From positions 45,752,326 through 45,816,325 of the forward strand of contig OY987264.1 in assembly GCA_963920665.1 (NCBI GenBank): DNA of 64,000 nt, read 5' to 3'. Below are positions 1 through 64,000 of the stretch, one piece after another. The notes beneath the pieces are model-generated. The model was not told the origin of the DNA and did no database searches. It saw only the letters and a list, made by a program, of their open reading frames with translations. Positions within the stretch are counted from its first letter, which is position 1. Each line of letters starts with the position of its first letter. This stretch comes from Straminergon stramineum. Lineage: Eukaryota > Streptophyta > Bryopsida > Hypnales > Calliergonaceae. Made by a program: the position numbers and the translations under genes.

Positions 1-43
1 CAACCATTGTCCTATTGGTCACCCTTATCTTTACATATGTATC

Positions 44-2388
44 CTACATGTTTGGTAGAAGATTTTTGCTACTCATGAATCCAGTTCCATCCACAAATCT
101 AGTTATCGAAGATACATCATCATCAAGCCCGCAATCGTCTTCATCTGATCGAAACTCATACATGTCTCCATCCTTGACTCTGAAGTCTTCATTGTTTTGA
201 TTAGGAATCTCAAACATTTCTTCGTCAAAATTGTGCATATCATAATTCACAGCATCTCTATCATCAGATACAGATTCATCATCTTCGTCTTTTGAGATAG
301 GTTCTTCTGAATCTTCGGACTCCACATTCTCATGGTACCACTTCTTTTCATCCTTCTCCTTCAATGCGGCTATGATTTTGGACTTGGTGTATACATACAC
401 CAAATCGGCTGCTCTCTATGGCCTCAACTTGTTCCAGGATTTGATGTGAACAAAAGAGTAGTTACTCCAATTTCGTTCACATGAAGATGATGACACCAGT
501 TGGCCAAAATCCTCTTTGCAATTGGAGCAATGAGCTTGCCACATGCACCTTCAAAATTCCACCAAGCATGTGCCAACAATTTTTGCTTGGCTAGATCCAA
601 CATGTCGTGGAACGGAGGATCTCAGTGTCGAAATGCTACAAACTCCTTCACTACATCAGGATAAGTTCCCGGTTGACATATTTTCCTGATAACGCACTTG
701 CACGCGTCTATTGCATCTTGATCGTCAGCTAGTTCTTTATCGTGAAGAAGGGAAGGGTTCAAAAGAGCTCTTGCATAATGTAGATCGGTCTCTACCATTT
801 CCCGTCGCTTATCAAATGACTTTTCGATAGGAATGGCTAAGTCCAAAGACAAACCAAAGGGCTCTTTTCGTAATGAGAAGACATGCTTCTCTAAATTCCT
901 CATAACGTGCAACACCTTGTCCATGCATGGTGTCTTCACATCCAAATCACATAGACCAAACACCACAGGAGCCATCAATTCTCAAAAATTAGTGGCACGG
1001 GCCAAAAAATGCTCATCTAAAATTATCTTCTTCACCTCCCGAGACTCCGTACGAGATTTTACGTTCTTTGTGTTCTGTAACTTGAGGATATATTCTACCC
1101 ATTGTGGATGCACCACACTTTGTTGCAATCCTGTCTTGACCTTCAATAAACGAGAAATCATGAAGAAATTTGAGGCAAATCTTGTTTTCACCAACATCAA
1201 TAAGCTATTCTTTGTTTCGTGCTTTTGAAATATAGCTAGCAGCATATGCCACAATCTGAAGAACTTCACAACGATTAGGGCCTTTTCCACGAGGTCCTTC
1301 AACCATTCTTGCTTCCCCCAATCTTGAAGCAACAAATTCAAGCCGTGCACCACACAACCTTGAAAGAAAATGTTCGGATATTTATTTGACACCATATTCC
1401 ATGCTGCCGGATTTACAGGAGCATTGTCTGTTGTCACTTGCACAACATTTGTGGGGCCTACTTGTTCTATAAACTTTTCCAAGACAAAGGCCAACAAAGG
1501 AGCATTCTTTTCGATTCCACTTGTATCCACCGATCCCAGAAATTGCTCACCCGCAGAAGATACAAGCATGGCATTTATCAATGGTCGATTGGTAACCAAG
1601 CTCCATCCATCAATAGACAATGTTGCTCCAAACTTCCGAATGCTATCTTCGTTCTAACTATGAAGCTTTGTCTTGATGTCGCTCTTCGCTTGGTCAAGCA
1701 ATTTATGGCGTAAATCATGATACGATGGTGGAGCGTAGGGCCCATAGTACTTGGCTATTGTTTTCACTACTTCTTTAAATGCCGGATTTCAAGCTATGAC
1801 AAATGGTATGTTTGCCGCATAGAAGAAATTGGCTCACACTGCATTCAAATTGCATTTTGCTGTGGAATCAAAGCCATTCACTAGACTACTTTGTCTTTGA
1901 GGTTTATTACATGATGCCCTTGGAGTGTTAGGATCATTGGATGTTTTTGTAGTTCGGTTTACTTCGGATCCTACACCAACAAATTCTTCTAGTGCTGCGT
2001 ATGAGTCCTCTTGAATAGAATGCGCCATATCCCTCTCATTTGAAAAATCGCTCCTGACCATACGCATACTACCAACATCTACATTGTCAATGATCGATCT
2101 ATACGGGAATGCCCCATTAGATCGAAGAAATAGGATTCGAACATCCGGTGTCAATTGCGAACAAAGACTCACTCCTGTATCACGAACACCTGATGGGCCT
2201 TCATATCCTAAATGGCTCAACATACGGCTTATTTTCTTGGCAAACATCGAGTTGCAAGCCTTGCACTTTACCTTACCGGTTGATGGGGTACCATACCAAC
2301 CAGACCAATCCTTGCTTATAGTGGAAAGGCACAAATTTTTATTCCGTATATTGGAATCAAATTCAAAATGTGAAAACCAGATGAACAA
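44..2388 (-). pseudogene. hAT-superfamily transposase, decayed (hAT-1)
   Basis: Reads from about 2388 down to a TAG at 44. The N-terminal piece (2388-1834) holds a BED-type zinc finger: CKAC, then SHLG, then a distal Cys in VSLC. The middle (about 1830-982) is the DUF659/RNase-H-like core, with SIDGWS, TTDNAPVN and QGCVVHGLNLLLQDW. The 978-622 piece continues the core and the insertion domain. Near 500-400 lies the hAT dimerisation signature SSSCERNWSNYSFVH, followed by DLVYVYTKS and an acidic tail. Breaks: stops at the 1834, 1620 and 979 junctions, a stop near 433 and a frameshift near 515. Several stops replace an expected Trp; for example the TGA at 979 falls where the second hAT copy (44968-47895) has the W of FW. 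hAT transposases cut and paste DNA in the nucleus; this copy cannot make a full protein. A GC-rich array lies upstream at 2630-2800. Terminal inverted repeats were not found. Confidence 0.88.
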
Positions 2389-2629
2389 TGTCCAAATATA
2401 ATAAAAAATGAGTGCACAAAGCCTTGAAAATCAAGGCCCTCTTGTTCACTGAACTATACATTACCAAGCAAGGGACACAAAAATTGCAACTCCTAGCCCT
2501 TGGAAATCTTAGCGTTTAGTTTTCAAGAGTGCTCTCAAATGACTTCTTTCCTACAATTATAGTCTCCTAAACTGGCCTTATCGTTGGAGACCATTTTCGA
2601 ATCTACAGAACATGCAATCCGACGTCAGC

Positions 2630-2800
2630 TGATCTTGCGGCAGACGGGCAGTCAGGCGGACGGATGGTCCACTGGACGGTCAGTCAGGCACACGGGGGTT
2701 GGGTGGACGGACAATGCGGGAAAGCGGATGGAGTGACGCGAAGACATGTGGACGGGTGGATGGGAGGTCGGGCAGACGGGCGGGGTAGGTCGTGTTCAAA
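2630..2800. repeat. GC-rich CGGACGG-type tandem array upstream of hAT-1
   Basis: Degenerate repeats of GGACGG/GGGCGG motifs (cggacgg, ggtggacgg, ggcagacgggcgggg) begin about 240 bp upstream of the hAT-1 reading frame. The G-rich strand is the plus strand, so the transcribed strand of the minus-oriented gene is C-rich in sense orientation. Similar GTCCGCC-type arrays precede the genes starting at 6604, 57513 and 62227. Confidence 0.7.
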
Positions 2801-2979
2801 TGTTCAATGCTTCAAAAGATGTAGGACAAAATATGGATTTGTGGATGGAATGAGCCAACGAGGAGATTTCAGAAAATTATAGTTTTGTCAAAGGGTCTTA
2901 TAATTTAAAATTTCTAGATCAACATGAAAATAACATACTTCACAAAAAGCTGTCCTTCATAAATCACTATAGCATGAAC

Positions 2980-3038
2980 TTAAAAAAAAAAAAAAAAATG
3001 ATTAATTCAAAGATATATATATATATATATATATATTG
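2980..3038. repeat. A-run and (AT)n microsatellite
   Basis: A homopolymer A run of about 16-18 nt near 2980-2998 is followed by about eleven AT dinucleotides at roughly 3014-3036. It lies in the AT-rich gap between hAT-1 and the family A gene ending at 3210. Confidence 0.9.
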
Positions 3039-3209
3039 ATATTTCATATTTGAATATATAAAGAACTTCCAAACAAATCAAAATTCATCATGAGTACAAT
3101 GAATTACTAGTAGTATTCAACCCTTATAACATTCAAGCCACACTCGCTGATATACTTCTATACTATTAAACATTTAAACATAATAAAATAAGGAAAGCCT
3201 CTCTTATAT

Positions 3210-6200
3210 TTAAGAACCACTACCCTCTCCTAAATTGTGAGATGGCCCCTCCTTAGCCAAAAGTCTTACACACATTCGTCGAGTATTTAGTCCAGGACTG
3301 TAGACAACACCTCCTCCGGATCTAACCTCCATGTCCACCGTTGTAAACTGTCGTTTGGTTTCCGAAGAGTGTTCATCGTCATCGTCATCCTCTCTCTTCT
3401 ATTTTGAGCTTCGCTTTGGAGACAAATCTACTTCTTCAACCTTCAAGGCCCTCAAAGTAGCATCTACTTAATCTACGAACACATTGACCTCTTCATCATC
3501 AGCTTTGATGGATAACCCTATTGGTCGAAAATCGGCCTATAGAAACCCCCTCCATTCAGCTATAATGTCACCTATCCTCTTGTCAAATGCCCCAGCTACC
3601 TCCACAAATGAATGCCCTGTAGTTGTTTCCCCATCTATTTCCACAATGGCACGAGTTTTGGTAGCTTCTTCCAACTTTGACAAGAAAAAGGCCCTACCAA
3701 TCAAAGTGTGATTATAAGCCTCATATTGCTCATTGAGCTCTTAAGCATGCTCCACCTCTACCCAAGTTTTTTTGGGCCCTTTTCGCACTTCTTTGTCGGG
3801 AAACTGAAAAAACTTCTTGTGTTGCACACTCCAATGGCCCCCTATGTTGCGACAAAACAATTCACGAGCCTCGCCATCTTCAATATCCCGGGCCTACAAC
3901 TCCACCTCCCTATTGACGGTCATCCACATGAAAGGATCCATTGGCTCTCTACACTCCTCATACAATCCATGTCGGCAATCAATTGAATCCCACGTGAGAG
4001 GTCGCCCCCAATGCAAGAAATTTGGGAACTGGTATGGCCCTTGATCAAGACAAAGGGTCCATCGGTTGCATTTGTGGCCGGGGGGCATATCTTCCAAGAT
4101 CCTAAGCATTTCATAGAACCAAGGGCTCAGAGGAGAACGACACTCAGCACAAACTGAACGAATGAGTGATGCTTTTACAATGCATGTCATGTGAAAAGTG
4201 TGGCGACATTGGCCCATGGTTAAGGCTCTTTCAGGGCCAAAAGGACCTTGGCAAAGGCTACAATCATTGTTCAAGATTCCTGGGGCTGGATCGCAAGCAT
4301 TCACTATTGTCTTGTCTTTCTCCTTGATGTGCGCTGAAAGCATGTTGTAAGGGACCCACCCTTCCTCTACTTCCAAGGCCCAATCGATGTGTGCAATATT
4401 GTCCTTCTTTGCGTGATTCAACCGCTCAAACATGTCATCCATGTCCCCCCAACATGTAATTTCCGTGGAACCCCTTGGGAGTTCATCAAACACTTTCTTG
4501 AACCGAAGCAAGGAGGTCTCCACGGCATTGCATTCTTCATTCGACTTCATTGCCAATTTCATAAGCCCTTTCATTGCTTGAGATACTACAAAGGGTTTGT
4601 CTTGGAGTTTCTGTACCCATGCCAACCATCGAGACTCTAATCCGCTCTTCGGCATGCATTCCTCCATGCCCATGATTTTTTGAAATTGGTCCAACTCCAC
4701 CTCAACAAGGATTTTCTCTTGAATTGCTTCATCTAATTTCAACTGTAGCTCCTCCACCTCACTGCCTTTCGTTTGCATCGAAGCATCCTACAATGTACGG
4801 GAAACATTAGGAATGATGGTCCGTACTACTTGTTCACATTTCTTGTCATTCCCAACCTCATCCACATTGAAGATGATGGACATCTCCATCGCTTTTGCCT
4901 TCTCAAAAGGAAAAGGGAGTTGATTGCTCTCTTGACTTTCTTGCACAAATGGAATGATCACAAAGTCCATAGTAGGCCTACCCCTCTTCAACTCTTGTAC
5001 TTCGAGCTCCAATTCTTCGATGCGCTTTCTTTGAACGACCTTGTTACAACGTTCCTGCTCCATGTTTTTTTGCAACAACTGGAACTTCATTTCCAAGTCC
5101 TCACACTTCATCTTCAGCTGATGAATGTCTTCCTCTAAGGCCATCAAACTTTTTAAGTTCATCACGCCACCTTCAAGAATTGGTGCCACTTTCACGATGA
5201 AATTGCAAAAAGCCAAGGCACCAGTCAACAATTTAGGTGCCATTCCGGAAAATTCCTCAGCCATGTTCCTAACCCAAGGAGTAATTTCAGCTACCATTTC
5301 AGTTGAAGATCTCAATCTGTATGCAGTTTGCGATATAGTACCCCAACTACCTTTTCCTGTGGACTAACTAGAGCTCCCTACCTCATTTTTGGGATTAGAA
5401 TCAAGATGTTGTTCTGCTAGTACTCGCCAATGACTACAACATTCTAACAGCTTTTCCAATTGATTGGCGGTGGGTATGGAACAAAGAATCTCCAATTGCA
5501 CCAAGCTTAAAGTTGCCAAATGTGGATGCCCTCCAATTCTTGCACTTAATATTTGTCTTGGGCTCAACCTTCGACTCGGGGCTTACTTTTTGATGTGGAC
5601 TCAACATTCGAATTGGGCTCAAGGTTTGGCTTCGCCTTGGCGTCGTTGGCAGCTGAGAAATCAAAGTTGCATATTCCATCAAGTTCTGTAGAGATTTATT
5701 CTCTACGTAACCCTGAATTCTAGCATTAGTCCTTGCAAGTTGGTCCTCATTGACCTCTCCCTCTGGTGAAAAAGGTGACCCATGTTTTTCTACCAATGTT
5801 TCCTTGTTTGCAGCCATGTCTAGACCGCCGAAGGTTGTTTCATTCGTTGTAGTTTCCTTGCTTGGAGCCATGCTTTGTTCACTCAATGTTATCACATTCG
5901 GTGTGGATGTGAAGCATATTGGAGGAGTTACAAAAACCTCTCTGTCCACACCTCTCGAGAAGACATTGCTCACTTCCATGCAAGGTTGTGCTACTTCTGC
6001 GAGCCTTAATTGTACTGCATCACCTAAAACCTTGGAGACATTTGTTGTATGCGTTGTAGTATTTTTTAATACTTTTGGAGTCTTTCATTGGTTCACTTGG
6101 TTCTACCTGAGAATCGTACAGATCGGGAATGTCTTTTTGATTGGGTTGTAGTAAAAGTGGAGAATCCACCTTAGATGGATAAGTGCTCCAATCTACCTTG

Positions 6201-6604
6201 CGGTTTAAAATGAGTTCTGCATACACCATGGACGCCACACTATAATTTATGCATCCCTTACTCCTTGGCTTGTCCCCAAATAGCGCCCGCCACACCTCCT
6301 TCAATCGATGCACAAAATGCTTATTGTTGCAATTATGTGGCTTACAACAAAACCCCTATGTATGCACCACGTGGCAATCCCGAGGCCACAACTTGTCAAT
6401 GTGGTACATTTTAACATACTTCTTGCATGTTTTGAAGGTCCAATATTCCCCTTCTTCCTCCTCCCAACCGCTCTCCGCTTTGATGTTCGGGTCATCTAAA
6501 ATCTCATAGTGAAGCCCATGAGGGGCCCCCTTCGCTTTAGTCACTTTCTTTTTTTCACCTCTTGAAGTCCTCCCGTTGTTGGTAGGAACACCTTGATCCG
6601 CCAT
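3210..6604 (-). pseudogene. Family A copy A1: KLWP-domain, coiled-coil, RING-H2 protein (broken)
   Basis: Start chosen at the ATG at 6604 (MADQG). The N-terminal domain (about 6500-6150) shows YWTFKTCKKYV, YHIDKLWP and then AELILNRKVDWS, matching the other family A copies. A Ser/Pro/Thr-rich linker (5979-5434) and heptad-rich coiled coils (5315-4690) follow. A RING-H2 finger sits at about 4262-4140 with spacing C-x2-C-x14-C-x1-H-x2-H-x2-C-x10-C-x2-C. The C-terminal part has CRNIGGHWS and ends at the TAA at 3210-3212. RING-H2 fingers usually bind two zinc ions and recruit E2 ubiquitin-conjugating enzymes, so an E3 ligase role for an intact copy is an inference. Breaks: stops near 6356, 4788, 3894 and in the tail, and frameshifts near 6060 and 5430-5560. 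It is divergent to the copy starting at 7894. The N-terminal domain is not one I can name. Confidence 0.75.
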
Positions 6605-6829
6605 GATAGATGATTTGAATTTTTGAGCCCTTCGAAAAATAGTACCATGGCACGTGAGTACTATGGGATGGGTGTAAATAAGTAACATCGTAAATCACCA
6701 ATAGTAACAAAAGCTCAAGGACCCCCACTCTCCACCCTATAGGAGCAACTGACACATAAAGCAGTAGTAGCACAACCAACCTGGCGTTGAAGGAGAATAG
6801 AAGTGAGAGAAAATGAGGAGGCTGTCCCC

Positions 6830-7130
6830 CCATATACCCGTCCGCCACCAAACCTAAAAAACGTCCGCCCCGAAGCAGACCCGGACCTAGAGTCCACTGC
6901 AACGGACGCCGAGTGACTGCTACGGTGGTGGACGGGCAATTGTCCGCCTACTCTGGAACACGACCGGACCTCTTGTCCGCCAATCCCAACTACCGGCTGC
7001 TCGCGGACCATCCTGTCCGTTGAGGCCGTCCGTTTAAATGGCGGACTTGGCCGTCTCAGGGTAGTTCCGGTAGACAGTTCGACAACTCGACGAACACGAT
7101 GTCCAATATGTCAAGTAGACCCTCTTGTCC
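6830..7130. repeat. GTCCGCC-type GC-rich array upstream of A1
   Basis: Interspersed GTCCGCC/GGCGGAC/GGACGG motifs (cccgtccgccacc, cgtccgccccg, cttgtccgcc, ccgtccgttgaggccgtccg) lie 230-530 bp upstream of the A1 start. Both orientations occur, so the array is not strongly strand-biased. It abuts the other array type at 7340-7690, so the 1.3-kb space between divergent A1 and A2 carries both kinds. Confidence 0.7.
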
Positions 7131-7339
7131 GTCTAATAGAGTCAAACTTACCTTTGACTTTTAAAAAAAAATTTCACCCTGCTCGTGAGGCCACCTAGAT
7201 GCCATGTGGCAGATACGTGTCTTCTACGTAGCATCCTAAAGGGGCGCATGCGAGTGTGGGCGACTTCGGGTTCAGGTTGGTAGGCGACCGTGGGTGTCGA
7301 GTACGTGGCAAGCTACGAAGCAAAGACACGAAGTGAGAA

Positions 7340-7690
7340 CCCAAAGAGAAGTAACGCCCCACAATTACCCGCGGTCACCCCAAAAGACCCGCAGTCGCCT
7401 CCCAAGCGACCCGCACGTGCCTCCAAAGACCCGCAGTCGCCTCCCAAGGCACCCGCACGCACCCCCACAGACCTGTAGTCGCCCCCCAAAGGACCTGCAC
7501 GCGCCCCTTGAAACCAAAGTTGCCTTGTCCAAGACCCGCACACGCCCTTCAACCCGCAGTCGCCTCCTCGGATCCGAATGCGCCCTACCAGACCCGTAGT
7601 CGCTCCCCGAGATCCATGCGCGCCCCCTAGAGATCGCGCGTTCAACTGGTGGTTGCCCACCTGCACGCACCCCATGACCAATTCTCACCC
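7340..7690 (+). repeat. GCAGTCGCC-type tandem array upstream of A2
   Basis: Repeats of a core near CCCGCAGTCGCCTCC, with variants such as CCCGCACGTGCC and CCTGTAGTCGCCCC, spaced about 20-30 bp. The C-rich strand is the sense strand of the gene starting at 7894. Many unit differences are C/T or G/A at CpG. Proline-rich ORFs across the array are artefacts of the repeat. Confidence 0.85.
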
Positions 7691-7893
7691 GCGCTTGCCC
7701 CACCTATTTATTCACTCGCCCAAGACCTTTTGGGCACCTTTCATTGAGGCTTCTTGTCTTGTATCCTTTAGTGGCTACATGCGTGAACCTTGACTATTTA
7801 CTATTTATTACATTCATCCACCCTTCTTACCTTACTAGTTGTGGACCACCTAAACTTCCAAACGAGTTTTTTGAGCCTTAGACACGACAATCA

Positions 7894-10382
7894 TTGATGG
7901 CCATTGGAGTTAACAATGCTAGGGCATTGCCTATCTCCGTTGTTGCAGAGACTGCTGGGGCATTACGGAAGGCTACCAAAGACAAACATCGCAAGTGTAG
8001 GGGCACTATTCATCGGAAGCGATTGCACATGCTCAATAGTGAAGCCCACCTTGCTTTTAAGGGTTGGAATGAAGAACCAGAGCTTTGGACAATACAAACC
8101 TGCGAAGACTACATCGAGTGGTGCCACATCGGCAAGTTCTTTCCTTTATGGCGTCATCATTATAATCGACACACCAATAAGGCCAACTTGAAGTACTGTG
8201 AGAATTCAGCATTCCTTCAAAGATGCATTGTGGCAAGTCCTCTACAAAACCACCTTTGTAGATAGGAACGAGGTCCCCCTCTTCCTTGCTAGAGGAGCAT
8301 ATACTAAGGTTGCTCTAAACAAAGAGGTTGATTGGAGCACAATCAAGGGAAGTACGTATGTCACTTGTCCGGAGAGTGGTTTCATCCCAAAAGGAATTCT
8401 AGCCTTTCCTGAGGGGGGACTTGGTCCTATTCGAAGTGCATACAAAATGCAAACCCCTGCCATTGAGGTTGATACTGAGGAGTCTGAAGAAGATGATGAC
8501 TCTGATGGTACGCGCGTCCATAGGGTCATACGAATCGTGGAGCAATCTCTTTGCTCCACTGAGGTTCAATATGAAATTGTAGAAGGACCCGCGACATCCA
8601 CGGGACAAAGACCAAGGCAACCATCTAGAGTACAGCGTTCAACAACACGAGTGGGACCCGCATCGATTCCAACTATAGTTCCTAACCCATCGCTGCTAAC
8701 ACAACGCACAAATGACGTCTTCGACTTTGGGCCCGATGAGGACACGGCTATGGAAGAAACTAACCATGTTCCCATTTCTCCATCAACAATGGGCTCAAGC
8801 CACGACATTATGACTTTGGCAAAAGCTCTAGACCTCCTCAAGACCAAAGATGTAGAAAATTTCTTCACTACAGAATGAAATGAGGAAATTGTGATGTGAG
8901 TGTGAACAAAAAAGTACACTCATCTCTCAACAAACTACAGAACTACAACGCCTCCGTGAGAAAGACCATGACACTTTCACTTTGTCGAATATAGATGATG
9001 CCTTTGTTGAGCAGAACCTCCAAAATGTGGACAAGGTTGTGGGGGACCTTACCAACCATATCCTTCAGCGTTCTCCTCTTGCCAAGCGTACTAGACGCTC
9101 CTCCATCATTCTGAATACACTTCCTACTATTGTCACAAGATATACTACCAGTGACACAATTGAACTCAACGGGACCCAAGACTCTCTTTCGTTTCCTGTG
9201 GTTCCATCAATTATTCAATTGGAGAAAGACCATGGACTTCAAGAAGAAAATAAGATGCTTCGAAGAAAGTTGGCTGATTTGACTACCACATACTATCATT
9301 GGAAGGTCGCCTGCATTCTCTCCATGGATAGATCCCAACAAGTTGCGAAGGAGCTAGAGAAAGTTTCTAGAAACTTTGTTGCAAATGCTCCTAAACGTGA
9401 GAATGGACTGACGTCATGGGCATTGTTGGAGGACATGTTTCCTAATAACATGTGCATGGTGGAATTGCCACTAAAGGAGGTCATAGATTGGAGCAAAAAT
9501 GGTTGGGACCACGAAAACCAAATGTCTAGCCACATAGAAGAGAAGAAACGAATGCTATTGTGGCCCAAGCCTGCACCTTTTGTTTTGGACCATACCAAAT
9601 GCCCCATATGTCTTGAGCAATTTGGCCCCAAAGGGGGTTGGGCACTAGGATCTTGTGCACATGTATACCACCCCCAATGTCTCATCATGCAATGCTTGAT
9701 TAGACGACTTTGTGTGATTTGTTCAGCACCATTCCATGATCGCTTGTATACCATGTTCAACTTGACAACCTACATGCGTCCTTGGGAACAGACATGTGAT
9801 ACTACAGCTGACAAAGCCTTGTGGGGCTGAGATTTGGTTTGGAGTTGGCAAGAAGGACAACATGATCAAGAAAAAGGACCTGCTAACTCGCAATTGAATT
9901 GGGAAACAGACCCAGACGAAATTGCCACAGTTGCACTGAGGCTCATGGAAAAGGGGCCACAAAACGAAGGGAGGAGGGCATTCTTCTTCCAATGCCTTGG
10001 TGGATATTGGTCCAAGACCTCCTCAACCTTCAAGTGGGGTCCTCATCCGCAACGACACTGTTGGAATTTAGAAGGAGAAAGGGTGGCTAATCAAGATGAT
10101 AGTGCCTCCCTAGAAGACTTGACTAGTATGGTTTACCTGGACTCTACGTACGGACCATATTACCAAAGTCAAGCACTTGACTACTTGTTGGAAGCACATT
10201 CTCCGCAAACAACAAGGACCCTCCAAGCTCTACAGGACTCCAACGTGTTGCAATCAATTTTGAAGGTAGACGGACTAGCTTCACGAACCCGTGCAAAGCA
10301 AAAGCTAGGGGTTGGGGAAGCATCGACCTACGAAGAAGGTGAAGGAAGTGGCTCTCAAAACAACCCAAATGTAATTGACTAG
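7894..10382 (+). pseudogene. Family A copy A2: KFFP-domain, coiled-coil, RING-H2 protein (broken)
   Basis: Starts at ATG 7894. The N-terminal domain shows ELWTIQTCEDYIEWCHIGKFFP and, after a frameshift near 8200, ALNKEVDWSTIKG. An acidic and Ser/Thr/Pro-rich linker runs to 8878. After a second frameshift and a TGA, the frame continues through a charged helical segment (about 9200-9380) to a RING-H2 finger at about 9600-9723 (CPIC, CAHVYHPQC, CVIC). Its spacing is identical to the A1 finger. A TGA follows at about 9828; the same frame then runs on with FFFQCLGGYWS, equivalent to A1 CRNIGGHWS, and ends at a TAG at 10380. An intact version would be a candidate nuclear or cytoplasmic RING E3; that is inferred from the finger only. 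It is transcribed away from A1 and towards A3. Confidence 0.75.
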
Positions 10383-11605
10383 ACATTCGTAGGAATCATG
10401 CAATTTAGCCTTACTTCCCATCATAATAGATGACAAGTAAGGGTTAGGTTTTAGTTACACTATGTTTCTAGTTGTTTTGGCAAGTACGATGGAGTGGTTT
10501 AGGGTTTGCTTCTTTCATTCCACTTCTACGACTTCCTAGCATACCTATGTACGGCAATTCCATATGGCATTGATTTTTATTTAATACTAACTTTTTTTCC
10601 TCTCTAAAATCAAATCGAGAATGATCTTTTCTAGTTCTTCCAAAAATAGTTTGTATGAATCAAATCAACAAAGCTCCTAAAGTTTAAATTTTCAAATTAA
10701 TTTCACTTGCATTGAGAAGAAAACTAGGTCACTACTCACTAGAGTAGAGCATCATTGTCCAATTGGATATTTCCTTTCATATTCTTTAAAATCGTGAGGT
10801 TCTGATTATAGGAAGTTTTTCCTCTAAGCTTTCAAGATACTTGGCCAAAGAAGGAATAAAAGGGGTTCAAATACAACATGCCCCTTTTCATGGATGTTGA
10901 CTTGTTGACTTCACATTACCATACCTTCAAATGGTTCACCCTGTCCTTGGAGGTCAAAATTTTGATTCATAAAAAACATCAGTAGGCCATGTTACATATA
11001 AAACCTACCTAATTCCTCAATATCCATTGTAATCTTCTTCAAATTATGCTAAAGCTAGAATTCTAAAAAATCCTATATACAAGGAGGAACAATGAAGCAA
11101 ATCACCCGAGACAAATTAGTCCAATAAATTTCCTCCATTAATATGGTATTTTGGGCATAATCGGTTTTTCGTTCTCCACTATTCATATGAAAATCATAAA
11201 TACAAGTTGTACTCTAGATTTCACAAGGACATTCTCACAAAATACTATGTCAACTTTTATAGTCAAGAATCAAGAACTTCCCATCAATCCCATGTTCCTA
11301 TTCGATTGTAATTATATGCAAGAATCCCATTCCATTCATCATACCATCACCTTCTCCCAAAACATGAGAGAGACATATTCATCCATATAGAAAAGTTGTA
11401 AGATCCAAAAATGGTGTGGCATTTTCTCCCTTCCATGCACACCACTAGTGTGCCCACACCAATTTAAGTATTCTAGTATAGACATTGCTTCAAGACACCA
11501 TATACATTGTTTTATCTCAAAACATTGCATTTCTTTATAACACCATGATAGGCAAAATACAAAATAATTGTGGTGAAAGTATTTATACTCATAGTATTCC
11601 TAGGT
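10383..11605. other. Gene-free interval between convergent A2 and A3
   Basis: AT-rich sequence between the 3' ends of A2 (plus) and A3 (minus). Short ORFs at 11151-11390 and 11339-11530 have no recognisable domain. I see no repeat array here, in contrast to the 5' sides of both genes. Confidence 0.6.
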
Positions 11606-11608
11606 ATT

Positions 11609-13091
11609 TTATTTTGTGTTGAGGTAGTCCTTCAAAATGGGCTCCGAACCCATTTGTTGTAATTCTGCATCAGACTTCCCTATGCTAGCTCTATTCCACT
11701 TATACCAATCCGAAAAAAAACGACTTTCTGCCTTCAAAGCTTTCAACTCCGATACCATCAATGGTAATCTTTGCTCATGGAACTTCACCAACTTCTCAAG
11801 CGATGCTACTTCTCCAGCAACACTACCATATGTTGAGGAAGAAGCCAAAAGCTTTACTTTTGGAACGTGCTGGACAGGGGCCTCGTAATATTCTCTTTTC
11901 TTTTCCATTATTTGAAGTTCTAGGCTTTGCCTTTCATTCTGTGCCTGCTAACTTTTGCGGACAAGGGTTTCGAGTTTTGATTCCCATATCAAATAATGTT
12001 CCATTTTATGCACCTTCCCACTCTTCATTTCCTTCAAATAAAAATTGCGATTTCTTTTGAAGGAATGGAAGCCCTTGTCATTCTCTTCAATGACGTTTGT
12101 TATGGCCTTCAACCGTTGCTTCAACACCTCTACAAAAGTGGGATTCATTTCTTGCTCCTTCAAAGTTTTCAATTGCTTGTTCTTTGCACACAATGCTAAT
12201 TTTGCTCTTTCTATTTTGGCAAGCAACATTGCCTCTTCATTTTCTGAATCGCTTCCTCCGCCACTCCCGTCACCCTCTCGCAAAACGGGGTCCACCTTCC
12301 TAGCCACCCCATCATCCATGCCTTCTTCATCTATATCTTGTATTTATGATGGGCTCTTGAGTTGATTGTCCACTTTGGTCGACTCCTACATCCACAGCTG
12401 GCCTAGATTCTTGTATGGCAATCTCCTCGTCATCGCTGTGGAAAGAATATCCATCGTATTCATGGGTGTGTTGATTAGAGATAGAAGTCTTTGACCAAAC
12501 CACGCTTTCATCACGAACAAATGGCTTCCCACGCTTCACCTTGGATAACATCTTCTTTACATCCACATGTTCATTTGGTGGTAAAATTTTTGTAGTCTCC
12601 AGAATGATCACAATAGGGACCTCCTTCAATGTTGACCAATCCACCTCTTTCTTCAACACATATTCAGCATACACCATTCTCACAAGAAAGAAACAGAAAT
12701 TGTTGTTTCGGTAAGTTTAGTCCTCCAAATACAAGTGCTTCCACACCTCACAACATCTAAGTATGAAGCCCTCGTCCTTCGAGTATGCAAGATTTACTTT
12801 GTGTTGCTTCAGATGTTCTTTGTGCCGACACAAGGGAAATAATTTGCTAATGTGGCACCAATCCACGTATTTGCAAACCATTTTGTAACTCCAAGGCTCA
12901 GGTTCATTTCTCCAACCTTTAAATGCCTTAATCTTTGGATGGATCAAAATGGCCACACGCTTCTTGTGAATTTTACCAAACCGTTTCCGACCCTTGTCGC
13001 GGATGAGCTTCATCTCTTGTCGTGTAAGGCGTTTGATTGTGGCAGGCATCAATGGTGGGGGCTCATTCTCCATAGTGCTCAATCTATACAA
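11609..13091 (-). pseudogene. Family A copy A3: KLFP-domain, coiled-coil protein without RING (broken)
   Basis: First ATG at 13091; an in-frame ATG at 13073 (MENEPP) is an alternative. The N-terminal domain is clear: GWRNEPEPW, CKYVDWCHISKLFP, then LKKEVDWSTLK near 12640. An acidic linker follows, then a long Lys/Glu/Leu-rich coiled coil (12300-11620) that ends in FFSDWYKWNRASIG. This matches the organisation of the copy at 41816-43375 rather than the RING-bearing copies. Breaks: TAA at about 12717, a frameshift near 12330 and a TAG near 11945. The gene lies 0.8 kb downstream of the kinase-like gene B1 on the same strand. A GCAGTCGCC-type array and a conserved leader lie upstream. Function unknown; the coiled coil suggests oligomerisation or partner binding. 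Confidence 0.72.
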
Positions 13092-13325
13092 TCAATTCTA
13101 CTCGGATACTATGCCAAATATACCAAGCCTAAAACCTTGTTGTCCAAACTTAAATCTATTACCTTGTGGTAATTCACATTTACAAATACATCAACATGAA
13201 CATTTACAATCACAATCAAGTTTCAAACAATTCGGTGTGATTTACAATCAATGGATGAAAGTGACATGAGGAGACATAGAATATCCTCCTCACAACACCC
13301 ACCTCCCCTCTCATGCGTGCAATTA

Positions 13326-13361
13326 GCCACTTCCAGGTGGACAAAAGACAAGGCGCAAAAG
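13326..13361 (-). promoter_or_regulatory. Conserved 5' leader block (A3 copy)
   Basis: On the coding strand this block reads like TTGCGCCTTGTCTTTTGTCC followed by ACCTGGAAGTGGC. Closely similar blocks sit in the same relative place and orientation before B1 (15597-15632) and A4 (41650-41685). It lies between the array and the gene, about 235 bp upstream of the A3 ATG. Promoter or 5' UTR role is inferred from position only. Confidence 0.5.
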
Positions 13362-13665
13362 GGAAAGATGGGAGACTGCAGGTTTAGGGTCCGATTTTGT
13401 ACCTGCAGTCGCCTCAGGGCGAGCGCGGCTCTGGATGGGGCGCGTGCGGGTCCATAAAGGGGGGCGCGTACAGGTCAGGAAGGCAACCGCAGGTCTAGGA
13501 CTACCGCCAGCGACTGCAGGTGATGGTGACTGCGGGTTTGGGGCAACCACGGGTGAGGGGAACTCCAACTGGGCGCACATGCGGGTCTAGCGCAACCGTG
13601 ACTGGGGACGGGTGCGGGTTTGGGGCGACCGTGGGTCCCAAACCCCCGACCGCGACGGCACATGC
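13362..13665 (-). repeat. GCAGTCGCC-type tandem array upstream of A3
   Basis: G-rich on the plus strand (gcgggtctagcgcaaccg, ggcgaccgtgggt, gactgcaggt), hence C-rich GCAGTCGCC/GCGGTTGCC units in the sense of the minus-strand gene A3. Units are degenerate and 20-30 bp apart. ORFs across it are repeat artefacts. Confidence 0.8.
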
Positions 13666-13918
13666 CTTCACTGAATAGTGAAATTAGATTGCCTTAACAA
13701 TTAGATTGACTTACCCCCAAATGAACCATGCAAAGAATTCATATTCAAACCCAAATGCATGGAAGTAGGTGATGTGTATGTACAATACTCAATATTTTGG
13801 GTCCAAACATGCACTTCACATTAAAAATAGTTTGTACACTTGCATTGCTTTTCCAAAATGAGATCCACAAAAGGTGGTCAACGTTACTATTCCCGCTAGA
13901 AAATTATTACATCAAATC

Positions 13919-15493
13919 CTATGAGAAGACAAAGTCCCGAAAGATGAATTCAGGTGGTTTCATGAACCATGGTTTACCTATGAGGAGGTCCACCACTTGC
14001 GCACATGTTGGTCTTTTGTTAACATCAGGATGAGCTAGTTCACGTAACTTCATGGCAAAGTACCTTGATGACTCATGATTTCTAAATAAGTCCTTGTCGT
14101 ATTCAACCATGTGTTCTATGTTCATGCGTTGGGTCAACTTTCCAATCGAAGAAGAGTCGGACTTCACCGAATATTTGTAGGTCGCTTTCATCACATCTAG
14201 ACTCGTATCTGAATCCTCTGGCCCAAACAAATAGAACAACTCTGGAGTTGCCCACCAACGGCCCATCCTCTCAGCATCAAGTTTTTCCTGGTTTTCATAT
14301 CCAAAATGCGAGGGAGCTCCTTCTTGAATACGACTTGCAATTCCCCAATCACAAATCCCAATGTTGATCTCTTCGTCCGAGAAGGGGAGATAATGCAACA
14401 ATATGTTCACAGGTGACAGGTCATTGTGTAGCACCCCTGCATTGTGCACGAGACTTGTCACATAAACTAGGGCCTACGCCAACTTCGCCTTGTGTCTTCG
14501 AAAGAGGCTAATTTCTTTTTGATGTTGGCCTGTAAGTTGCTTGACCAACTTGATTTCATGCCATTACGCATGCGGCACCACCTTCTCATTCAAATGAAGC
14601 AACTCTTTGAAATTACCACCATTCCACCACAAAGTGTATGCTTCCATTGTTTGGTCATCGACAGCTAGGAATTTAATAATGGCCGGATGATTCAACGGGC
14701 ATACCAAAGCCTCCACTAACCGTTCCACCCTCGCATTGCGTTTGTTCCTTTGCTTTGACAATTTCCCCGCAAAATGTACATGTGCTAGGATCATGGACAT
14801 CCCTTCAATGTGTACCTTGCGCACCTTTGCATATCCTCCTTGACGGTCAAATCTAGTAAGTGGGACCACCTTAGCCTTTGAGTAGACCCACATGATACAT
14901 GAACCACTATCTCTTGTAAATGCAGCCTTCAATGCATCCGTCTGCCACCCCATACCCCTAGCTTTGGACCTTGACAATCTTTTTGCTGCAATTTGCCACC
15001 AATCCATCTTCTCACGGAACTCCTGGGCCCTATCCGTTTCTCCAAATCCAGGCACTATAGGTCGCAACTCAAGCATCAACTTCTTGGTGTTGAATATACT
15101 AGTTTGTAGGCAATTGCCAATCCACGTTTGCCATTGGTTGAAATACACTTCATCCACATCTGCATAGTCCGAAGATTCCTTGCATTTCCTTATAATAAAT
15201 TCCTCCAACTCATCCTTCAAGGATTGGATGCCTGCTTCTTTATTTCTCAAGTATTTCCTCTCCAAATATTGTACACTCTTTTTCTCATACCATTGGAGAC
15301 AAGCCTCATGCGCATAGGTCGTATATCATGCTAGAGGATAGGTAGTGTCCTTATCGTGTCTTGTCTTGGATGGTCCGGCATCTCCAATTACCTCCTTGGT
15401 AGTTATATTTACAACAAATGCTGCAAGATTATCAAGGTCCTTCTCCCAAGCCGATATCTAACCCGTACTACTTCCTTCCTTTGAAGTAGACAT
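13919..15493 (-). pseudogene. Family B copy B1: divergent protein-kinase-like protein with four nonsense codons
   Basis: I extend the gene to the ATG at 15493 because the frame is continuous for 525 codons to the TAG at 13919 with no indel. In-frame stops: TAG near 15458, TGA near 15340, TAA at 14564 and TAG at 14474. Kinase features: glycine loop QGGYAKVRKV, FAGKLSK for the VAIK lysine, NHPAIIKFLAV before strand 4, catalytic loop LHNDLSPVNILL (HRD to HND, with Lys replaced by Ser), GICDWG in place of DFG, RWWATPE for the APE region and NKRPTCAQVVDLL near the end. The nucleotide-binding Lys, catalytic Asp, Asn and metal Asp are kept, so an intact relative could be an active atypical kinase. 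The 14474 stop replaces the Trp seen in B2 (ELAWALVH). About 150 N-terminal residues have no domain I recognise. Confidence 0.8.
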
Positions 15494-15596
15494 GGTCCTC
15501 TTTTGAAAAATGAGGCGTTCTTGACTTGAACTTGGAGAGAAAAATGGGCAAAAACTTCCCCTTTTGAAATCACCTTGGCCCACGAGCACACATTCA

Positions 15597-15632
15597 GCCA
15601 CTTCAAGGTAGATGAAAGCCAATGCGCAAGAC
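15597..15632 (-). promoter_or_regulatory. Conserved 5' leader block (B1 copy)
   Basis: Coding-strand sequence TTGCGCATTGGCTTTCATCT followed by ACCTTGAAGTGGC, very close to the A3 and A4 blocks although the downstream genes are not homologous. It lies about 100 bp upstream of the B1 ATG. Role inferred from position and conservation only. Confidence 0.5.
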
Positions 15633-15635
15633 CAA

Positions 15636-15795
15636 GAATGGCAACCGTAGGTCTGGGCGACTGCTTAAGTACCCGAGGTTGCCTTGGGGCACGTGCGGGT
15701 CTGGCGCATGCAAAATGGGCGACTGCAGGTTCCAAAGGTGCTTGCGAATGGAGGCGACCGTTCGTGTGGGGGCGACCGCAGGTCAAAAAAGGATG
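15636..15795 (-). repeat. GCAGTCGCC-type array upstream of B1
   Basis: G-rich plus strand (ggcaaccgtaggtctgggcgactgc, ggcgactgcaggtt, gggggcgaccgcaggtc), giving C-rich GCAGTCGCC units in the sense of B1. Short version of the arrays at 44250 and 17260. Confidence 0.75.
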
Positions 15796-15799
15796 GACC

Positions 15800-17040
15800 A
15801 TCCTAAATAATAGCTAAAAGAAACCTTGATATGGGGTAGAAACATTGGCATTATAACTTCCCACTTCTATTTCGCTTGCTTTCAAATAAAATCATAAGAC
15901 CACTATGATATGGTCTAGAATGTGGAATTAGATTTTGAGTTGTTTCTTTATGGTTCCAAATATATGTCTACAATGTTCACAAAGAAAAAAAAGGAAAGGG
16001 CCAAAACGGAAAAAGGGAATCAGAAATATAAAAGTATGGGACATGATTGACTTCTATTGAAACAAAAAGGGAGAACTTGAAATACTTACATTCTACCATT
16101 GCATAATAATATTATAGAGGTTACTTTAGAAGTGTCCAAAGTCTTCTTCTAATTTCTTCAAGTTTGCTCTACATTGAACATGAATTCGGCTTTTTTACAC
16201 AACCCTAAACCCTTTTGGGGTGGAAGAGGTCATAAATGCAAACAAACATGTTGTAGAGCACATTGAAATGAACAACAAATGAAGCATATACACATCAAGT
16301 CAAAAGATTGTTGTCCTTGATGAAGACATTGTTCAAACCATCAAGGGTGTTTGAATGCTATCATTTCTTTTTTTTGCATGCCAATCCTTCAAAATTGGTC
16401 ACCCACAAGATACAAGAAATTTCTAAATGGACAAGTGAGACACCTTTGAAACCATCTTTCTTAGACGTTGTAAATTGTTAAGTTACAAATTATAAATGCG
16501 GTCTTCAGAAATAAACTTTCCAAGGAGGACCACCCCTTCTTATACTACAAAATTTACAAGATGAAGAGATGCTCTTCTATCCTGTGTAGAGAGTTTCTAT
16601 CATTTATGGACTCAAAATTAGCCACCTCATCGTTTAAAGATGAAGAACCGTCACATGCAAATCCTTATACAATGTACGATTTCTTTGGCTAAGTATTCTA
16701 TAGAGGACATTCAATATGTTCTTGTAAAAGCTATCCAAGGTTTCCTTCAACTTTTGTATACAAAAAATGATCTCTCTCCAAAGAGACAAAACGTCAAGTT
16801 CGGTCACTCCAATAGGTGAGTAGGAAACATCATTTGATTCCCAAGATTTCGGAGATGTACTATGAGGGTTGAGACGGTCAGTATTGAATTTAGAACGGAG
16901 ATGTATGAGGTGCAAGGTTGCACCAAAGATGCTCCTGTCCGAAATTCAATACTGATTTCTTATGACTCTCATGGACCATCCCCTAGACCTTGAGAATGAA
17001 ATCACCTTCCCTCCCACATACCACAAAGAATTAGCTTGAC
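15800..17040. other. Gene-free AT-rich interval
   Basis: No coding region with a recognisable domain. The ORF at 16634-16915 (minus) is short and isolated. No tandem repeat was seen. Confidence 0.55.
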
Positions 17041-17155
17041 GTCTCTTATTTTTTTTGGCGGTTGGCTACAAGAACCAAACCAAATTGATCTCATTGGGGA
17101 TCAAACCCGAGACCTCCACAAGAAAAATGACTTCCAGGAAGCCAATAACTTCCAT
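17040..17155 (-). repeat. tRNA-derived SINE-like fragment
   Basis: On the minus strand GTCTCGGGTTTGATCCCC fits a pol III B box (GGTTYRANNCC). TTGGCTTCCTGG about 35-40 nt 5' of it is a weak A-box candidate. It does not fold as a full tRNA by eye. Ends undefined. Confidence 0.35.
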
Positions 17156-17254
17156 GCATCACCCGAAGATGCCTTGAAGACCCCAAGGTCCTAATGAAGT
17201 GACTTGTTCTTGGATGTTAAAAGTTGAACTCGTTATACTTATTAAAACTTCTTT

Positions 17255-17950
17255 GGATTGGAAGGCACGCCCCCACCCGTGGTCACCCAGGACTTGAAGT
17301 CGCCCCCTACCTACGGTCGCCCCCCATTCCACCAAATTGGACTGGAAACCACCAGGACCTGAAGTCGCCCCCACCCACGGTTGCCCAAGACCTAAAGTCG
17401 CCCCCCACCCGCGGTCGCCCCCCCCATCCACCAAATTGGACTCGAAACCACCAAAACAAATGACCGCGCCCCCACCCGCAGTCGCCCGGGACCTGAACTC
17501 GCCCCCCACGTGCAGTCGCACCCCATTCCACCAAACTACACTCTACAACCACCAGCACCTAAAGTCGCCCCTGCTCGCGATCGCCCAGGACCTGAACTCG
17601 CCCCCCACCCACAGTCGCACCCCATTCCACCAAATTGGGCTCAACAACACCAAGCCAAAAATCCAACCTCCACCCGCGATTGCCCAGGACTTGAACTCGC
17701 CCCCCACCCGAAGTCACCCAAGACCTGAACTTGCCCACCACCCGCAGTCACACCTCATTCTACCAAATTGGGCTCAACAATACCAAGCCAGAAATCCAAC
17801 CCCCACCTGCGGTCGCCCAGGACCTAAAGTCGCCCCCCACCCGCAGACGCCCCATTCCACCAAACTGGGCTCAACAAAACCAAGCCACAAGACCAAGCGC
17901 CCACCCGTGGTCGCCCAGGACCTGAACTTGCCCCCCACCAGCAGTCACCT
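17255..17950 (+). repeat. Orphan GCAGTCGCC/GCGGTCGCCC array, about 0.7 kb
   Basis: The longest array of this class. Units of the type CACCCGCGGTCGCCC and ACCTGAACTCGCCCCCC alternate with CATTCCACCAAATTGG blocks, so there is a higher-order unit of roughly 80-120 bp. C-rich on the plus strand. Unlike the arrays before A2, A3, B1, A4 and hAT-2, no gene follows on the plus strand; the next gene (18827-21676) runs towards it. The open frame 17337-17987 is a proline-rich artefact of the repeat. Confidence 0.85.
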
Positions 17951-18284
17951 CTATCTTAAAGTCACGCCAATCCCTAAACCAACGTAGCAGAAGATGTGAG
18001 CCATCTCCAATACTAATGAAGTTAGACTTAATTAACACAATATTCATTATTTTGGGAGGTTTAGACTCTCTCAAAATAATGTTATCCATTTAGATGCTAA
18101 AAACTAAGATTTCGTTTTAGCCAATTTAGTTGACAAATGTTAAGTTTATTAATTCGAAAGTAGAATTTCCATTAAAATGAGAGTTTTTAGGGTTAATAAG
18201 CCCCGCATTACATTTTGTTCATTGTGAGAAGAAAACTCCGATTCATATAAGTGAAGTTCATGTCCTAGACTAAACACCAAGTCA

Positions 18285-18480
18285 TGACCTCTGCGGTTGG
18301 TTGTAAGGAGTTGTATATGTCATTCAAGTGGTCCGGGTTCGATTCCTATTGAATTCGTCTGAGCGCGCGATTTGTACACATGACTTGGTGTTGCTAAGTG
18401 AGATTCGCAGGCAAGAAAGTTGTAACAACCAACCCAACCCCTACCCAAAATGTGACAAGTGCTTTACACGTTAACAAAAT
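18285..18480 (+). repeat. tRNA-derived SINE-like fragment
   Basis: GTCCGGGTTCGATTCC matches a pol III B box, with ACCTCTGCGGTTGG about 40 nt upstream as a weak A box. A CCAACCCAACCCCTACCC tract follows near 18430. Related to but distinct from the fragment at 17040. Boundaries uncertain; a decayed tRNA is an alternative. Confidence 0.35.
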
Positions 18481-18826
18481 AAAAGGTGGGTATACCCACT
18501 ATCCTTTTGGTCGAAATGGATGTACATTTTCAAATGACATGTGTATAACAATAATTATCTAAACAACTTCATTGAATAATATAGAATATCAAACACCATA
18601 AGACAATACATAGAATAATACTATATGTACTTGTAATTGTTCTATACACACATAATATATTTTGGCTAACATATATGCAATACCAAACAATAATATAAAA
18701 TCAATCAAGTGAACCCTATTTCATGTACTATAAAATTTAAATTCCAATTACTACACAAATAATGACGATGTGCTACTACATTATTACAAAATGTGTAGTA
18801 CATATACACAACCATATCTTTGGTTA

Positions 18827-21676
18827 TCAAGTGTACGATGCGAGAATCTGGTTGATGACTTCAATTTGAACAGTCGGAATCTTGATTAAGCAATGGATGG
18901 TGTCCTTCCTTATAGTAGAACTCCATGCTGTCATTAGAGCGTTTGTGTGCTCCCAAACCGGCGGCTCAATTTCATCGACCTTCCAACGCAAACCTCTATC
19001 GTTGCCCCATCCAGTGTAGTTGTCTTGAACTTCCTTACTTCTTGATGTTGGACGGAAATATTGAATGAGGATGCAATTCGGTTTCTCTGGATTACTATTA
19101 GGATCTGACAATGCCCTTGCAATCCAAACAGGTCAATTGTCACCATCCGTGGGGCGAACTGCAACAAAGTACCCATTGTACAAATCACGCCCCACCCTAA
19201 ACGATGGTTCTGGACGACTAGATCGAGGCCCAACGTATGCTTCATCCTCTGCAAACTCTTCACGGTCCTCGCCATCATCCCCTAATTGTTCCACTCGTGT
19301 TCGTTGAACACGTGTTTTGGGCCAAAAACCGTCTCGCAAAACTGTAGAGCTTGGTAACGGTTCTTGCATTGCTACCCTCACATCACGCCAATAGTGAACC
19401 AAATGCTCATACCGCCTTCGGTATTCTCCAGTAACATCTGCATTACACAAGTTCTCCCAGTACTTCTCAAATCCAGATATACCTTTCACAATGTCATTGG
19501 CGCCTTTCATTTCCATAGGTTGTACTGGCATGGGTACTCCATGGGGCCACTGACTTTGCCCTTCATCATCTTCTTTCCACAACTTAATGGGCCTACCATT
19601 TTTCCCTTTCCAATCTACATCAGTGCACTTCAACTTGTACTTCATGACTGGAATTCCATCTGAATCTAGGTAGAACTTCACTTGTTGTAGCTTTGTGTGC
19701 CCAATTAGAATATCGTCACCATCAATAAATGAACCAGTAATGAACCCCTTGAAATCGGGCACCTCTTCAATTAGATGTAGGATAGTAGGAATGGATTCTA
19801 CATCCATGAACGACTTCATGAGCGCAAGGACAGTCGGAAAACTCTCCTTCTTCAGAAGCATACTCCATCTCCCAAACAAAGCATCTATGTCGTCATGAGT
19901 ATGACCAACAATCATGAAACTCACATACACTTCACGAAAGATCTTGTTCGCGACTAGTAGAGACCAAAAACAATATACATATCTATTTTTGTTGTCCCCG
20001 TTGGCATTGTCCATTTGCATGTTCAGAATAGGCGGTAATGGTGTTGCTAGAAGTAAAGGTTCTGGTGGCGGGGGTAGTGATGCTAGACACATTTCCTTAT
20101 CCTTGAGCACTGCTCTAAACAAAGATGTCGCCCCTACATTTTCAAACAACTTCCTAGAAGATGACGTCGGTGCTTCTTCAAGGTCTCGCAACAACTTTGC
20201 CATTGACCCAATGGTGTAATTTGAATCATGCTTAAAGAGATCCAAACCATAATGTGCATAGCGGACATCAGCATGACCATGCGCAATCATGCCAGTGACG
20301 AACACAGGCAACTTCGTTAAACCATCAAGGTCCTTACTTTTATGGGAAAAGATTGGAGAAGCTGTTTTTGCATGATCCATCTTGTTGTGCATGATTGTAA
20401 GACATTCATGTGGAGATGTTTGAGACCAATATCGGTTCGCATAATAGAGCTCCCTATGCGCGCGAGCCTTGGCAAGGTGTTTGTCCAGTCTCGTCGACCA
20501 CAACAGAGCACTTTCAGACCCAGAAAGAGCACCCTTCACGAGCTCACATAATTTGTCACAAACAGCGCATCGAGCAAAGTTGTCTCCGGGTTGCTTCACA
20601 TCATACTGAAGGAACTTAGTAGACATGATCTTACTCAAGTTCAATGTTGAAAACTCCTTCAGTCCGAAAGCCACATTCACTTCGTTGATTTTTGCCATCT
20701 GACCCTTCCACTGAAATGTAGTCGGCAGAATTTTTGACACGATTTTTTCTCCTAATTTCAGCGTGTGGGATTTATGTGGCATGTGATCCGCTTCCTTTTC
20801 TAAGATGCACTTCAAAGTTATAGACGCTTGTTCCGTATGTTGCCTTGGCTTCAACATTCCCAAATTACCATGGTCCCTGGCTTCCCGACCATCCTTCATG
20901 GCGTATTTTTTGTAGCGGTAGAATGTAGACTTTGGAACCCCAGCAATATGCATCCAAGCTCGCATGCACACATCTATCCCATCTATCGTGACCACCCTTC
21001 TCCCTCGTGAATCACGATGCATCTACCTATGTACTTCAGTCTTGAGATACGCTCTATGCTTGAACGTAAAATTTTGGTACATGTGAAGGCGGAAAGCTCG
21101 AAATCCTCGAATCTTCTCTCTTGGAAACGGCTAGACGTAGTTTTTACTACAACAAACTTTACTCGACACCATATTGATGGACTCTTGACTGAGGAGGTCT
21201 TTCATTTTGATCCATGTCTCGCGCGGCAGCTTTCGAATAGTACTTGAATATGGTCGGCTACTCTTCGATGACGGTGGATTTGCACAAATCGCTTGGAGAT
21301 GGTTGTAATTATCCTTGATTGCATGGTCATGCAGACTTGCCCCACGATAGTGCACAAGCTTAATATCCCAAGCTACTAAAGCACATACCCGCTCTTAGGG
21401 GATGTCTTCTTCAGAATGAGTCTTCGAGATGTGTACTGCCACATGAGTGTCCCCAAGGGAACCATCAGCACTGAGGACTAGATCCGAGTTCACACTATGG
21501 CAAATGCCTTCACCAACAAGAGTTCCCGCATTGTTGTATAGAGTAACAACACTTGTATTCCAATATCGTCTTGGAAATCCTTTGCACTTTGGAATGTCAA
21601 CCTCCATTTCGTCTTGCCCTTGCACTTCATCATCAGACCAGACAATACTGTTGAAGGGGACATCTTCAGAACTCAT
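18827..21676 (-). pseudogene. DUF7869-type putative transposase, indel-free with four nonsense codons
   Basis: One continuous 950-codon frame from ATG 21676 to the stop at 18827, interrupted by TAA at 21395, TAG at 21131, TAG at about 21023 and TGA at 19133. Numbering from 21022, residues 1-40 include VCMRAWMHIAGVPKSTFYRY, a helix-turn-helix-like region typical of the N-terminal side of this family. A CAVC..C pair lies near 152-158. The DUF7869 core has MDHAKT at 216-221, MDNANGDNKN at 337-346 and GHTHDDID at 373-380, a spaced D...DN...H.D pattern resembling an RNase-H-like nuclease. After the TGA the frame continues with PVWIARAL and a WKVDEIEPPVWE tail. I believe DUF7869 is transposon-associated; that it is the transposase is inference. 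A palindrome-bearing tandem repeat lies upstream (21860-22750). Confidence 0.78.
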
Positions 21677-21859
21677 TTTACCTATACTTGTACATACAAA
21701 TAATGTGGTACCGAGTTATACATGAATGTTCTCAAATGAAACAAACAGAATAAGGTATTCAAATTGATTGTAATAGGTAGAGTCAACCTAAATAGGAAAC
21801 ATTGAAAAGTACATAAAAAGGTCTACAAACAAAAGTCTCCAAGTTATATTCAGATCTCT

Positions 21860-22750
21860 TAAGCTAGACAAATGGATTAATCTGGTTAGATCGACTCGAC
21901 CTAATCTGTAGAACGTACGAATCAATACCCAGACAATAAAAATAGTAGATCATTGAAACTTTTTAAAAGTATTTTCAACCCATATTCATTAATAACATGA
22001 TTGACACATCTATGATTTATCCGGAATGTGTCAATTTAGAAATGGTTTTGTTCATTGGTTGAAAGCGACGTGTAGTTTAGGTCATCTCGACCTACAAGTG
22101 CACAATCAGTTTCTGAGGACTCCATCTTTCATGGACATGAAGATTATCGTTATTTGCAATTACCAACAATTCAACGACATCAATTAAATCGATAAAGCAG
22201 GTTAGGTTGACTCGACCTAATCTGTAAAATTACGAAATCAATACCCAGACAAAAAACAAAGTAGATCATTGTTAATTTTAAAAACAATATTCATTAATAA
22301 CATGATTGACACATTTGTGATTTATCAAGAATGTTTCAATTTTAAAATGGTTTTGTTCTTCGGTTAAAAGCGATAGGAACTTTAGGTCGGCTCGACCTAA
22401 AAGTGCAAACGAAGTTTCTGAGGACTTTGACTTTGATGGACATCCAGATTCTTGTTTTGCAATTAAATCAATTAAGTCCATAGAGCAGGTTAGGTCGACT
22501 CAACCTAATCTGCAGAGCGTTCATATGGAAATCTGAATAATAAATAGAAAATAACAAATCTGTCAACATCAACTACTCTCATAGTTAAAGTAGCAATTAT
22601 AGTCTTCGTCCATTTCAGGTTGACTCGACGTGATCTGTATGCATGAATCGAACTGTTCTCATGTGGTCATTTAGGTCGACTCAACCTAAATATCCCGGAA
22701 TATCCGGAAGACTTAGTATTATTTCATTCTGTTCAAGTGTCCGCATTTCT
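21860..22750. repeat. About 300-bp tandem repeat carrying seven GTCGAC-centred palindromes
   Basis: About three direct units, each roughly 290-317 bp, share blocks such as ATCAATACCCAGACAA, TAACATGATTGACACAT and GTTTCTGAGGACT. Each unit has two palindromes: form a, GGTTAGGTCGACTCGACC then TAATCTG (21884, 22201, 22489, 22614), and form b, TTTAGGTCG.CTCGACCTAAA (22076, 22381, 22669). It begins about 200 bp upstream of the DUF7869 start. The same palindrome recurs at 32.2-38.8 kb in and around gene C. Possible roles are transposase-binding sub-terminal repeats or promoter operators. Confidence 0.85.
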
Positions 22751-23755
22751 CGGCGGTTTTATTAGAGCTATGGAAAACTAAGCTACTCAGTCCAACTTCA
22801 AACCCGAAAACTACAACACTGATACAGAAGGTCCAGCAGTCATCGATTCAATGCAAAACAACATCAACATACAACACAACGAAACAGCAGACGAACAATT
22901 CATTGTGATAGATTATTCACGTCGAGAAATGAAAACCTGGAATCAATTAACTGAAAACCTCAATGCAGACTACAAAAGTGTTTATAGAACCTTACTCAAA
23001 ACGCTCAACTCTACCTTCATGCAGCTGTTTACACCTACAATCCGCAGGGAATGCAGCAAGCAACCTTCAGAAAATGGAACCAAATTGAATCGAAAGGAAG
23101 AAACAGCACGCGGAGGAGAAAACAGAAATCGAAAATGAGAGAAAGAATACCCTAACCCAGACATGCATGGAAGTGGACGACTTCTTGGCGGGAAAAAAGA
23201 AGCGGCAAGTGAAGAAATGAAGTTCGAATTCTTCAATGGCTAGCTGTTAATATCGATTGTTTACAATAAAATCCACTGCATTGTTCACTTTTTTATTTAT
23301 AAAAAGGCATGGACAGCTATTTTCTATTTAAAAATCTATTACCCTCTTTCCGGTCAACAGTATTGTAGAGATTCATTTTCTATTTCAGAGAAAGTCCTTT
23401 AGTTTTGTCATTTCCACAAAGTCCCTCTCATTAATATGATCAGTGGGACCTTCTTATTACTTTAGGCAACAATATTTTGGGACATACACAATGCTAATTT
23501 TAAGGCAGCATGGACTACACATGGTACTTAAAGTAGAGGAGTGTATTATGAATTTTTGTCATTACCCGGGGAAAAAAAACATTTTCGTCTCATGTATATA
23601 TTCTATTCCTCTTACCATTACAGTAGGAACTCCAAATCTTTTTTAAACTAGAAATATGTTGGGACCACAACTCCATGGAATCCAACTCTACTTTTTCACT
23701 ATTACATGTACCTTTTACAGTTTGAGTTTGAGTTTTTTAGTAACAATTATAGATA
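22750..23755. other. Gene-free interval with a TATA-like motif
   Basis: ORFs at 22851-23138 (plus) and 22982-23236 (minus) overlap and show no domain. TTATAAAAAGG near 23296 on the plus strand resembles a TATA box, but no convincing gene follows. Confidence 0.4.
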
Positions 23756-23759
23756 CAAT

Positions 23760-23860
23760 TCAAGGGTTTAGGGTTGGTTTAGGGTTTAGGGTTTAGGGTG
23801 GTTTAGGGTTTTAGGGTTTAGGGTTTAAGGCTTTTAAGGGTTTAGGGGTGCAGGGTTCAG
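23760..23860. repeat. Interstitial plant-type telomere-like repeat
   Basis: Degenerate head-to-tail TTTAGGG units (agggtttagggtttagggt and variants with GGTTTAGGG and TTTTAGGG), about ten units. This is the Arabidopsis-type telomere motif in an internal position. Confidence 0.85.
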
Positions 23861-24970
23861 GTTTCGTGGATTTTTAGGTCATGAATGGACATTTTTGTCT
23901 TACAACTCTTGAGTCAAATTTTATGATGTGGATGATTAGATTTTGTTTTAGTGTAGGGAAGTCCTTTTCATATAAATTTGAAAACTGAATATGCAAATTC
24001 TAAACGATCCTTATTCCTTTCATTGGAAAAAATTAGAACCTAAAAAAATATAGTAGGGCCTTCACTTTGGAATTGTTTTTTTTTTAATATGAAGTATTCG
24101 AATTTGTATCTTTAGGTTATCATAGAATAGTAACACGTACATGTTCTAAAAGCATAAAGAGTACTTTACAGAGTTTTAGAACATGTTAAGAGCTATATTC
24201 TTGTTTTCAAAGTATATTATGAAGATTCCTAAGAAGTGAAAGATGACTACACATACACTCTCATTATAGAGGCTATACTTACAGGAAACATATATTTTTT
24301 GCAAACAGGTATTAGACAAGAAAAAAATTTATGAATTACTAATAATTAAATCACAAATGAAGTGATTATTTTAAAGCTATTTGAAAATCTTGTACATATT
24401 TAAACCCTATTTCATGAAAGGCAAATGAACATGAAATTCATGTGTTCAGCAATTGCATTCTTCGTATTGTTTCTCTATGCACAATGTAAAATGGTGGAAA
24501 AAATAGAATGTAAGTACTATTTATAATTAACGAACACAACTTATAGAAATGTATAATTTCAAGTAGAAAGTGTGAAAGGAAGTGACCCAAGGCGTTAAAA
24601 ATATTGACAGTTCTTTACTAAAAGAAAAAATGTTTCAAAGGACAAGACATAGAATTCATAGGAAAATCTATAGGAAATATGTAATCTACATTTTCAAAAT
24701 ATAGGAATTTCTACAAAGTTATAGGAACATTGATGTTGTATTATATATGTTTAAAAAATTACAATAGAATCCTACACAAAGATGAAGTATAAGCATAGGC
24801 ACTTAAAAAAATGTAGCTTGGACATTGAAAAGTTTTTTAGGGACTAGACATTCATGCACACATTCAAATAATGAAGTTCAATTGTAAGTTCAAAATACTA
24901 GAATGAGTGAACAATGGTGTATTTGTTGCAGCACAGGATAAGTAAATTCCCTATTATGCTCACAAAAATC
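23861..24970. other. Gene-free AT-rich interval
   Basis: Homopolymer-rich AT sequence without a supported coding region or array. Confidence 0.6.
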
Positions 24971-24974
24971 ACTC

Positions 24975-25065
24975 TAGAGCATAACAAAGTGACTCTAAAG
25001 ATCGAACCCACGAGATTCTGTGAAGTATTTACTTGAGTTGGGCGAGTAAGCTCTCTCACCCTCTA
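24975..25065 (-). repeat. tRNA-like/SINE-like fragment at the 3' side of element D
   Basis: On the minus strand CTCGTGGGTTCGATC fits a pol III B box, with GAGAGCTTACTCGCCCAAC upstream of it. It marks the change from GC-richer element D to AT-rich flank. Could equally be a decayed tRNA or a primer-binding region; no matching long terminal repeat was found. Confidence 0.3.
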
Positions 25066-26099
25066 AAGCTTCCTTTCCGGTCCTAGATCTAAAACCGGAA
25101 ACAACCAACCACCAAGAGGATTAGGACCGGATTACTTCCTATCCAATTCTGTAATCCTCCGGTTAACCCAATTCTTCCAATCTCCAAGACCTAAACAATT
25201 CCAGTCCTGGTACTGCTCTGAACCAATCCGCTCTGGCTGGTTCCTATACCTCCTCAACTCTCTTCCGGTTTAGTTTTGCCTCTGTAGGACCATCGGAGGG
25301 TTCGCCGCTTAGGTTTCTGAGTGGTAGACCCACCACTCCTTCTGCGGATTGTAGTGGTTGAAGACCCACTATTCTCTCCCTTCCTCTTCTAACTAACTCG
25401 AATCCGGTTTGATCCCTCACAACACTCCTCACAGCAATCCGGAATGCAGGTCATACAGAGATCCCCCGTACAATCCGTTCTTACTAAAACGACCTCAATG
25501 CCAACTCCTATCCGTGTGATGCTAGGTGGTTACAAGTATACTCGTCCATTCCAACAGTAACTAGGATCATTCCATTTACCAACTAAGGTGGTGAGACCTC
25601 TCAGAAGATCGGACACTCAACCGGACTACCCGTCCAGGAGTTCTAGCACGACTAAGGATACCCTCCCTATTCGCCTAGCCTAACAGCGGCTATCTCACCC
25701 GGAACTTCAAAACCCTAGATCTTGCTGAGGCACTGAAATACACTCCCAACACTTACACAACCTGTACACACACTAAGGATCGGAAACTATCGCACTAAGG
25801 GGAGAAATCTAATCACAAATCTGTCTTACGCCTTCCTAACTCCGCATCATGCAAACTTGCTAAGCTTGGGAGACACACACAACAACAGAGCGCATACAAA
25901 GGTACAACAGAAATTGCAAAAAGAAGACTCCCAGCGTCCCTCGCGGGCGCTGACTATATACATTTCAAAAAGTTACAAATGGGCGGGAAAACTCGTGAAA
26001 GTTCCGCCGCCATCTCGGTCAGACTTTTCAGTCCTACCTACTCTCAACTCGATCGGAACAGTTTCCGTATCCATTCCTATTCTACCTACTCTGTACATC
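25065..26099. other. Non-coding 3' part of element D
   Basis: Moderately GC-rich sequence with many CCGG/ATCCGG words, distinct in composition from the AT-rich flanks and similar to the 5' region at 27.8-28.25 kb. Short ORFs here have no domain. Probably untranslated body of the element encoding the 26100-27770 ORF. Confidence 0.45.
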
Positions 26100-27770
26100 C
26101 TAAGCCTCTATTCGCGATCCGATGGTCGCGCTGTCCGCTCCCGGGTCCATCTGCTCGAAAACATCGTTTAGGTTCCGACTCCTCTCTACCTCTTGAGGTC
26201 GAGGAACCGGATTGCCTTCTGTGGACGCGGGTGGTGAGTCCAAGTCGATGGCGGTTCTAGACGTGCCGGCCTGGGTCGTTCTCTTGGACTTGGAGGTCGT
26301 ATCCTTCCCCTCTCTTGCTGCCACTTCCGGGAATGAATCCGGGAGAGAGATATTCAAGAGTCGAATACCGCGAGAGCAAGTTGCTCCCGACAGTATCCGG
26401 GTACTCTCCTCCATTCGGTCCACTGTCTTCCGTGCCTCCTTCATTGCCGCTTCTACCTGCTCAACAAAGTCGTTGAGAATCCTCACCATCTGGGAACCGG
26501 ATAGCTTCTTCTCCTCATGCACCCGCTCGTCAAAAAACTTTGCTTTGGTGAGGGCCGTTCTGGTTTCCCCGAACGTGGCCTTCACTTGCTCCATCATTTG
26601 CGGAGCATCCTCTGCAATAGACTTGGTGGTTGCGAAGTTCTCCTTGTGCACCAGGATCTCCATCTTCATCTGATCCACCTCCTCTTGTAGCCGGCGGATC
26701 TCTACTTCGTGCTTTCGGGCCTCAATCGGATCAGAGATACAACCCACCACCTTTTCCGGTAACTCTCTGTCGGGTGTTGCTCCCACCATCTTCCCGATTG
26801 CTACCAAGATCTTCCCCTTCAACTCCCAATCCACTCGTATGTCGCATAAGGTTTTTACGGGCCCTTTGAATGGATCCTTAGGATCCGATTCTTCTGACAC
26901 CGTCTTCTCGACCTTTGGCTTCTCCTCTGGGGCCGGGGTGTCCCGAGTGGGTGGCGTCCCCCGCTTGTTGGGAGAGGTCGTCTTCTGCCGTTTGATGGGC
27001 GGCATTGGCGCCTCCTCTTCCTCTGATTCACTGTTCTCCTCGGGATCGGAACCGGATTCCATCTCCTCATCTGTTTCCGATTCTCTATATTTCAGGAGAG
27101 TTTCCTGAGCCTTCCACCTCTTCTCCTCTGGTGCGCTCAGGAGCTGGTGAGAATGATAGAGGTGCATGAGATAGGGGCACACCGGAGTGGCCCTACTCTT
27201 CCCCACTCTTCCTACGAGTTGGGTCACCAGCTTGGAAATGATCTGAGCCCAGTCAACTTTCCGGTCTCCTCTCAGAGCGCTGAAAATAGTGTTGGCGAGG
27301 GAGATAGTCACCCTCGTCGGTTTTTCGAGATGAAGGACCGGAACTAAGAAATTTAGTAGCCAGCGCTGCCGCTCATCGATGCAGTCATCCACCGCGTATC
27401 CGTCTTTCGGGTTGACCGCTCCCCCGAACTTTCCGCGGCAGAACTCATTCTTCCGGCTTGCCATTCCTAGCCCTCCTGGGCGGAAACTATAGACTGCTCT
27501 CCACATGTTTTCCGTCTACAGATGTGGAACGGCTCTGAGAGTGTTGTCAAACTCATTGGACAGCTTGCCCAAGAGTTCTCTGACTATGGACTCTTCTTTG
27601 AAGCCCCAGGGTCTCTCCACAAACCCTAGGCAACCCATGGAGTTTAAATCTTCCATGAGTTGGGACTTGGTTGGTTCAGTGGAGGGAACAATCGGAACTA
27701 CCTTTCGGAGCTTCACCTCCGTTGGTGGTACACTGGCCTGTCCGCCTCTACTCCTCCTAAGCTACGACAT
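26100..27770 (-). CDS. Transposon-type ORF D ('putative plant transposon protein'-like), two in-frame TAG codons
   Basis: The frame is continuous for 557 codons from ATG 27770 to the stop at 26100, broken only by TAG near 27762 and TAG at 27516, so it is likely a pseudogene. The conserved N-terminal half has TKSQLMEDLNSMGCLGFVER, VNPKDGYAVDDCID, LEKPTRVTISLANTIFSALR and RKVDWAQI, then CPYLMHLYH. An acidic Glu/Ser region, a KRQK basic cluster and a long C-terminal coiled coil (about 26700-26400) follow. The order of features resembles plant transposon proteins with a helical N-terminal domain; this assignment rests on recall of the family and no search was possible. No zinc knuckle, protease or polymerase is present, so a gag-like or accessory role in a non-autonomous element is an inference. 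A TATA box lies 260 bp upstream. Confidence 0.6.
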
Positions 27771-28030
27771 GGACACGGGTGAGTGTGCTCGGGACCCTTT
27801 CCGATACTCCCTCACTCTCTCTCCTAGCCGCACGTCCCGTTCTCGCTTTCGCTCCCCGAGCTCAACCGGTAATTAAAGCTCGAACGCTCAAAGACCACAA
27901 GTCTCGCAACGGACACTGGCACAAAAGACTATCACGGGAAACTAAGCGACAAGCGCAGATGCAAACGCAAAGCACAGATAGCGCTGGGCAAACGAAAATG
28001 AGAAAGAGTTTGATCTAGGTAGCTCTAGCT

Positions 28031-28040
28031 CTTTTATAGC
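28031..28040 (-). promoter_or_regulatory. TATA box for ORF D
   Basis: GCTATAAAAG on the minus strand, about 260 bp upstream of the ORF D ATG, in a GC-richer segment (27.85-28.25 kb). A canonical plant core promoter motif; transcription start not visible. Confidence 0.55.
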
Positions 28041-28259
28041 CGTTGGACTCCCTGCCACCTCATCCTGACTCGTTCCGGATCCGGTTCGTCTAAGGTATCC
28101 GGCCCATCCCTGTCCGGTCAGACATCCGCTCCTATTCGTTCACTCCTTGGAAACTGGATTGAGTAGATCTTTCCACTATCTCATTTTCCGCTTCATATTC
28201 AGATCTAAATGGTTCCTTAGCTAATTCTGGATACATATAATTATTTTCCGGTTAGCTTG

Positions 28260-30985
28260 ACTAGGTAAACCAAAAAAATCAAAAATTGCACGTTGTGATA
28301 GTATTCTAATATTTGTAGTGAAGGTACAATAATTTGAAATGAAGCAAAGTAAATAACCAAAAAATTGTGTGAACAAATTTTGCTAAACATTAAGTTATTT
28401 CACATTTTCATAATGCTAAATAATTAAATAGTATCATGAATTGAGATGCACATAGAAGATTAGGCTTCAAAACATTCCAGAATTAGTAGAATTGGGAAAT
28501 GCTTGTTTACATACAACAAAACTAAAATTTGTTGTACTCACTAACACCCTATTCTTCATACTCTCAGATATGTAAGTGGTTGCATGAGTAACATGTGAAT
28601 CATGTTTTTAGAAGCACTATGGCTTTATATTATTGTTTGTTATAGCAAATATGTTAGCAAGACTAGATTCTATATTTACAAAACAATTGCATGTACATAT
28701 AGAAGGTTACATATGTCTAAGATAACATAAAATGAATCATTGCACTGCACTATTGCATTCATTCCATTAGAATCCAATCGTTCATGGCTTTAGGTGCCAC
28801 ATATGTAGTTATGATGATTTATTGGAAGGACCATTTTGTATTGAGTGCAATATTAGGAAGAAGTAAATGACCAATTGAAATACTTCAAATTTTTTTGTCT
28901 ACAATTTAGATTTTCTTTAGTTTTCCCTTCGAAAATGTGCCAGTCTACATCTTTCTTCTTACTTCATTCCTATAATATCTACAAAATTCCTATTTCTAAA
29001 TTTGTGCTTATTGTAAAAATTTACCTTACATTTATCATTGTAGCGAGAGTGGACCCTTTCATAGAAAAAGAACTAAGCTCGTAATTCTTCTATTCATTTG
29101 AATGAAATAAAAATTATTTATTCCAAGGAAGTAATTATGTTGTAACTAGTAAGCTCTCATACTACCTTCAATATGGTCTATAGTGAACTTCGTATATTTT
29201 ATGGTGGGTAAGATAAAGGCTACTATAAATCTATGCTGATTCCGTACTTTCCCACTTCAAAATTCCATGATGAATTCCATTATGAAAGAAAATGAAACTA
29301 GTAACTATGAGATAGCTTGAAACGTTTTGTACATTGTGTGGAGCAACATGTTCCCCTATTTTTTACAAGTGCTCTACATTTATGATTTCATCAATCTTAG
29401 TACTCAATTTCAAAGTGCTCTCATTCATGCATACAATAAAGCTATAATTGCAAAGCAATGAAGAGTTCCAATTACAAAATTTAGAAAGCAACTTCCTCAA
29501 TGGTTAGTACTATCAAAATAAAAGAAAGTGAAATGTACTTATTTTGTAATTCCTATAAAGAACTTATATGCATGACTTGAATAGTAACACTACACATGCC
29601 CTACACCAAAGTGCATGCAACCTTCATTGGTAAGCATTTTCCAAGATTACGTAGTACGGTGGAAACGTGACGTAAGGGTTTCTTTTATTCACTAAATTGA
29701 CGTAATTGCCTACCTTTTAAATATATTTCCCATAATTCTTATTTCAATATGTTCCCGTGTCTACGAAAAATTATAAAGAATTATAATGCATTTGAAGATT
29801 GCTTATTATTTAAAGTAAATTTCATACCCACACCCTTTCAATTACACAAAAAATATAGAAGATTGAAATTAGGTGACGTCACCTTCATATCTTGTACATT
29901 TGAATCGTATACAATTTTTTACTATTACTACTATATAGAAATTTATTAATTTAGTACTTGGTATAGTTATTATTGTCTACTCTTGAAACTTCCTATTTAC
30001 AAATGCACCTATATGTACATTGGAAGTTCCTCTTCACTTTAGTATATGTAAAGTAACTTTCCAAGGGATAATGCCCCCTACCTCTATACCTGTAAACGTT
30101 GTGTTCGACGTGTATTGGTTCATAAATGACAAATAATTTGTCTATGTAGTAGGAAACTACAACTATTAATTCCTAGAATTTTGTATAGAAAGGAGAGACA
30201 TCCTAATATGTTTTAACCTCTATAGTAAAGCTTTATTTTTTTTTGAATGAGGTAATGTCATATGGTTTTGAAAAGGTTGATTTCCACGATCGACACTTTC
30301 TTCTTTAAATGTTAAGCCAACCGAATTTTAGTATGGTAGATGGTGGTAATTCTGTGCATGTTCTAACAATTGCCCTATAGGTAGAACAAAAAGTGTTCTT
30401 CTGACATTGTGGAAACTGTGCCTTTGATGATGTCCTTCATACATGAACATGATTTGAAATGGTGTAGAGCACTTTTGGAGTTGAGAATGGTGAAATTTTC
30501 AACCATACCTGGAGAATTTATAAATGCAATCGTAGAGTTAATGAGGCTCTTATAAAATTTTCATTTGAGGTTTAGGAGTTGTCTGAGCCTGATCAACAAA
30601 CCTTCAGAACTAATTTTATAATCTAATTTGTGAAAGTTGGCATGTGTGTCAAGTTTTGTATCCTCCTAGGAGCATATATGAACCAAAGGGAGGCCCCCTA
30701 AAATTAAGGCACTCACATTTGGTAGGTCTCATTGCACCATTTAAGGACAAATGCTTTACTTTTATTGATGTCTTTTAAGAATATAAATAGCACCCTATGG
30801 CAATTCTGTTTAAAAAATCATATTTAATTGAACAAACTAGCAAAAATTATGAAAAAAATTGCTTCTCAAATCATTTTCTCTTTTAGTACTCTTTAAAATT
30901 CATCTAAATTGTAAAGACCACAATTTTGGATTGTGGAAGCAAAGACGCTCTTAAATGAGCAGTTTCTGTACCATCTACCTCATTG
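28260..30985. other. Gene-free AT-rich interval
   Basis: About 2.7 kb of AT-rich sequence. ORFs at 28875-29084 and 29749-29949 are short and low-complexity. No array, transposon domain or RNA gene was recognised. Confidence 0.6.
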
Positions 30986-31004
30986 AATGTACATATGTCC
31001 TATT

Positions 31005-31185
31005 TAGTATGGGGTGGGTATGTTTTCATGGGTATGGAAGCACGAGTACATTCTTCATGGGTAAAGGGGCAGCGGGTATATGGGGCGGGTATGTAGGTGG
31101 GTATGTAGAGGGCGGTTATGGATTGGGCGGGTATGTAGAGGGCTGGTATGGGTTGGGCGGGTATGGGCTGGGCGGGTACAGGTAG
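31005..31185 (+). repeat. G-rich GGGCGGGTATG minisatellite
   Basis: Degenerate units around GGGCGGGTATG with spacers TAGAGGGC and GGTTGGGC; about twelve GGGTA words. G runs are close enough for G-quadruplex potential. Peptides predicted across it are repeat artefacts. Confidence 0.8.
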
Positions 31186-31229
31186 TTTGGCATGGCCATT
31201 AGGGTTTGGGGCTCCTGTCGTCCCACTCC

Positions 31230-31530
31230 TGCTCTTGGAAACCTTCGTGCTCCTCATCACACTTGTGCTTCCCCCTCGTCGTGTTGTGCTCCCCCTTTGT
31301 CTTCGCTCCTGCTCCTCTCTCTTGTCTCTTGCTCCCCCCTCGTCGCTCCTGCTCTCTCTTCTCCCCTTGTCGTTGTTGTTCCCCCCTCGCCACGCTGCTG
31401 TTGCTCCTTGTCGCTGTTGCTCCCCCCTCGCCACGTTGCTCCTGTTGCTCCTATTGCTCCTCGTCGCGCTCCTGCTCCTGCTCCTCGTGTTGTGCTCCTT
31501 GATCCTCCTCTCCTCGTGTTGTACTCTTGC
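31230..31530 (+). repeat. Pyrimidine-rich CTCCTGCTC triplet-like tract
   Basis: Imperfect repetition of CTCCTGCTCC, TTGCTCCCCCCTCGTCGC and GTTGCTCC. Open frames on both strands (Leu/Ser-rich, and Arg/Ser/Gly-rich on minus) are compositional and not supported as genes. Confidence 0.7.
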
Positions 31531-31539
31531 TATTGGTAT

Positions 31540-32215
31540 TGCTGTTGGTGTCGCTGCACGGTCTCTACGAATTGCACAGGTTTGTTTTGTCACTCCTTTT
31601 GCTTTGAATGTCATTCAAATTTGTAGTAATGCTTTAGTAAGTTTTTTTGTTAGTATTTGTGGCATTTGTATCTGTATGTTTGGGGTTTAGGTTGAGGGTT
31701 TAGGGATTCTGAAGTCCACTTTCATAGTTTAGTTGTTTTGGGTTGTCCTTTGAAGTTATGTACTTTGCATCATGGTGTTTTGGATTATGGAGGTCTGAAT
31801 GTGTATGAATGTTTGCTTGAATGTGATAACGAAATGCTTGAATGCAATGACATACGTTCAAAGTACCATTGCATTTGGTGTAGGGTTTTGGCAGTTCCTT
31901 GTACTAGAGTAGATTCAAGAATGCATAGCAGCCTTATAGAATTGCATTGTGCTATACAATGTTCGTTTGAATTTAGTGTAAAATGAGATTGCAATGCACT
32001 GAGTGAGAGAGTGTGTTTTTAAAACATAGCGATCTGATTTCGCCTTCAATTCTCCACAATTTGACATCCACTATCCTAAACCTGCAGGACTATTTTAGTT
32101 GGAAGTGGATTATTCAAGAACAAATTTTTTTTCCACAAATTTACCAGTAGATTCACTCACATTTTGCTTGCAGTGAACTAGATTGACCTTCACCAGCCGA
32201 GGTAATCTTTTCACC
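31540..32215. other. Gene-free interval before gene C
   Basis: A short ORF at 31738-31986 shows no domain. GTTTAGGTTGAGGG near 31684 is a half-site-like match to the palindrome motif. Confidence 0.45.
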
Positions 32216-32217
32216 AA

Positions 32218-32888
32218 TGCGTTTTAGGTTGATGTCACTTTAGGTCAATTATTCTTGTAGAGGCTTTGGAAATTCATTCGTGTAATTTAATCACACAGAT
32301 GTGAAAACAGGGCATCGTTTTAGGTCGGGTAGACCTAAAATGCCACACATCTCCCCGGTCGTGATGATACACAATCCACCTATCATACATAAAAAAGAAG
32401 GCTGAGCACCAGAACACCCTCAATCATGTTGAAAGGAGAACAATTCAGGTCAAGTCGACCTAAAATGACACAAATGCACTTGCTCCATCACGGTAATATT
32501 TTCAAATATGAAATACTATCGAAACGACTAAATAACAATTATCCCAAATTAGATGTAAACATTTAACAACTCAAGTCGAATCGACCTAAAATGTCCTCAT
32601 GAAGAATCTCATAACGTAAATATCCGTAACTAACATAGATGCGTAATACCAAATAGGTTGTTCAAATATATTGAGATTTGTAACGTATTCTAAAAAGTAA
32701 AGTAACTTCTTACAAAATAACTATAACAGATATAAAAACCGATGAGGTCAAGTCGACCTAACCAGTACGAAACGAAAATGCACAGAACTAAAATCCTGAA
32801 TATAATAAGGGACATCAATAACAATGTCCCGAAATTCTATGATATCCTAACTAAGTTAATACGATTTAGGTCGAGTCGACCTAAACCA
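32218..32888. repeat. Cluster of GTCGAC-centred palindromes upstream of gene C
   Basis: Five good copies of TTAGGTCGAGTCGACCTAA or close variants at 32318-32340, 32443-32466, 32568-32592, 32744-32763 and 32864-32886, plus a degenerate copy at 32221. Spacing is about 100-180 bp. The last copy lies 40 bp before the gene C ATG. Flanking sequence differs from copy to copy, so here the palindrome itself is the repeated unit. Confidence 0.85.
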
Positions 32889-34363
32889 ACGTAAAGCTAA
32901 TACGATATTTACAATTGAAAGTAGAATGGAAGAGCAGGTTCAGAAGCTTGAAGCCTTCTACAAGTGACTTGATATCACGCGGGACGAGGAAGATGGGGAC
33001 GATTTCGAAAACGATGGAGATTACTAGGAATTCCAAGCACTAGAGAAGATGGAGAAATGGAGCCTGAAGATGATTCCCTTCAAAAATCTCATTTGCTTTT
33101 CTGCAAAGTATAAGGATAGTGAACCATATTATCCAATCTCCTATGACGAAAAGATCAAAGACATCGCCCAAGATGTCGGATCAATAATCAAGATCCATTG
33201 TGTCACTACGCAAATGCGGTTGAAGGACAAGGAGCAGTACCACTTCACAATTGTGCTTGACTCAGCAAAAATCGATTTCAATATAACCCCATTTCTGGAA
33301 TCTCTCCAGCCAACAGAGTATAGAACCGAAATTCCAGAATTTGGAAAAAAAGGTCAATTCAAACTTTTTCAGGAATGTCGCCGGGAAGCTGTTTAGTGGA
33401 AAACAATTGTGCAATCAATTGCAGACACTTTTCGTTGACTTTGCAATATTGACAGCAAAGCTTGACCTCAAACGTAAGGAAATGGTCTCTCGCTCAGTAT
33501 CGCACGACCTGCCAAGCCAGGGAGAGGGCTAGGGATCTATGGGAACTCCAGGGACGCAACAAAGTCATGGTACGCGGAGAAGTAAACAAGCCGCAACCCC
33601 TCCCACGGGAACAAGGAAGAGCAACCTGGCTCTCTCCTCGGAGAGACGAGGGGGAGAAGGTGCTCCTTCAATTTTAATTGCTCGAGAGCAAAGTTTCGCG
33701 CCTACTGTTACAGACGTGCTAGAGGCACATGACCCCAAGCGCAAGCATGACTACAAACAGTCAATAGAGACCTACAAGAATTATTGGACCTCTTGTACAG
33801 ATGCTTACATTTTTGAGATAAATGAAAAGAAGTCGATCTCTATAGACCAACTCATTCCCGCACCACCGAAAATGAACATTTGTAGTCACGAGCAAAGGCT
33901 AGCAGCAGATGTGTTGAACTATTTAGTGCACATGCCAGATAAATACACAAAGCAAACATTGTGTGTCATGCCGGTTGCCCAGACTGTGAAGCTGGGACCT
34001 ACATCTTGGGACACCATCAAGAAGGGAGAGTTTTACCTCATCAATGGTCAACATAGTGTAACCGCTAGCAAGATGATGGTGGACATGAACCTAGATGAGG
34101 AGATCGTGAAGCACTTCCGGAACTGGGATTGCAACGTCATCTAGTCAAATGACAATGAGAAGTTGAGGTCCATCTCCGCATACTACAATAGAGTAAATCA
34201 TTTTATTGCGATGAAGCCGTCTTGGTCGACAAACATCCTAGGCGCGAGAACTGTGTGGGAGAACATGGGGAGGCCTAGAAATCCCAAGGAAGCTGTACTT
34301 GTTGGCACTTTCTCCAATGCCAGACGTAATGCAGAGAACATGGCCAATTCCTTGAGATTCAAG

Positions 34364-34467
34364 GTCAGTGATTACTTTCTTGTAATATGGGGACTGTAAA
34401 TGCATTTTAGATCGAGTCGACCTAAGTTGGCTTTGGACTTATGAGACCTAATTTGCACTGTGTACAG
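34364..34467 (+). other. Intron 1 of gene C, containing a palindrome
   Basis: Donor AAG|GTCAGTG and acceptor TGTACAG|GAG, 104 nt, phase 0 on both sides. TTTTAGATCGAGTCGACCTA at about 34405-34425 is a copy of the palindrome found upstream of the gene. Confidence 0.7.
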
Positions 34468-35819
34468 GAGTTTACAAAGGCCATGAACAAGCGTTTCTCT
34501 ATGCTTGACGTTGTGAAGTCTCAGAAAGCCACTCGTGGGAAGGGTGGTGAGGAGAAGCTGAAAATCACGAATGAATTGAAGATTATCACTACTCCCGACG
34601 ATGTTTTCAATTTGTGGAGTGAGGTCATTTCTAGTGCTACACATGGAGAGCTCATAGATCCGGACACGATGCTAAAATTAATGAAAGGCTGAGCTGGAAG
34701 TTTGAAAACGGAAATTTGACGCATGAATTTTTCAAGTGGCTCGGAAATCTCTCGCTAGCTGATCTTGCGAAACTTGCGAAGCACATTCTTAATCAGCAGA
34801 CGGGAAAGCGAGATTAGCCATATCCAAAGGTGACGATAAAAATAATATCGTCTGTGCTCGAGAGTTGCTATACTTGCAAGGAGTGGGTTGAGCGGTGGAA
34901 AAGGAAGTATTTGGTGAAGAAGGAGCTTCACCTTTTGGACCCGACACTTGGTTTGTGGAATGCCTTTGACGAGCTGAACGTTGAGAAGTGGCGAGAGTTC
35001 AAGTCTAATCGGAACATCACTAGCGCTACAATGAATGTGCTACTTGAGCAACCTGGCAATGACTATTGGAAGGAGGCCAAGCAAACGAAGTCGAAGAATA
35101 AGAAGGCCAAGGAAATGTCACCCTATGTTGCTGAATTCTTCAAAGTGTTTCTGGAGAGGAGGTCGAACTTTGTGAAGCCACTCTCCGTTGCTCATTGTCG
35201 TCCATACGATATCAGCAATGACATGCATGCTGACTGGCCAAGAGGTGCATGGAACGAGAATACAGTGGAAGATGTAAGATTCAGAGTGATTGACTTTAGA
35301 TACACTCCTGGCGTCCTCAACAAGCTGAAGTGCAATCCAACTATGCCGTACTTCTTCACCGTTCTTAAGTTGTTTCAGGAGAAGAAGAAGCCATTGTTGG
35401 AGGAGATCGGGACATGGCTCTTCATCTGCTCGGATTTAACCGAGCAAAATCAAGCTCTACATTACGTGCAGAGCAATGAGGTGCTCAGAGAGTATCAAAT
35501 GGACTACTCTGACTATTGGCCAGCACGGCATGAGAGGATGGGAGATTACTCCCCAAATAACAGTAAGGCTGTGGAGAAAGTTTATCTTACCTTCCTGCAG
35601 AGTCCTAACAACGTTGTTCTCATGATCCCAAAACCTGCTTACAAAGCACCGAATATTGACGTGTTCAATAAGCCAAGGGCCTATAATGAGCTATGTTATA
35701 GAATTAATAATACGGAGCTATGGATGGAATTCTACCTTGGAATTCTCAAAAGGTTTTGTTTTACGAGGAGGAGTGTCATGTCCTTGTTTGCTGGTGCCAA
35801 GTTCACATGCGTAGCAATG

Positions 35820-36056
35820 GTATGTTGTTTTAGGTCGAGTCGACCTTAATTTGCATTTGCAATTTTGTGTTGGAGCACTCAAACATGCTAATTTCATTAC
35901 TATCTAAAAAAGAAGGCTCTGATACTGTTATTCTCATTGGTAATGAACATCAGAATTTGCCAATGACATTCAATTATGGTTACCTGTTTAGGTCGAGTCG
36001 ACCTAAGATGTGCTTACTGAACCAAATCCTATTGTTTCCCTTTGTGTGATTTTCAG
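35820..36056 (+). other. Intron 2 of gene C, containing two palindromes
   Basis: Donor ATG|GTATGT and acceptor TTTTCAG, 237 nt. Palindromes at 35828-35849 and 35987-36006. The downstream frame has a TGA within 15 codons, followed by a frame change to MWTDIVEM. Confidence 0.65.
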
Positions 36057-37039
36057 ATGAGCGGCCTTAATGTCTACACTGTAAGGAGTCTCCGATGAAT
36101 CAACAATGTGGACTGACATTGTGGAAATGGCCAAGTCACTAGACATTAAGGACTTCGAGCCAAATGGGTACTTTGTCGATGAATCCAGATTCAGTCGGAA
36201 ACCTGTAGGTGCGTCAACACCTACATCAAGCAGGAGAAAGGGAAAGTCGGTGTGTGACCGATCCTACACGCCTTCAAGTCGGGGTGGTGGATCGCAACGC
36301 GAGAGTATGGATTTATCCTCCAACACAGAGGCCGATGACGATGACCTGGATGCAGACGACATGCAAGAGGAGCAATGTACGCCACCAGCGCGGCTATCAC
36401 AAAGCCTTCGAGGGTCGTGTGCTTCGTCGGGGCCCCCTGTGGAGAGGCAACCAACTAGCACCCCGCCTCCAACCACAGGCGAGAAAAAAAGGAAAAGAGC
36501 CACCTATCACGATGTGGATCTTCAGGCTGAGATAGCGCAGCTCAGAGCAGACAGAGTGAAGGATCGAGCTGATTCTTTGGAATTGTATGCGGAAACAAAT
36601 AAAGGAATGGACATGTTCGAGAACTTTATCATAGCGGCAACAAAATGTCAAGATGACCAGTTTTCCGCCATTCAAAATCAGCTTGCAGGGATCAAGCTAC
36701 AGGCTTCATTGCCACCATCGCATGAATCTGGCCAGTTGATGATCCGGGGTCCCCTCACAGGTTCTATCAACAGTGGGGAATCCAATCTTGCTCATCCCAG
36801 TGCTATTCCTCTCGGTTCCACTCCGACCTCTTTTGTTGTCCTAGCTCCTCCTCCTCCAAAGGATGATCAGCCCGCAACTCCAGCTCTACCATCAGAGCCT
36901 AAGGTTGAAGAGACGCAGGTGGATGCAACGCCCCTAACGGCCACACCTGCTAAAGGTGCGGATGTTCTTGGTTTCAGAGAAGGCTTGGCTGCGGACCTTG
37001 ATCAGAATGAGCTCTCACCCAGCACCAATGCACCAGCAG

Positions 37040-37313
37040 GTTGTAATTTATAATCACTCGATGTCAAGTATATAGTTAGGTCGACTCGAGCTGATTTGTA
37101 ATATAGATTTTTTTGTAGCCGAAGACGTTTAGGAGCGAAGGGGCCTTCCATTTTGACACAGGACTTATAGTGGAAAGAATTATCGTCATGAATTCTTCAT
37201 TTTGAACATCAATTTCTGAACATCAATTTTGTATTTTAAATTCCAATGCGATTGAATGGAAGTATGTTCTCGATATCTTACAAATTGCCTCTCTATATAT
37301 TCCTTTGTTGCAG
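37040..37313 (+). other. Intron 3 of gene C, containing a palindrome
   Basis: Donor GCAG|GTTGTAA and acceptor TTGTTGCAG, 274 nt, phase 1 on both sides, joining STNAPA to GLVNVFKMPS. GTTAGGTCGACTCGAGCTGA at 37075-37095 is a diverged palindrome copy. Confidence 0.6.
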
Positions 37314-37769
37314 GCCTTGTCAATGTGTTCAAAATGCCTTCATCCTCTGTTGCCCCAACCCTTCACTCGCCTCCTCCATCGTCACCTTTTCTCATTTCCT
37401 TGGAGACGAATTTATCTCCAACGCCAAGTGTAGTGACATCGCAACCGGGGGATAAGACCGCAACAAGACCGTGTCCAAGAGATGATGACACCTCCATTCC
37501 CGATGACGTGCTCATGGAGGTTAAGATTCATGATCCAATCACTGTGGCGCTGGGAGATCTGTCAGAGCCGGAAGCGTCCTCTCGATAGTAGGTACATTGT
37601 GCTGCCTTCGATATTCTTAGTTATAGATTCCATTCAGCGTTAGGGGTGTTCCTTTCTTCTATCATTGATTTTTTATCCTTCATTGTGGGTTGCCATTTCG
37701 TTCCGCGTGAAGTCCAAAACTCGTCCCGTCGGGTAGTAATTGGCTACGAATGTGGCCATTTGTTAGCAG

Positions 37770-38567
37770 GGATCGGATCCTCCATGTCGTCGTGGAGAAT
37801 TGTTGAATGAAGTCAACATTCCATTGAGGTCCAGGGTGACCGAGAAATGGCTCAACGTCATCTTGGACCTGAATGGATTATTATGTGTCTGTGAGGATGC
37901 TAAAGTGAAGGGTTGGGCGAGGCACGTCGATGACGTGTCGCAGCCCCACTCCGCCACGATTCCTACGGTTGTGGGGCCGAAGGCTGTGTACGTCCAGTCG
38001 GGGTGCGCACAATTCTTGCCTGACTTAGGCCAAGTAGCTTTCGTTTCCGTGTGGAGCTCAATGAAGAAGTCCACCACCGAAGAAGTCTGTGCGTATCTCT
38101 TCCGCGATCTGGGAATGCCCTTCCTCGTACTAGGACAGGATTCCTACACGAAGCTCAAGTGCAAGGATGGTTCAGGTCAAGTCACCACGTTCAAAGAGCC
38201 AGGGATGAGCAAGGAACTTTTCCTGAAAAACCTTGATACATTGTTCAATGGCTCTTATGGGAATTTCACGCCTGAGAACACCATTGTAGTGGACGACAGT
38301 CTCGTTAAGCATATCATGAACAACGCAAAGAACGTCGTACTCCTGGACACTTGGAGTCACAAGGGGAATGGTCCGAAGGACTCATTCCTTTTGGACGTTC
38401 TTCTTCCTTGGTTTAGGCGTGTGCACGATGCTAGAGATCAAGGGCTAAAATCGTTCAGGGGGAATAGTAAGGGGAAAATGGGGCGGAAAATGCTCTGCGA
38501 CGAATGGAGTCGTCAAGAGTATAATAGGATTATGGAAGTGGTCAAAGTGTCCTTGACTTTGAAATAG
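37770..38567 (+). CDS. FCP1/NIF-like HAD phosphatase domain, exon-like
   Basis: An uninterrupted frame of about 265 codons. Motif I is VILDLNGLL: the first catalytic Asp is kept and the second is Asn, a variant seen in plant FCP1-like proteins. SVWSS fits motif II and TIVVDDS the acidic motif, followed by NNAKNVVLLDTW. FCP1-family HAD enzymes dephosphorylate phosphoproteins such as the RNA polymerase II C-terminal domain; loss of the second Asp raises doubt about activity. The frame extends upstream without ATG to an acceptor-like TTAGCAG ending at 37769 and could join exon 4 of gene C across a 178-nt GTACAT...CAG intron, giving a GQH-FCP1 fusion. In that case the tandem TAG codons just before the donor would be nonsense changes. 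A separate gene with a non-ATG or missing first exon is the alternative. This is the most intact part of the locus. Confidence 0.72.
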   Translation, partial: GSDPPCRRGELLNEVNIPLRSRVTEKWLNVILDLNGLLCVCEDAKVKGWARHVDDVSQPHSATIPTVVGPKAVYVQSGCAQFLPDLGQVAFVSVWSSMKKSTTEEVCAYLFRDLGMPFLVLGQDSYTKLKCKDGSGQVTTFKEPGMSKELFLKNLDTLFNGSYGNFTPENTIVVDDSLVKHIMNNAKNVVLLDTWSHKGNGPKDSFLLDVLLPWFRRVHDARDQGLKSFRGNSKGKMGRKMLCDEWSRQEYNRIMEVVKVSLTLK

Positions 38568-38641
38568 GATACTTCTGTTTCCATAGATCAAGTCCATTTG
38601 AGCTACTAGGAGGTCAGATCGGGACATTTCATTCTTTGCGC

Positions 38642-38790
38642 AATTTAGGTCAGATTGACCTTATTTGTATATAGTCATTAAGCACATTCGTTTCAAGTTT
38701 GTCCAATCCAATTTTTGTAATAAATGTTGATTTGATGTTTGTCAATGGGAGACTCAATGTTGTCATTCAAGTTAATTCGACTTGATGTGT
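38642..38790. repeat. Two diverged palindromes downstream of the FCP1 domain
   Basis: AATTTAGGTCAGATTGACCT (38642-38666) and TTCAAGTTAATTCGACTTGA (38766-38787) are degenerate copies of the palindrome at 32.2-37.1 kb. They suggest that the element or regulatory domain extends past the phosphatase exon. Confidence 0.55.
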
Positions 38791-38957
38791 TTGTCTATGT
38801 TTATTGGATAAGTGCACTGCATGCTACTTGTTTGTATTACTAGTTGTGAATCCCTTTGGACTTCTTACATGGAGAAACTCTAAGCACCGCTTGATAGCAG
38901 AGTTTCGACAATGCGCCGCCTCCATTCCCAAATGCCAGACTTCCATGTGCGACATCA

Positions 38958-39560
38958 ATGGACTCCATCCTGGACTACGGCCAGAACGCTATTCTCAGCA
39001 CAGGGAACTTCCTCTGCTCGGCGGCCATTGCCAATTCGACAATGGACTTCTCAATCGGGCCCATAGAAGATGGGGTCATGGACAGTCCGCCTAATGGAGC
39101 TCCCCGACTGCCGAAATCATGCTCACCTTCTCCTTTGAAATTCAGAGATCCTATGGCTTCTAGAATGTCGCCATCTGCCTTGGACAGAATGCCACAAAGA
39201 AAATTGTATGAAGACGTGGGAATTCCGAATTCCACAATCGAGACGAAGAATCCCCTACCAATAGAACCTTGCAAACAAGTTCCCCTTGTACAATCTCATG
39301 GGCCTCCTATTCCTCGTCCACGAGCACAATGTCTAGGTGTACGAAAGACCAAGATGCACGATGGAGTGCCACCCAATAGATATGCTGCACCGGTTTTCGA
39401 CGCTTGGGATTGAAAGATCTTACGACTCCAACGGCTTCAAGGGCTAAGGGAATATAAGAAGAATGATAACAGATATAGTCGTGGACCCGAAATTATGAAG
39501 GCCATGGAACTGCTAAAGAGTAAATCGGACATAGAGATGTTGTTTCTATTTTTGATATAG
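38958..39560 (+). pseudogene. Unrecognised Pro/Ser-rich ORF with one TGA
   Basis: From ATG 38958 the frame runs 152 codons to a TGA at about 39412 and continues in the same frame (KILRLQRLQGLREYKKND) to the TAG at 39558. The protein is Pro/Ser-rich with a basic C-terminus and no domain I recognise. It follows the FCP1 exon and the downstream palindromes on the same strand, so it could be a last exon of the same locus or an independent remnant. TGA may derive from TGG or CGA by one transition. Confidence 0.4.
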
Positions 39561-39564
39561 AGTC

Positions 39565-40000
39565 TATACATACATGTAAACATTGTGCAGATATGCAGTT
39601 ACTTACAACTCAATGATGGGGTGAATCATACTCATGGCAGTTATAGGCATTGTCACAATCCTTTTGTGAATAAGAACTCAAAATCCATATAGGAGTTCTA
39701 TATGACAATCAAATGTGATTATACATACAAGAGTTTCAAAAAATAGAATCACCTTCTGCCACGTTCTTCAGTACTCTTCCATGAGATTAGAGGGGTCTTG
39801 CGTGAATTTGTGTGTCAAAACTAGTGCTCCATACCTCTCATTTCATTGGAAATCTCTCATTTTAATGAATATTGTATTAATTGCGTCTTCCATGGACTAC
39901 AACTGACCTGTCCTTCAACGTTAGTAGCTAGTTAATACTACAAAATTAGTCTATAAATATAGAATTATAGTAAGACTAATTAGACAAATTGAAGAGGGTT
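39565..40000. other. Gene-free interval
   Basis: AT-rich; a 63-codon ORF at 39715-39906 has no domain. Confidence 0.5.
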
Positions 40001-40004
40001 TTCC

Positions 40005-40050
40005 AAATCCTAAACCCTAATCCTATACCCTAAACCCTATACCCTATAGA
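40005..40050. repeat. Short interstitial telomere-like repeat (CCCTAAA type)
   Basis: CCTAAACCCTAATCC followed by TATACCCTAAACCC and related units, about six in total, in the CCCTAAA orientation. It lies about 300 bp before a 213-bp tandem repeat. Confidence 0.75.
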
Positions 40051-40339
40051 AAAACCATGGACCTTCTCCATGTATGCCACCCCAAAAGTAATGTACTTTT
40101 ATTTTTTAGGGTGGATAAAATGATAAACACATGTGATTTGCTTTTCATTATATGTCATAAAAAAGTTTGAACTCCTAAACTTTGCACTTGTAAGATATAA
40201 ACCATTGAAGGTGTCATTTCCGAACTTTTTAATCTTCAATAAAGTCAATATTCATTCACCCCTTCAAATGAGTTTTAAATCCCCTTGATGTATTAAGGGG
40301 AGGACTATATTGAAATTCCTATGTTGGAGGATGGAGAAT

Positions 40340-41065
40340 GAAATGACGAGGAGAAGGGCTTCCCCAAGTCTCCATTTTTAAAAACCACTTCTTATGGAGA
40401 TCAAAAGATTTTTTCTTCATGCATATCACGGTGTTCGTATTTTTTTTGTACATCGTTTCCCCCCAAAGGGAAGGTCTCCTCCAAATGTACTCCCTCCAAA
40501 AATTAAAATAGGAAATGGTCATGTTGAATTTTACATGAGCATGAAGAAAAAAAAATTGTAAAGGAGAAGAGCTTCCCCAAGTCTCCATTTTTAAAAACCA
40601 CTTCTTATGGAGATCAAAAGATTTTTTCTTCATGCATATCACGGTGTTAGTATTTTTTTTGTACATCGTTTCCCTCCAAAGGGAAGGTCTCCTCCAAATG
40701 TACTCCCTCCAAAAATTAAAATAGGAAATGGTCATGTTGAATTTTACATGAGCATGAGGAAAAAGAAAATGTCAAGGAGAAGAGCTTTCTCAAGTCTCCA
40801 TTTTTTAAAACCACTTTTGATGTAGATAAAAAGATTTCTCTTGATGCATCCCACGGTTTCAATATTTTATTTGTACATCGTTTCCCCCCACAAGGAAAGG
40901 TCTCCTCTTAATGTACTTCGTCCAAAAATTAAAGTAGGAAATGGTTACATTGAATTTTATATGACCGCATGGATGGATGAAGAAGAAATAAAATATTAGG
41001 AAGAAGGGTTTTTCCAAATCTCCACTTCCTCAACCAATTTTCTTTCTTTATTACTTAATAAACTT
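40340..41065. repeat. 213-bp tandem repeat, four units
   Basis: The anchor word TCCCCAAGTCTCC recurs at 40361, 40574, 40787 (diverged) and 41011 (strongly diverged), giving periods of 213, 213 and 224 bp. Units 1 and 2 are nearly identical and units 3-4 progressively diverged. Because 213 is a multiple of three, the minus strand keeps a 71-codon repeating open frame across units 1-2 (40735-40319); I regard this as probably non-coding. Confidence 0.9.
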
Positions 41066-41204
41066 TTGATCACTTAGTATTGAATGCGTCATTCTTAGGA
41101 TTTTCTAGAGTTAATCCTCAGAAAAGGGGGGGAGCGGTACTTGAAAAGTTTGAACACCTTCCCTCCAATTTGTAAGGGGGGAAACTCAAACTCATGTTTT
41201 TTGG

Positions 41205-41600
41205 CGCCCTTGACCCACGGTCGCCCCATACGCAGCTGCCCCCATCGTCATAAACTGGAAGATCTTTCGGAATCTGAGACCCGTGGTCGCCCCATTACCC
41301 ATAGTCGCCTAAAAAATGACTTGTGGTCGCCCTATATGCAGCCAGCCCCTATACCCGCGGTCGCCCAAGAAATGACCTGTAGTCGCCCTATATGCAGCCG
41401 CCCCCTATACCCGTGGTCGTCCAGGAAATAACCTGTAGTCGCCCTATATGCAATTGCCCCCCTATACCCGCAGTCACCCTACACCCAAGGTCTCCTTCCA
41501 AAAACTCTAATTTTTCCTGAATGGCAGTTTTTGGATAGTGGGACCCAGACCCACGGTCGCCCAAGACCCACACGCGCCCTCTTCTTGCATGCACCCTAGG
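41205..41600 (+). repeat. GCAGTCGCC/GCGGTCGCC-type array upstream of A4
   Basis: Units of CCCGCGGTCGCCC, CCTGTAGTCGCCCTATATGC and CATAGTCGCC. The middle part has about 60-70 bp period units around CCTGTAGTCGCCCTATATGC. C-rich on the sense strand of the following gene at 41816. Confidence 0.85.
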
Positions 41601-41649
41601 TGACTTTGGGTACTTGAGGGGATGCTAGATTCCAGGGTCGCCACTTCCT

Positions 41650-41688
41650 TCGTCGCATCGTGCCTTTCATCCACCTTGAAGCGTCTGA
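41650..41688 (+). promoter_or_regulatory. Conserved 5' leader block (A4 copy)
   Basis: CGCATCGTGCCTTTCATCCA followed by CCTTGAAGCGTC, matching the leader blocks before A3 and B1 in sequence and orientation. About 130 bp upstream of the A4 ATG, just after the array. Confidence 0.5.
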
Positions 41689-41815
41689 CTGTTGGTTCGT
41701 CAGTTGGAAGTTGGGGCATCTACATGTGTTGTGGCTTCCTTGTTTATGAATTCCTTTCTTCAATTATATTATTGACAAAAGTCTAGTTCTCTTTACGCTA
41801 GAGCAACACGACAAG

Positions 41816-43375
41816 ATGACGAAGAAGAAAGGAGATCGCCATAGCAGGCAACGACGCACCCTTCTTGACCCACCAGCTAAGGCATATCGAGGATGGCGTC
41901 ATATAAATTCCGAGTGGACCATGACAACTTGCAAGTTATTTGTGGATTGGTGCCATATTGACAAGCTATTCCCTTACCATCGACACATTCACCATGTGAA
42001 GCAAAACCAAGCAAATCTTCATTACTACAAGGATGATGCATTTGTCGATAGATGTATTGAAGTGTACCGAGCATTGTACGGAAAGCAAAAAATTCCACAG
42101 AGCGAAGTCTCAATGGGCATATGCCAAATGGTATATGTAGAGTTACAATTGGGGAAAACGGTAGATTGGATGACCTTCAAGACATCCAAGAATGTCACAC
42201 TTCCAACTACAAAAGACATTCCAAGAGCGGGTCCTTCAAATAATCCTCGGGATAGGCTAGGGCCCAAAAAGAACATTATAGAAGGAGTGGCAGATGAGGA
42301 TTATGTTTGGTCAACGTCAACTGGAGAATCGGACTCTGATGAAGAGCCATTGCCTGAACCTAGGGATAGGATTGAAGATACATCAATGGAAGAAAACTTA
42401 GCATTGGTGGTATCAGAAGAAGGCAACATGCAACGGACCACACCAACAAATGGAGAACCTTTTATGTTTGTGGAACCGATAGAGGTCCGTCGTCCCGAAG
42501 ATGATGAAGTGTTCCATTACGTGCAAGCTTGCTTGCAAGAAATTAATGAAGATAGGTTGGATGGGGAGAGTGAGTCTGAAGAAGAGATTCCTTTGACCTT
42601 GATGAAATTGCCTTCCATGGAAGGATTGCGTGAAATGGAACAAGAACATCAAGGTGTACTTGGAGAAGACAATAAACGGCGAACGAAAGAATCCTATAAA
42701 GTGGAGTTGGAGATGCTTTTAAAGGATCTTGAAGAAAAAGAAAGGGAGTGTGAGATCATCGAGAAGCGGAGCACACAAGAGATTTAGGTTGAGGATGTGG
42801 GCACCTTCAAAGAAGTAATTCAAGTTGGACAAACTCGTTTGGCAGCCCAACAAAGAGAAATGGAACAACTGGAACAATTATACCTCAAGTTCAATAAGGG
42901 AGAAGATGGAGGTTCCAGTTCAAATGTCAATCTTGTTATGGATGAACAACTTCAAACAATAATGGGAAAATGTAGGATGGAAGAAAACAACCTTGCCATT
43001 GAAAAAGCAGGTGTGGAAAAGGCAAGATTGACATTGAACTTCTTGAAGGAGATGAAGGATGCAGATCCTATTGACCGGTTGTTGCAGTCAGATTCATTGT
43101 CTGTGGATGTTGATGATTTGTCATCCACTACAGAAATAGAGAAGTTGAAGATGAAGTTAGCTTCTGTGAAAAGATTGGAACAGAAGTTGGAGGAAAAGAT
43201 GTCATGGCCGAAGGCACACATCAGGTTCATGTCATTGTTCAAGAAGTGGTGGATCCAAAATAAGATGTGGAACCATGACCTGACTCTTTTGAAGAGGGAA
43301 GAGAGAGTGGCAAGAGCCCAAATAGAACTAGAAAAGAAGAAAAGGGAAGAACAAGGGGAAATGGATGGAGTATAA
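41816..43375 (+). CDS. Family A copy A4: KLFP-domain, coiled-coil protein, single nonsense codon
   Basis: Best-preserved member of the family: a 520-codon frame with no indel and one TAG at 42785 between TQEI and VEDVGTF, readily derived from CAG. The N-terminal domain spans residues about 20-130: GWRHINSEWTMTTCKLFVDW, CHIDKLFPYHRH, NQANLHYYKDDAFVDRCIEV and ELQLGKTVDWMTFK. An acidic linker (about 150-290) follows, then an almost continuous Lys/Glu/Leu coiled coil (about 290-500) with WWIQNKMWNHDLTLLKREER near the end. There is no RING. Overall layout equals A3. No signal peptide or membrane segment is seen, so a soluble nuclear or cytoplasmic protein is likely. The array and leader upstream place it with A2, A3, B1 and hAT-2. 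Function unknown; read-through or a sequencing error at the TAG would give an intact protein. Confidence 0.7.
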
Positions 43376-44235
43376 ATTAGGTGGCTCTTCTTTCTTTTAT
43401 GACTATGTACTTCTTCCAAGATATATGAAGAAAAAGGCTTTGTCCTTATTTTTGTTGAAATACAAGAATGTTTATTTTTATTTTTTGTGTATGAAAATGT
43501 GATTGCATTTGGATCCAAAAATTTGAATTTTTGACAAATTTTGATGATTTCAAGTTATGTGAATGTTAATTTCTTGTTAAATTTGTGTAGTGTTTTAAAA
43601 AAAAAAAAGAATTCTAGTAACTTTGAGTCTACACCATGAACCCTCAATAAATTTAAGCTACATCATCCATGAGAGTTTCAATATAAGTTCATATGGTTGC
43701 ATTTTTCTGTATTTTAACATATGGTTTGAACGTATTGTAAATGACAACATTCCCATGCCCTTCACCTCGTGAATGTATGGACTCTTCTTGAGATTTATAA
43801 TTTGGGAAAAAACATCATAAAAAGGTACTCAAAAGAATACTTTTGGAATTGATAAAGAAATGGAAGTTATACATTTTGAGTTGTGGATTCCATGTATATG
43901 GTTTGATCAACCAATGTTGTCCCCCATTTTTCTTTTTAATTTGAAAGAGAAAGTTCTTAATTTTTTCCACATTTGAGTAGAAGCTAATTCTATTTATTTT
44001 TGATTAAGTTTGTTGGAATGGATTTGAAATGAGTTTCCCTTCATGTGGTTGTTTAAAAAAAAATTGTATTCTTTAAGTCTATGACCATTTTCCTGAAAAT
44101 CTTTTTTTGAAGTATCTATAAATACCACATCAAACCCTTGGATAGCGTTTAGGGTTTAATAAAATCTCTATCTAAACTAGGATGACTTTCATCTAGAAAC
44201 TCAACGATGGAACGCTAACGGGATAACAAAAATGG
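43376..44235. other. 3' flank of A4 and AT-rich gap
   Basis: No supported gene. Contains A-runs near 43595-43608 and a TTTAGGGTTT word near 44150. The next array starts at about 44250. Confidence 0.5.
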
Positions 44236-44249
44236 CCTTGGGTCCTAAG

Positions 44250-44665
44250 CGTAAGCGCGGTTGCCCTTCAAGTACCCGAAGTCGCCTCTGGAGACCCGCA
44301 GTCGCCCCCTTCTACCCACAGTCGCCCCCCCCTGGACCCACAGTCGCCCCCTTCTTCCCGAAGTCGCACCCTGAGACCCGCAGTCGCCTCTTTCTACTCA
44401 CAGTCGCCTCTTTGTACTTGTAGTCGCCCCCCCTTCCACCTACAGTTGCCCCCTTCTACTTGCAGCCGCCCCCTCGAGACCCGCAGTCGCCCCCTGGACC
44501 CGCACTCGCCCCCCCTTCTACTCGCAGTCACCCCCTTCTACCCGCAGTCGCCTCTTTTTCGACCCGTAGTCGCCTCCTTTGGACCTGCAGTCACCCTTTG
44601 ATTTGCACGTGCACTCCTAGTGCGAACCGTCAACCCGTAGTCGCCCACGGGGCGAGTGCGCTTGT
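44250..44665 (+). repeat. GCAGTCGCC-type array, about 17 units, upstream of hAT-2
   Basis: About 17 copies of a nine-base core [G/A][C/T/A]AGTCGCC, typically ACCCGCAGTCGCCCCCTTCT, spaced about 20-27 bp. Most unit differences are transitions at CpG or CpNpG positions (GCAGTCACC, GTAGTCGCC, ACAGTCGCC). C-rich on the sense strand of the hAT gene at 44968. Confidence 0.9.
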
Positions 44666-44967
44666 TACGAGGTCACCTGTTTCCTACACGCATTCTGGCT
44701 TTCAGGAGGCGACTTGTAGTGCTAGCAAGACGGCAGTATAAAGTTGAAGGCCCGGACTTTGGTTTTCACCTTGCTTCAGGGATGAACTCATGGCTTGAAT
44801 CTTCGAAAGAGGCTTCTTGTGGATGTTTGGTTCTTTGGAGGGCAACGACTTGGTTTGCGTGGTTTAAAAGACCGTTCAAAGCAAGTGGCTTTGCCATTCT
44901 TTTTTCTAAATCAAGGCTCTGATTCATATGATAATATTGTTTTAAGAATTCATAGGTGAGGAATAAT

Positions 44968-47895
44968 ATGGCTAGTCGGGGTGAGGGGAGGAAGACTACC
45001 ATTAACGATACAAGGAGAGCCACGAAGGAGTGGGACCCTTAGTTGGTTGTAGACATTGACCGTCAATTTGCGGGAAACACACGAACATTTGTTTTCTGTG
45101 GGTGGACCTTCGTATTTGTACAAAAGCGGGCATTCTATCACTTTGGATTTGGCAGCAGGACTGCATCGGAGCGATGTAAGAAAATCCCATGGGCAGTATT
45201 GCAAAAGTTTAGGACTTGTTGTGGGGTTGTTCCAAAGGAAATGAGCTTTGAACAAATGCATGAGGAAGTTCCAGAATTTGATGTTGTAGATGAGATTGTG
45301 GTAGAGCCTATGTTGGAGGGGGATAGGGAGAGGTCAGAGGAGCCTAGTGCTACGAATGAACCAATGCTCCTTATTACAGATTCAGTAGATTCCACTCCTC
45401 AAACAATTTTGAGAAGGAGGAATAACCCTTCCATTTCTAGGCAAACTAGCATGGATGAGGCATTACAAAGTAGCACGAGAGCAAAGTTGGATACCATGTG
45501 GGCTTCCTTTTTTTATGAGGCTAGCATCGCGTTCAATGTTGTGCGCCATCCTGCCTTTGTAAAAGTAGTGAAAGAGACAGCGGCATCAAGACTACGATAC
45601 CAACTACCCTCATACAATGCTTTGCGTACAAGAATGATAGAGCCAAAGAAAGAAAGTGTTTCTAAAATGGTCACTCAGCGGACAAAGCACTCTATTGAAG
45701 TTTATGGAGCGACTATCTGTTTGGATGGTTGGTCTGATACTAATAGCCGTCCATTACTAAATTTAATGCTCGTGTATCCTGCAGGGGATGTGTTTCTTGG
45801 ATTGGTGGACACCACGGGGGAGAAGAAGGACATTGCATACACAACCAATATGATGGCGCAATACATAGAAGAGGTTGGCCCCAAAATCATTGTCCAACTA
45901 TGTACGGACAATGCCGTTGTCATGACGGGGACTTTGAAGGCGTTATAAGAGAAATATCCTCACATGTATACCCAAGGATGCACAGCACACATTTTGGACT
46001 TGCTTTTGGAAGACTAGGCAAAGGATGTCAAGGTGAAGAGAATAGTACGACGTTGTATGTAGATAGTAAAGTACATCAAGAGGTACCATTCCACATTGGC
46101 TCTCTTCCGAAAGTACTCCCCGGACAAGGCATTGCGAATGCCTTCTAAAACACGCTTTACAGTGAACTTCCTCATGATATCACGTGTGGTGGAGTGCAAG
46201 TCAGCATTGATTTGAGTGATAATGGATGAGACATATGTGCAATTTGAGGCTAGTTTGGAACGGCGCCAAAATAGAGATATATTGAGAGCGCAAGCCACTA
46301 TAGCGCGGAATGACATTTATGCGGAATCTTTTTGGGTGGAGTGTGAGAATTTTTTGCACATGGTGGAGCCCATCCTTATTGCTCTCCGAGTGTTTGATGG
46401 AAAAGCCCCGGCAATGCCTAAGGCTTGGTTGGTTATGAAGACTCTTCAAGAGCACGTGTGGAGCTTGAAAAACGAACCTTTTTTTCTGAATGATGAAACT
46501 ACAACGAAGTTTGAGAAGCATTTCAAGGCTCGTTGGAAATTGATGCTCACAAACGTACACTATGAAGGGGCACTCTTAAATCCTTTCTTGATTGAAGTAG
46601 GAACCCTTCGTAATGACGGTGCGGCCAAAAGAGCCTTAAATCGGGTGCTTCGAAAAATGAGCAAGTCATTGGGATTATCATACATGGAGGCATTGTAGGA
46701 GGTCACGTAGTTCGAAGAGAAGACAGGTCCTTTTGACCCCTTAGAAGAGGCTCCTGATATTACATAGTGTAAACTAATGTCTCATCAATGGTGGAATCTT
46801 GTGGGTGCTAATGTTCTCCCAAAAATTGCAATGAGAGTTCTATCTTTGATATGCTCAGCATCATCATGTGAAATGAATTGGAGCATGTATTCATTTGTGC
46901 ACAATAAAGTGTGAAATCGCCTAACCACATTGTAGGCGGAAGCATTGGTGTATATCTACACCAACAGTAAACTTGAACGTGAGAAACGTGGACGCAATCT
47001 TGCAATGTTCTACGAAAAGTACCTTGTGGATGGAAATACCTCGGAGGAGAATGAGGAGCCATTAGGTACAGGATCATCAAGGGATGGCGACCCACTTAAA
47101 AGGGCTCGAGCTAATGAGAACATTAGGTTGGCAGAAGAGCGTCTACGTGGAAATATTTGGACAGGACTGATTCATAGAGAAAAAATTCCTCCACGGAGAC
47201 ACAACTATGGAAATACATTTACAGCTGAGAATAATATGTACTACTCTGAGGAGGAGGAGGTTCAACGTGCACCGCGAAGGCCCCCGCAACCCTACGTCTC
47301 TGCTAGGGATAGGAATGTACCTCCTCCAATAAATTCATCGTCGATGAGGGCAAGTAGTCCCGACAACCCCAATGAAGGCATAAATAGTCCAATGCCCATA
47401 AGAGCTGAGGAAGCAAGATCTCCAAATGTTGTAGATCAGGGTTCTACAAGGGTAATGAACCTATGAAGTGCCACCCGAGTTGCCGAGGTAAATGAAAGGC
47501 AAGAGGAGGCAACACCGCCAACACACGTCGAAGATGTTGTGCATACAAGCGTTCCACTTTCTCCATTATGGAGCCCCTTAAGAACAAAAAATGTGGAATA
47601 TGATTCAGACTTGCCCTTGCAAGCTGTTATGAATTGGAATCGTATGGTGCCCTTAAGTGGAGGAGGAAATGCAAACAATGCTAGGGCAACTAGGTTTGTA
47701 CCAACCCGTGCGACTAGGCCGCCCTTGCATAATAGTCCTCTTAGGACAGTTGATAATGAAGTCTATGCCTCAGCGCCGCAACCCACTCAACCCTCCTCTA
47801 TTTCTAGCCCCGGAGAATCATCCTTGCTCGTTGTGAGTGTTTTAAACTCCACCCTTCGAGTTAAAACGTGCACACGGGTTCTAACGGCTGGTTAA
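44968..47895 (+). pseudogene. hAT-superfamily transposase with about eleven nonsense codons and almost no indels (hAT-2)
   Basis: ATG 44968 and a stop at 47893 define 976 codons in a single frame. The BED finger region (45040-45180) is scrambled across frames (ICGKH, then FSVGGPSYLYKSG and AAGLHRSDVRK in other frames). From 45200 on the frame holds: TICLDGWSDTNSRPLLNLML, QLCTDNAVV, CTAHILDLLLED, then FWVECENFLHMVEP, the LLNPF region, QWWNLVGANVLPKIA and the dimerisation signature SSCEMNWSMYSFVHNKV with ALVYIYTNSK. The C-terminal tail is Pro/Ser-rich. Stops include TAG 45040, TAA 45946, TAG 46015, TAG 46057, a TGA just before 46216, TAG 46696, two TAGs near 46709 and 46765, a TGA and a TAG in the dimerisation region, and TGA 47464. 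TAG 46015 sits where hAT-1 has Trp (LLLQDW). The transposase is dead but the pattern of decay is unusual. Confidence 0.88.
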
Positions 47896-47899
47896 ATCA

Positions 47900-49480
47900 A
47901 TTTCTTTAGGGTGTTCTTAATCTAAGTTCAATTCACGCCTTCCAAGCAATGGACACTTTGTTTTAAATATCCAAATTGAACTTAAATCATTTTAATCCTA
48001 ATTTTTAAACTATGGTTAACTAAATCAAATAACTAATCAAAAGATAAATCCAAACTAACATCAATCTAACCTACTTTATAGAATGTAATTTGCCCTTTCC
48101 AAAATGGTAAAGCAAGTTAAATTCTAACTTTCCTAATAAGAGAAATGAATAGATGAAGTATTGATCCCTAAACTACATCACAACCTTCATCCATAAATTA
48201 AAAATAGTAAAACTAATTGAAATAAATCTAAATTTTAGGGTTAAGTTTTTAATTATGTTAGTTACCTAATTCTAAGATTAAACCTAATTTGACTACTAAT
48301 TAAAGAATTTCATCCAAATTGAAATCAAACTTCATCCAACCTTTTCTCATTTAAAATTAAAGTATTTTTTAAATGAAAAGAGGTTCTGGAATCTTCAAAA
48401 GATTCCCTAATTGATTCCTAATTTAAATGATTCCTTAAAGATTCTTTAGAAATTCTTTTTAATTATCTTCTAATCTATCTTAAACTAAATTTTCTATTCT
48501 AAAATTAGTATTTTTAGGGTTTTATGAAAATTTAGAAATTACCTTTCCAACAAGGTAAAACACTAAAAATTAAATTCTTAAAAAATTATTAATGAATGAA
48601 ATTTGTTTTAAAAAGTCTAACGAGTTAAATTTCATTCATTAATTATTTCTTAGTCTAAACGAACAATTTTAATTTTAAATGTTAATTTTCTTTTCTAATT
48701 TTCCTAAACATTCCAATGGTTTATTTTGTCAAGTGAGATTTTAATCAAATTGAAATTAAAAGAAATGAAATATAAAGAATTTTAACGTACCTTTCCCATG
48801 AAGTGATCGATTGTACCGTCCTCAAGAATCACGAGATGAATGGTTTCGTAGTAACCCACTCCATCCTCCATTTTGCTAATTCATTGTGCAATTTGAAATT
48901 AATCCTCGTTCAATGTTGTATTGCAATTTCAATTTCTCTTTTCCTACTAATGGTTATGGGATTTTATTAATTTTGATTGTATTTAAAACAATTCCTAATT
49001 AATTAGAAATTATTTCAATACCTCAAAACCTTTTAAATCCGTTAAATCAAATCAAATCTAATAAATCCTAATTATTTTGTAATTTCCTAATCTTTCAAAA
49101 GATATTAGTTGGCGTTTTGTCTTTATCTATTTGTCTTATTAAGCCTAACAAAACAAAACCTAACCAAAGCCTAGCCTTCTAATTTCCAAAAGAATCCTAA
49201 TTAATGACTAACCAACAATTCAATGAATAGTAATGAGAATAAAATAAAATCAAAAGAATTCTTACCTTATTAATTGTTTAGATTCCTTTTATTCTTCTTC
49301 TTCCTTTCGTCTCCAACCTTCCCTTCAACTCTTCAATTCTCTCATTTGTTTTTGGTGTTTTAAGAGTTCTTGAGATGATGTGAGTTGTTTGTTGTGAGCA
49401 TTGACACCTTCATTAGAATTTTTCAAAGGAGTTTTCCAAACTTACCTCTAAGCCCCAATGTTTGTTATGGCCTCCCTTAT
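47900..49480. other. AT-rich gene-free interval with a hairpin
   Basis: No coding region. An inverted repeat (arms 48583-48604 and 48627-48648, core TTAATGAATGAAATTT, one mismatch over 22 bp, 22-nt loop) could be a small foldback element. Confidence 0.5.
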
Positions 49481-49554
49481 CAATCTTGCTCCCTGCCTTC
49501 TGGTTGATCGAGCTCCTCTCTGTCTAATCGAGCTGAGCTCCCCTGTCTGATCGA

Positions 49555-49850
49555 ACTAGGCTCCCTCTGTCTGCGTTAAACTGGGCTCCCCGGTTACTGG
49601 GTTGAGCTGGCTCCTTGGTTACTAGGTTGAGCTGGCTCCCCGGTTACTGGGTTGAGCTGGCTCCCTGGTTACTAGGTTGAGCTGGCTCCCCGATTACTGG
49701 GTTGAGCTGGCTCCCCGGTTACTAGGTTGAGCTGGCTCCCCGATTATTGGGTTGAGCTAGCTCCCCGGTTACTGGGTTGAGCTGGCTCCCCTGTTTGGGT
49801 TGAGCTGGCTCCCTGTCTAGGTCGAGCTAGCTCCCCTATCTCAGCTAAAT
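49555..49850. repeat. 25-bp minisatellite with alternating unit variants
   Basis: About nine units of 25 bp sharing GGTTGAGCTGGCTCCCC. Units with ACTGGG and units with ACTAGG alternate, giving a 50-bp higher-order period. The array decays at both ends into GAGCTAGCTCCCC variants. 25 is not a multiple of three, so it is non-coding. Confidence 0.9.
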
Positions 49851-49854
49851 TTTT

Positions 49855-52560
49855 CCTAATAGGCTTAATTTTTAGACTGTAAGGATTAACTAGTTTCCTA
49901 ACTAAACTAATCTATTTTGGGGGAATTTGGGGAAAATTTTCTAACTCTTTAAATTCTAAACTAACAATCTAATTTTTTGGCGAATTTTTAGAAATAAGTC
50001 TAAGCTAATCAACTAAATATTCTAAGCTAAAAATCTCTTTCTAGAATAATTTAAATGACTCTAACTAAAGGGAAGTTAATCTAAATCTTAGTTTTCTCTA
50101 ACTACTACTAAGGATTTTATCAAGAATTCAAACTAAGCAATTTTGACTACTTTTCTTTAATCTTTCTCACTAAATCAAACGTTCCTAATTAGTACACCTG
50201 CAAAGCATTTTTCCAAGCATGCAAATAAGGAAATTTTCCCAAGTGTCAATTTCAAATCTTTCCAAGTCAAAGCTTCGCCGTGCGGGGGCAACCCCAAGTA
50301 TACACGGTGTCAATGGTCAAATTTTAGTATTTTGAAAGTCAATCTTTAAAAGAGGTACACATGACAGTGTTTAAACCGAACATTAAAGATTAATTCTTTT
50401 AAAATTTCAAAGTATCCAAGTTTAATCACTAAAGGAATTACGCATGACAGTGTTTAAACCGAACTTTAGCAATTAAAGTCCCAATTTTCGTTATACAACG
50501 AATTTTGGGTAGGGGTTGGTTTAATAAACTTTTGGCAAAGTCAAGCTTCACCGCCTTAATTATATTAATACCAAATTTTGTTGTAATGAGCACAATTTGT
50601 TAGTATTCAAGAAATCTCAAACGAAATTAGAGTTTGGAGGTCTATCCCTTCCAAAACTCTCACAATTCAAAGAAAATGGAGGCTTAGCCCCAAGAACTTA
50701 AAGAAATCAAATAGAAATCACTTTGAAGGGACCCTCTCGTCCTTCAAAGTGTGCAAATCAAGAATTAGAATGAAACTTAGGTTGGATCTCGACTTGGATC
50801 AAAGCTCCGACCACGCCGGTAGCACAAAAGCAAAGGTTAGATATAAGAATGAGGGTACCGACAACCTCGAGGGAAGGGCCTTTTATACTTGTCCCAAGCC
50901 CCTCCTCGGTAAGTTGTCGGTAGAAAAACATTTACTTTTGATCCTGAGATATTTCCTAAACTACCCTAACGTAGTTCCAAAATAATCTTTGTTTAATGGA
51001 AGAATTCTCTAGAACCCTCTCCATTTAGCTAATAAATCTTGGCTAAATCAAATCCAAGATCTTTTCCCAAAGATATTTTGAAAATAACCCTAATTAACCT
51101 AGATATTTTGCTAATTAACCCAAAGGATTTCTAAATTGTCTTTCTTTAAACAAAAGATGGATTGTTATGCAAGAAAAGATGTCTTACCCAAATCCAATCT
51201 TCAATTTTCCAAAAGATATTTGCAAAATTAACTTTGAATTACCACTAATTACTATAAAAAAGTCAAACCTACTGCTGGACCCCTCCTATCTTCTAGGGAA
51301 CAACTCCAAATTGAAAAACGATTGTGCCATTGTGTTAAGAAGACCCAAATTAGCCTGGAAGACCCCCTGCCCCCTTCTTCCTAGTCCTTCGTAAGTGTAA
51401 AATCAACTTACGGTAACTCCAAAGAAAGGTGAAAACCTTAACTTTTGGAATTTGTTTCTTTTGAGGAAACTATCTAGCTAGGGTTACTTAGAAGGTTCGT
51501 GGGAGTAAGAAAAGACCCCTCATTCATGTCATTTAGACACCGCCATCTCCTGGTACGCCGGTCAACCCATCGTAAAGTCGTAAATTCTTCAAAAGTCCAC
51601 TGTCATTGCCGATTCTGGTACTTGGGAATGTCAGAATGTCTTCAAACTTTGTAGAACGCATTATTAGCACACAACATACTATCCTAATTTTTAGTGGGAT
51701 TTTCCCGCAACATGGGTAATTCCTAGGAATTTACGACCATGTTTAAAGGTAGTTGACTTCCCATGGAGTCATTGTAATAGTTTCAGGAAATTCCGAAAAT
51801 TTTTGGGTAGCTTCTAGGAAACGCGCAAAACCAAAGTGCAACATTACATTTCACTTTGCACTATTCATAGGGAAGCTAAAATTAGCAATTCCCTTTTAAT
51901 TTCTGCCCGAGGGGGAAATTATTCTTGTATCGGGGAATCTTGGAACAACTGGCTCCAATGTCGGTTTTTGGCATGCTTTTAGAGTAAAAGCACCTTTCTT
52001 CAAACTCCGGTCGCTTTCCCATCACTTTATTTGCAGATTGAATAATTCTTCTATAAATTATCTGCAAATAAGAACTTACCAATCCAAATTCTTTACGAAT
52101 TGGATGGTGACCTATACTAGACTCTCTAGACCTAAAATAGACTTAGCCAGCTTGTCACATGCAATTGTAAGACTTAGTTTAACATGGACATCTACTAGGA
52201 CTGGCTAACACTCAAACCCCTTAATTCTCTCGGAAATACTTAATCGACCTCTCAGACTCTCAACTAGGCATTAGAAGTATGGAATTTGAGTATTTTATAT
52301 ACTCTACACTTCTAAGATGACCCCTCACTGTATTGGTAGAGACTTCTACCAAATACCACTCAAACATTTTTTTTATGCATTCTTGCATATAATTACGCTA
52401 AAATATTGACTAAAACAAAAAAAAGAAAACCCTGAGTTCCAAGTGCCAACTTGAGGGCTCACACTCGTGCGTGAAGGCACAAGAGGACAAAAAAAGCGAT
52501 TGAGGAAGACATAGGAGAGGCTACAAAGAAATCCCAAACAACAGAACCATGTTGTCCAAA
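49855..52560. other. Gene-free region, possible remnant of an LTR-type element
   Basis: No transposon domain. TATAAAAGG on the minus strand near 50879-50888 and the direct repeat GACAGTGTTTAAACCGAAC (about 50365 and 50443) are compatible with a decayed promoter or LTR in minus orientation. No paired LTR or primer-binding site was found. ORFs here are short and unconvincing. Confidence 0.35.
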
Positions 52561-52568
52561 GATTCATC

Positions 52569-52883
52569 ATGGGTGAAGCCAATTCCAATCGAAACATTGG
52601 GCAATCTAGTAGAGGCAGACAACACCCTGCATCCAACCTTGATGGAACAAGAGATGCATTGAGGTTGACTAAACGATTGGTGCAAACTAGCGGCAACGGC
52701 GTCATGGATACTGAAGTGCGGAATGTGAACTCAGAGGTAGAACATGAAGTGCAAAATGAACAAGTTTCAAGGGAGGACGACGAGAATGACAACCATAATG
52801 ATAGTGAAAGGGTAGAGGAGTCAGATGATGATTTTGACCCTGATGTTGATGAGGTGCCTAGTGATTACACATTTTCACCGTAA
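52569..52883 (+). CDS. Unrecognised acidic ORF, possibly a gene tail
   Basis: A 104-codon ORF from MGEANSNRN, Asn/Gln/Ser-rich then strongly acidic (ESDDDFDPDVDEVPSDY). Acidic low-complexity tails end the hAT-1 reading frame too, so this may be the 3' remnant of a transposon gene. An in-frame upstream extension is interrupted by a TAG near 52515. No domain; low confidence that it is expressed. Confidence 0.3.
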   Translation: MGEANSNRNIGQSSRGRQHPASNLDGTRDALRLTKRLVQTSGNGVMDTEVRNVNSEVEHEVQNEQVSREDDENDNHNDSERVEESDDDFDPDVDEVPSDYTFSP

Positions 52884-52889
52884 CTTTAT

Positions 52890-53755
52890 AAATATAGATT
52901 TAGAGGTAGTGAAGTGGTAATGTAATGCTTTTGCATAATTTTGGTGTGTTGAAGTTTTCTAGCTTAAGTTCATAGGCAAATAGCCTATAGATGAGTTTTG
53001 TGTAGTATCTACTTTAGTATGAAAGCATGATAATGTTAGAATTACAAAGTTTTGTTCAGTGTCTTTAGTGTGGACTTCTATAGGTATAGACATGGAGATC
53101 TTAACAAAGTTCATGGAAGTACAATTGAAGTAGAAGTTCATTTATAAAATTGGGTCACTACTCTATTAGTGTGTATAACTTATAATTACAATAATACTAA
53201 TTATCCTTACTTTTTTTCTTGTTTTTGTATCTATTTTTGGTCTAATTATTATATCCAATTGCAATATTGGCTTCTACACTTCAATAGGAGTAGAAAATTT
53301 GAATTAGAAATTCCCAACCATATGTAATAAAAACATGTAGAACTCGGAGGCTCCTATGAATGAGTGAATGACCAAAGAATGTGAAGTACTTAATTTAAGG
53401 CTTAGGAGAATGCAATGGCACATGGAAACTGAAGGATCCTAAACCGTGAGCAAGATTGAAATGGTCGTTATATCCATGTTTGCAATTGCAACAACACACG
53501 AGGTTGCTCTTAACCTTTAATGGATGGACTAGTGAGTATGAAAATCATCTCCAATGGAACTCTGTGATGTGATGTACTTGCCTTTCCCCTCACAAAAATA
53601 CTCATTTCCGGTATGAGGACTCAATAAGATCTCTCTTTTGGGAATTGGAACCCAATTTTCAAAGATGGACAATTGCATCTATGTCGTATATTAGAAGTTC
53701 TTATCATCCACGGAACAAAAGAAATTCCTTGCGTACGGGATAAGGCCAAGATTGC
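52890..53755. other. Gene-free interval
   Basis: AT-rich without supported genes; the ORF at 52959-53141 on minus is short. Confidence 0.5.
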
Positions 53756-53764
53756 CCTTTTCCT

Positions 53765-54035
53765 TACACCCGCAATCACCTTTACACCCTCAGTCGCCCT
53801 GAGTTGGACCCGTAGTCGCCTGGGTTGGACCCGCAGTCACCCTGGATTTTGGACCTGCAGTCGCCCTCATTTTGGGACCTGCGATCGCCCTACCATACCT
53901 ACAGTCGCCCTGGGTTGGACCCGAAGTCGCCCTCATACTGGGACCCGTGGTCGCCCCACCTTACCCATAGTCGCCCTCATTCTGGGACCTGCGGTCGCCC
54001 CACTTTACCCGCACGTGCCTCACTTGCAGTCGCCT
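53765..54035 (+). repeat. Orphan GCAGTCGCC-type array
   Basis: About ten units of GGACCCGCAGTCGCCCT and relatives, partly in a 60-bp period with CATTCTGGGACC blocks. C-rich on plus like the gene-linked arrays, but no gene starts within 2 kb on that strand. ORFs at 53673-54130 are repeat artefacts. Confidence 0.82.
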
Positions 54036-54234
54036 ATGGTGACGTGGTCAAAGCTTTCCATGTCACTGTTGACAACCCGCCACATAAGATAAAAATTTTG
54101 GTTGTCCTACCTGAAAATCCTAAACCCTAATTTCGCGCTCATCAAATTTGTCTCGTATATGCGACACTCGTCTTATATGACATGCGACATCAGACGAACA
54201 ACTCGACACTCAAACCCCAAAACACATTTGACAG

Positions 54235-54435
54235 AACAACCCTCGGCCGTCCGCCATCGCCAACTGACCCCGCACTTGGCCGTTTGCTTAGGCCATCCGC
54301 TTAGGTCGTCCGCCATCGCCAACCGACCCCGCACCTGGCTGTCTACTTAGGCCTTCCGCCATCCCCGTCTACATAAATGCTGGACCTCGCCATCTGCTCA
54401 CGCCGTTCGCCATCGCCGACCAACCAGACGCAACA
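54235..54435. repeat. CGTCCGCCATCGCC-type array
   Basis: Units GGCCGTCCGCCATCGCCAAC and GGCCGTTTGCTTAGGCCATC recur three to four times with period about 60 bp. Related in words to the arrays before hAT-1, A1 and A5. It directly follows the other array type, as at 6830-7690. Confidence 0.7.
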
Positions 54436-54629
54436 CTATTCACCTCGCTGGGGACCCCACCTGACGTTAGTCTGTCGGCAATCCTAAAGCATTGAATTCT
54501 GAGAAGGATATATTCATGTACAAAAAATACTCTTGAATGCTAGAAGTATCCAATGTAGTATTAATGTAAGAAAAGGTAATTCCACATATTCCTTCCCACA
54601 TTTAAACCTGGTCTCCAAAGTCCAAACCT

Positions 54630-54665
54630 TATACCCTTAACCCTAAACCCTAAACCCTAACCCTC
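54630..54665. repeat. Short interstitial telomere-like repeat
   Basis: About four CCCTAAA units (aaccctaaaccctaaaccc). Third such site in the window. Confidence 0.8.
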
Positions 54666-54669
54666 CAAA

Positions 54670-56280
54670 AAAAAATCAGAATTATACAACCCTCAATTGT
54701 ACATATTGAATTTATAACATTGCACGAATTTTCAAAATTATTGATGCGATGTGTGGAATATGTTTTACCTACGAGACTATGATTCCTTTACAGTTTTGAA
54801 TGCAATCATGACAATATAATGCAGATGTAGACCTTTCTTACTTTGTCATGTACTCATGTTAGTATGTTACTCATGTAGGTTTCACTTTTTCTTAAGATTT
54901 AGCACCTCAATTATCACTTTATTATGAGCCATTAAATAAATGTGGAACATTCAATTATAACTTGGAGTGTGTCTTCAATTTTTGTTGTTGAATGTATTCA
55001 TAGTTTAGAACACCGATATGAAATTATGAATATACTAAAAGAAATTATATTATCTCATTATTCTATTATAACATATATCGAATGTATAGGATGGTGCTAA
55101 AATGATTCAAGCATTTTAATGTAATGTGAAATGTTGTAGACAAGATTAAAGTAAGCATTTATACAACAAAATGAATTAAAATTCATATCATACACACTTT
55201 GACACTTATACCTATGTATACTTGTGTGCATCCTAAATTGTAAACCCATCATAAATTGATCACAATCCCAAAATATTAGAGCTTAGGTAATGTACAATGT
55301 GATTGACCTTCAAATATGATGAGTTTTCAATTACAAGAAATTAGAAATGGTCATACTTCAATGATTACAAGTGTGTTTCATCTCAAAACTTTTTTGCAAA
55401 TGATTATATAGAAAGGTTCATAATATCATATCTTTTAAATTATAAATTTACAATATTGATTGAATTGCTTTAGTTAGTTTTGTAGTTATGTAGGCCTAGG
55501 ATTTTCTAAAATCTAGAACCCCTAAAGCCTTCATGCTTTTTTTCCCATCAAATATCACTCAAAACTGCCATTTTGAATGCAAAGAGACAAAAATCTTAAA
55601 AATTGATTTTTGGGCATATTTAACCATAGGAATTTAGACTAGACTAGTATAAAAGTTAATTGAGTTATCTTGTCATCTTGAAAACTTTGAGTACATACAT
55701 TGCGCATGGTATTTGCATTTAAAGTAAGCCCAAGAAATCTTTTCTTCCATCTTGCTATACTAGATTGTTGGGCTTCTCATTTTCTTCACTTTAAATTTTT
55801 GACACTAATGAATTTCATTTTAGAATATCTCGTGTTGAAAAATTTAACTCTTGAGTGAAGAATCTTGAACCAAAAATTTAGAAATAAATCATTTAATTGA
55901 GATCACATATCATAAGAGTCCTGTATAAGAGTGCAGGGCCTTTGGGAGTTTAGGGATTAATTATTTTTCTTGAAAGGCATGAAAAAGAATAATAAATATT
56001 ATAAATTGAACCTCAAAGGCTTTTGTTACAATCTTAACATCAAATTTCTTTTGCTATTAGTCAAAAAGTATTGTTGACATTACAAACTTGTTCAAAAGCA
56101 CCAATGTAAAACAAAATTTCTTTACACACTTATTTGAATTCTTTATTTACAAATCAAATGATTTTTCAAACAAGAGACTTTGGGATGTCACTTTTGATAG
56201 TTGTATCAATTTAAGACCTCATAACATAACATATTAAAAATAATTTCTCTACTTTTCTTAATTCACCATGTACTACAAGC
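54670..56280. other. Gene-free AT-rich interval
   Basis: No ORF above background, no array. Very AT-rich. Confidence 0.6.
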
Positions 56281-56284
56281 TCTA

Positions 56285-57090
56285 CCTGTTAAACCGTCCG
56301 TCCACCCATCTCCACATAGTTCAAAACACCTCTCCTGCCCGTCCACCCGTCCACCAATTTAGAAATTGAAAAATTCCTCCCACCCTCCCTCTTGCCCACC
56401 TCTCCCCTCCCACGCTCCTCTCCATCCGCCCGCCTGTCTGCCCATCTGCCCGACCGCCTGTCCGCCATAAACGAAACACCAACTCCCAAACTCAAAAACA
56501 CCTCCCTCCCTCCCTCCCGCCCACCTCTTCCTCCCACCTCTCCCTCCCACGCTCCTCTCCATCCACCCGTCCGCCCGTTCGCCCAACTAACAATTCAGAA
56601 ATTGAAAAACACCTCCCTCCCGCCCACCTCTCCCCTCTCACGCTCCTCTCCGTCCGCCTGCCCGTCTGCCTGACTGCACATTCGCTGTAAATACTAAACC
56701 AAACACGAACTCCCAAATTGAAAATCCCCTCCCTCCCTCCCTCGGTCCCACGCTCCTCTCCGTCCGCCTACCCGTCTGCCTGACCGTACATTCGTTGTAA
56801 ATACTAAACCAAACACGAACTTCCAAATTGAAAATCCCCTCCCTCCCTTCCTCGGTCCCACGCTCCTCTCTGTCCGCCCGTCTACGCATCCACAATCCCC
56901 GTCTCCAATTTCCATCCGCTTGTTCGGAGTCTGTCCACATTACCCGTCCGCGTTCGCGCTGCTTTGTCCGCAGCTTGTCGGTGACCGTGCGATCCATCAA
57001 ACGGCGATTTCAAACCGCTCGATTTGCCCGTCCGCCTTCGTGCCGTCCAGTGCGGACGGCAACATCCGCATACCCTAAAGCGTCGACCGC
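56285..57090 (+). repeat. CGTCCGCC-type array with 110-120 bp higher-order units upstream of A5
   Basis: The word CACGCTCCTCTCC recurs at 56411, 56548, 56639, 56749 and 56869. Each unit pairs a CGTCCGCCCGTCTGCC block with an AT-rich AAATTGAAAA block and a CCTCCCTCCCTC block. The two units around 56656 and 56766 are nearly identical with 110-bp period. It ends in a CpG-rich segment (56900-57090) before the A5 gene. Overlapping ORFs on minus are Gly/Arg-rich artefacts. Confidence 0.85.
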
Positions 57091-57512
57091 ATAAATGGCG
57101 GCGTGGACCGCTCATTTCTTCACAATCGTTTCCCTTCCGGAGTGGGTGATCCAATGCCTTCGGGAAGCTGCGCGCCCCTTCCGGCTTGGTGCGTGAATGA
57201 CTGTGTTCGTATTACTTTTTTTTAATCGGATTGGTTTGAGTGATTAGAGGCTGCCAGAACTTATAAGTCTTGAATTTTACGAAGTTCATTTGAGTGTTTT
57301 TAATTACTTGAACCATGCTTGAGTTGATCGGGTTGTCAAAAACTCAAGGTGTTTAATTTTACGGTTGATTAGGTTGTTAGTAATAGTAGGTGCACTTTGT
57401 TTTAATCCAAATTCTTACTTTTCATTTGGTACATTTAGCCAAAGCGGGTGGAAATTGCATTTAAACTTTGTAATCCTTTCGATTCATTCTTAATTGAGGT
57501 TTGGAGGTTATC

Positions 57513-58595
57513 ATGTCGCGCGGAAGTGGTGGAGGAAGTAAGAAGGGGAAATCACAAGAGATGGATTGGAAAGAGTAGGCAGACGTAACTTGCGTTGCGA
57601 AAAAGGGATGGGAAAAGGAGCCCAAGAAAGTATGGGACTGCACAACATGCAAGAAGTACGTAAAAATGATGCACCTCTCCAAACTATGGTCACGTAGTCG
57701 CGTAGAGGTGCAAGTTCGTCATTGGGAAGGACAAATGTCCACATGTAAGAGCAAACACTTTGTTTGCCGCTACGAGGAGATAACATCTACATCAAGTTTA
57801 CCAAGCTCCAAACCAAACGTCGTGAACTATTCGAACATGGCTATGATTTGGGCGAAGATAGTACTCCATAAAGAAATAGATTGGTGCACGGTTGTAGGGC
57901 GCAATGTCAAGAATTTAACTCGTGAGGAAGCCATAATTCCTACTAACTGGGTTGGACCAAGCGATTGCATGCCGGAGTGGTCCAATCGAGGCTATGGAGG
58001 ACTTCCTTCAGTCGTCTTGAAGGATGTTGAAGATGATTGGTCAGATGAAGATGATGATGATCCAGCACCCATGACATTTGGTGAGAGACACGAACGTCGA
58101 GAAGATCGGGAAGACATTGAGTACCAACAACAAATGCAGGAGGCCATGCGCCGAAGCGTGGAAGACCGGGGTTGGCAACATGATGGATTCTACTAACGTG
58201 ACTATAATGCACGTGGATCACGAGATGGGACAAGTTGTTCAGATTATGGTAACGCCCCCTGAGTTGGCTCTTAAAGTATAGGAGGAAGCCATGGAACGAC
58301 ACACTATGGTGGTTCTAGCCAAGGAGGCTCTCAATACTACTCTAGATCGACTACACATGGTTCATATGGGCATCAGGGAGGCCCTTATTATGACGGATCA
58401 AGTGAAAGAGGGTCCTGGGATAGTGCTCCAATTCCTCCTCCAATCTTTGGAGGTCCTTCTTTTGGAAATGAATATGGACAAGGAGGTGCATCAAGTGGAT
58501 ATGGTTACAACTATGGGGGTGGACCATATATTAGGGTACAGCCTTCAGGTCCAAATGACAACTAGGATTCCGATTCGGATTTCGATTCAGAGTAA
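57513..58595 (+). pseudogene. Family A copy A5: KLW-domain protein with Gly/Tyr-rich prion-like tail, five nonsense codons
   Basis: ATG 57513 (MSRGSGGG) to TAA 58593 is a 361-codon frame with no indel. Stops: TAG near 57577, TAA 58194, TGA near 58251, TAA near 58272 and TAG near 58566. The N-terminal domain shows WDCTTCKKYVKMMHLSKLW and ALHKEIDWCT-like spacing (IVLHKEIDWCTVVG), matching A1. An acidic DDWSDEDDDD stretch follows, then EQ-rich helices. From 58281 the frame encodes a Gly/Ser/Tyr/Gln-rich low-complexity tail (GGSSQGGSQYYSRS, GGASSGYGYNYGGG) and ends DSDSDFDSE. Such tails in other proteins drive RNA binding or condensation; here that is only analogy. The tail frame is easily missed because of the three stops between 58194 and 58281. 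It differs from A1-A4, which have RING or coiled-coil C-termini. Confidence 0.65.
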
Positions 58596-58599
58596 AATA

Positions 58600-59640
58600 G
58601 TTAAGTAAAGTATAGTATTCTAGTCATCTTATGTTTGTTTTACTGTATGGTTCACTCATTGTAATGTACATAGACGGTAGAGTGCGGCAACTATAGCACA
58701 ATGCTCTCGACGAGTTGTAATCACCTTTTTTGTGATTTTGATAGAAATACAATGTATTTTTATATTTTAATGAAGCGATATTTATGTCACGTAATGTGTA
58801 GGATTTAACACCATTGATGCATGACTATGGGTTAATGGGTATTTGTGAAAATGGAAAATGTATTGGACCACTTTCTACAATTTTCTCATTCCAATCATTC
58901 AATGTGAATAGGTGATTTGCAAATGCAAAGGATGTCCCAAATATACAGTAGAGGTTCGTAGAATAGTGAGAACCAACATTTTAGTTCCATTTGCTATCAG
59001 AAATTGAATTATAAACCCTAGAAGTCCAAAGGCTTTTTCCATCGAAGACCATTTAGTGATTTAGAATTGCCATTTCAATTACAAAGAACTAGAAAATGTA
59101 GGAACAATGTTTTTGGCATGTCGGATTGTACGATTTTGTACTATAGCAATTTATGAATGTGTAGAAGCAATTTCAAAAACTTAACACATATAGATTGTAA
59201 GATATTTGCATTCAAGGTGACTTAAACAAATTATTTTGCTATTTGCTTGACTAGATTTTTGGCTTCTAATTATTGAAATAATAAATATTTCCACTTCTGA
59301 GTATGATTTCATAATTTTGTATGTTGAAGACTTGAAGAATTTAGATGAGAGCATGAGAACGTAGGAAGAAAAATTCCACAAAAAGATGTTTAGTTTTTAT
59401 TCATAAGAGAATTGATAAGTTGAGTATATTCAAGATTGAAACTAGAACATTAATAATTTTAAGATCAAATTATGTAAACATGAGAATCTCAATAGTGAGG
59501 GTATTTCAACAAGCAAACCTCACCGGCTATCCCTCTATAATTTTTTTTTCATTTCCATGATAGATGATTTACTTGATTCTTACTTTCTTTTGAAACTGAA
59601 ATGTTCAATATGATACATATATTTGGCTTAGAGATGATCA
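58600..59640. other. Gene-free AT-rich interval
   Basis: No supported gene; contains the A5 3' flank. Confidence 0.55.
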
Positions 59641-59654
59641 AGAGAAATTCAAAT

Positions 59655-59800
59655 CTCCGATCGTGGGGACGGTCTGTCGTCCATCCGATCAAACGAGCTG
59701 GCGATGTCTGCATCAAGCCGACCATCAGATCTGGTGACTGCCGCTCCCCCGATCGTCTTGCTGATCAGATGGCCGGCTCGATGCAGCCGGATGATATGAG
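59655..59800. repeat. GC-rich GATCGTC/GGCCGG patch
   Basis: A 150-bp GC-rich island (cggtctgtcgtccatccgatc, gcagccggatg) whose words resemble the array at 61770. Too short to define units. Confidence 0.4.
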
Positions 59801-59809
59801 GATTTTCCA

Positions 59810-61760
59810 CTGCAAGGTGAAGAAACCCCCTAGAGTTGGCCAGCAGGGAGTGTATGGGACACCTACCTAGATTGCCTTCCAAGCAATGGACTCCTAAATA
59901 CTTTTTTATCAATTTTTTAACATTAAACTACTCTAAGTGAAATGAGGGCAGCTCCCTAAAATCCTCCAATGACCCTAGTACCTACTTTGGAAGGTTAGGG
60001 CAACCTACTAGGCCTAATTTTGCCTAAACTTAGCCCTTGGGGCCCCAAATGGGTCAAATTGGTGTCCTGAAATTAAATTCTAGCACACCACAACTACCCC
60101 AATCCCTAACTAACTTCCTAAATTGATGCCCAATACTTCCCTAATTTCATAGATCCCATCCCTAACATATTCACCCATTCCTTTTAGGCCAATTAGTTTC
60201 TTCCTTCAATTTCCTAATCCATATCCTAACCCTAATTTTACCCCCAATTTGGGCAGCGCTTCCGCGCTTGCCCTAAAACCCTAAAAAATTCGCATCTACC
60301 CTCTACACATTCACACCCTACAAGAACATTGCATGCAAGTCATTGAACTATTGCTTCAAGATTGATAAGAAGAGATTGTATTGTAATTAACATTACATTT
60401 GGATTCAGCGGAATCACAAGGAAAAAAAAGATGAAATACCCCAAATCAACTGCTGCTAGATGGGCAGCAGACCTTGTCCCACTGAAATGATCGCCCCGGC
60501 TTTGTCCTGACTTCAAATTAGGCGAGACTTGTCTTGTTGAAAAGATGACTTTTACATCTTTCTCCTCTCCAAAATTCACATTGATCCACTTTGCCGAACT
60601 ACCACAATTGCTCGCCAAAGTCGTCGGTCTTCCATGGCAGAGGCGGCTTGACCTCCTCGTAATAAATCGGCCGCTCCCTCTTCGTCCTTGCTCGGAATCG
60701 GTCAAGATTGGTCTTGTTGGAAAGTTGACTTTTTCCTCCCCATCCTCCCAAAATTCAGCCCATTCCGCTCTTCCAATCTCCCACAATCAGTTACCAAAGT
60801 TGCAGTCCCCTTCCAATTCAACAAAAAACCTAATTCTCTTCACTCCAATTCCCATCTAACCTCACTCCCATCATTCCTTCACCACTTTTTCTCAAAAAAT
60901 GGTGACTTACTCGACAAATTGTCCTACTTTGGTTCCCTCATCTTAATCTCTAGCTTCTCATGCTTTCAAAATGCCCCTCATCACCAAGAATGCTCTCCAA
61001 CACACATGCATACAAAATTGGGGAAAATTAAGAGAGATTTGAGAGAGAGAGGGCTCCAAACCCTAATTTTGCATAGATCCAACTTTCTAACAGATTAATT
61101 TTCTAAACTACTTTCATCCTACACTAATTCACTGTTAATCCACTAATTTGGTGCAAAATGTGCCAAATTAGTGCAAATCGCACTAGGTTATTATAAATTT
61201 TCTAATTTAGTGTAAATTGCTCTCTTTTAGTGTTCCACCCCCTAAATTACTGTAAAACCCTCTAACTTATTGTAAAATCCTATTTTAGTGTTTCTAGCCC
61301 TATTTTAGTGTTTTACTCACTCCACTAGTGTTTTTGTCATAGTTTTAGTTTAACTAACCTCTTTTGTGTTTTTTCTAATCTATTATTTTTGTGGTTTTTA
61401 ATTTACTTTTAGTTTCATTTCCTACTTCTAGTCTTTTGTTTTCATTTTCATTTTTCATTTTTTGTTTTCATTTTCTCATCATTTTATTGTTAGCCAAATT
61501 TGGTAACTCTACCAAATCTTGCTTAACCTCTTTTTAGTTTTAACTTCCCATTTTTTCCCTAGAATTTCCCCTAATTTCCTCCTAATTGCATTTTCTAGCA
61601 TCTTGCCCTAACCTCATGAAGTATCCATTGCTATTTAGCGGAAAACTCCCCAATTGATGGTTATGGCTTAATCCAGAGTACTAACACTTCCGGATGTATA
61701 AATTCATGCCTAATATTTATATTTTTGGGTTTTGTAATAGTGAACCAATATGGTGGTTCA
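59810..61760. other. Gene-free interval with a partial 175-bp duplication
   Basis: The segments starting near 60525 and 60700 share CTTGTTG-AAAG-TGACTTTT and CCAAAATTCA-CCATTCC-like blocks, suggesting an old direct duplication of about 175 bp. 61.1-61.4 kb is a degenerate TTTTAGTGTT-rich tract. No domain-bearing ORF. Confidence 0.45.
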
Positions 61761-61769
61761 CAGATGACT

Positions 61770-62050
61770 GTCCGCACGATCAGACGAAAGGCCGTCCATA
61801 GAATTGGACGGCCAAGACAAGGCGCATAGCCATCTCGAGGTGGACGGAATGCACTTGGACGATCGGAGGGCTGCGACGAGGCAGATGGAATCCCATCCGC
61901 ATAATTAGACGGCTGCGACGAGGTGGATGATTGAATGGCCGCAACGAGGTAGATGGAAGGCCGTCTACATGATCGGACGGCCACGAGGAGGCAGACGGGG
62001 ACGAGCCGTCTACCCTGTATAAGAGGGGCAGACGGCCCGTCCGCAATCAC
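61770..62050. repeat. GACGGCCGTCC/GACGAGGTGGA-type array upstream of B2
   Basis: Units such as GGACGGCC, CTGCGACGAGGCAGATGG and GGCCGTCTACATGATCGG repeat about every 45-50 bp. It ends about 180 bp before the B2 ATG. Belongs to the GTCCGCC-like class seen before hAT-1, A1 and A5. Confidence 0.75.
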
Positions 62051-62226
62051 TTTTGCCTTGCCCCTTGCGTTTTGCAACTATGGAGTGGAGAGCTTGGTGG
62101 TTCATCCTCGAGTGGTTCCTCTCCTCAAGAAGGTAGAAGTCTTATTTGGGGGCCCCATTATTGTTATTTTTTGTAGCAAATTTCTAAGTTTTAGTTACAA
62201 ATTTTTCGTACTAAAAATTTATCACG

Positions 62227-63698
62227 ATGCCAAGATCGAAGAAGGTGGCGAAGGGAAAACAAGTGGTAGAAGAGAAGGTGGCAACTAAGGAAATTCCATC
62301 CGATGCATGCAAAGCATTCCTGACCGAATGCATTGCAAAATTCTATGAATCGGAAACCACTATGTCTCTTGACACAAAATATGTAAGATGTGGAGACGAG
62401 TGTCCACAAAAATTCAAGGCAGACATGACGCAGAGAATGTTGGATGCCTTGAACGTTCTACAATGGCAACATAAGATGGAGAAGAGGGGCTTCAACAAAT
62501 GTTTGGAGAACAAGGTGCATGATGCATTGTGGAACGCTAATGTGGTTCTTGCAAAATATGGCAAACAACACCGTGCAAATGATGAAGCCTTTGAGCAAGT
62601 CATTCTCAAAGCTCAATTGTTTATTAGGCATTGCGCCCCATATGCGAAGAGGCGTAATAGACGAGGGTCATTGGGTTGGTGGACTAGTGATGAGGGTCTT
62701 GCTGAATTGGATATGGGTAGACGTCATCTTATAGCGCTTCCGGACATCGCACGGGTGATTTCCAAAGATGGCTTAATCATGAAGGGAGGATATGCAACGA
62801 TTAGGAGGGTGAGAATTGAAGGATGTCTAAGGATAGCTCCATCTTGGGAGTTCGTAGCAAAGATATCCAACCACCACGGTACGCAGCCTCAGCTTGCAAA
62901 GTTGGAACATCAAAATGAATCAATGGTAGTGAAGATTCCACATTCAAGAGTCATACGGTTTGTTGCAGTTCATGCAAGAACAAATGAAGGGTACTCGTAT
63001 TGGTAGAATGGCGGAACACTTCGGCAAATGTTGAACCTAGATAACGATTATCTAGACAACATATATGTTCGGTTACAGTATTTGAAACCAATAGAGTCCG
63101 ATGTGACTAAAGCTTTTCATCTCGCTCGGTTTCAAAAGAAGCGCACCGAGCTTGCTTGGGCATTGGTGCATATCATGAATGCGGTCCATGTGTCTGGACA
63201 TCTATACAATGATATTTCTCCAGACAACATCATGTTTCATTTTCTTGATGATGAATCACGTGTCTACATTGGAATTTATGATTGGGGCATGACTACTGTA
63301 GCTACCGAACCAATAAATCCTTATATACGTTCACATCTGCAAGTGAAATGAACGAAGCTTTAATAAGGAGGTGGTGGGTGGATCCAAGCATTGCATATTT
63401 GCATAGAAAAGATGCAAATGTGGAAATCATTCCACATTTCTCACATGCATCGAAGGAATATGCGATCGGTAAAATACCTCAAAAGATCAATAAACAATGC
63501 ATGTCTGAGAACTACAACAGATTGCAACGGGAAACAAATGCAATGGCCATGTTTAGCCACCGCCAATTAGGAATTGTGTTTCACCAATACTTGGACCGGC
63601 TTTGTCAAAGAGGTGATGGTCATCGGGGTGGTTTCGCCCACGTCATCAATTGGTTCACTGGCCAATTCAATTGGCTTATGCCGGATGAACACTTTTGA
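62227..63698 (+). pseudogene. Family B copy B2: divergent protein-kinase-like protein (broken)
   Basis: ATG 62227 (MPRSKK) through 63698. The N-terminal 170 residues are helical without a known domain. Kinase features: MKGGYATIRRVRIEG as glycine loop, WEFVAKIS for the VAIK lysine, PHSRVIRFVAVH, then YNDISPDNIM (near 63205) as catalytic loop and YIGIYDWGM for DFG. After a frameshift near 63300 come IRRWWVDPSIAYL and FAHVINWFTGQFNWLMP. The same unusual substitutions as B1 (HRD to xND, Lys to Ser, DFG to DWG) show a real subfamily. The TAG at 63004 replaces the second Trp of WWNGG in B1. Catalytic Lys, Asp, Asn and metal-binding Asp are present, so the ancestral protein may have been active. Nearest upstream gene on the same strand is A5; A and B copies are also neighbours at 11.6-15.5 kb. 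Confidence 0.78.
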
Positions 63699-63699
63699 C

Positions 63700-64000
63700 A
63701 TTCATATTAGGAATATAGTGCAAAAGTGTACTGTATAGAGTTTTATAAATATTTGATAAATGTAGAACTTCGGATTTATGCATGTAGATTGCTTAGTATA
63801 TATGCACCTCTAGAGTATGTCAATATATGTGAAATTAGACGTACATTTTGAATTTTTCAATGTATTTGAATTATTTTTGAATGAATATCAATTTTTGACA
63901 AATCAAAAATATCTCTTGTTTGAATGCAAAGTGCAATATTTTTTCTTGAATGTAGATGGATATTTAGTTGACAAGCTTGTATGACAAATTACATGATGTA
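63700..64000. other. 3' flank of B2
   Basis: AT-rich sequence to the window edge; nothing recognised. Confidence 0.5.

Follow-up and report, generated by a model that had tools for sequence, protein, structure and literature searches.

We find that the 21-bp palindromes of a 64-kb stretch of moss DNA (the window) all lie within one DNA transposon of ~21.8 kb (18034-39878), which has short terminal inverted repeats and a 4-bp target duplication and encodes a DUF7869 transposase and a divergent second gene, gene C, both broken in the window copy. On balance, we favor the view that the palindromes are binding sites, so far predicted, for a dimeric, sequence-specific, transposon-encoded protein, most likely gene C, which would keep the element accessible. 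An earlier note on this DNA had linked the two genes into one system and, judging from a second copy with terminal repeats and a target duplication, a single element does span both. The second copy aligns with the window from 18034 to ~39880 (further on, it matches the window at 54.9-63.5 kb). The borders and genes of the window copy are as follows:

18034 to 39878, no strand: entire DNA transposon, a copy of subfamily 1 in which a 3.4-kb insertion (24923-28301) is nested, delimited by alignment with the second copy
18030 to 18033, no strand: left target-site duplication AATT, 4 bp
39879 to 39882, no strand: right target-site duplication AATT, 4 bp
18034 to 18048, plus strand: left terminal inverted repeat AACACAATATTCATT, 15 bp
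39864 to 39878, minus strand: right terminal inverted repeat AATGAATATTGTATT, 15 bp
18790 to 21676, minus strand: DUF7869 transposase gene, intronless, ~960 codons with four in-frame stops, end approximate (Pfam PF25273, E 1.7e-39)
32926 to 38567, plus strand: gene C, five exons (~32926-34363, 34468-35820, 36057-37039, 37315-37590, 37771-38567) with stops and frameshifts, recognized from frames, relatives and a fold match; exon borders were set from GT/AG and homology, without transcripts

The element has 15-bp terminal inverted repeats and a target duplication of fixed length, 4 bp both in the window copy and in the second copy, which is flanked by CTTT and has a single CTTT in its empty site. 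These are features of a cut-and-paste DNA transposon. The family comprises three subfamilies (1, 2a and 2b), each with a different palindrome, and the right ends of the 2a and 2b elements that we read resemble AATGAATATTGTATT (2 mismatches). VANDAL elements are Mutator-like, with a MULE transposase and a 9-bp target duplication; membership in that group was rejected, given that the transposase here matches DUF7869 only and that both copies have a 4-bp target duplication. A literature search for DUF7869 tied it to no named transposon superfamily. The DUF7869 protein has 254 relatives, and among the 120 of these that were listed, the PF25273 proteins of Physcomitrium and Ceratodon show 48-74% identity over the aligned part. 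In Ceratodon, KC19_3G000200 (gene C) is the neighbor of KC19_3G000300 (DUF7869). Ten further contigs filed under prokaryotes carry distant DUF7869 (23-45%), and the palindrome is present in 0 of the 10. A viral source is without support, as the exact palindrome is in no viral contig and no viral contig encodes a relative.

With at most 2 mismatches allowed, GGTCGANTCGACC occurs at 17 sites in the window versus 1.04 expected (100 shuffles, largest 6), and all 17 are confined to 21776-37091. Scanning the window with the pattern TTTAGGTCGANTCGACCTAAA (20 letters counted, cut-off 13) located the following palindromes and the duplication that involves some of them:

21772 to 22690, no strand: array before the DUF7869 gene made up of 8 palindromes, 21 bp each (21772, 21885, 22076, 22201, 22381, 22489, 22614, 22670), scoring at least 15/20
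21870 to 22512, no strand: tandem duplication inside that array (21870-22224 versus 22186-22512, 77%)
32319 to 32885, no strand: array before gene C made up of 5 palindromes (32319, 32444, 32570, 32742, 32865), scoring at least 16/20
34406 to 34426, no strand: gene C intron 1 palindrome, at least 16/20; also in the 2a and 2b elements
35829 to 35849, no strand: gene C intron 2, palindrome 1, at least 16/20; both intron 2 sites are also in the 2a and 2b elements
35987 to 36007, no strand: gene C intron 2, palindrome 2, at least 16/20
37075 to 37095, no strand: gene C intron 3 palindrome, at least 16/20; the 2a and 2b elements have one site between the exon-3 and exon-4/5 frames
38644 to 38664, no strand: diverged palindrome past the end of gene C, scoring 15/20 here and 16/20 in the second copy
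38766 to 38786, no strand: second diverged palindrome downstream of gene C, 13/20 (15/20 in the second copy)

These positions agree with the earlier description of about seven palindromes upstream of DUF7869, five to six upstream of gene C and two diverged copies after the FCP1 exon, although not every one of the 8 sites before DUF7869 counts as independent, several being carried by a 356-bp tandem duplication (77% identity). The four copies reported from all three well-supported introns of gene C are there in introns 1-3, but the gene has a fourth intron (~37591-37770), and this contains no palindrome. There is also, as claimed, no such cluster elsewhere in the window: none of the remaining TTTAGGTCGANTCGACCTAAA matches in the 64 kb scores above 13/20, they have 3-6 of 10 arm positions paired, and two of them (32223 and 32239, both 13/20) directly precede the gene C array. 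Placement in introns and not in exons was likewise upheld, with 0 of the 16 sites scoring at least 16/20 falling in the coding parts examined (the start of DUF7869 and the gene C exons, 29% of the stretch) and 0 sites in dinucleotide shuffles. Across three elements the corresponding counts are 0/16, 0/22 and 0/19 (29-31% of each stretch); in the three elements read, sites sit only before both genes, in introns 1-3 and after gene C.

Across the 326-Mb genome there are 220 exact copies of the palindrome and 0 of its reversed control. Among the 50 of these 220 sites that were listed, 30 were read directly and lie in the transposon family or its short relatives, while the other 20 are within 25 kb of a DUF7869 match; on these listed sites, a uniform scatter over the genome, which the earlier note named as refuting, is rejected. 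At least 3 palindromes precede DUF7869 in 28 of the 30 copies examined. The nearest palindromes lie ~40 bp before the start codon of gene C and ~95 bp before that of DUF7869, as might be expected had the transposon taken over binding sites of host transcription factors for the expression of its own genes. However, all 50 listed sites are within the family or (20) no more than 25 kb from it, the site letters vary by subfamily, and sites also occur in introns and after the gene, making a captured host site improbable.

Comparison of the subfamilies bears directly on the nature of the sites. Two sister subfamilies keep the layout, with an array ahead of each gene, one site in intron 1, two in intron 2, one in intron 3 and one following the gene. 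The palindromes themselves, however, show a symmetric difference that affects both arms, AGGTCGA in one case and AGCTCGA in the other. Within subfamily 1, palindromes change more slowly than the surrounding DNA. Because both arms differ together while upstream DNA and introns 1-2 can no longer be aligned between subfamilies, the both-arm change within a kept layout reads as the signature of a coevolving dimer-binding site. The protein-binding interpretation first offered for these palindromes is thereby supported as far as sequence can tell, and they behave as docking sites for a paired protein, probably encoded by the element itself. Downstream DNA is partly kept between subfamilies (138 and 132 bp align at 73%, plus shorter pieces), and 76 bp align at 82% between 2a and 2b. 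The aligning downstream pieces fall partly within the frame 38898-39413.

A symmetric difference in both arms is equally expected of RNA or DNA hairpins (small-RNA precursors, splicing or cruciform signals), in which base pairing would explain the joint change. Yet sites precede both divergent genes, lie within introns, follow the gene and also occur in gene-less short relatives, a range that no single transcript covers. Moreover, the 1-3 base loops are tight, and within a subfamily the letters are kept and not pairing alone; we regard hairpins as highly improbable. The other suggestion in the earlier note, a very small repeat that spreads by inserting itself into non-coding DNA, draws on the many copies with unrelated flanks and on the arrays, whose units are ~51, 91 and 113-125 bp. 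Both arms are indeed conserved while flanks differ, with no alignment beyond site size for sites outside the tandem duplication, and these unrelated flanks also led us to reject one longer shared repeat behind all sites. However, array growth is partly tandem duplication, and the three subfamilies share introns and counts though the letters differ. Sites that stay in the same introns while their letters change speak against a spreading micro-element, to which we give almost no credence.

Which of the two encoded proteins would bind the sites? The last exon of gene C is NIF/FCP1-like (Pfam PF03031, E 5.3e-10), and a structure-model match predicts a ParB/sulfiredoxin (Srx) nucleotide-binding fold for the GQH part; outside this ParB-like domain, where ParB-family proteins carry an HTH DNA-binding domain and a C-terminal dimer domain, pLDDT is mostly below 50. 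Measured against the ParB family (ParB, Noc, KorB, VirB), gene C has the predicted fold but no detectable sequence relation: it has no match to PF02195/TIGR00180 in Pfam or NCBIfam, and Pfam, NCBIfam and PDB sequence searches gave the GQH part no named domain. The DUF7869 model shows, weakly, two helices reading like an HTH and an RNase-H-like region, with structure matches that include Argonaute, TnsB, Mos1 and an integrase (all Z ≤6.6, the top row being a MutY protein). The transposase might itself bind the palindromes, which would then serve in transposition as subterminal or internal sites, like the repeats that TnpA binds in CACTA elements. The short MITE-like relatives consist of little beyond ends and palindromes, and subfamilies 1 and 2a have different HTH-like stretches, both in line with binding by the transposase. 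However, sites in the full element are not subterminal (3.7 kb separate the first of them from the left end, and 1.1 kb the last of them from the right end), and some are in introns. One 2a and one 2b copy share the HTH-like stretch VPEATFYRYQTY without any change although their palindromes are not the same, whereas identity between them in gene C exon 1 is only 45%. As gene C also has the predicted ParB-like fold, it seems a likelier binder than the DUF7869 protein, and we consider transposase binding unlikely. With three subfamilies that have different sites and one gene C each, the specificity question is directly testable.

Our best reading, by analogy with VANC of Arabidopsis and VirB of bacteria, is that gene C would bind the sites and in this way keep the element open to transcription or free of silencing. 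Each palindrome would be occupied by a gene C dimer, which might load and slide in the manner of ParB-type clamps and could keep the promoters and gene body of its own subfamily accessible, either by countering host DNA methylation or by activating transcription of gene C itself and of the transposase. Gene-less short relatives may keep their arrays for the same opening, or because transposase recruitment helps them move, and changed site letters would keep each subfamily under its own factor. To our knowledge, the VANC proteins of Arabidopsis VANDALs are the only known case of sequence-specific anti-silencing by a transposon; an unrelated moss transposon whose promoters and introns contain a motif specific to each subfamily would point to more than one origin of this kind of self-protection.

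As described in the portions of the VANC reports on which we draw (PMC5735166, PMC10398659), VANDALs carry multiple copies of a short motif in their introns and in intergenic and terminal non-coding regions, with weak binding in coding regions, motifs differ between related families, targets are often tandem repeats, and the VANC6 motif is also in AT9TSD1, an element unrelated to VANDAL. The moss element is alike in repeating its motif in promoters, introns and downstream DNA with 0 sites in the coding parts examined, and in having diverged motifs (three palindromes) among related subfamilies. The motifs of VANDALs measure 8-9 bp against 21 bp for the moss palindromes, palindromes go unmentioned in the main text of PMC5735166, and anti-silencing is demonstrated for VANC (PMC5735166, PMC10398659) but proposed by analogy for the moss element.

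From the part of PMC10770331 consulted, VirB is a ParB-related transcriptional antisilencer that acts on parS-like palindromes upstream of promoters, also from more than 1 kb; there the setting is a bacterial plasmid with H-NS silencing and the CTP switch is shown, whereas the moss element has a eukaryote host and a fold that is predicted. KorB of plasmid RK2, in the sections drawn on here, is a ParB-type clamp whose 16-bp operator lies 4-10 bp or 45 to more than 1000 bp upstream of one mobile element's promoters (PMC11790492). Sites before the promoters of one mobile element are common to both systems, but KorB represses together with KorA, unlike the role proposed for gene C (PMC11790492, same sections).

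A more tentative and rather doubtful extension is that this nuclear eukaryotic transposon has a ParB/parS-like system, in which a ParB-fold protein would load at promoter and intron palindromes, spread as a nucleotide-gated clamp and shield the element from silencing, with coevolution of protein and palindromes from subfamily to subfamily and from one moss species to another. A literature search joining ParB with mosses or transposons found nothing on this subject among the titles listed. The main text of a survey of the ParB-CTPase fold across life describes it as often linked to mobile elements in bacteria, archaea and phages, names sulfiredoxin as its commonest case in eukaryotes and does not mention transposons, plants or mosses (PMC12704722). 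A survey based on Pfam models would, we infer, miss gene C, which has no Pfam ParB match. Should gene C be the binder, a fold that in eukaryotes is known mainly from sulfiredoxin, going by that main text (PMC12704722), would enter transposon biology.

A palindrome cluster in the window is real and well beyond chance expectation, with 17 matches to GGTCGANTCGACC at up to two mismatches against 1.04 expected. Scanning all 64 kb with the longer consensus TTTAGGTCGANTCGACCTAAA, we find 8 sites upstream of the DUF7869 transposase gene, 5 upstream of gene C, 4 within gene C, spread over three of its introns, and 2 diverged sites downstream of the gene, close to the distribution that the earlier note had claimed. 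Each remaining match scores 13/20, which also bears out its statement that no such cluster lies elsewhere in the window. The flanks of separate palindromes are unrelated, the exception being a 356-bp tandem duplication within the DUF7869 array.

The proposal that DUF7869 and gene C belong to one system is supported, at the level of sequence, by a second copy (L035, L036 and L037; contig C2, near 45.96-45.98 Mb) that spans both genes within a single element. Its alignment to the window runs from 18034 to about 39880; past that point the copy matches window 54.9-63.5 kb instead, and the window therefore carries the empty site of that copy. The transposon terminates in short inverted repeats (AACACAATATTCATT), bordered by duplications of 4 bp that read AATT in the window copy and CTTT in the second copy. 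Inside, DUF7869 is on the minus strand and gene C is divergent, some 11 kb apart. Further features of the window are:

24923-28301, nested 3.4-kb insertion that the second copy does not have
26100-27515, -, 471-aa open reading frame in the nested insertion
38898-39413, open frame after gene C, whose counterpart in the second copy is longer at 636 bases
59028-59031, empty insertion site of the second copy, in the repeat shared with window 54.9-63.5 kb

In-frame stops break both genes in the window, as do frameshifts in gene C. At three of the four in-frame stop positions of DUF7869 (18790-21676) relatives have glutamine, and such glutamine-to-stop changes would be as expected from cytosine deamination. 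The last exon of gene C (37771-38567) encodes a NIF/FCP1-like phosphatase domain in which DLNGLL replaces the usual DxDx motif; a search of the Ceratodon gene C model showed none. The closest named proteins come from the mosses Physcomitrium and Ceratodon, and the Ceratodon locus tags are adjacent (KC19_3G000200 for gene C, KC19_3G000300 for DUF7869). Contig sizes of 313,938, 312,168 and 109,202 are common to the lists of DUF7869 and gene C relatives, which suggests linkage of the two genes.

Across the genome (326 Mb, 59 contigs), the exact palindrome TTAGGTCGANTCGACCTAA has 220 sites and the reversed pattern 0. In a position-by-position account of 50 of these sites, 20 lie within 25 kb of a DUF7869 match, judged by position only, and the other 30, whose surrounding DNA was read, are all inside the transposon or its short, gene-less MITE-like relatives. 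The latter hold 11 of the 50 sites; the first four that were read have recognisable ends on both sides (three) or one side (one). The two best delimited, about 450 and 600 bp long, have short terminal stretches in common with the element and up to seven palindromes spaced 45-52 bp. Our DUF7869 search scored 70 of 996 candidates and found 71 matches in them, making copy numbers lower bounds. Among 30 fetched loci, 28 have at least three sites; of the other two, one carries a lone site and the second none. Contig C11 (17.4 Mb, about 5% of the genome) holds 28 of the 71 matches, two being pieces of one copy, and may be a sex chromosome or one rich in heterochromatin.

Conservation of the sites was measured in subfamily 1, the window's type, by aligning the upstream DNA of 23 of the 30 loci (the seven omitted differ in spacing, have additional sites or lack arrays). 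At non-CpG columns, identity to consensus is 0.956 in palindromes and 0.902 in the DNA separating them, against 0.966 in the coding start; the corresponding values at CpG columns are 0.907, 0.750 and 0.862. When the six-site template was slid across the non-coding part, 40 of 20000 random shifts (855 positions) reached the observed mean, about the yield of the true position and its neighbour alone. Two subfamily 1 loci, L024 and L034, have differently spaced arrays upstream of DUF7869, a sign of array turnover.

Eight of the 27 DUF7869 matches at 72-77% protein identity were read, and they form two further subfamilies of four each, with equally placed arrays of different letters: TTTAGCTCGANTCGAGCTAAA in 2a (63 exact sites genome-wide, control 0) and TTCAGGTCGNNNCGACCTGAA in 2b. 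One element of each of these subfamilies was analysed site by site: letters 6/16 are G/C in 14 of 17 window sites and 12 of 19 sites of the 2b element, and C/G in all 23 sites of the 2a element; letters 3/19 are T/A in 11 of 17 window sites and 11 of 23 in the 2a element, and C/G in 14 of 19 in the 2b element. Both elements were read on through gene C, which is divergent from DUF7869 as in the window and preceded by a subfamily-specific array (9 sites in 2a, 7 in 2b). Across the subfamilies, gene C introns have sites at like places with changed letters: intron 1 holds one, intron 2 a pair and intron 3 one (positioned in 2a and 2b by open frames), counts identical to those of the window. A single palindrome directly follows the last exon in 2a and 2b, where the window has two, diverged. 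Palindromes are absent from the coding parts examined in all three elements. Intron 3 of the 2b element (C3:23.002-23.020 Mb) keeps one 2a-type palindrome.

Between subfamilies, only the coding start aligns in the 2 kb upstream of DUF7869; upstream DNA and introns 1-2 have at most 49 bp in common, mostly the palindromes themselves, and the downstream region is still alignable in pieces. Joint change of both arms, over whole arrays and at fixed places in otherwise largely lost DNA, is the trace to be expected of a protein that binds as a dimer and whose specificity shifts. Coupled arms would also result from a hairpin, which leaves the sites across promoters, introns and gene-less relatives unexplained. 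According to PMC5735166 and PMC10398659, Arabidopsis VANC21 removes methylation from VANDAL21, where it binds a 9-bp motif located in introns, between genes and in non-coding terminal regions, and the related VANC6 uses different motifs. The anatomy of the moss sites is the same in kind, although the transposon is another, the site longer and palindromic, and the candidate protein different. Given this likeness, the palindromes most likely serve anti-silencing or self-activation. The main rival is a role in movement of the element, because gene-less relatives retain palindromes too.

Beyond this genome, unspliced predictions of gene C relatives seem to continue into intron 1. With codon choice free, 15 of 26 such tails can encode a palindrome of one of the three motifs and in this outscore 199 or more of 200 shuffles, while 11 cannot; one tail is 93% identical to the 2b copy, and the result is suggestive only. 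CADCWO010000071.1, a 4.3-kb contig filed with a cyanobacterial MAG and presumably contaminating moss DNA, encodes a DUF7869 protein 52% identical to that of Physcomitrium; ten more distant contigs held no palindrome. On CADCWO010000071.1 the matched coding stretch contains none and is followed by two or three, letters 6/16 are unmatched in three of six sites, and three palindromes, one of them a perfect 2a type, lie within 600 bp before the start codon.
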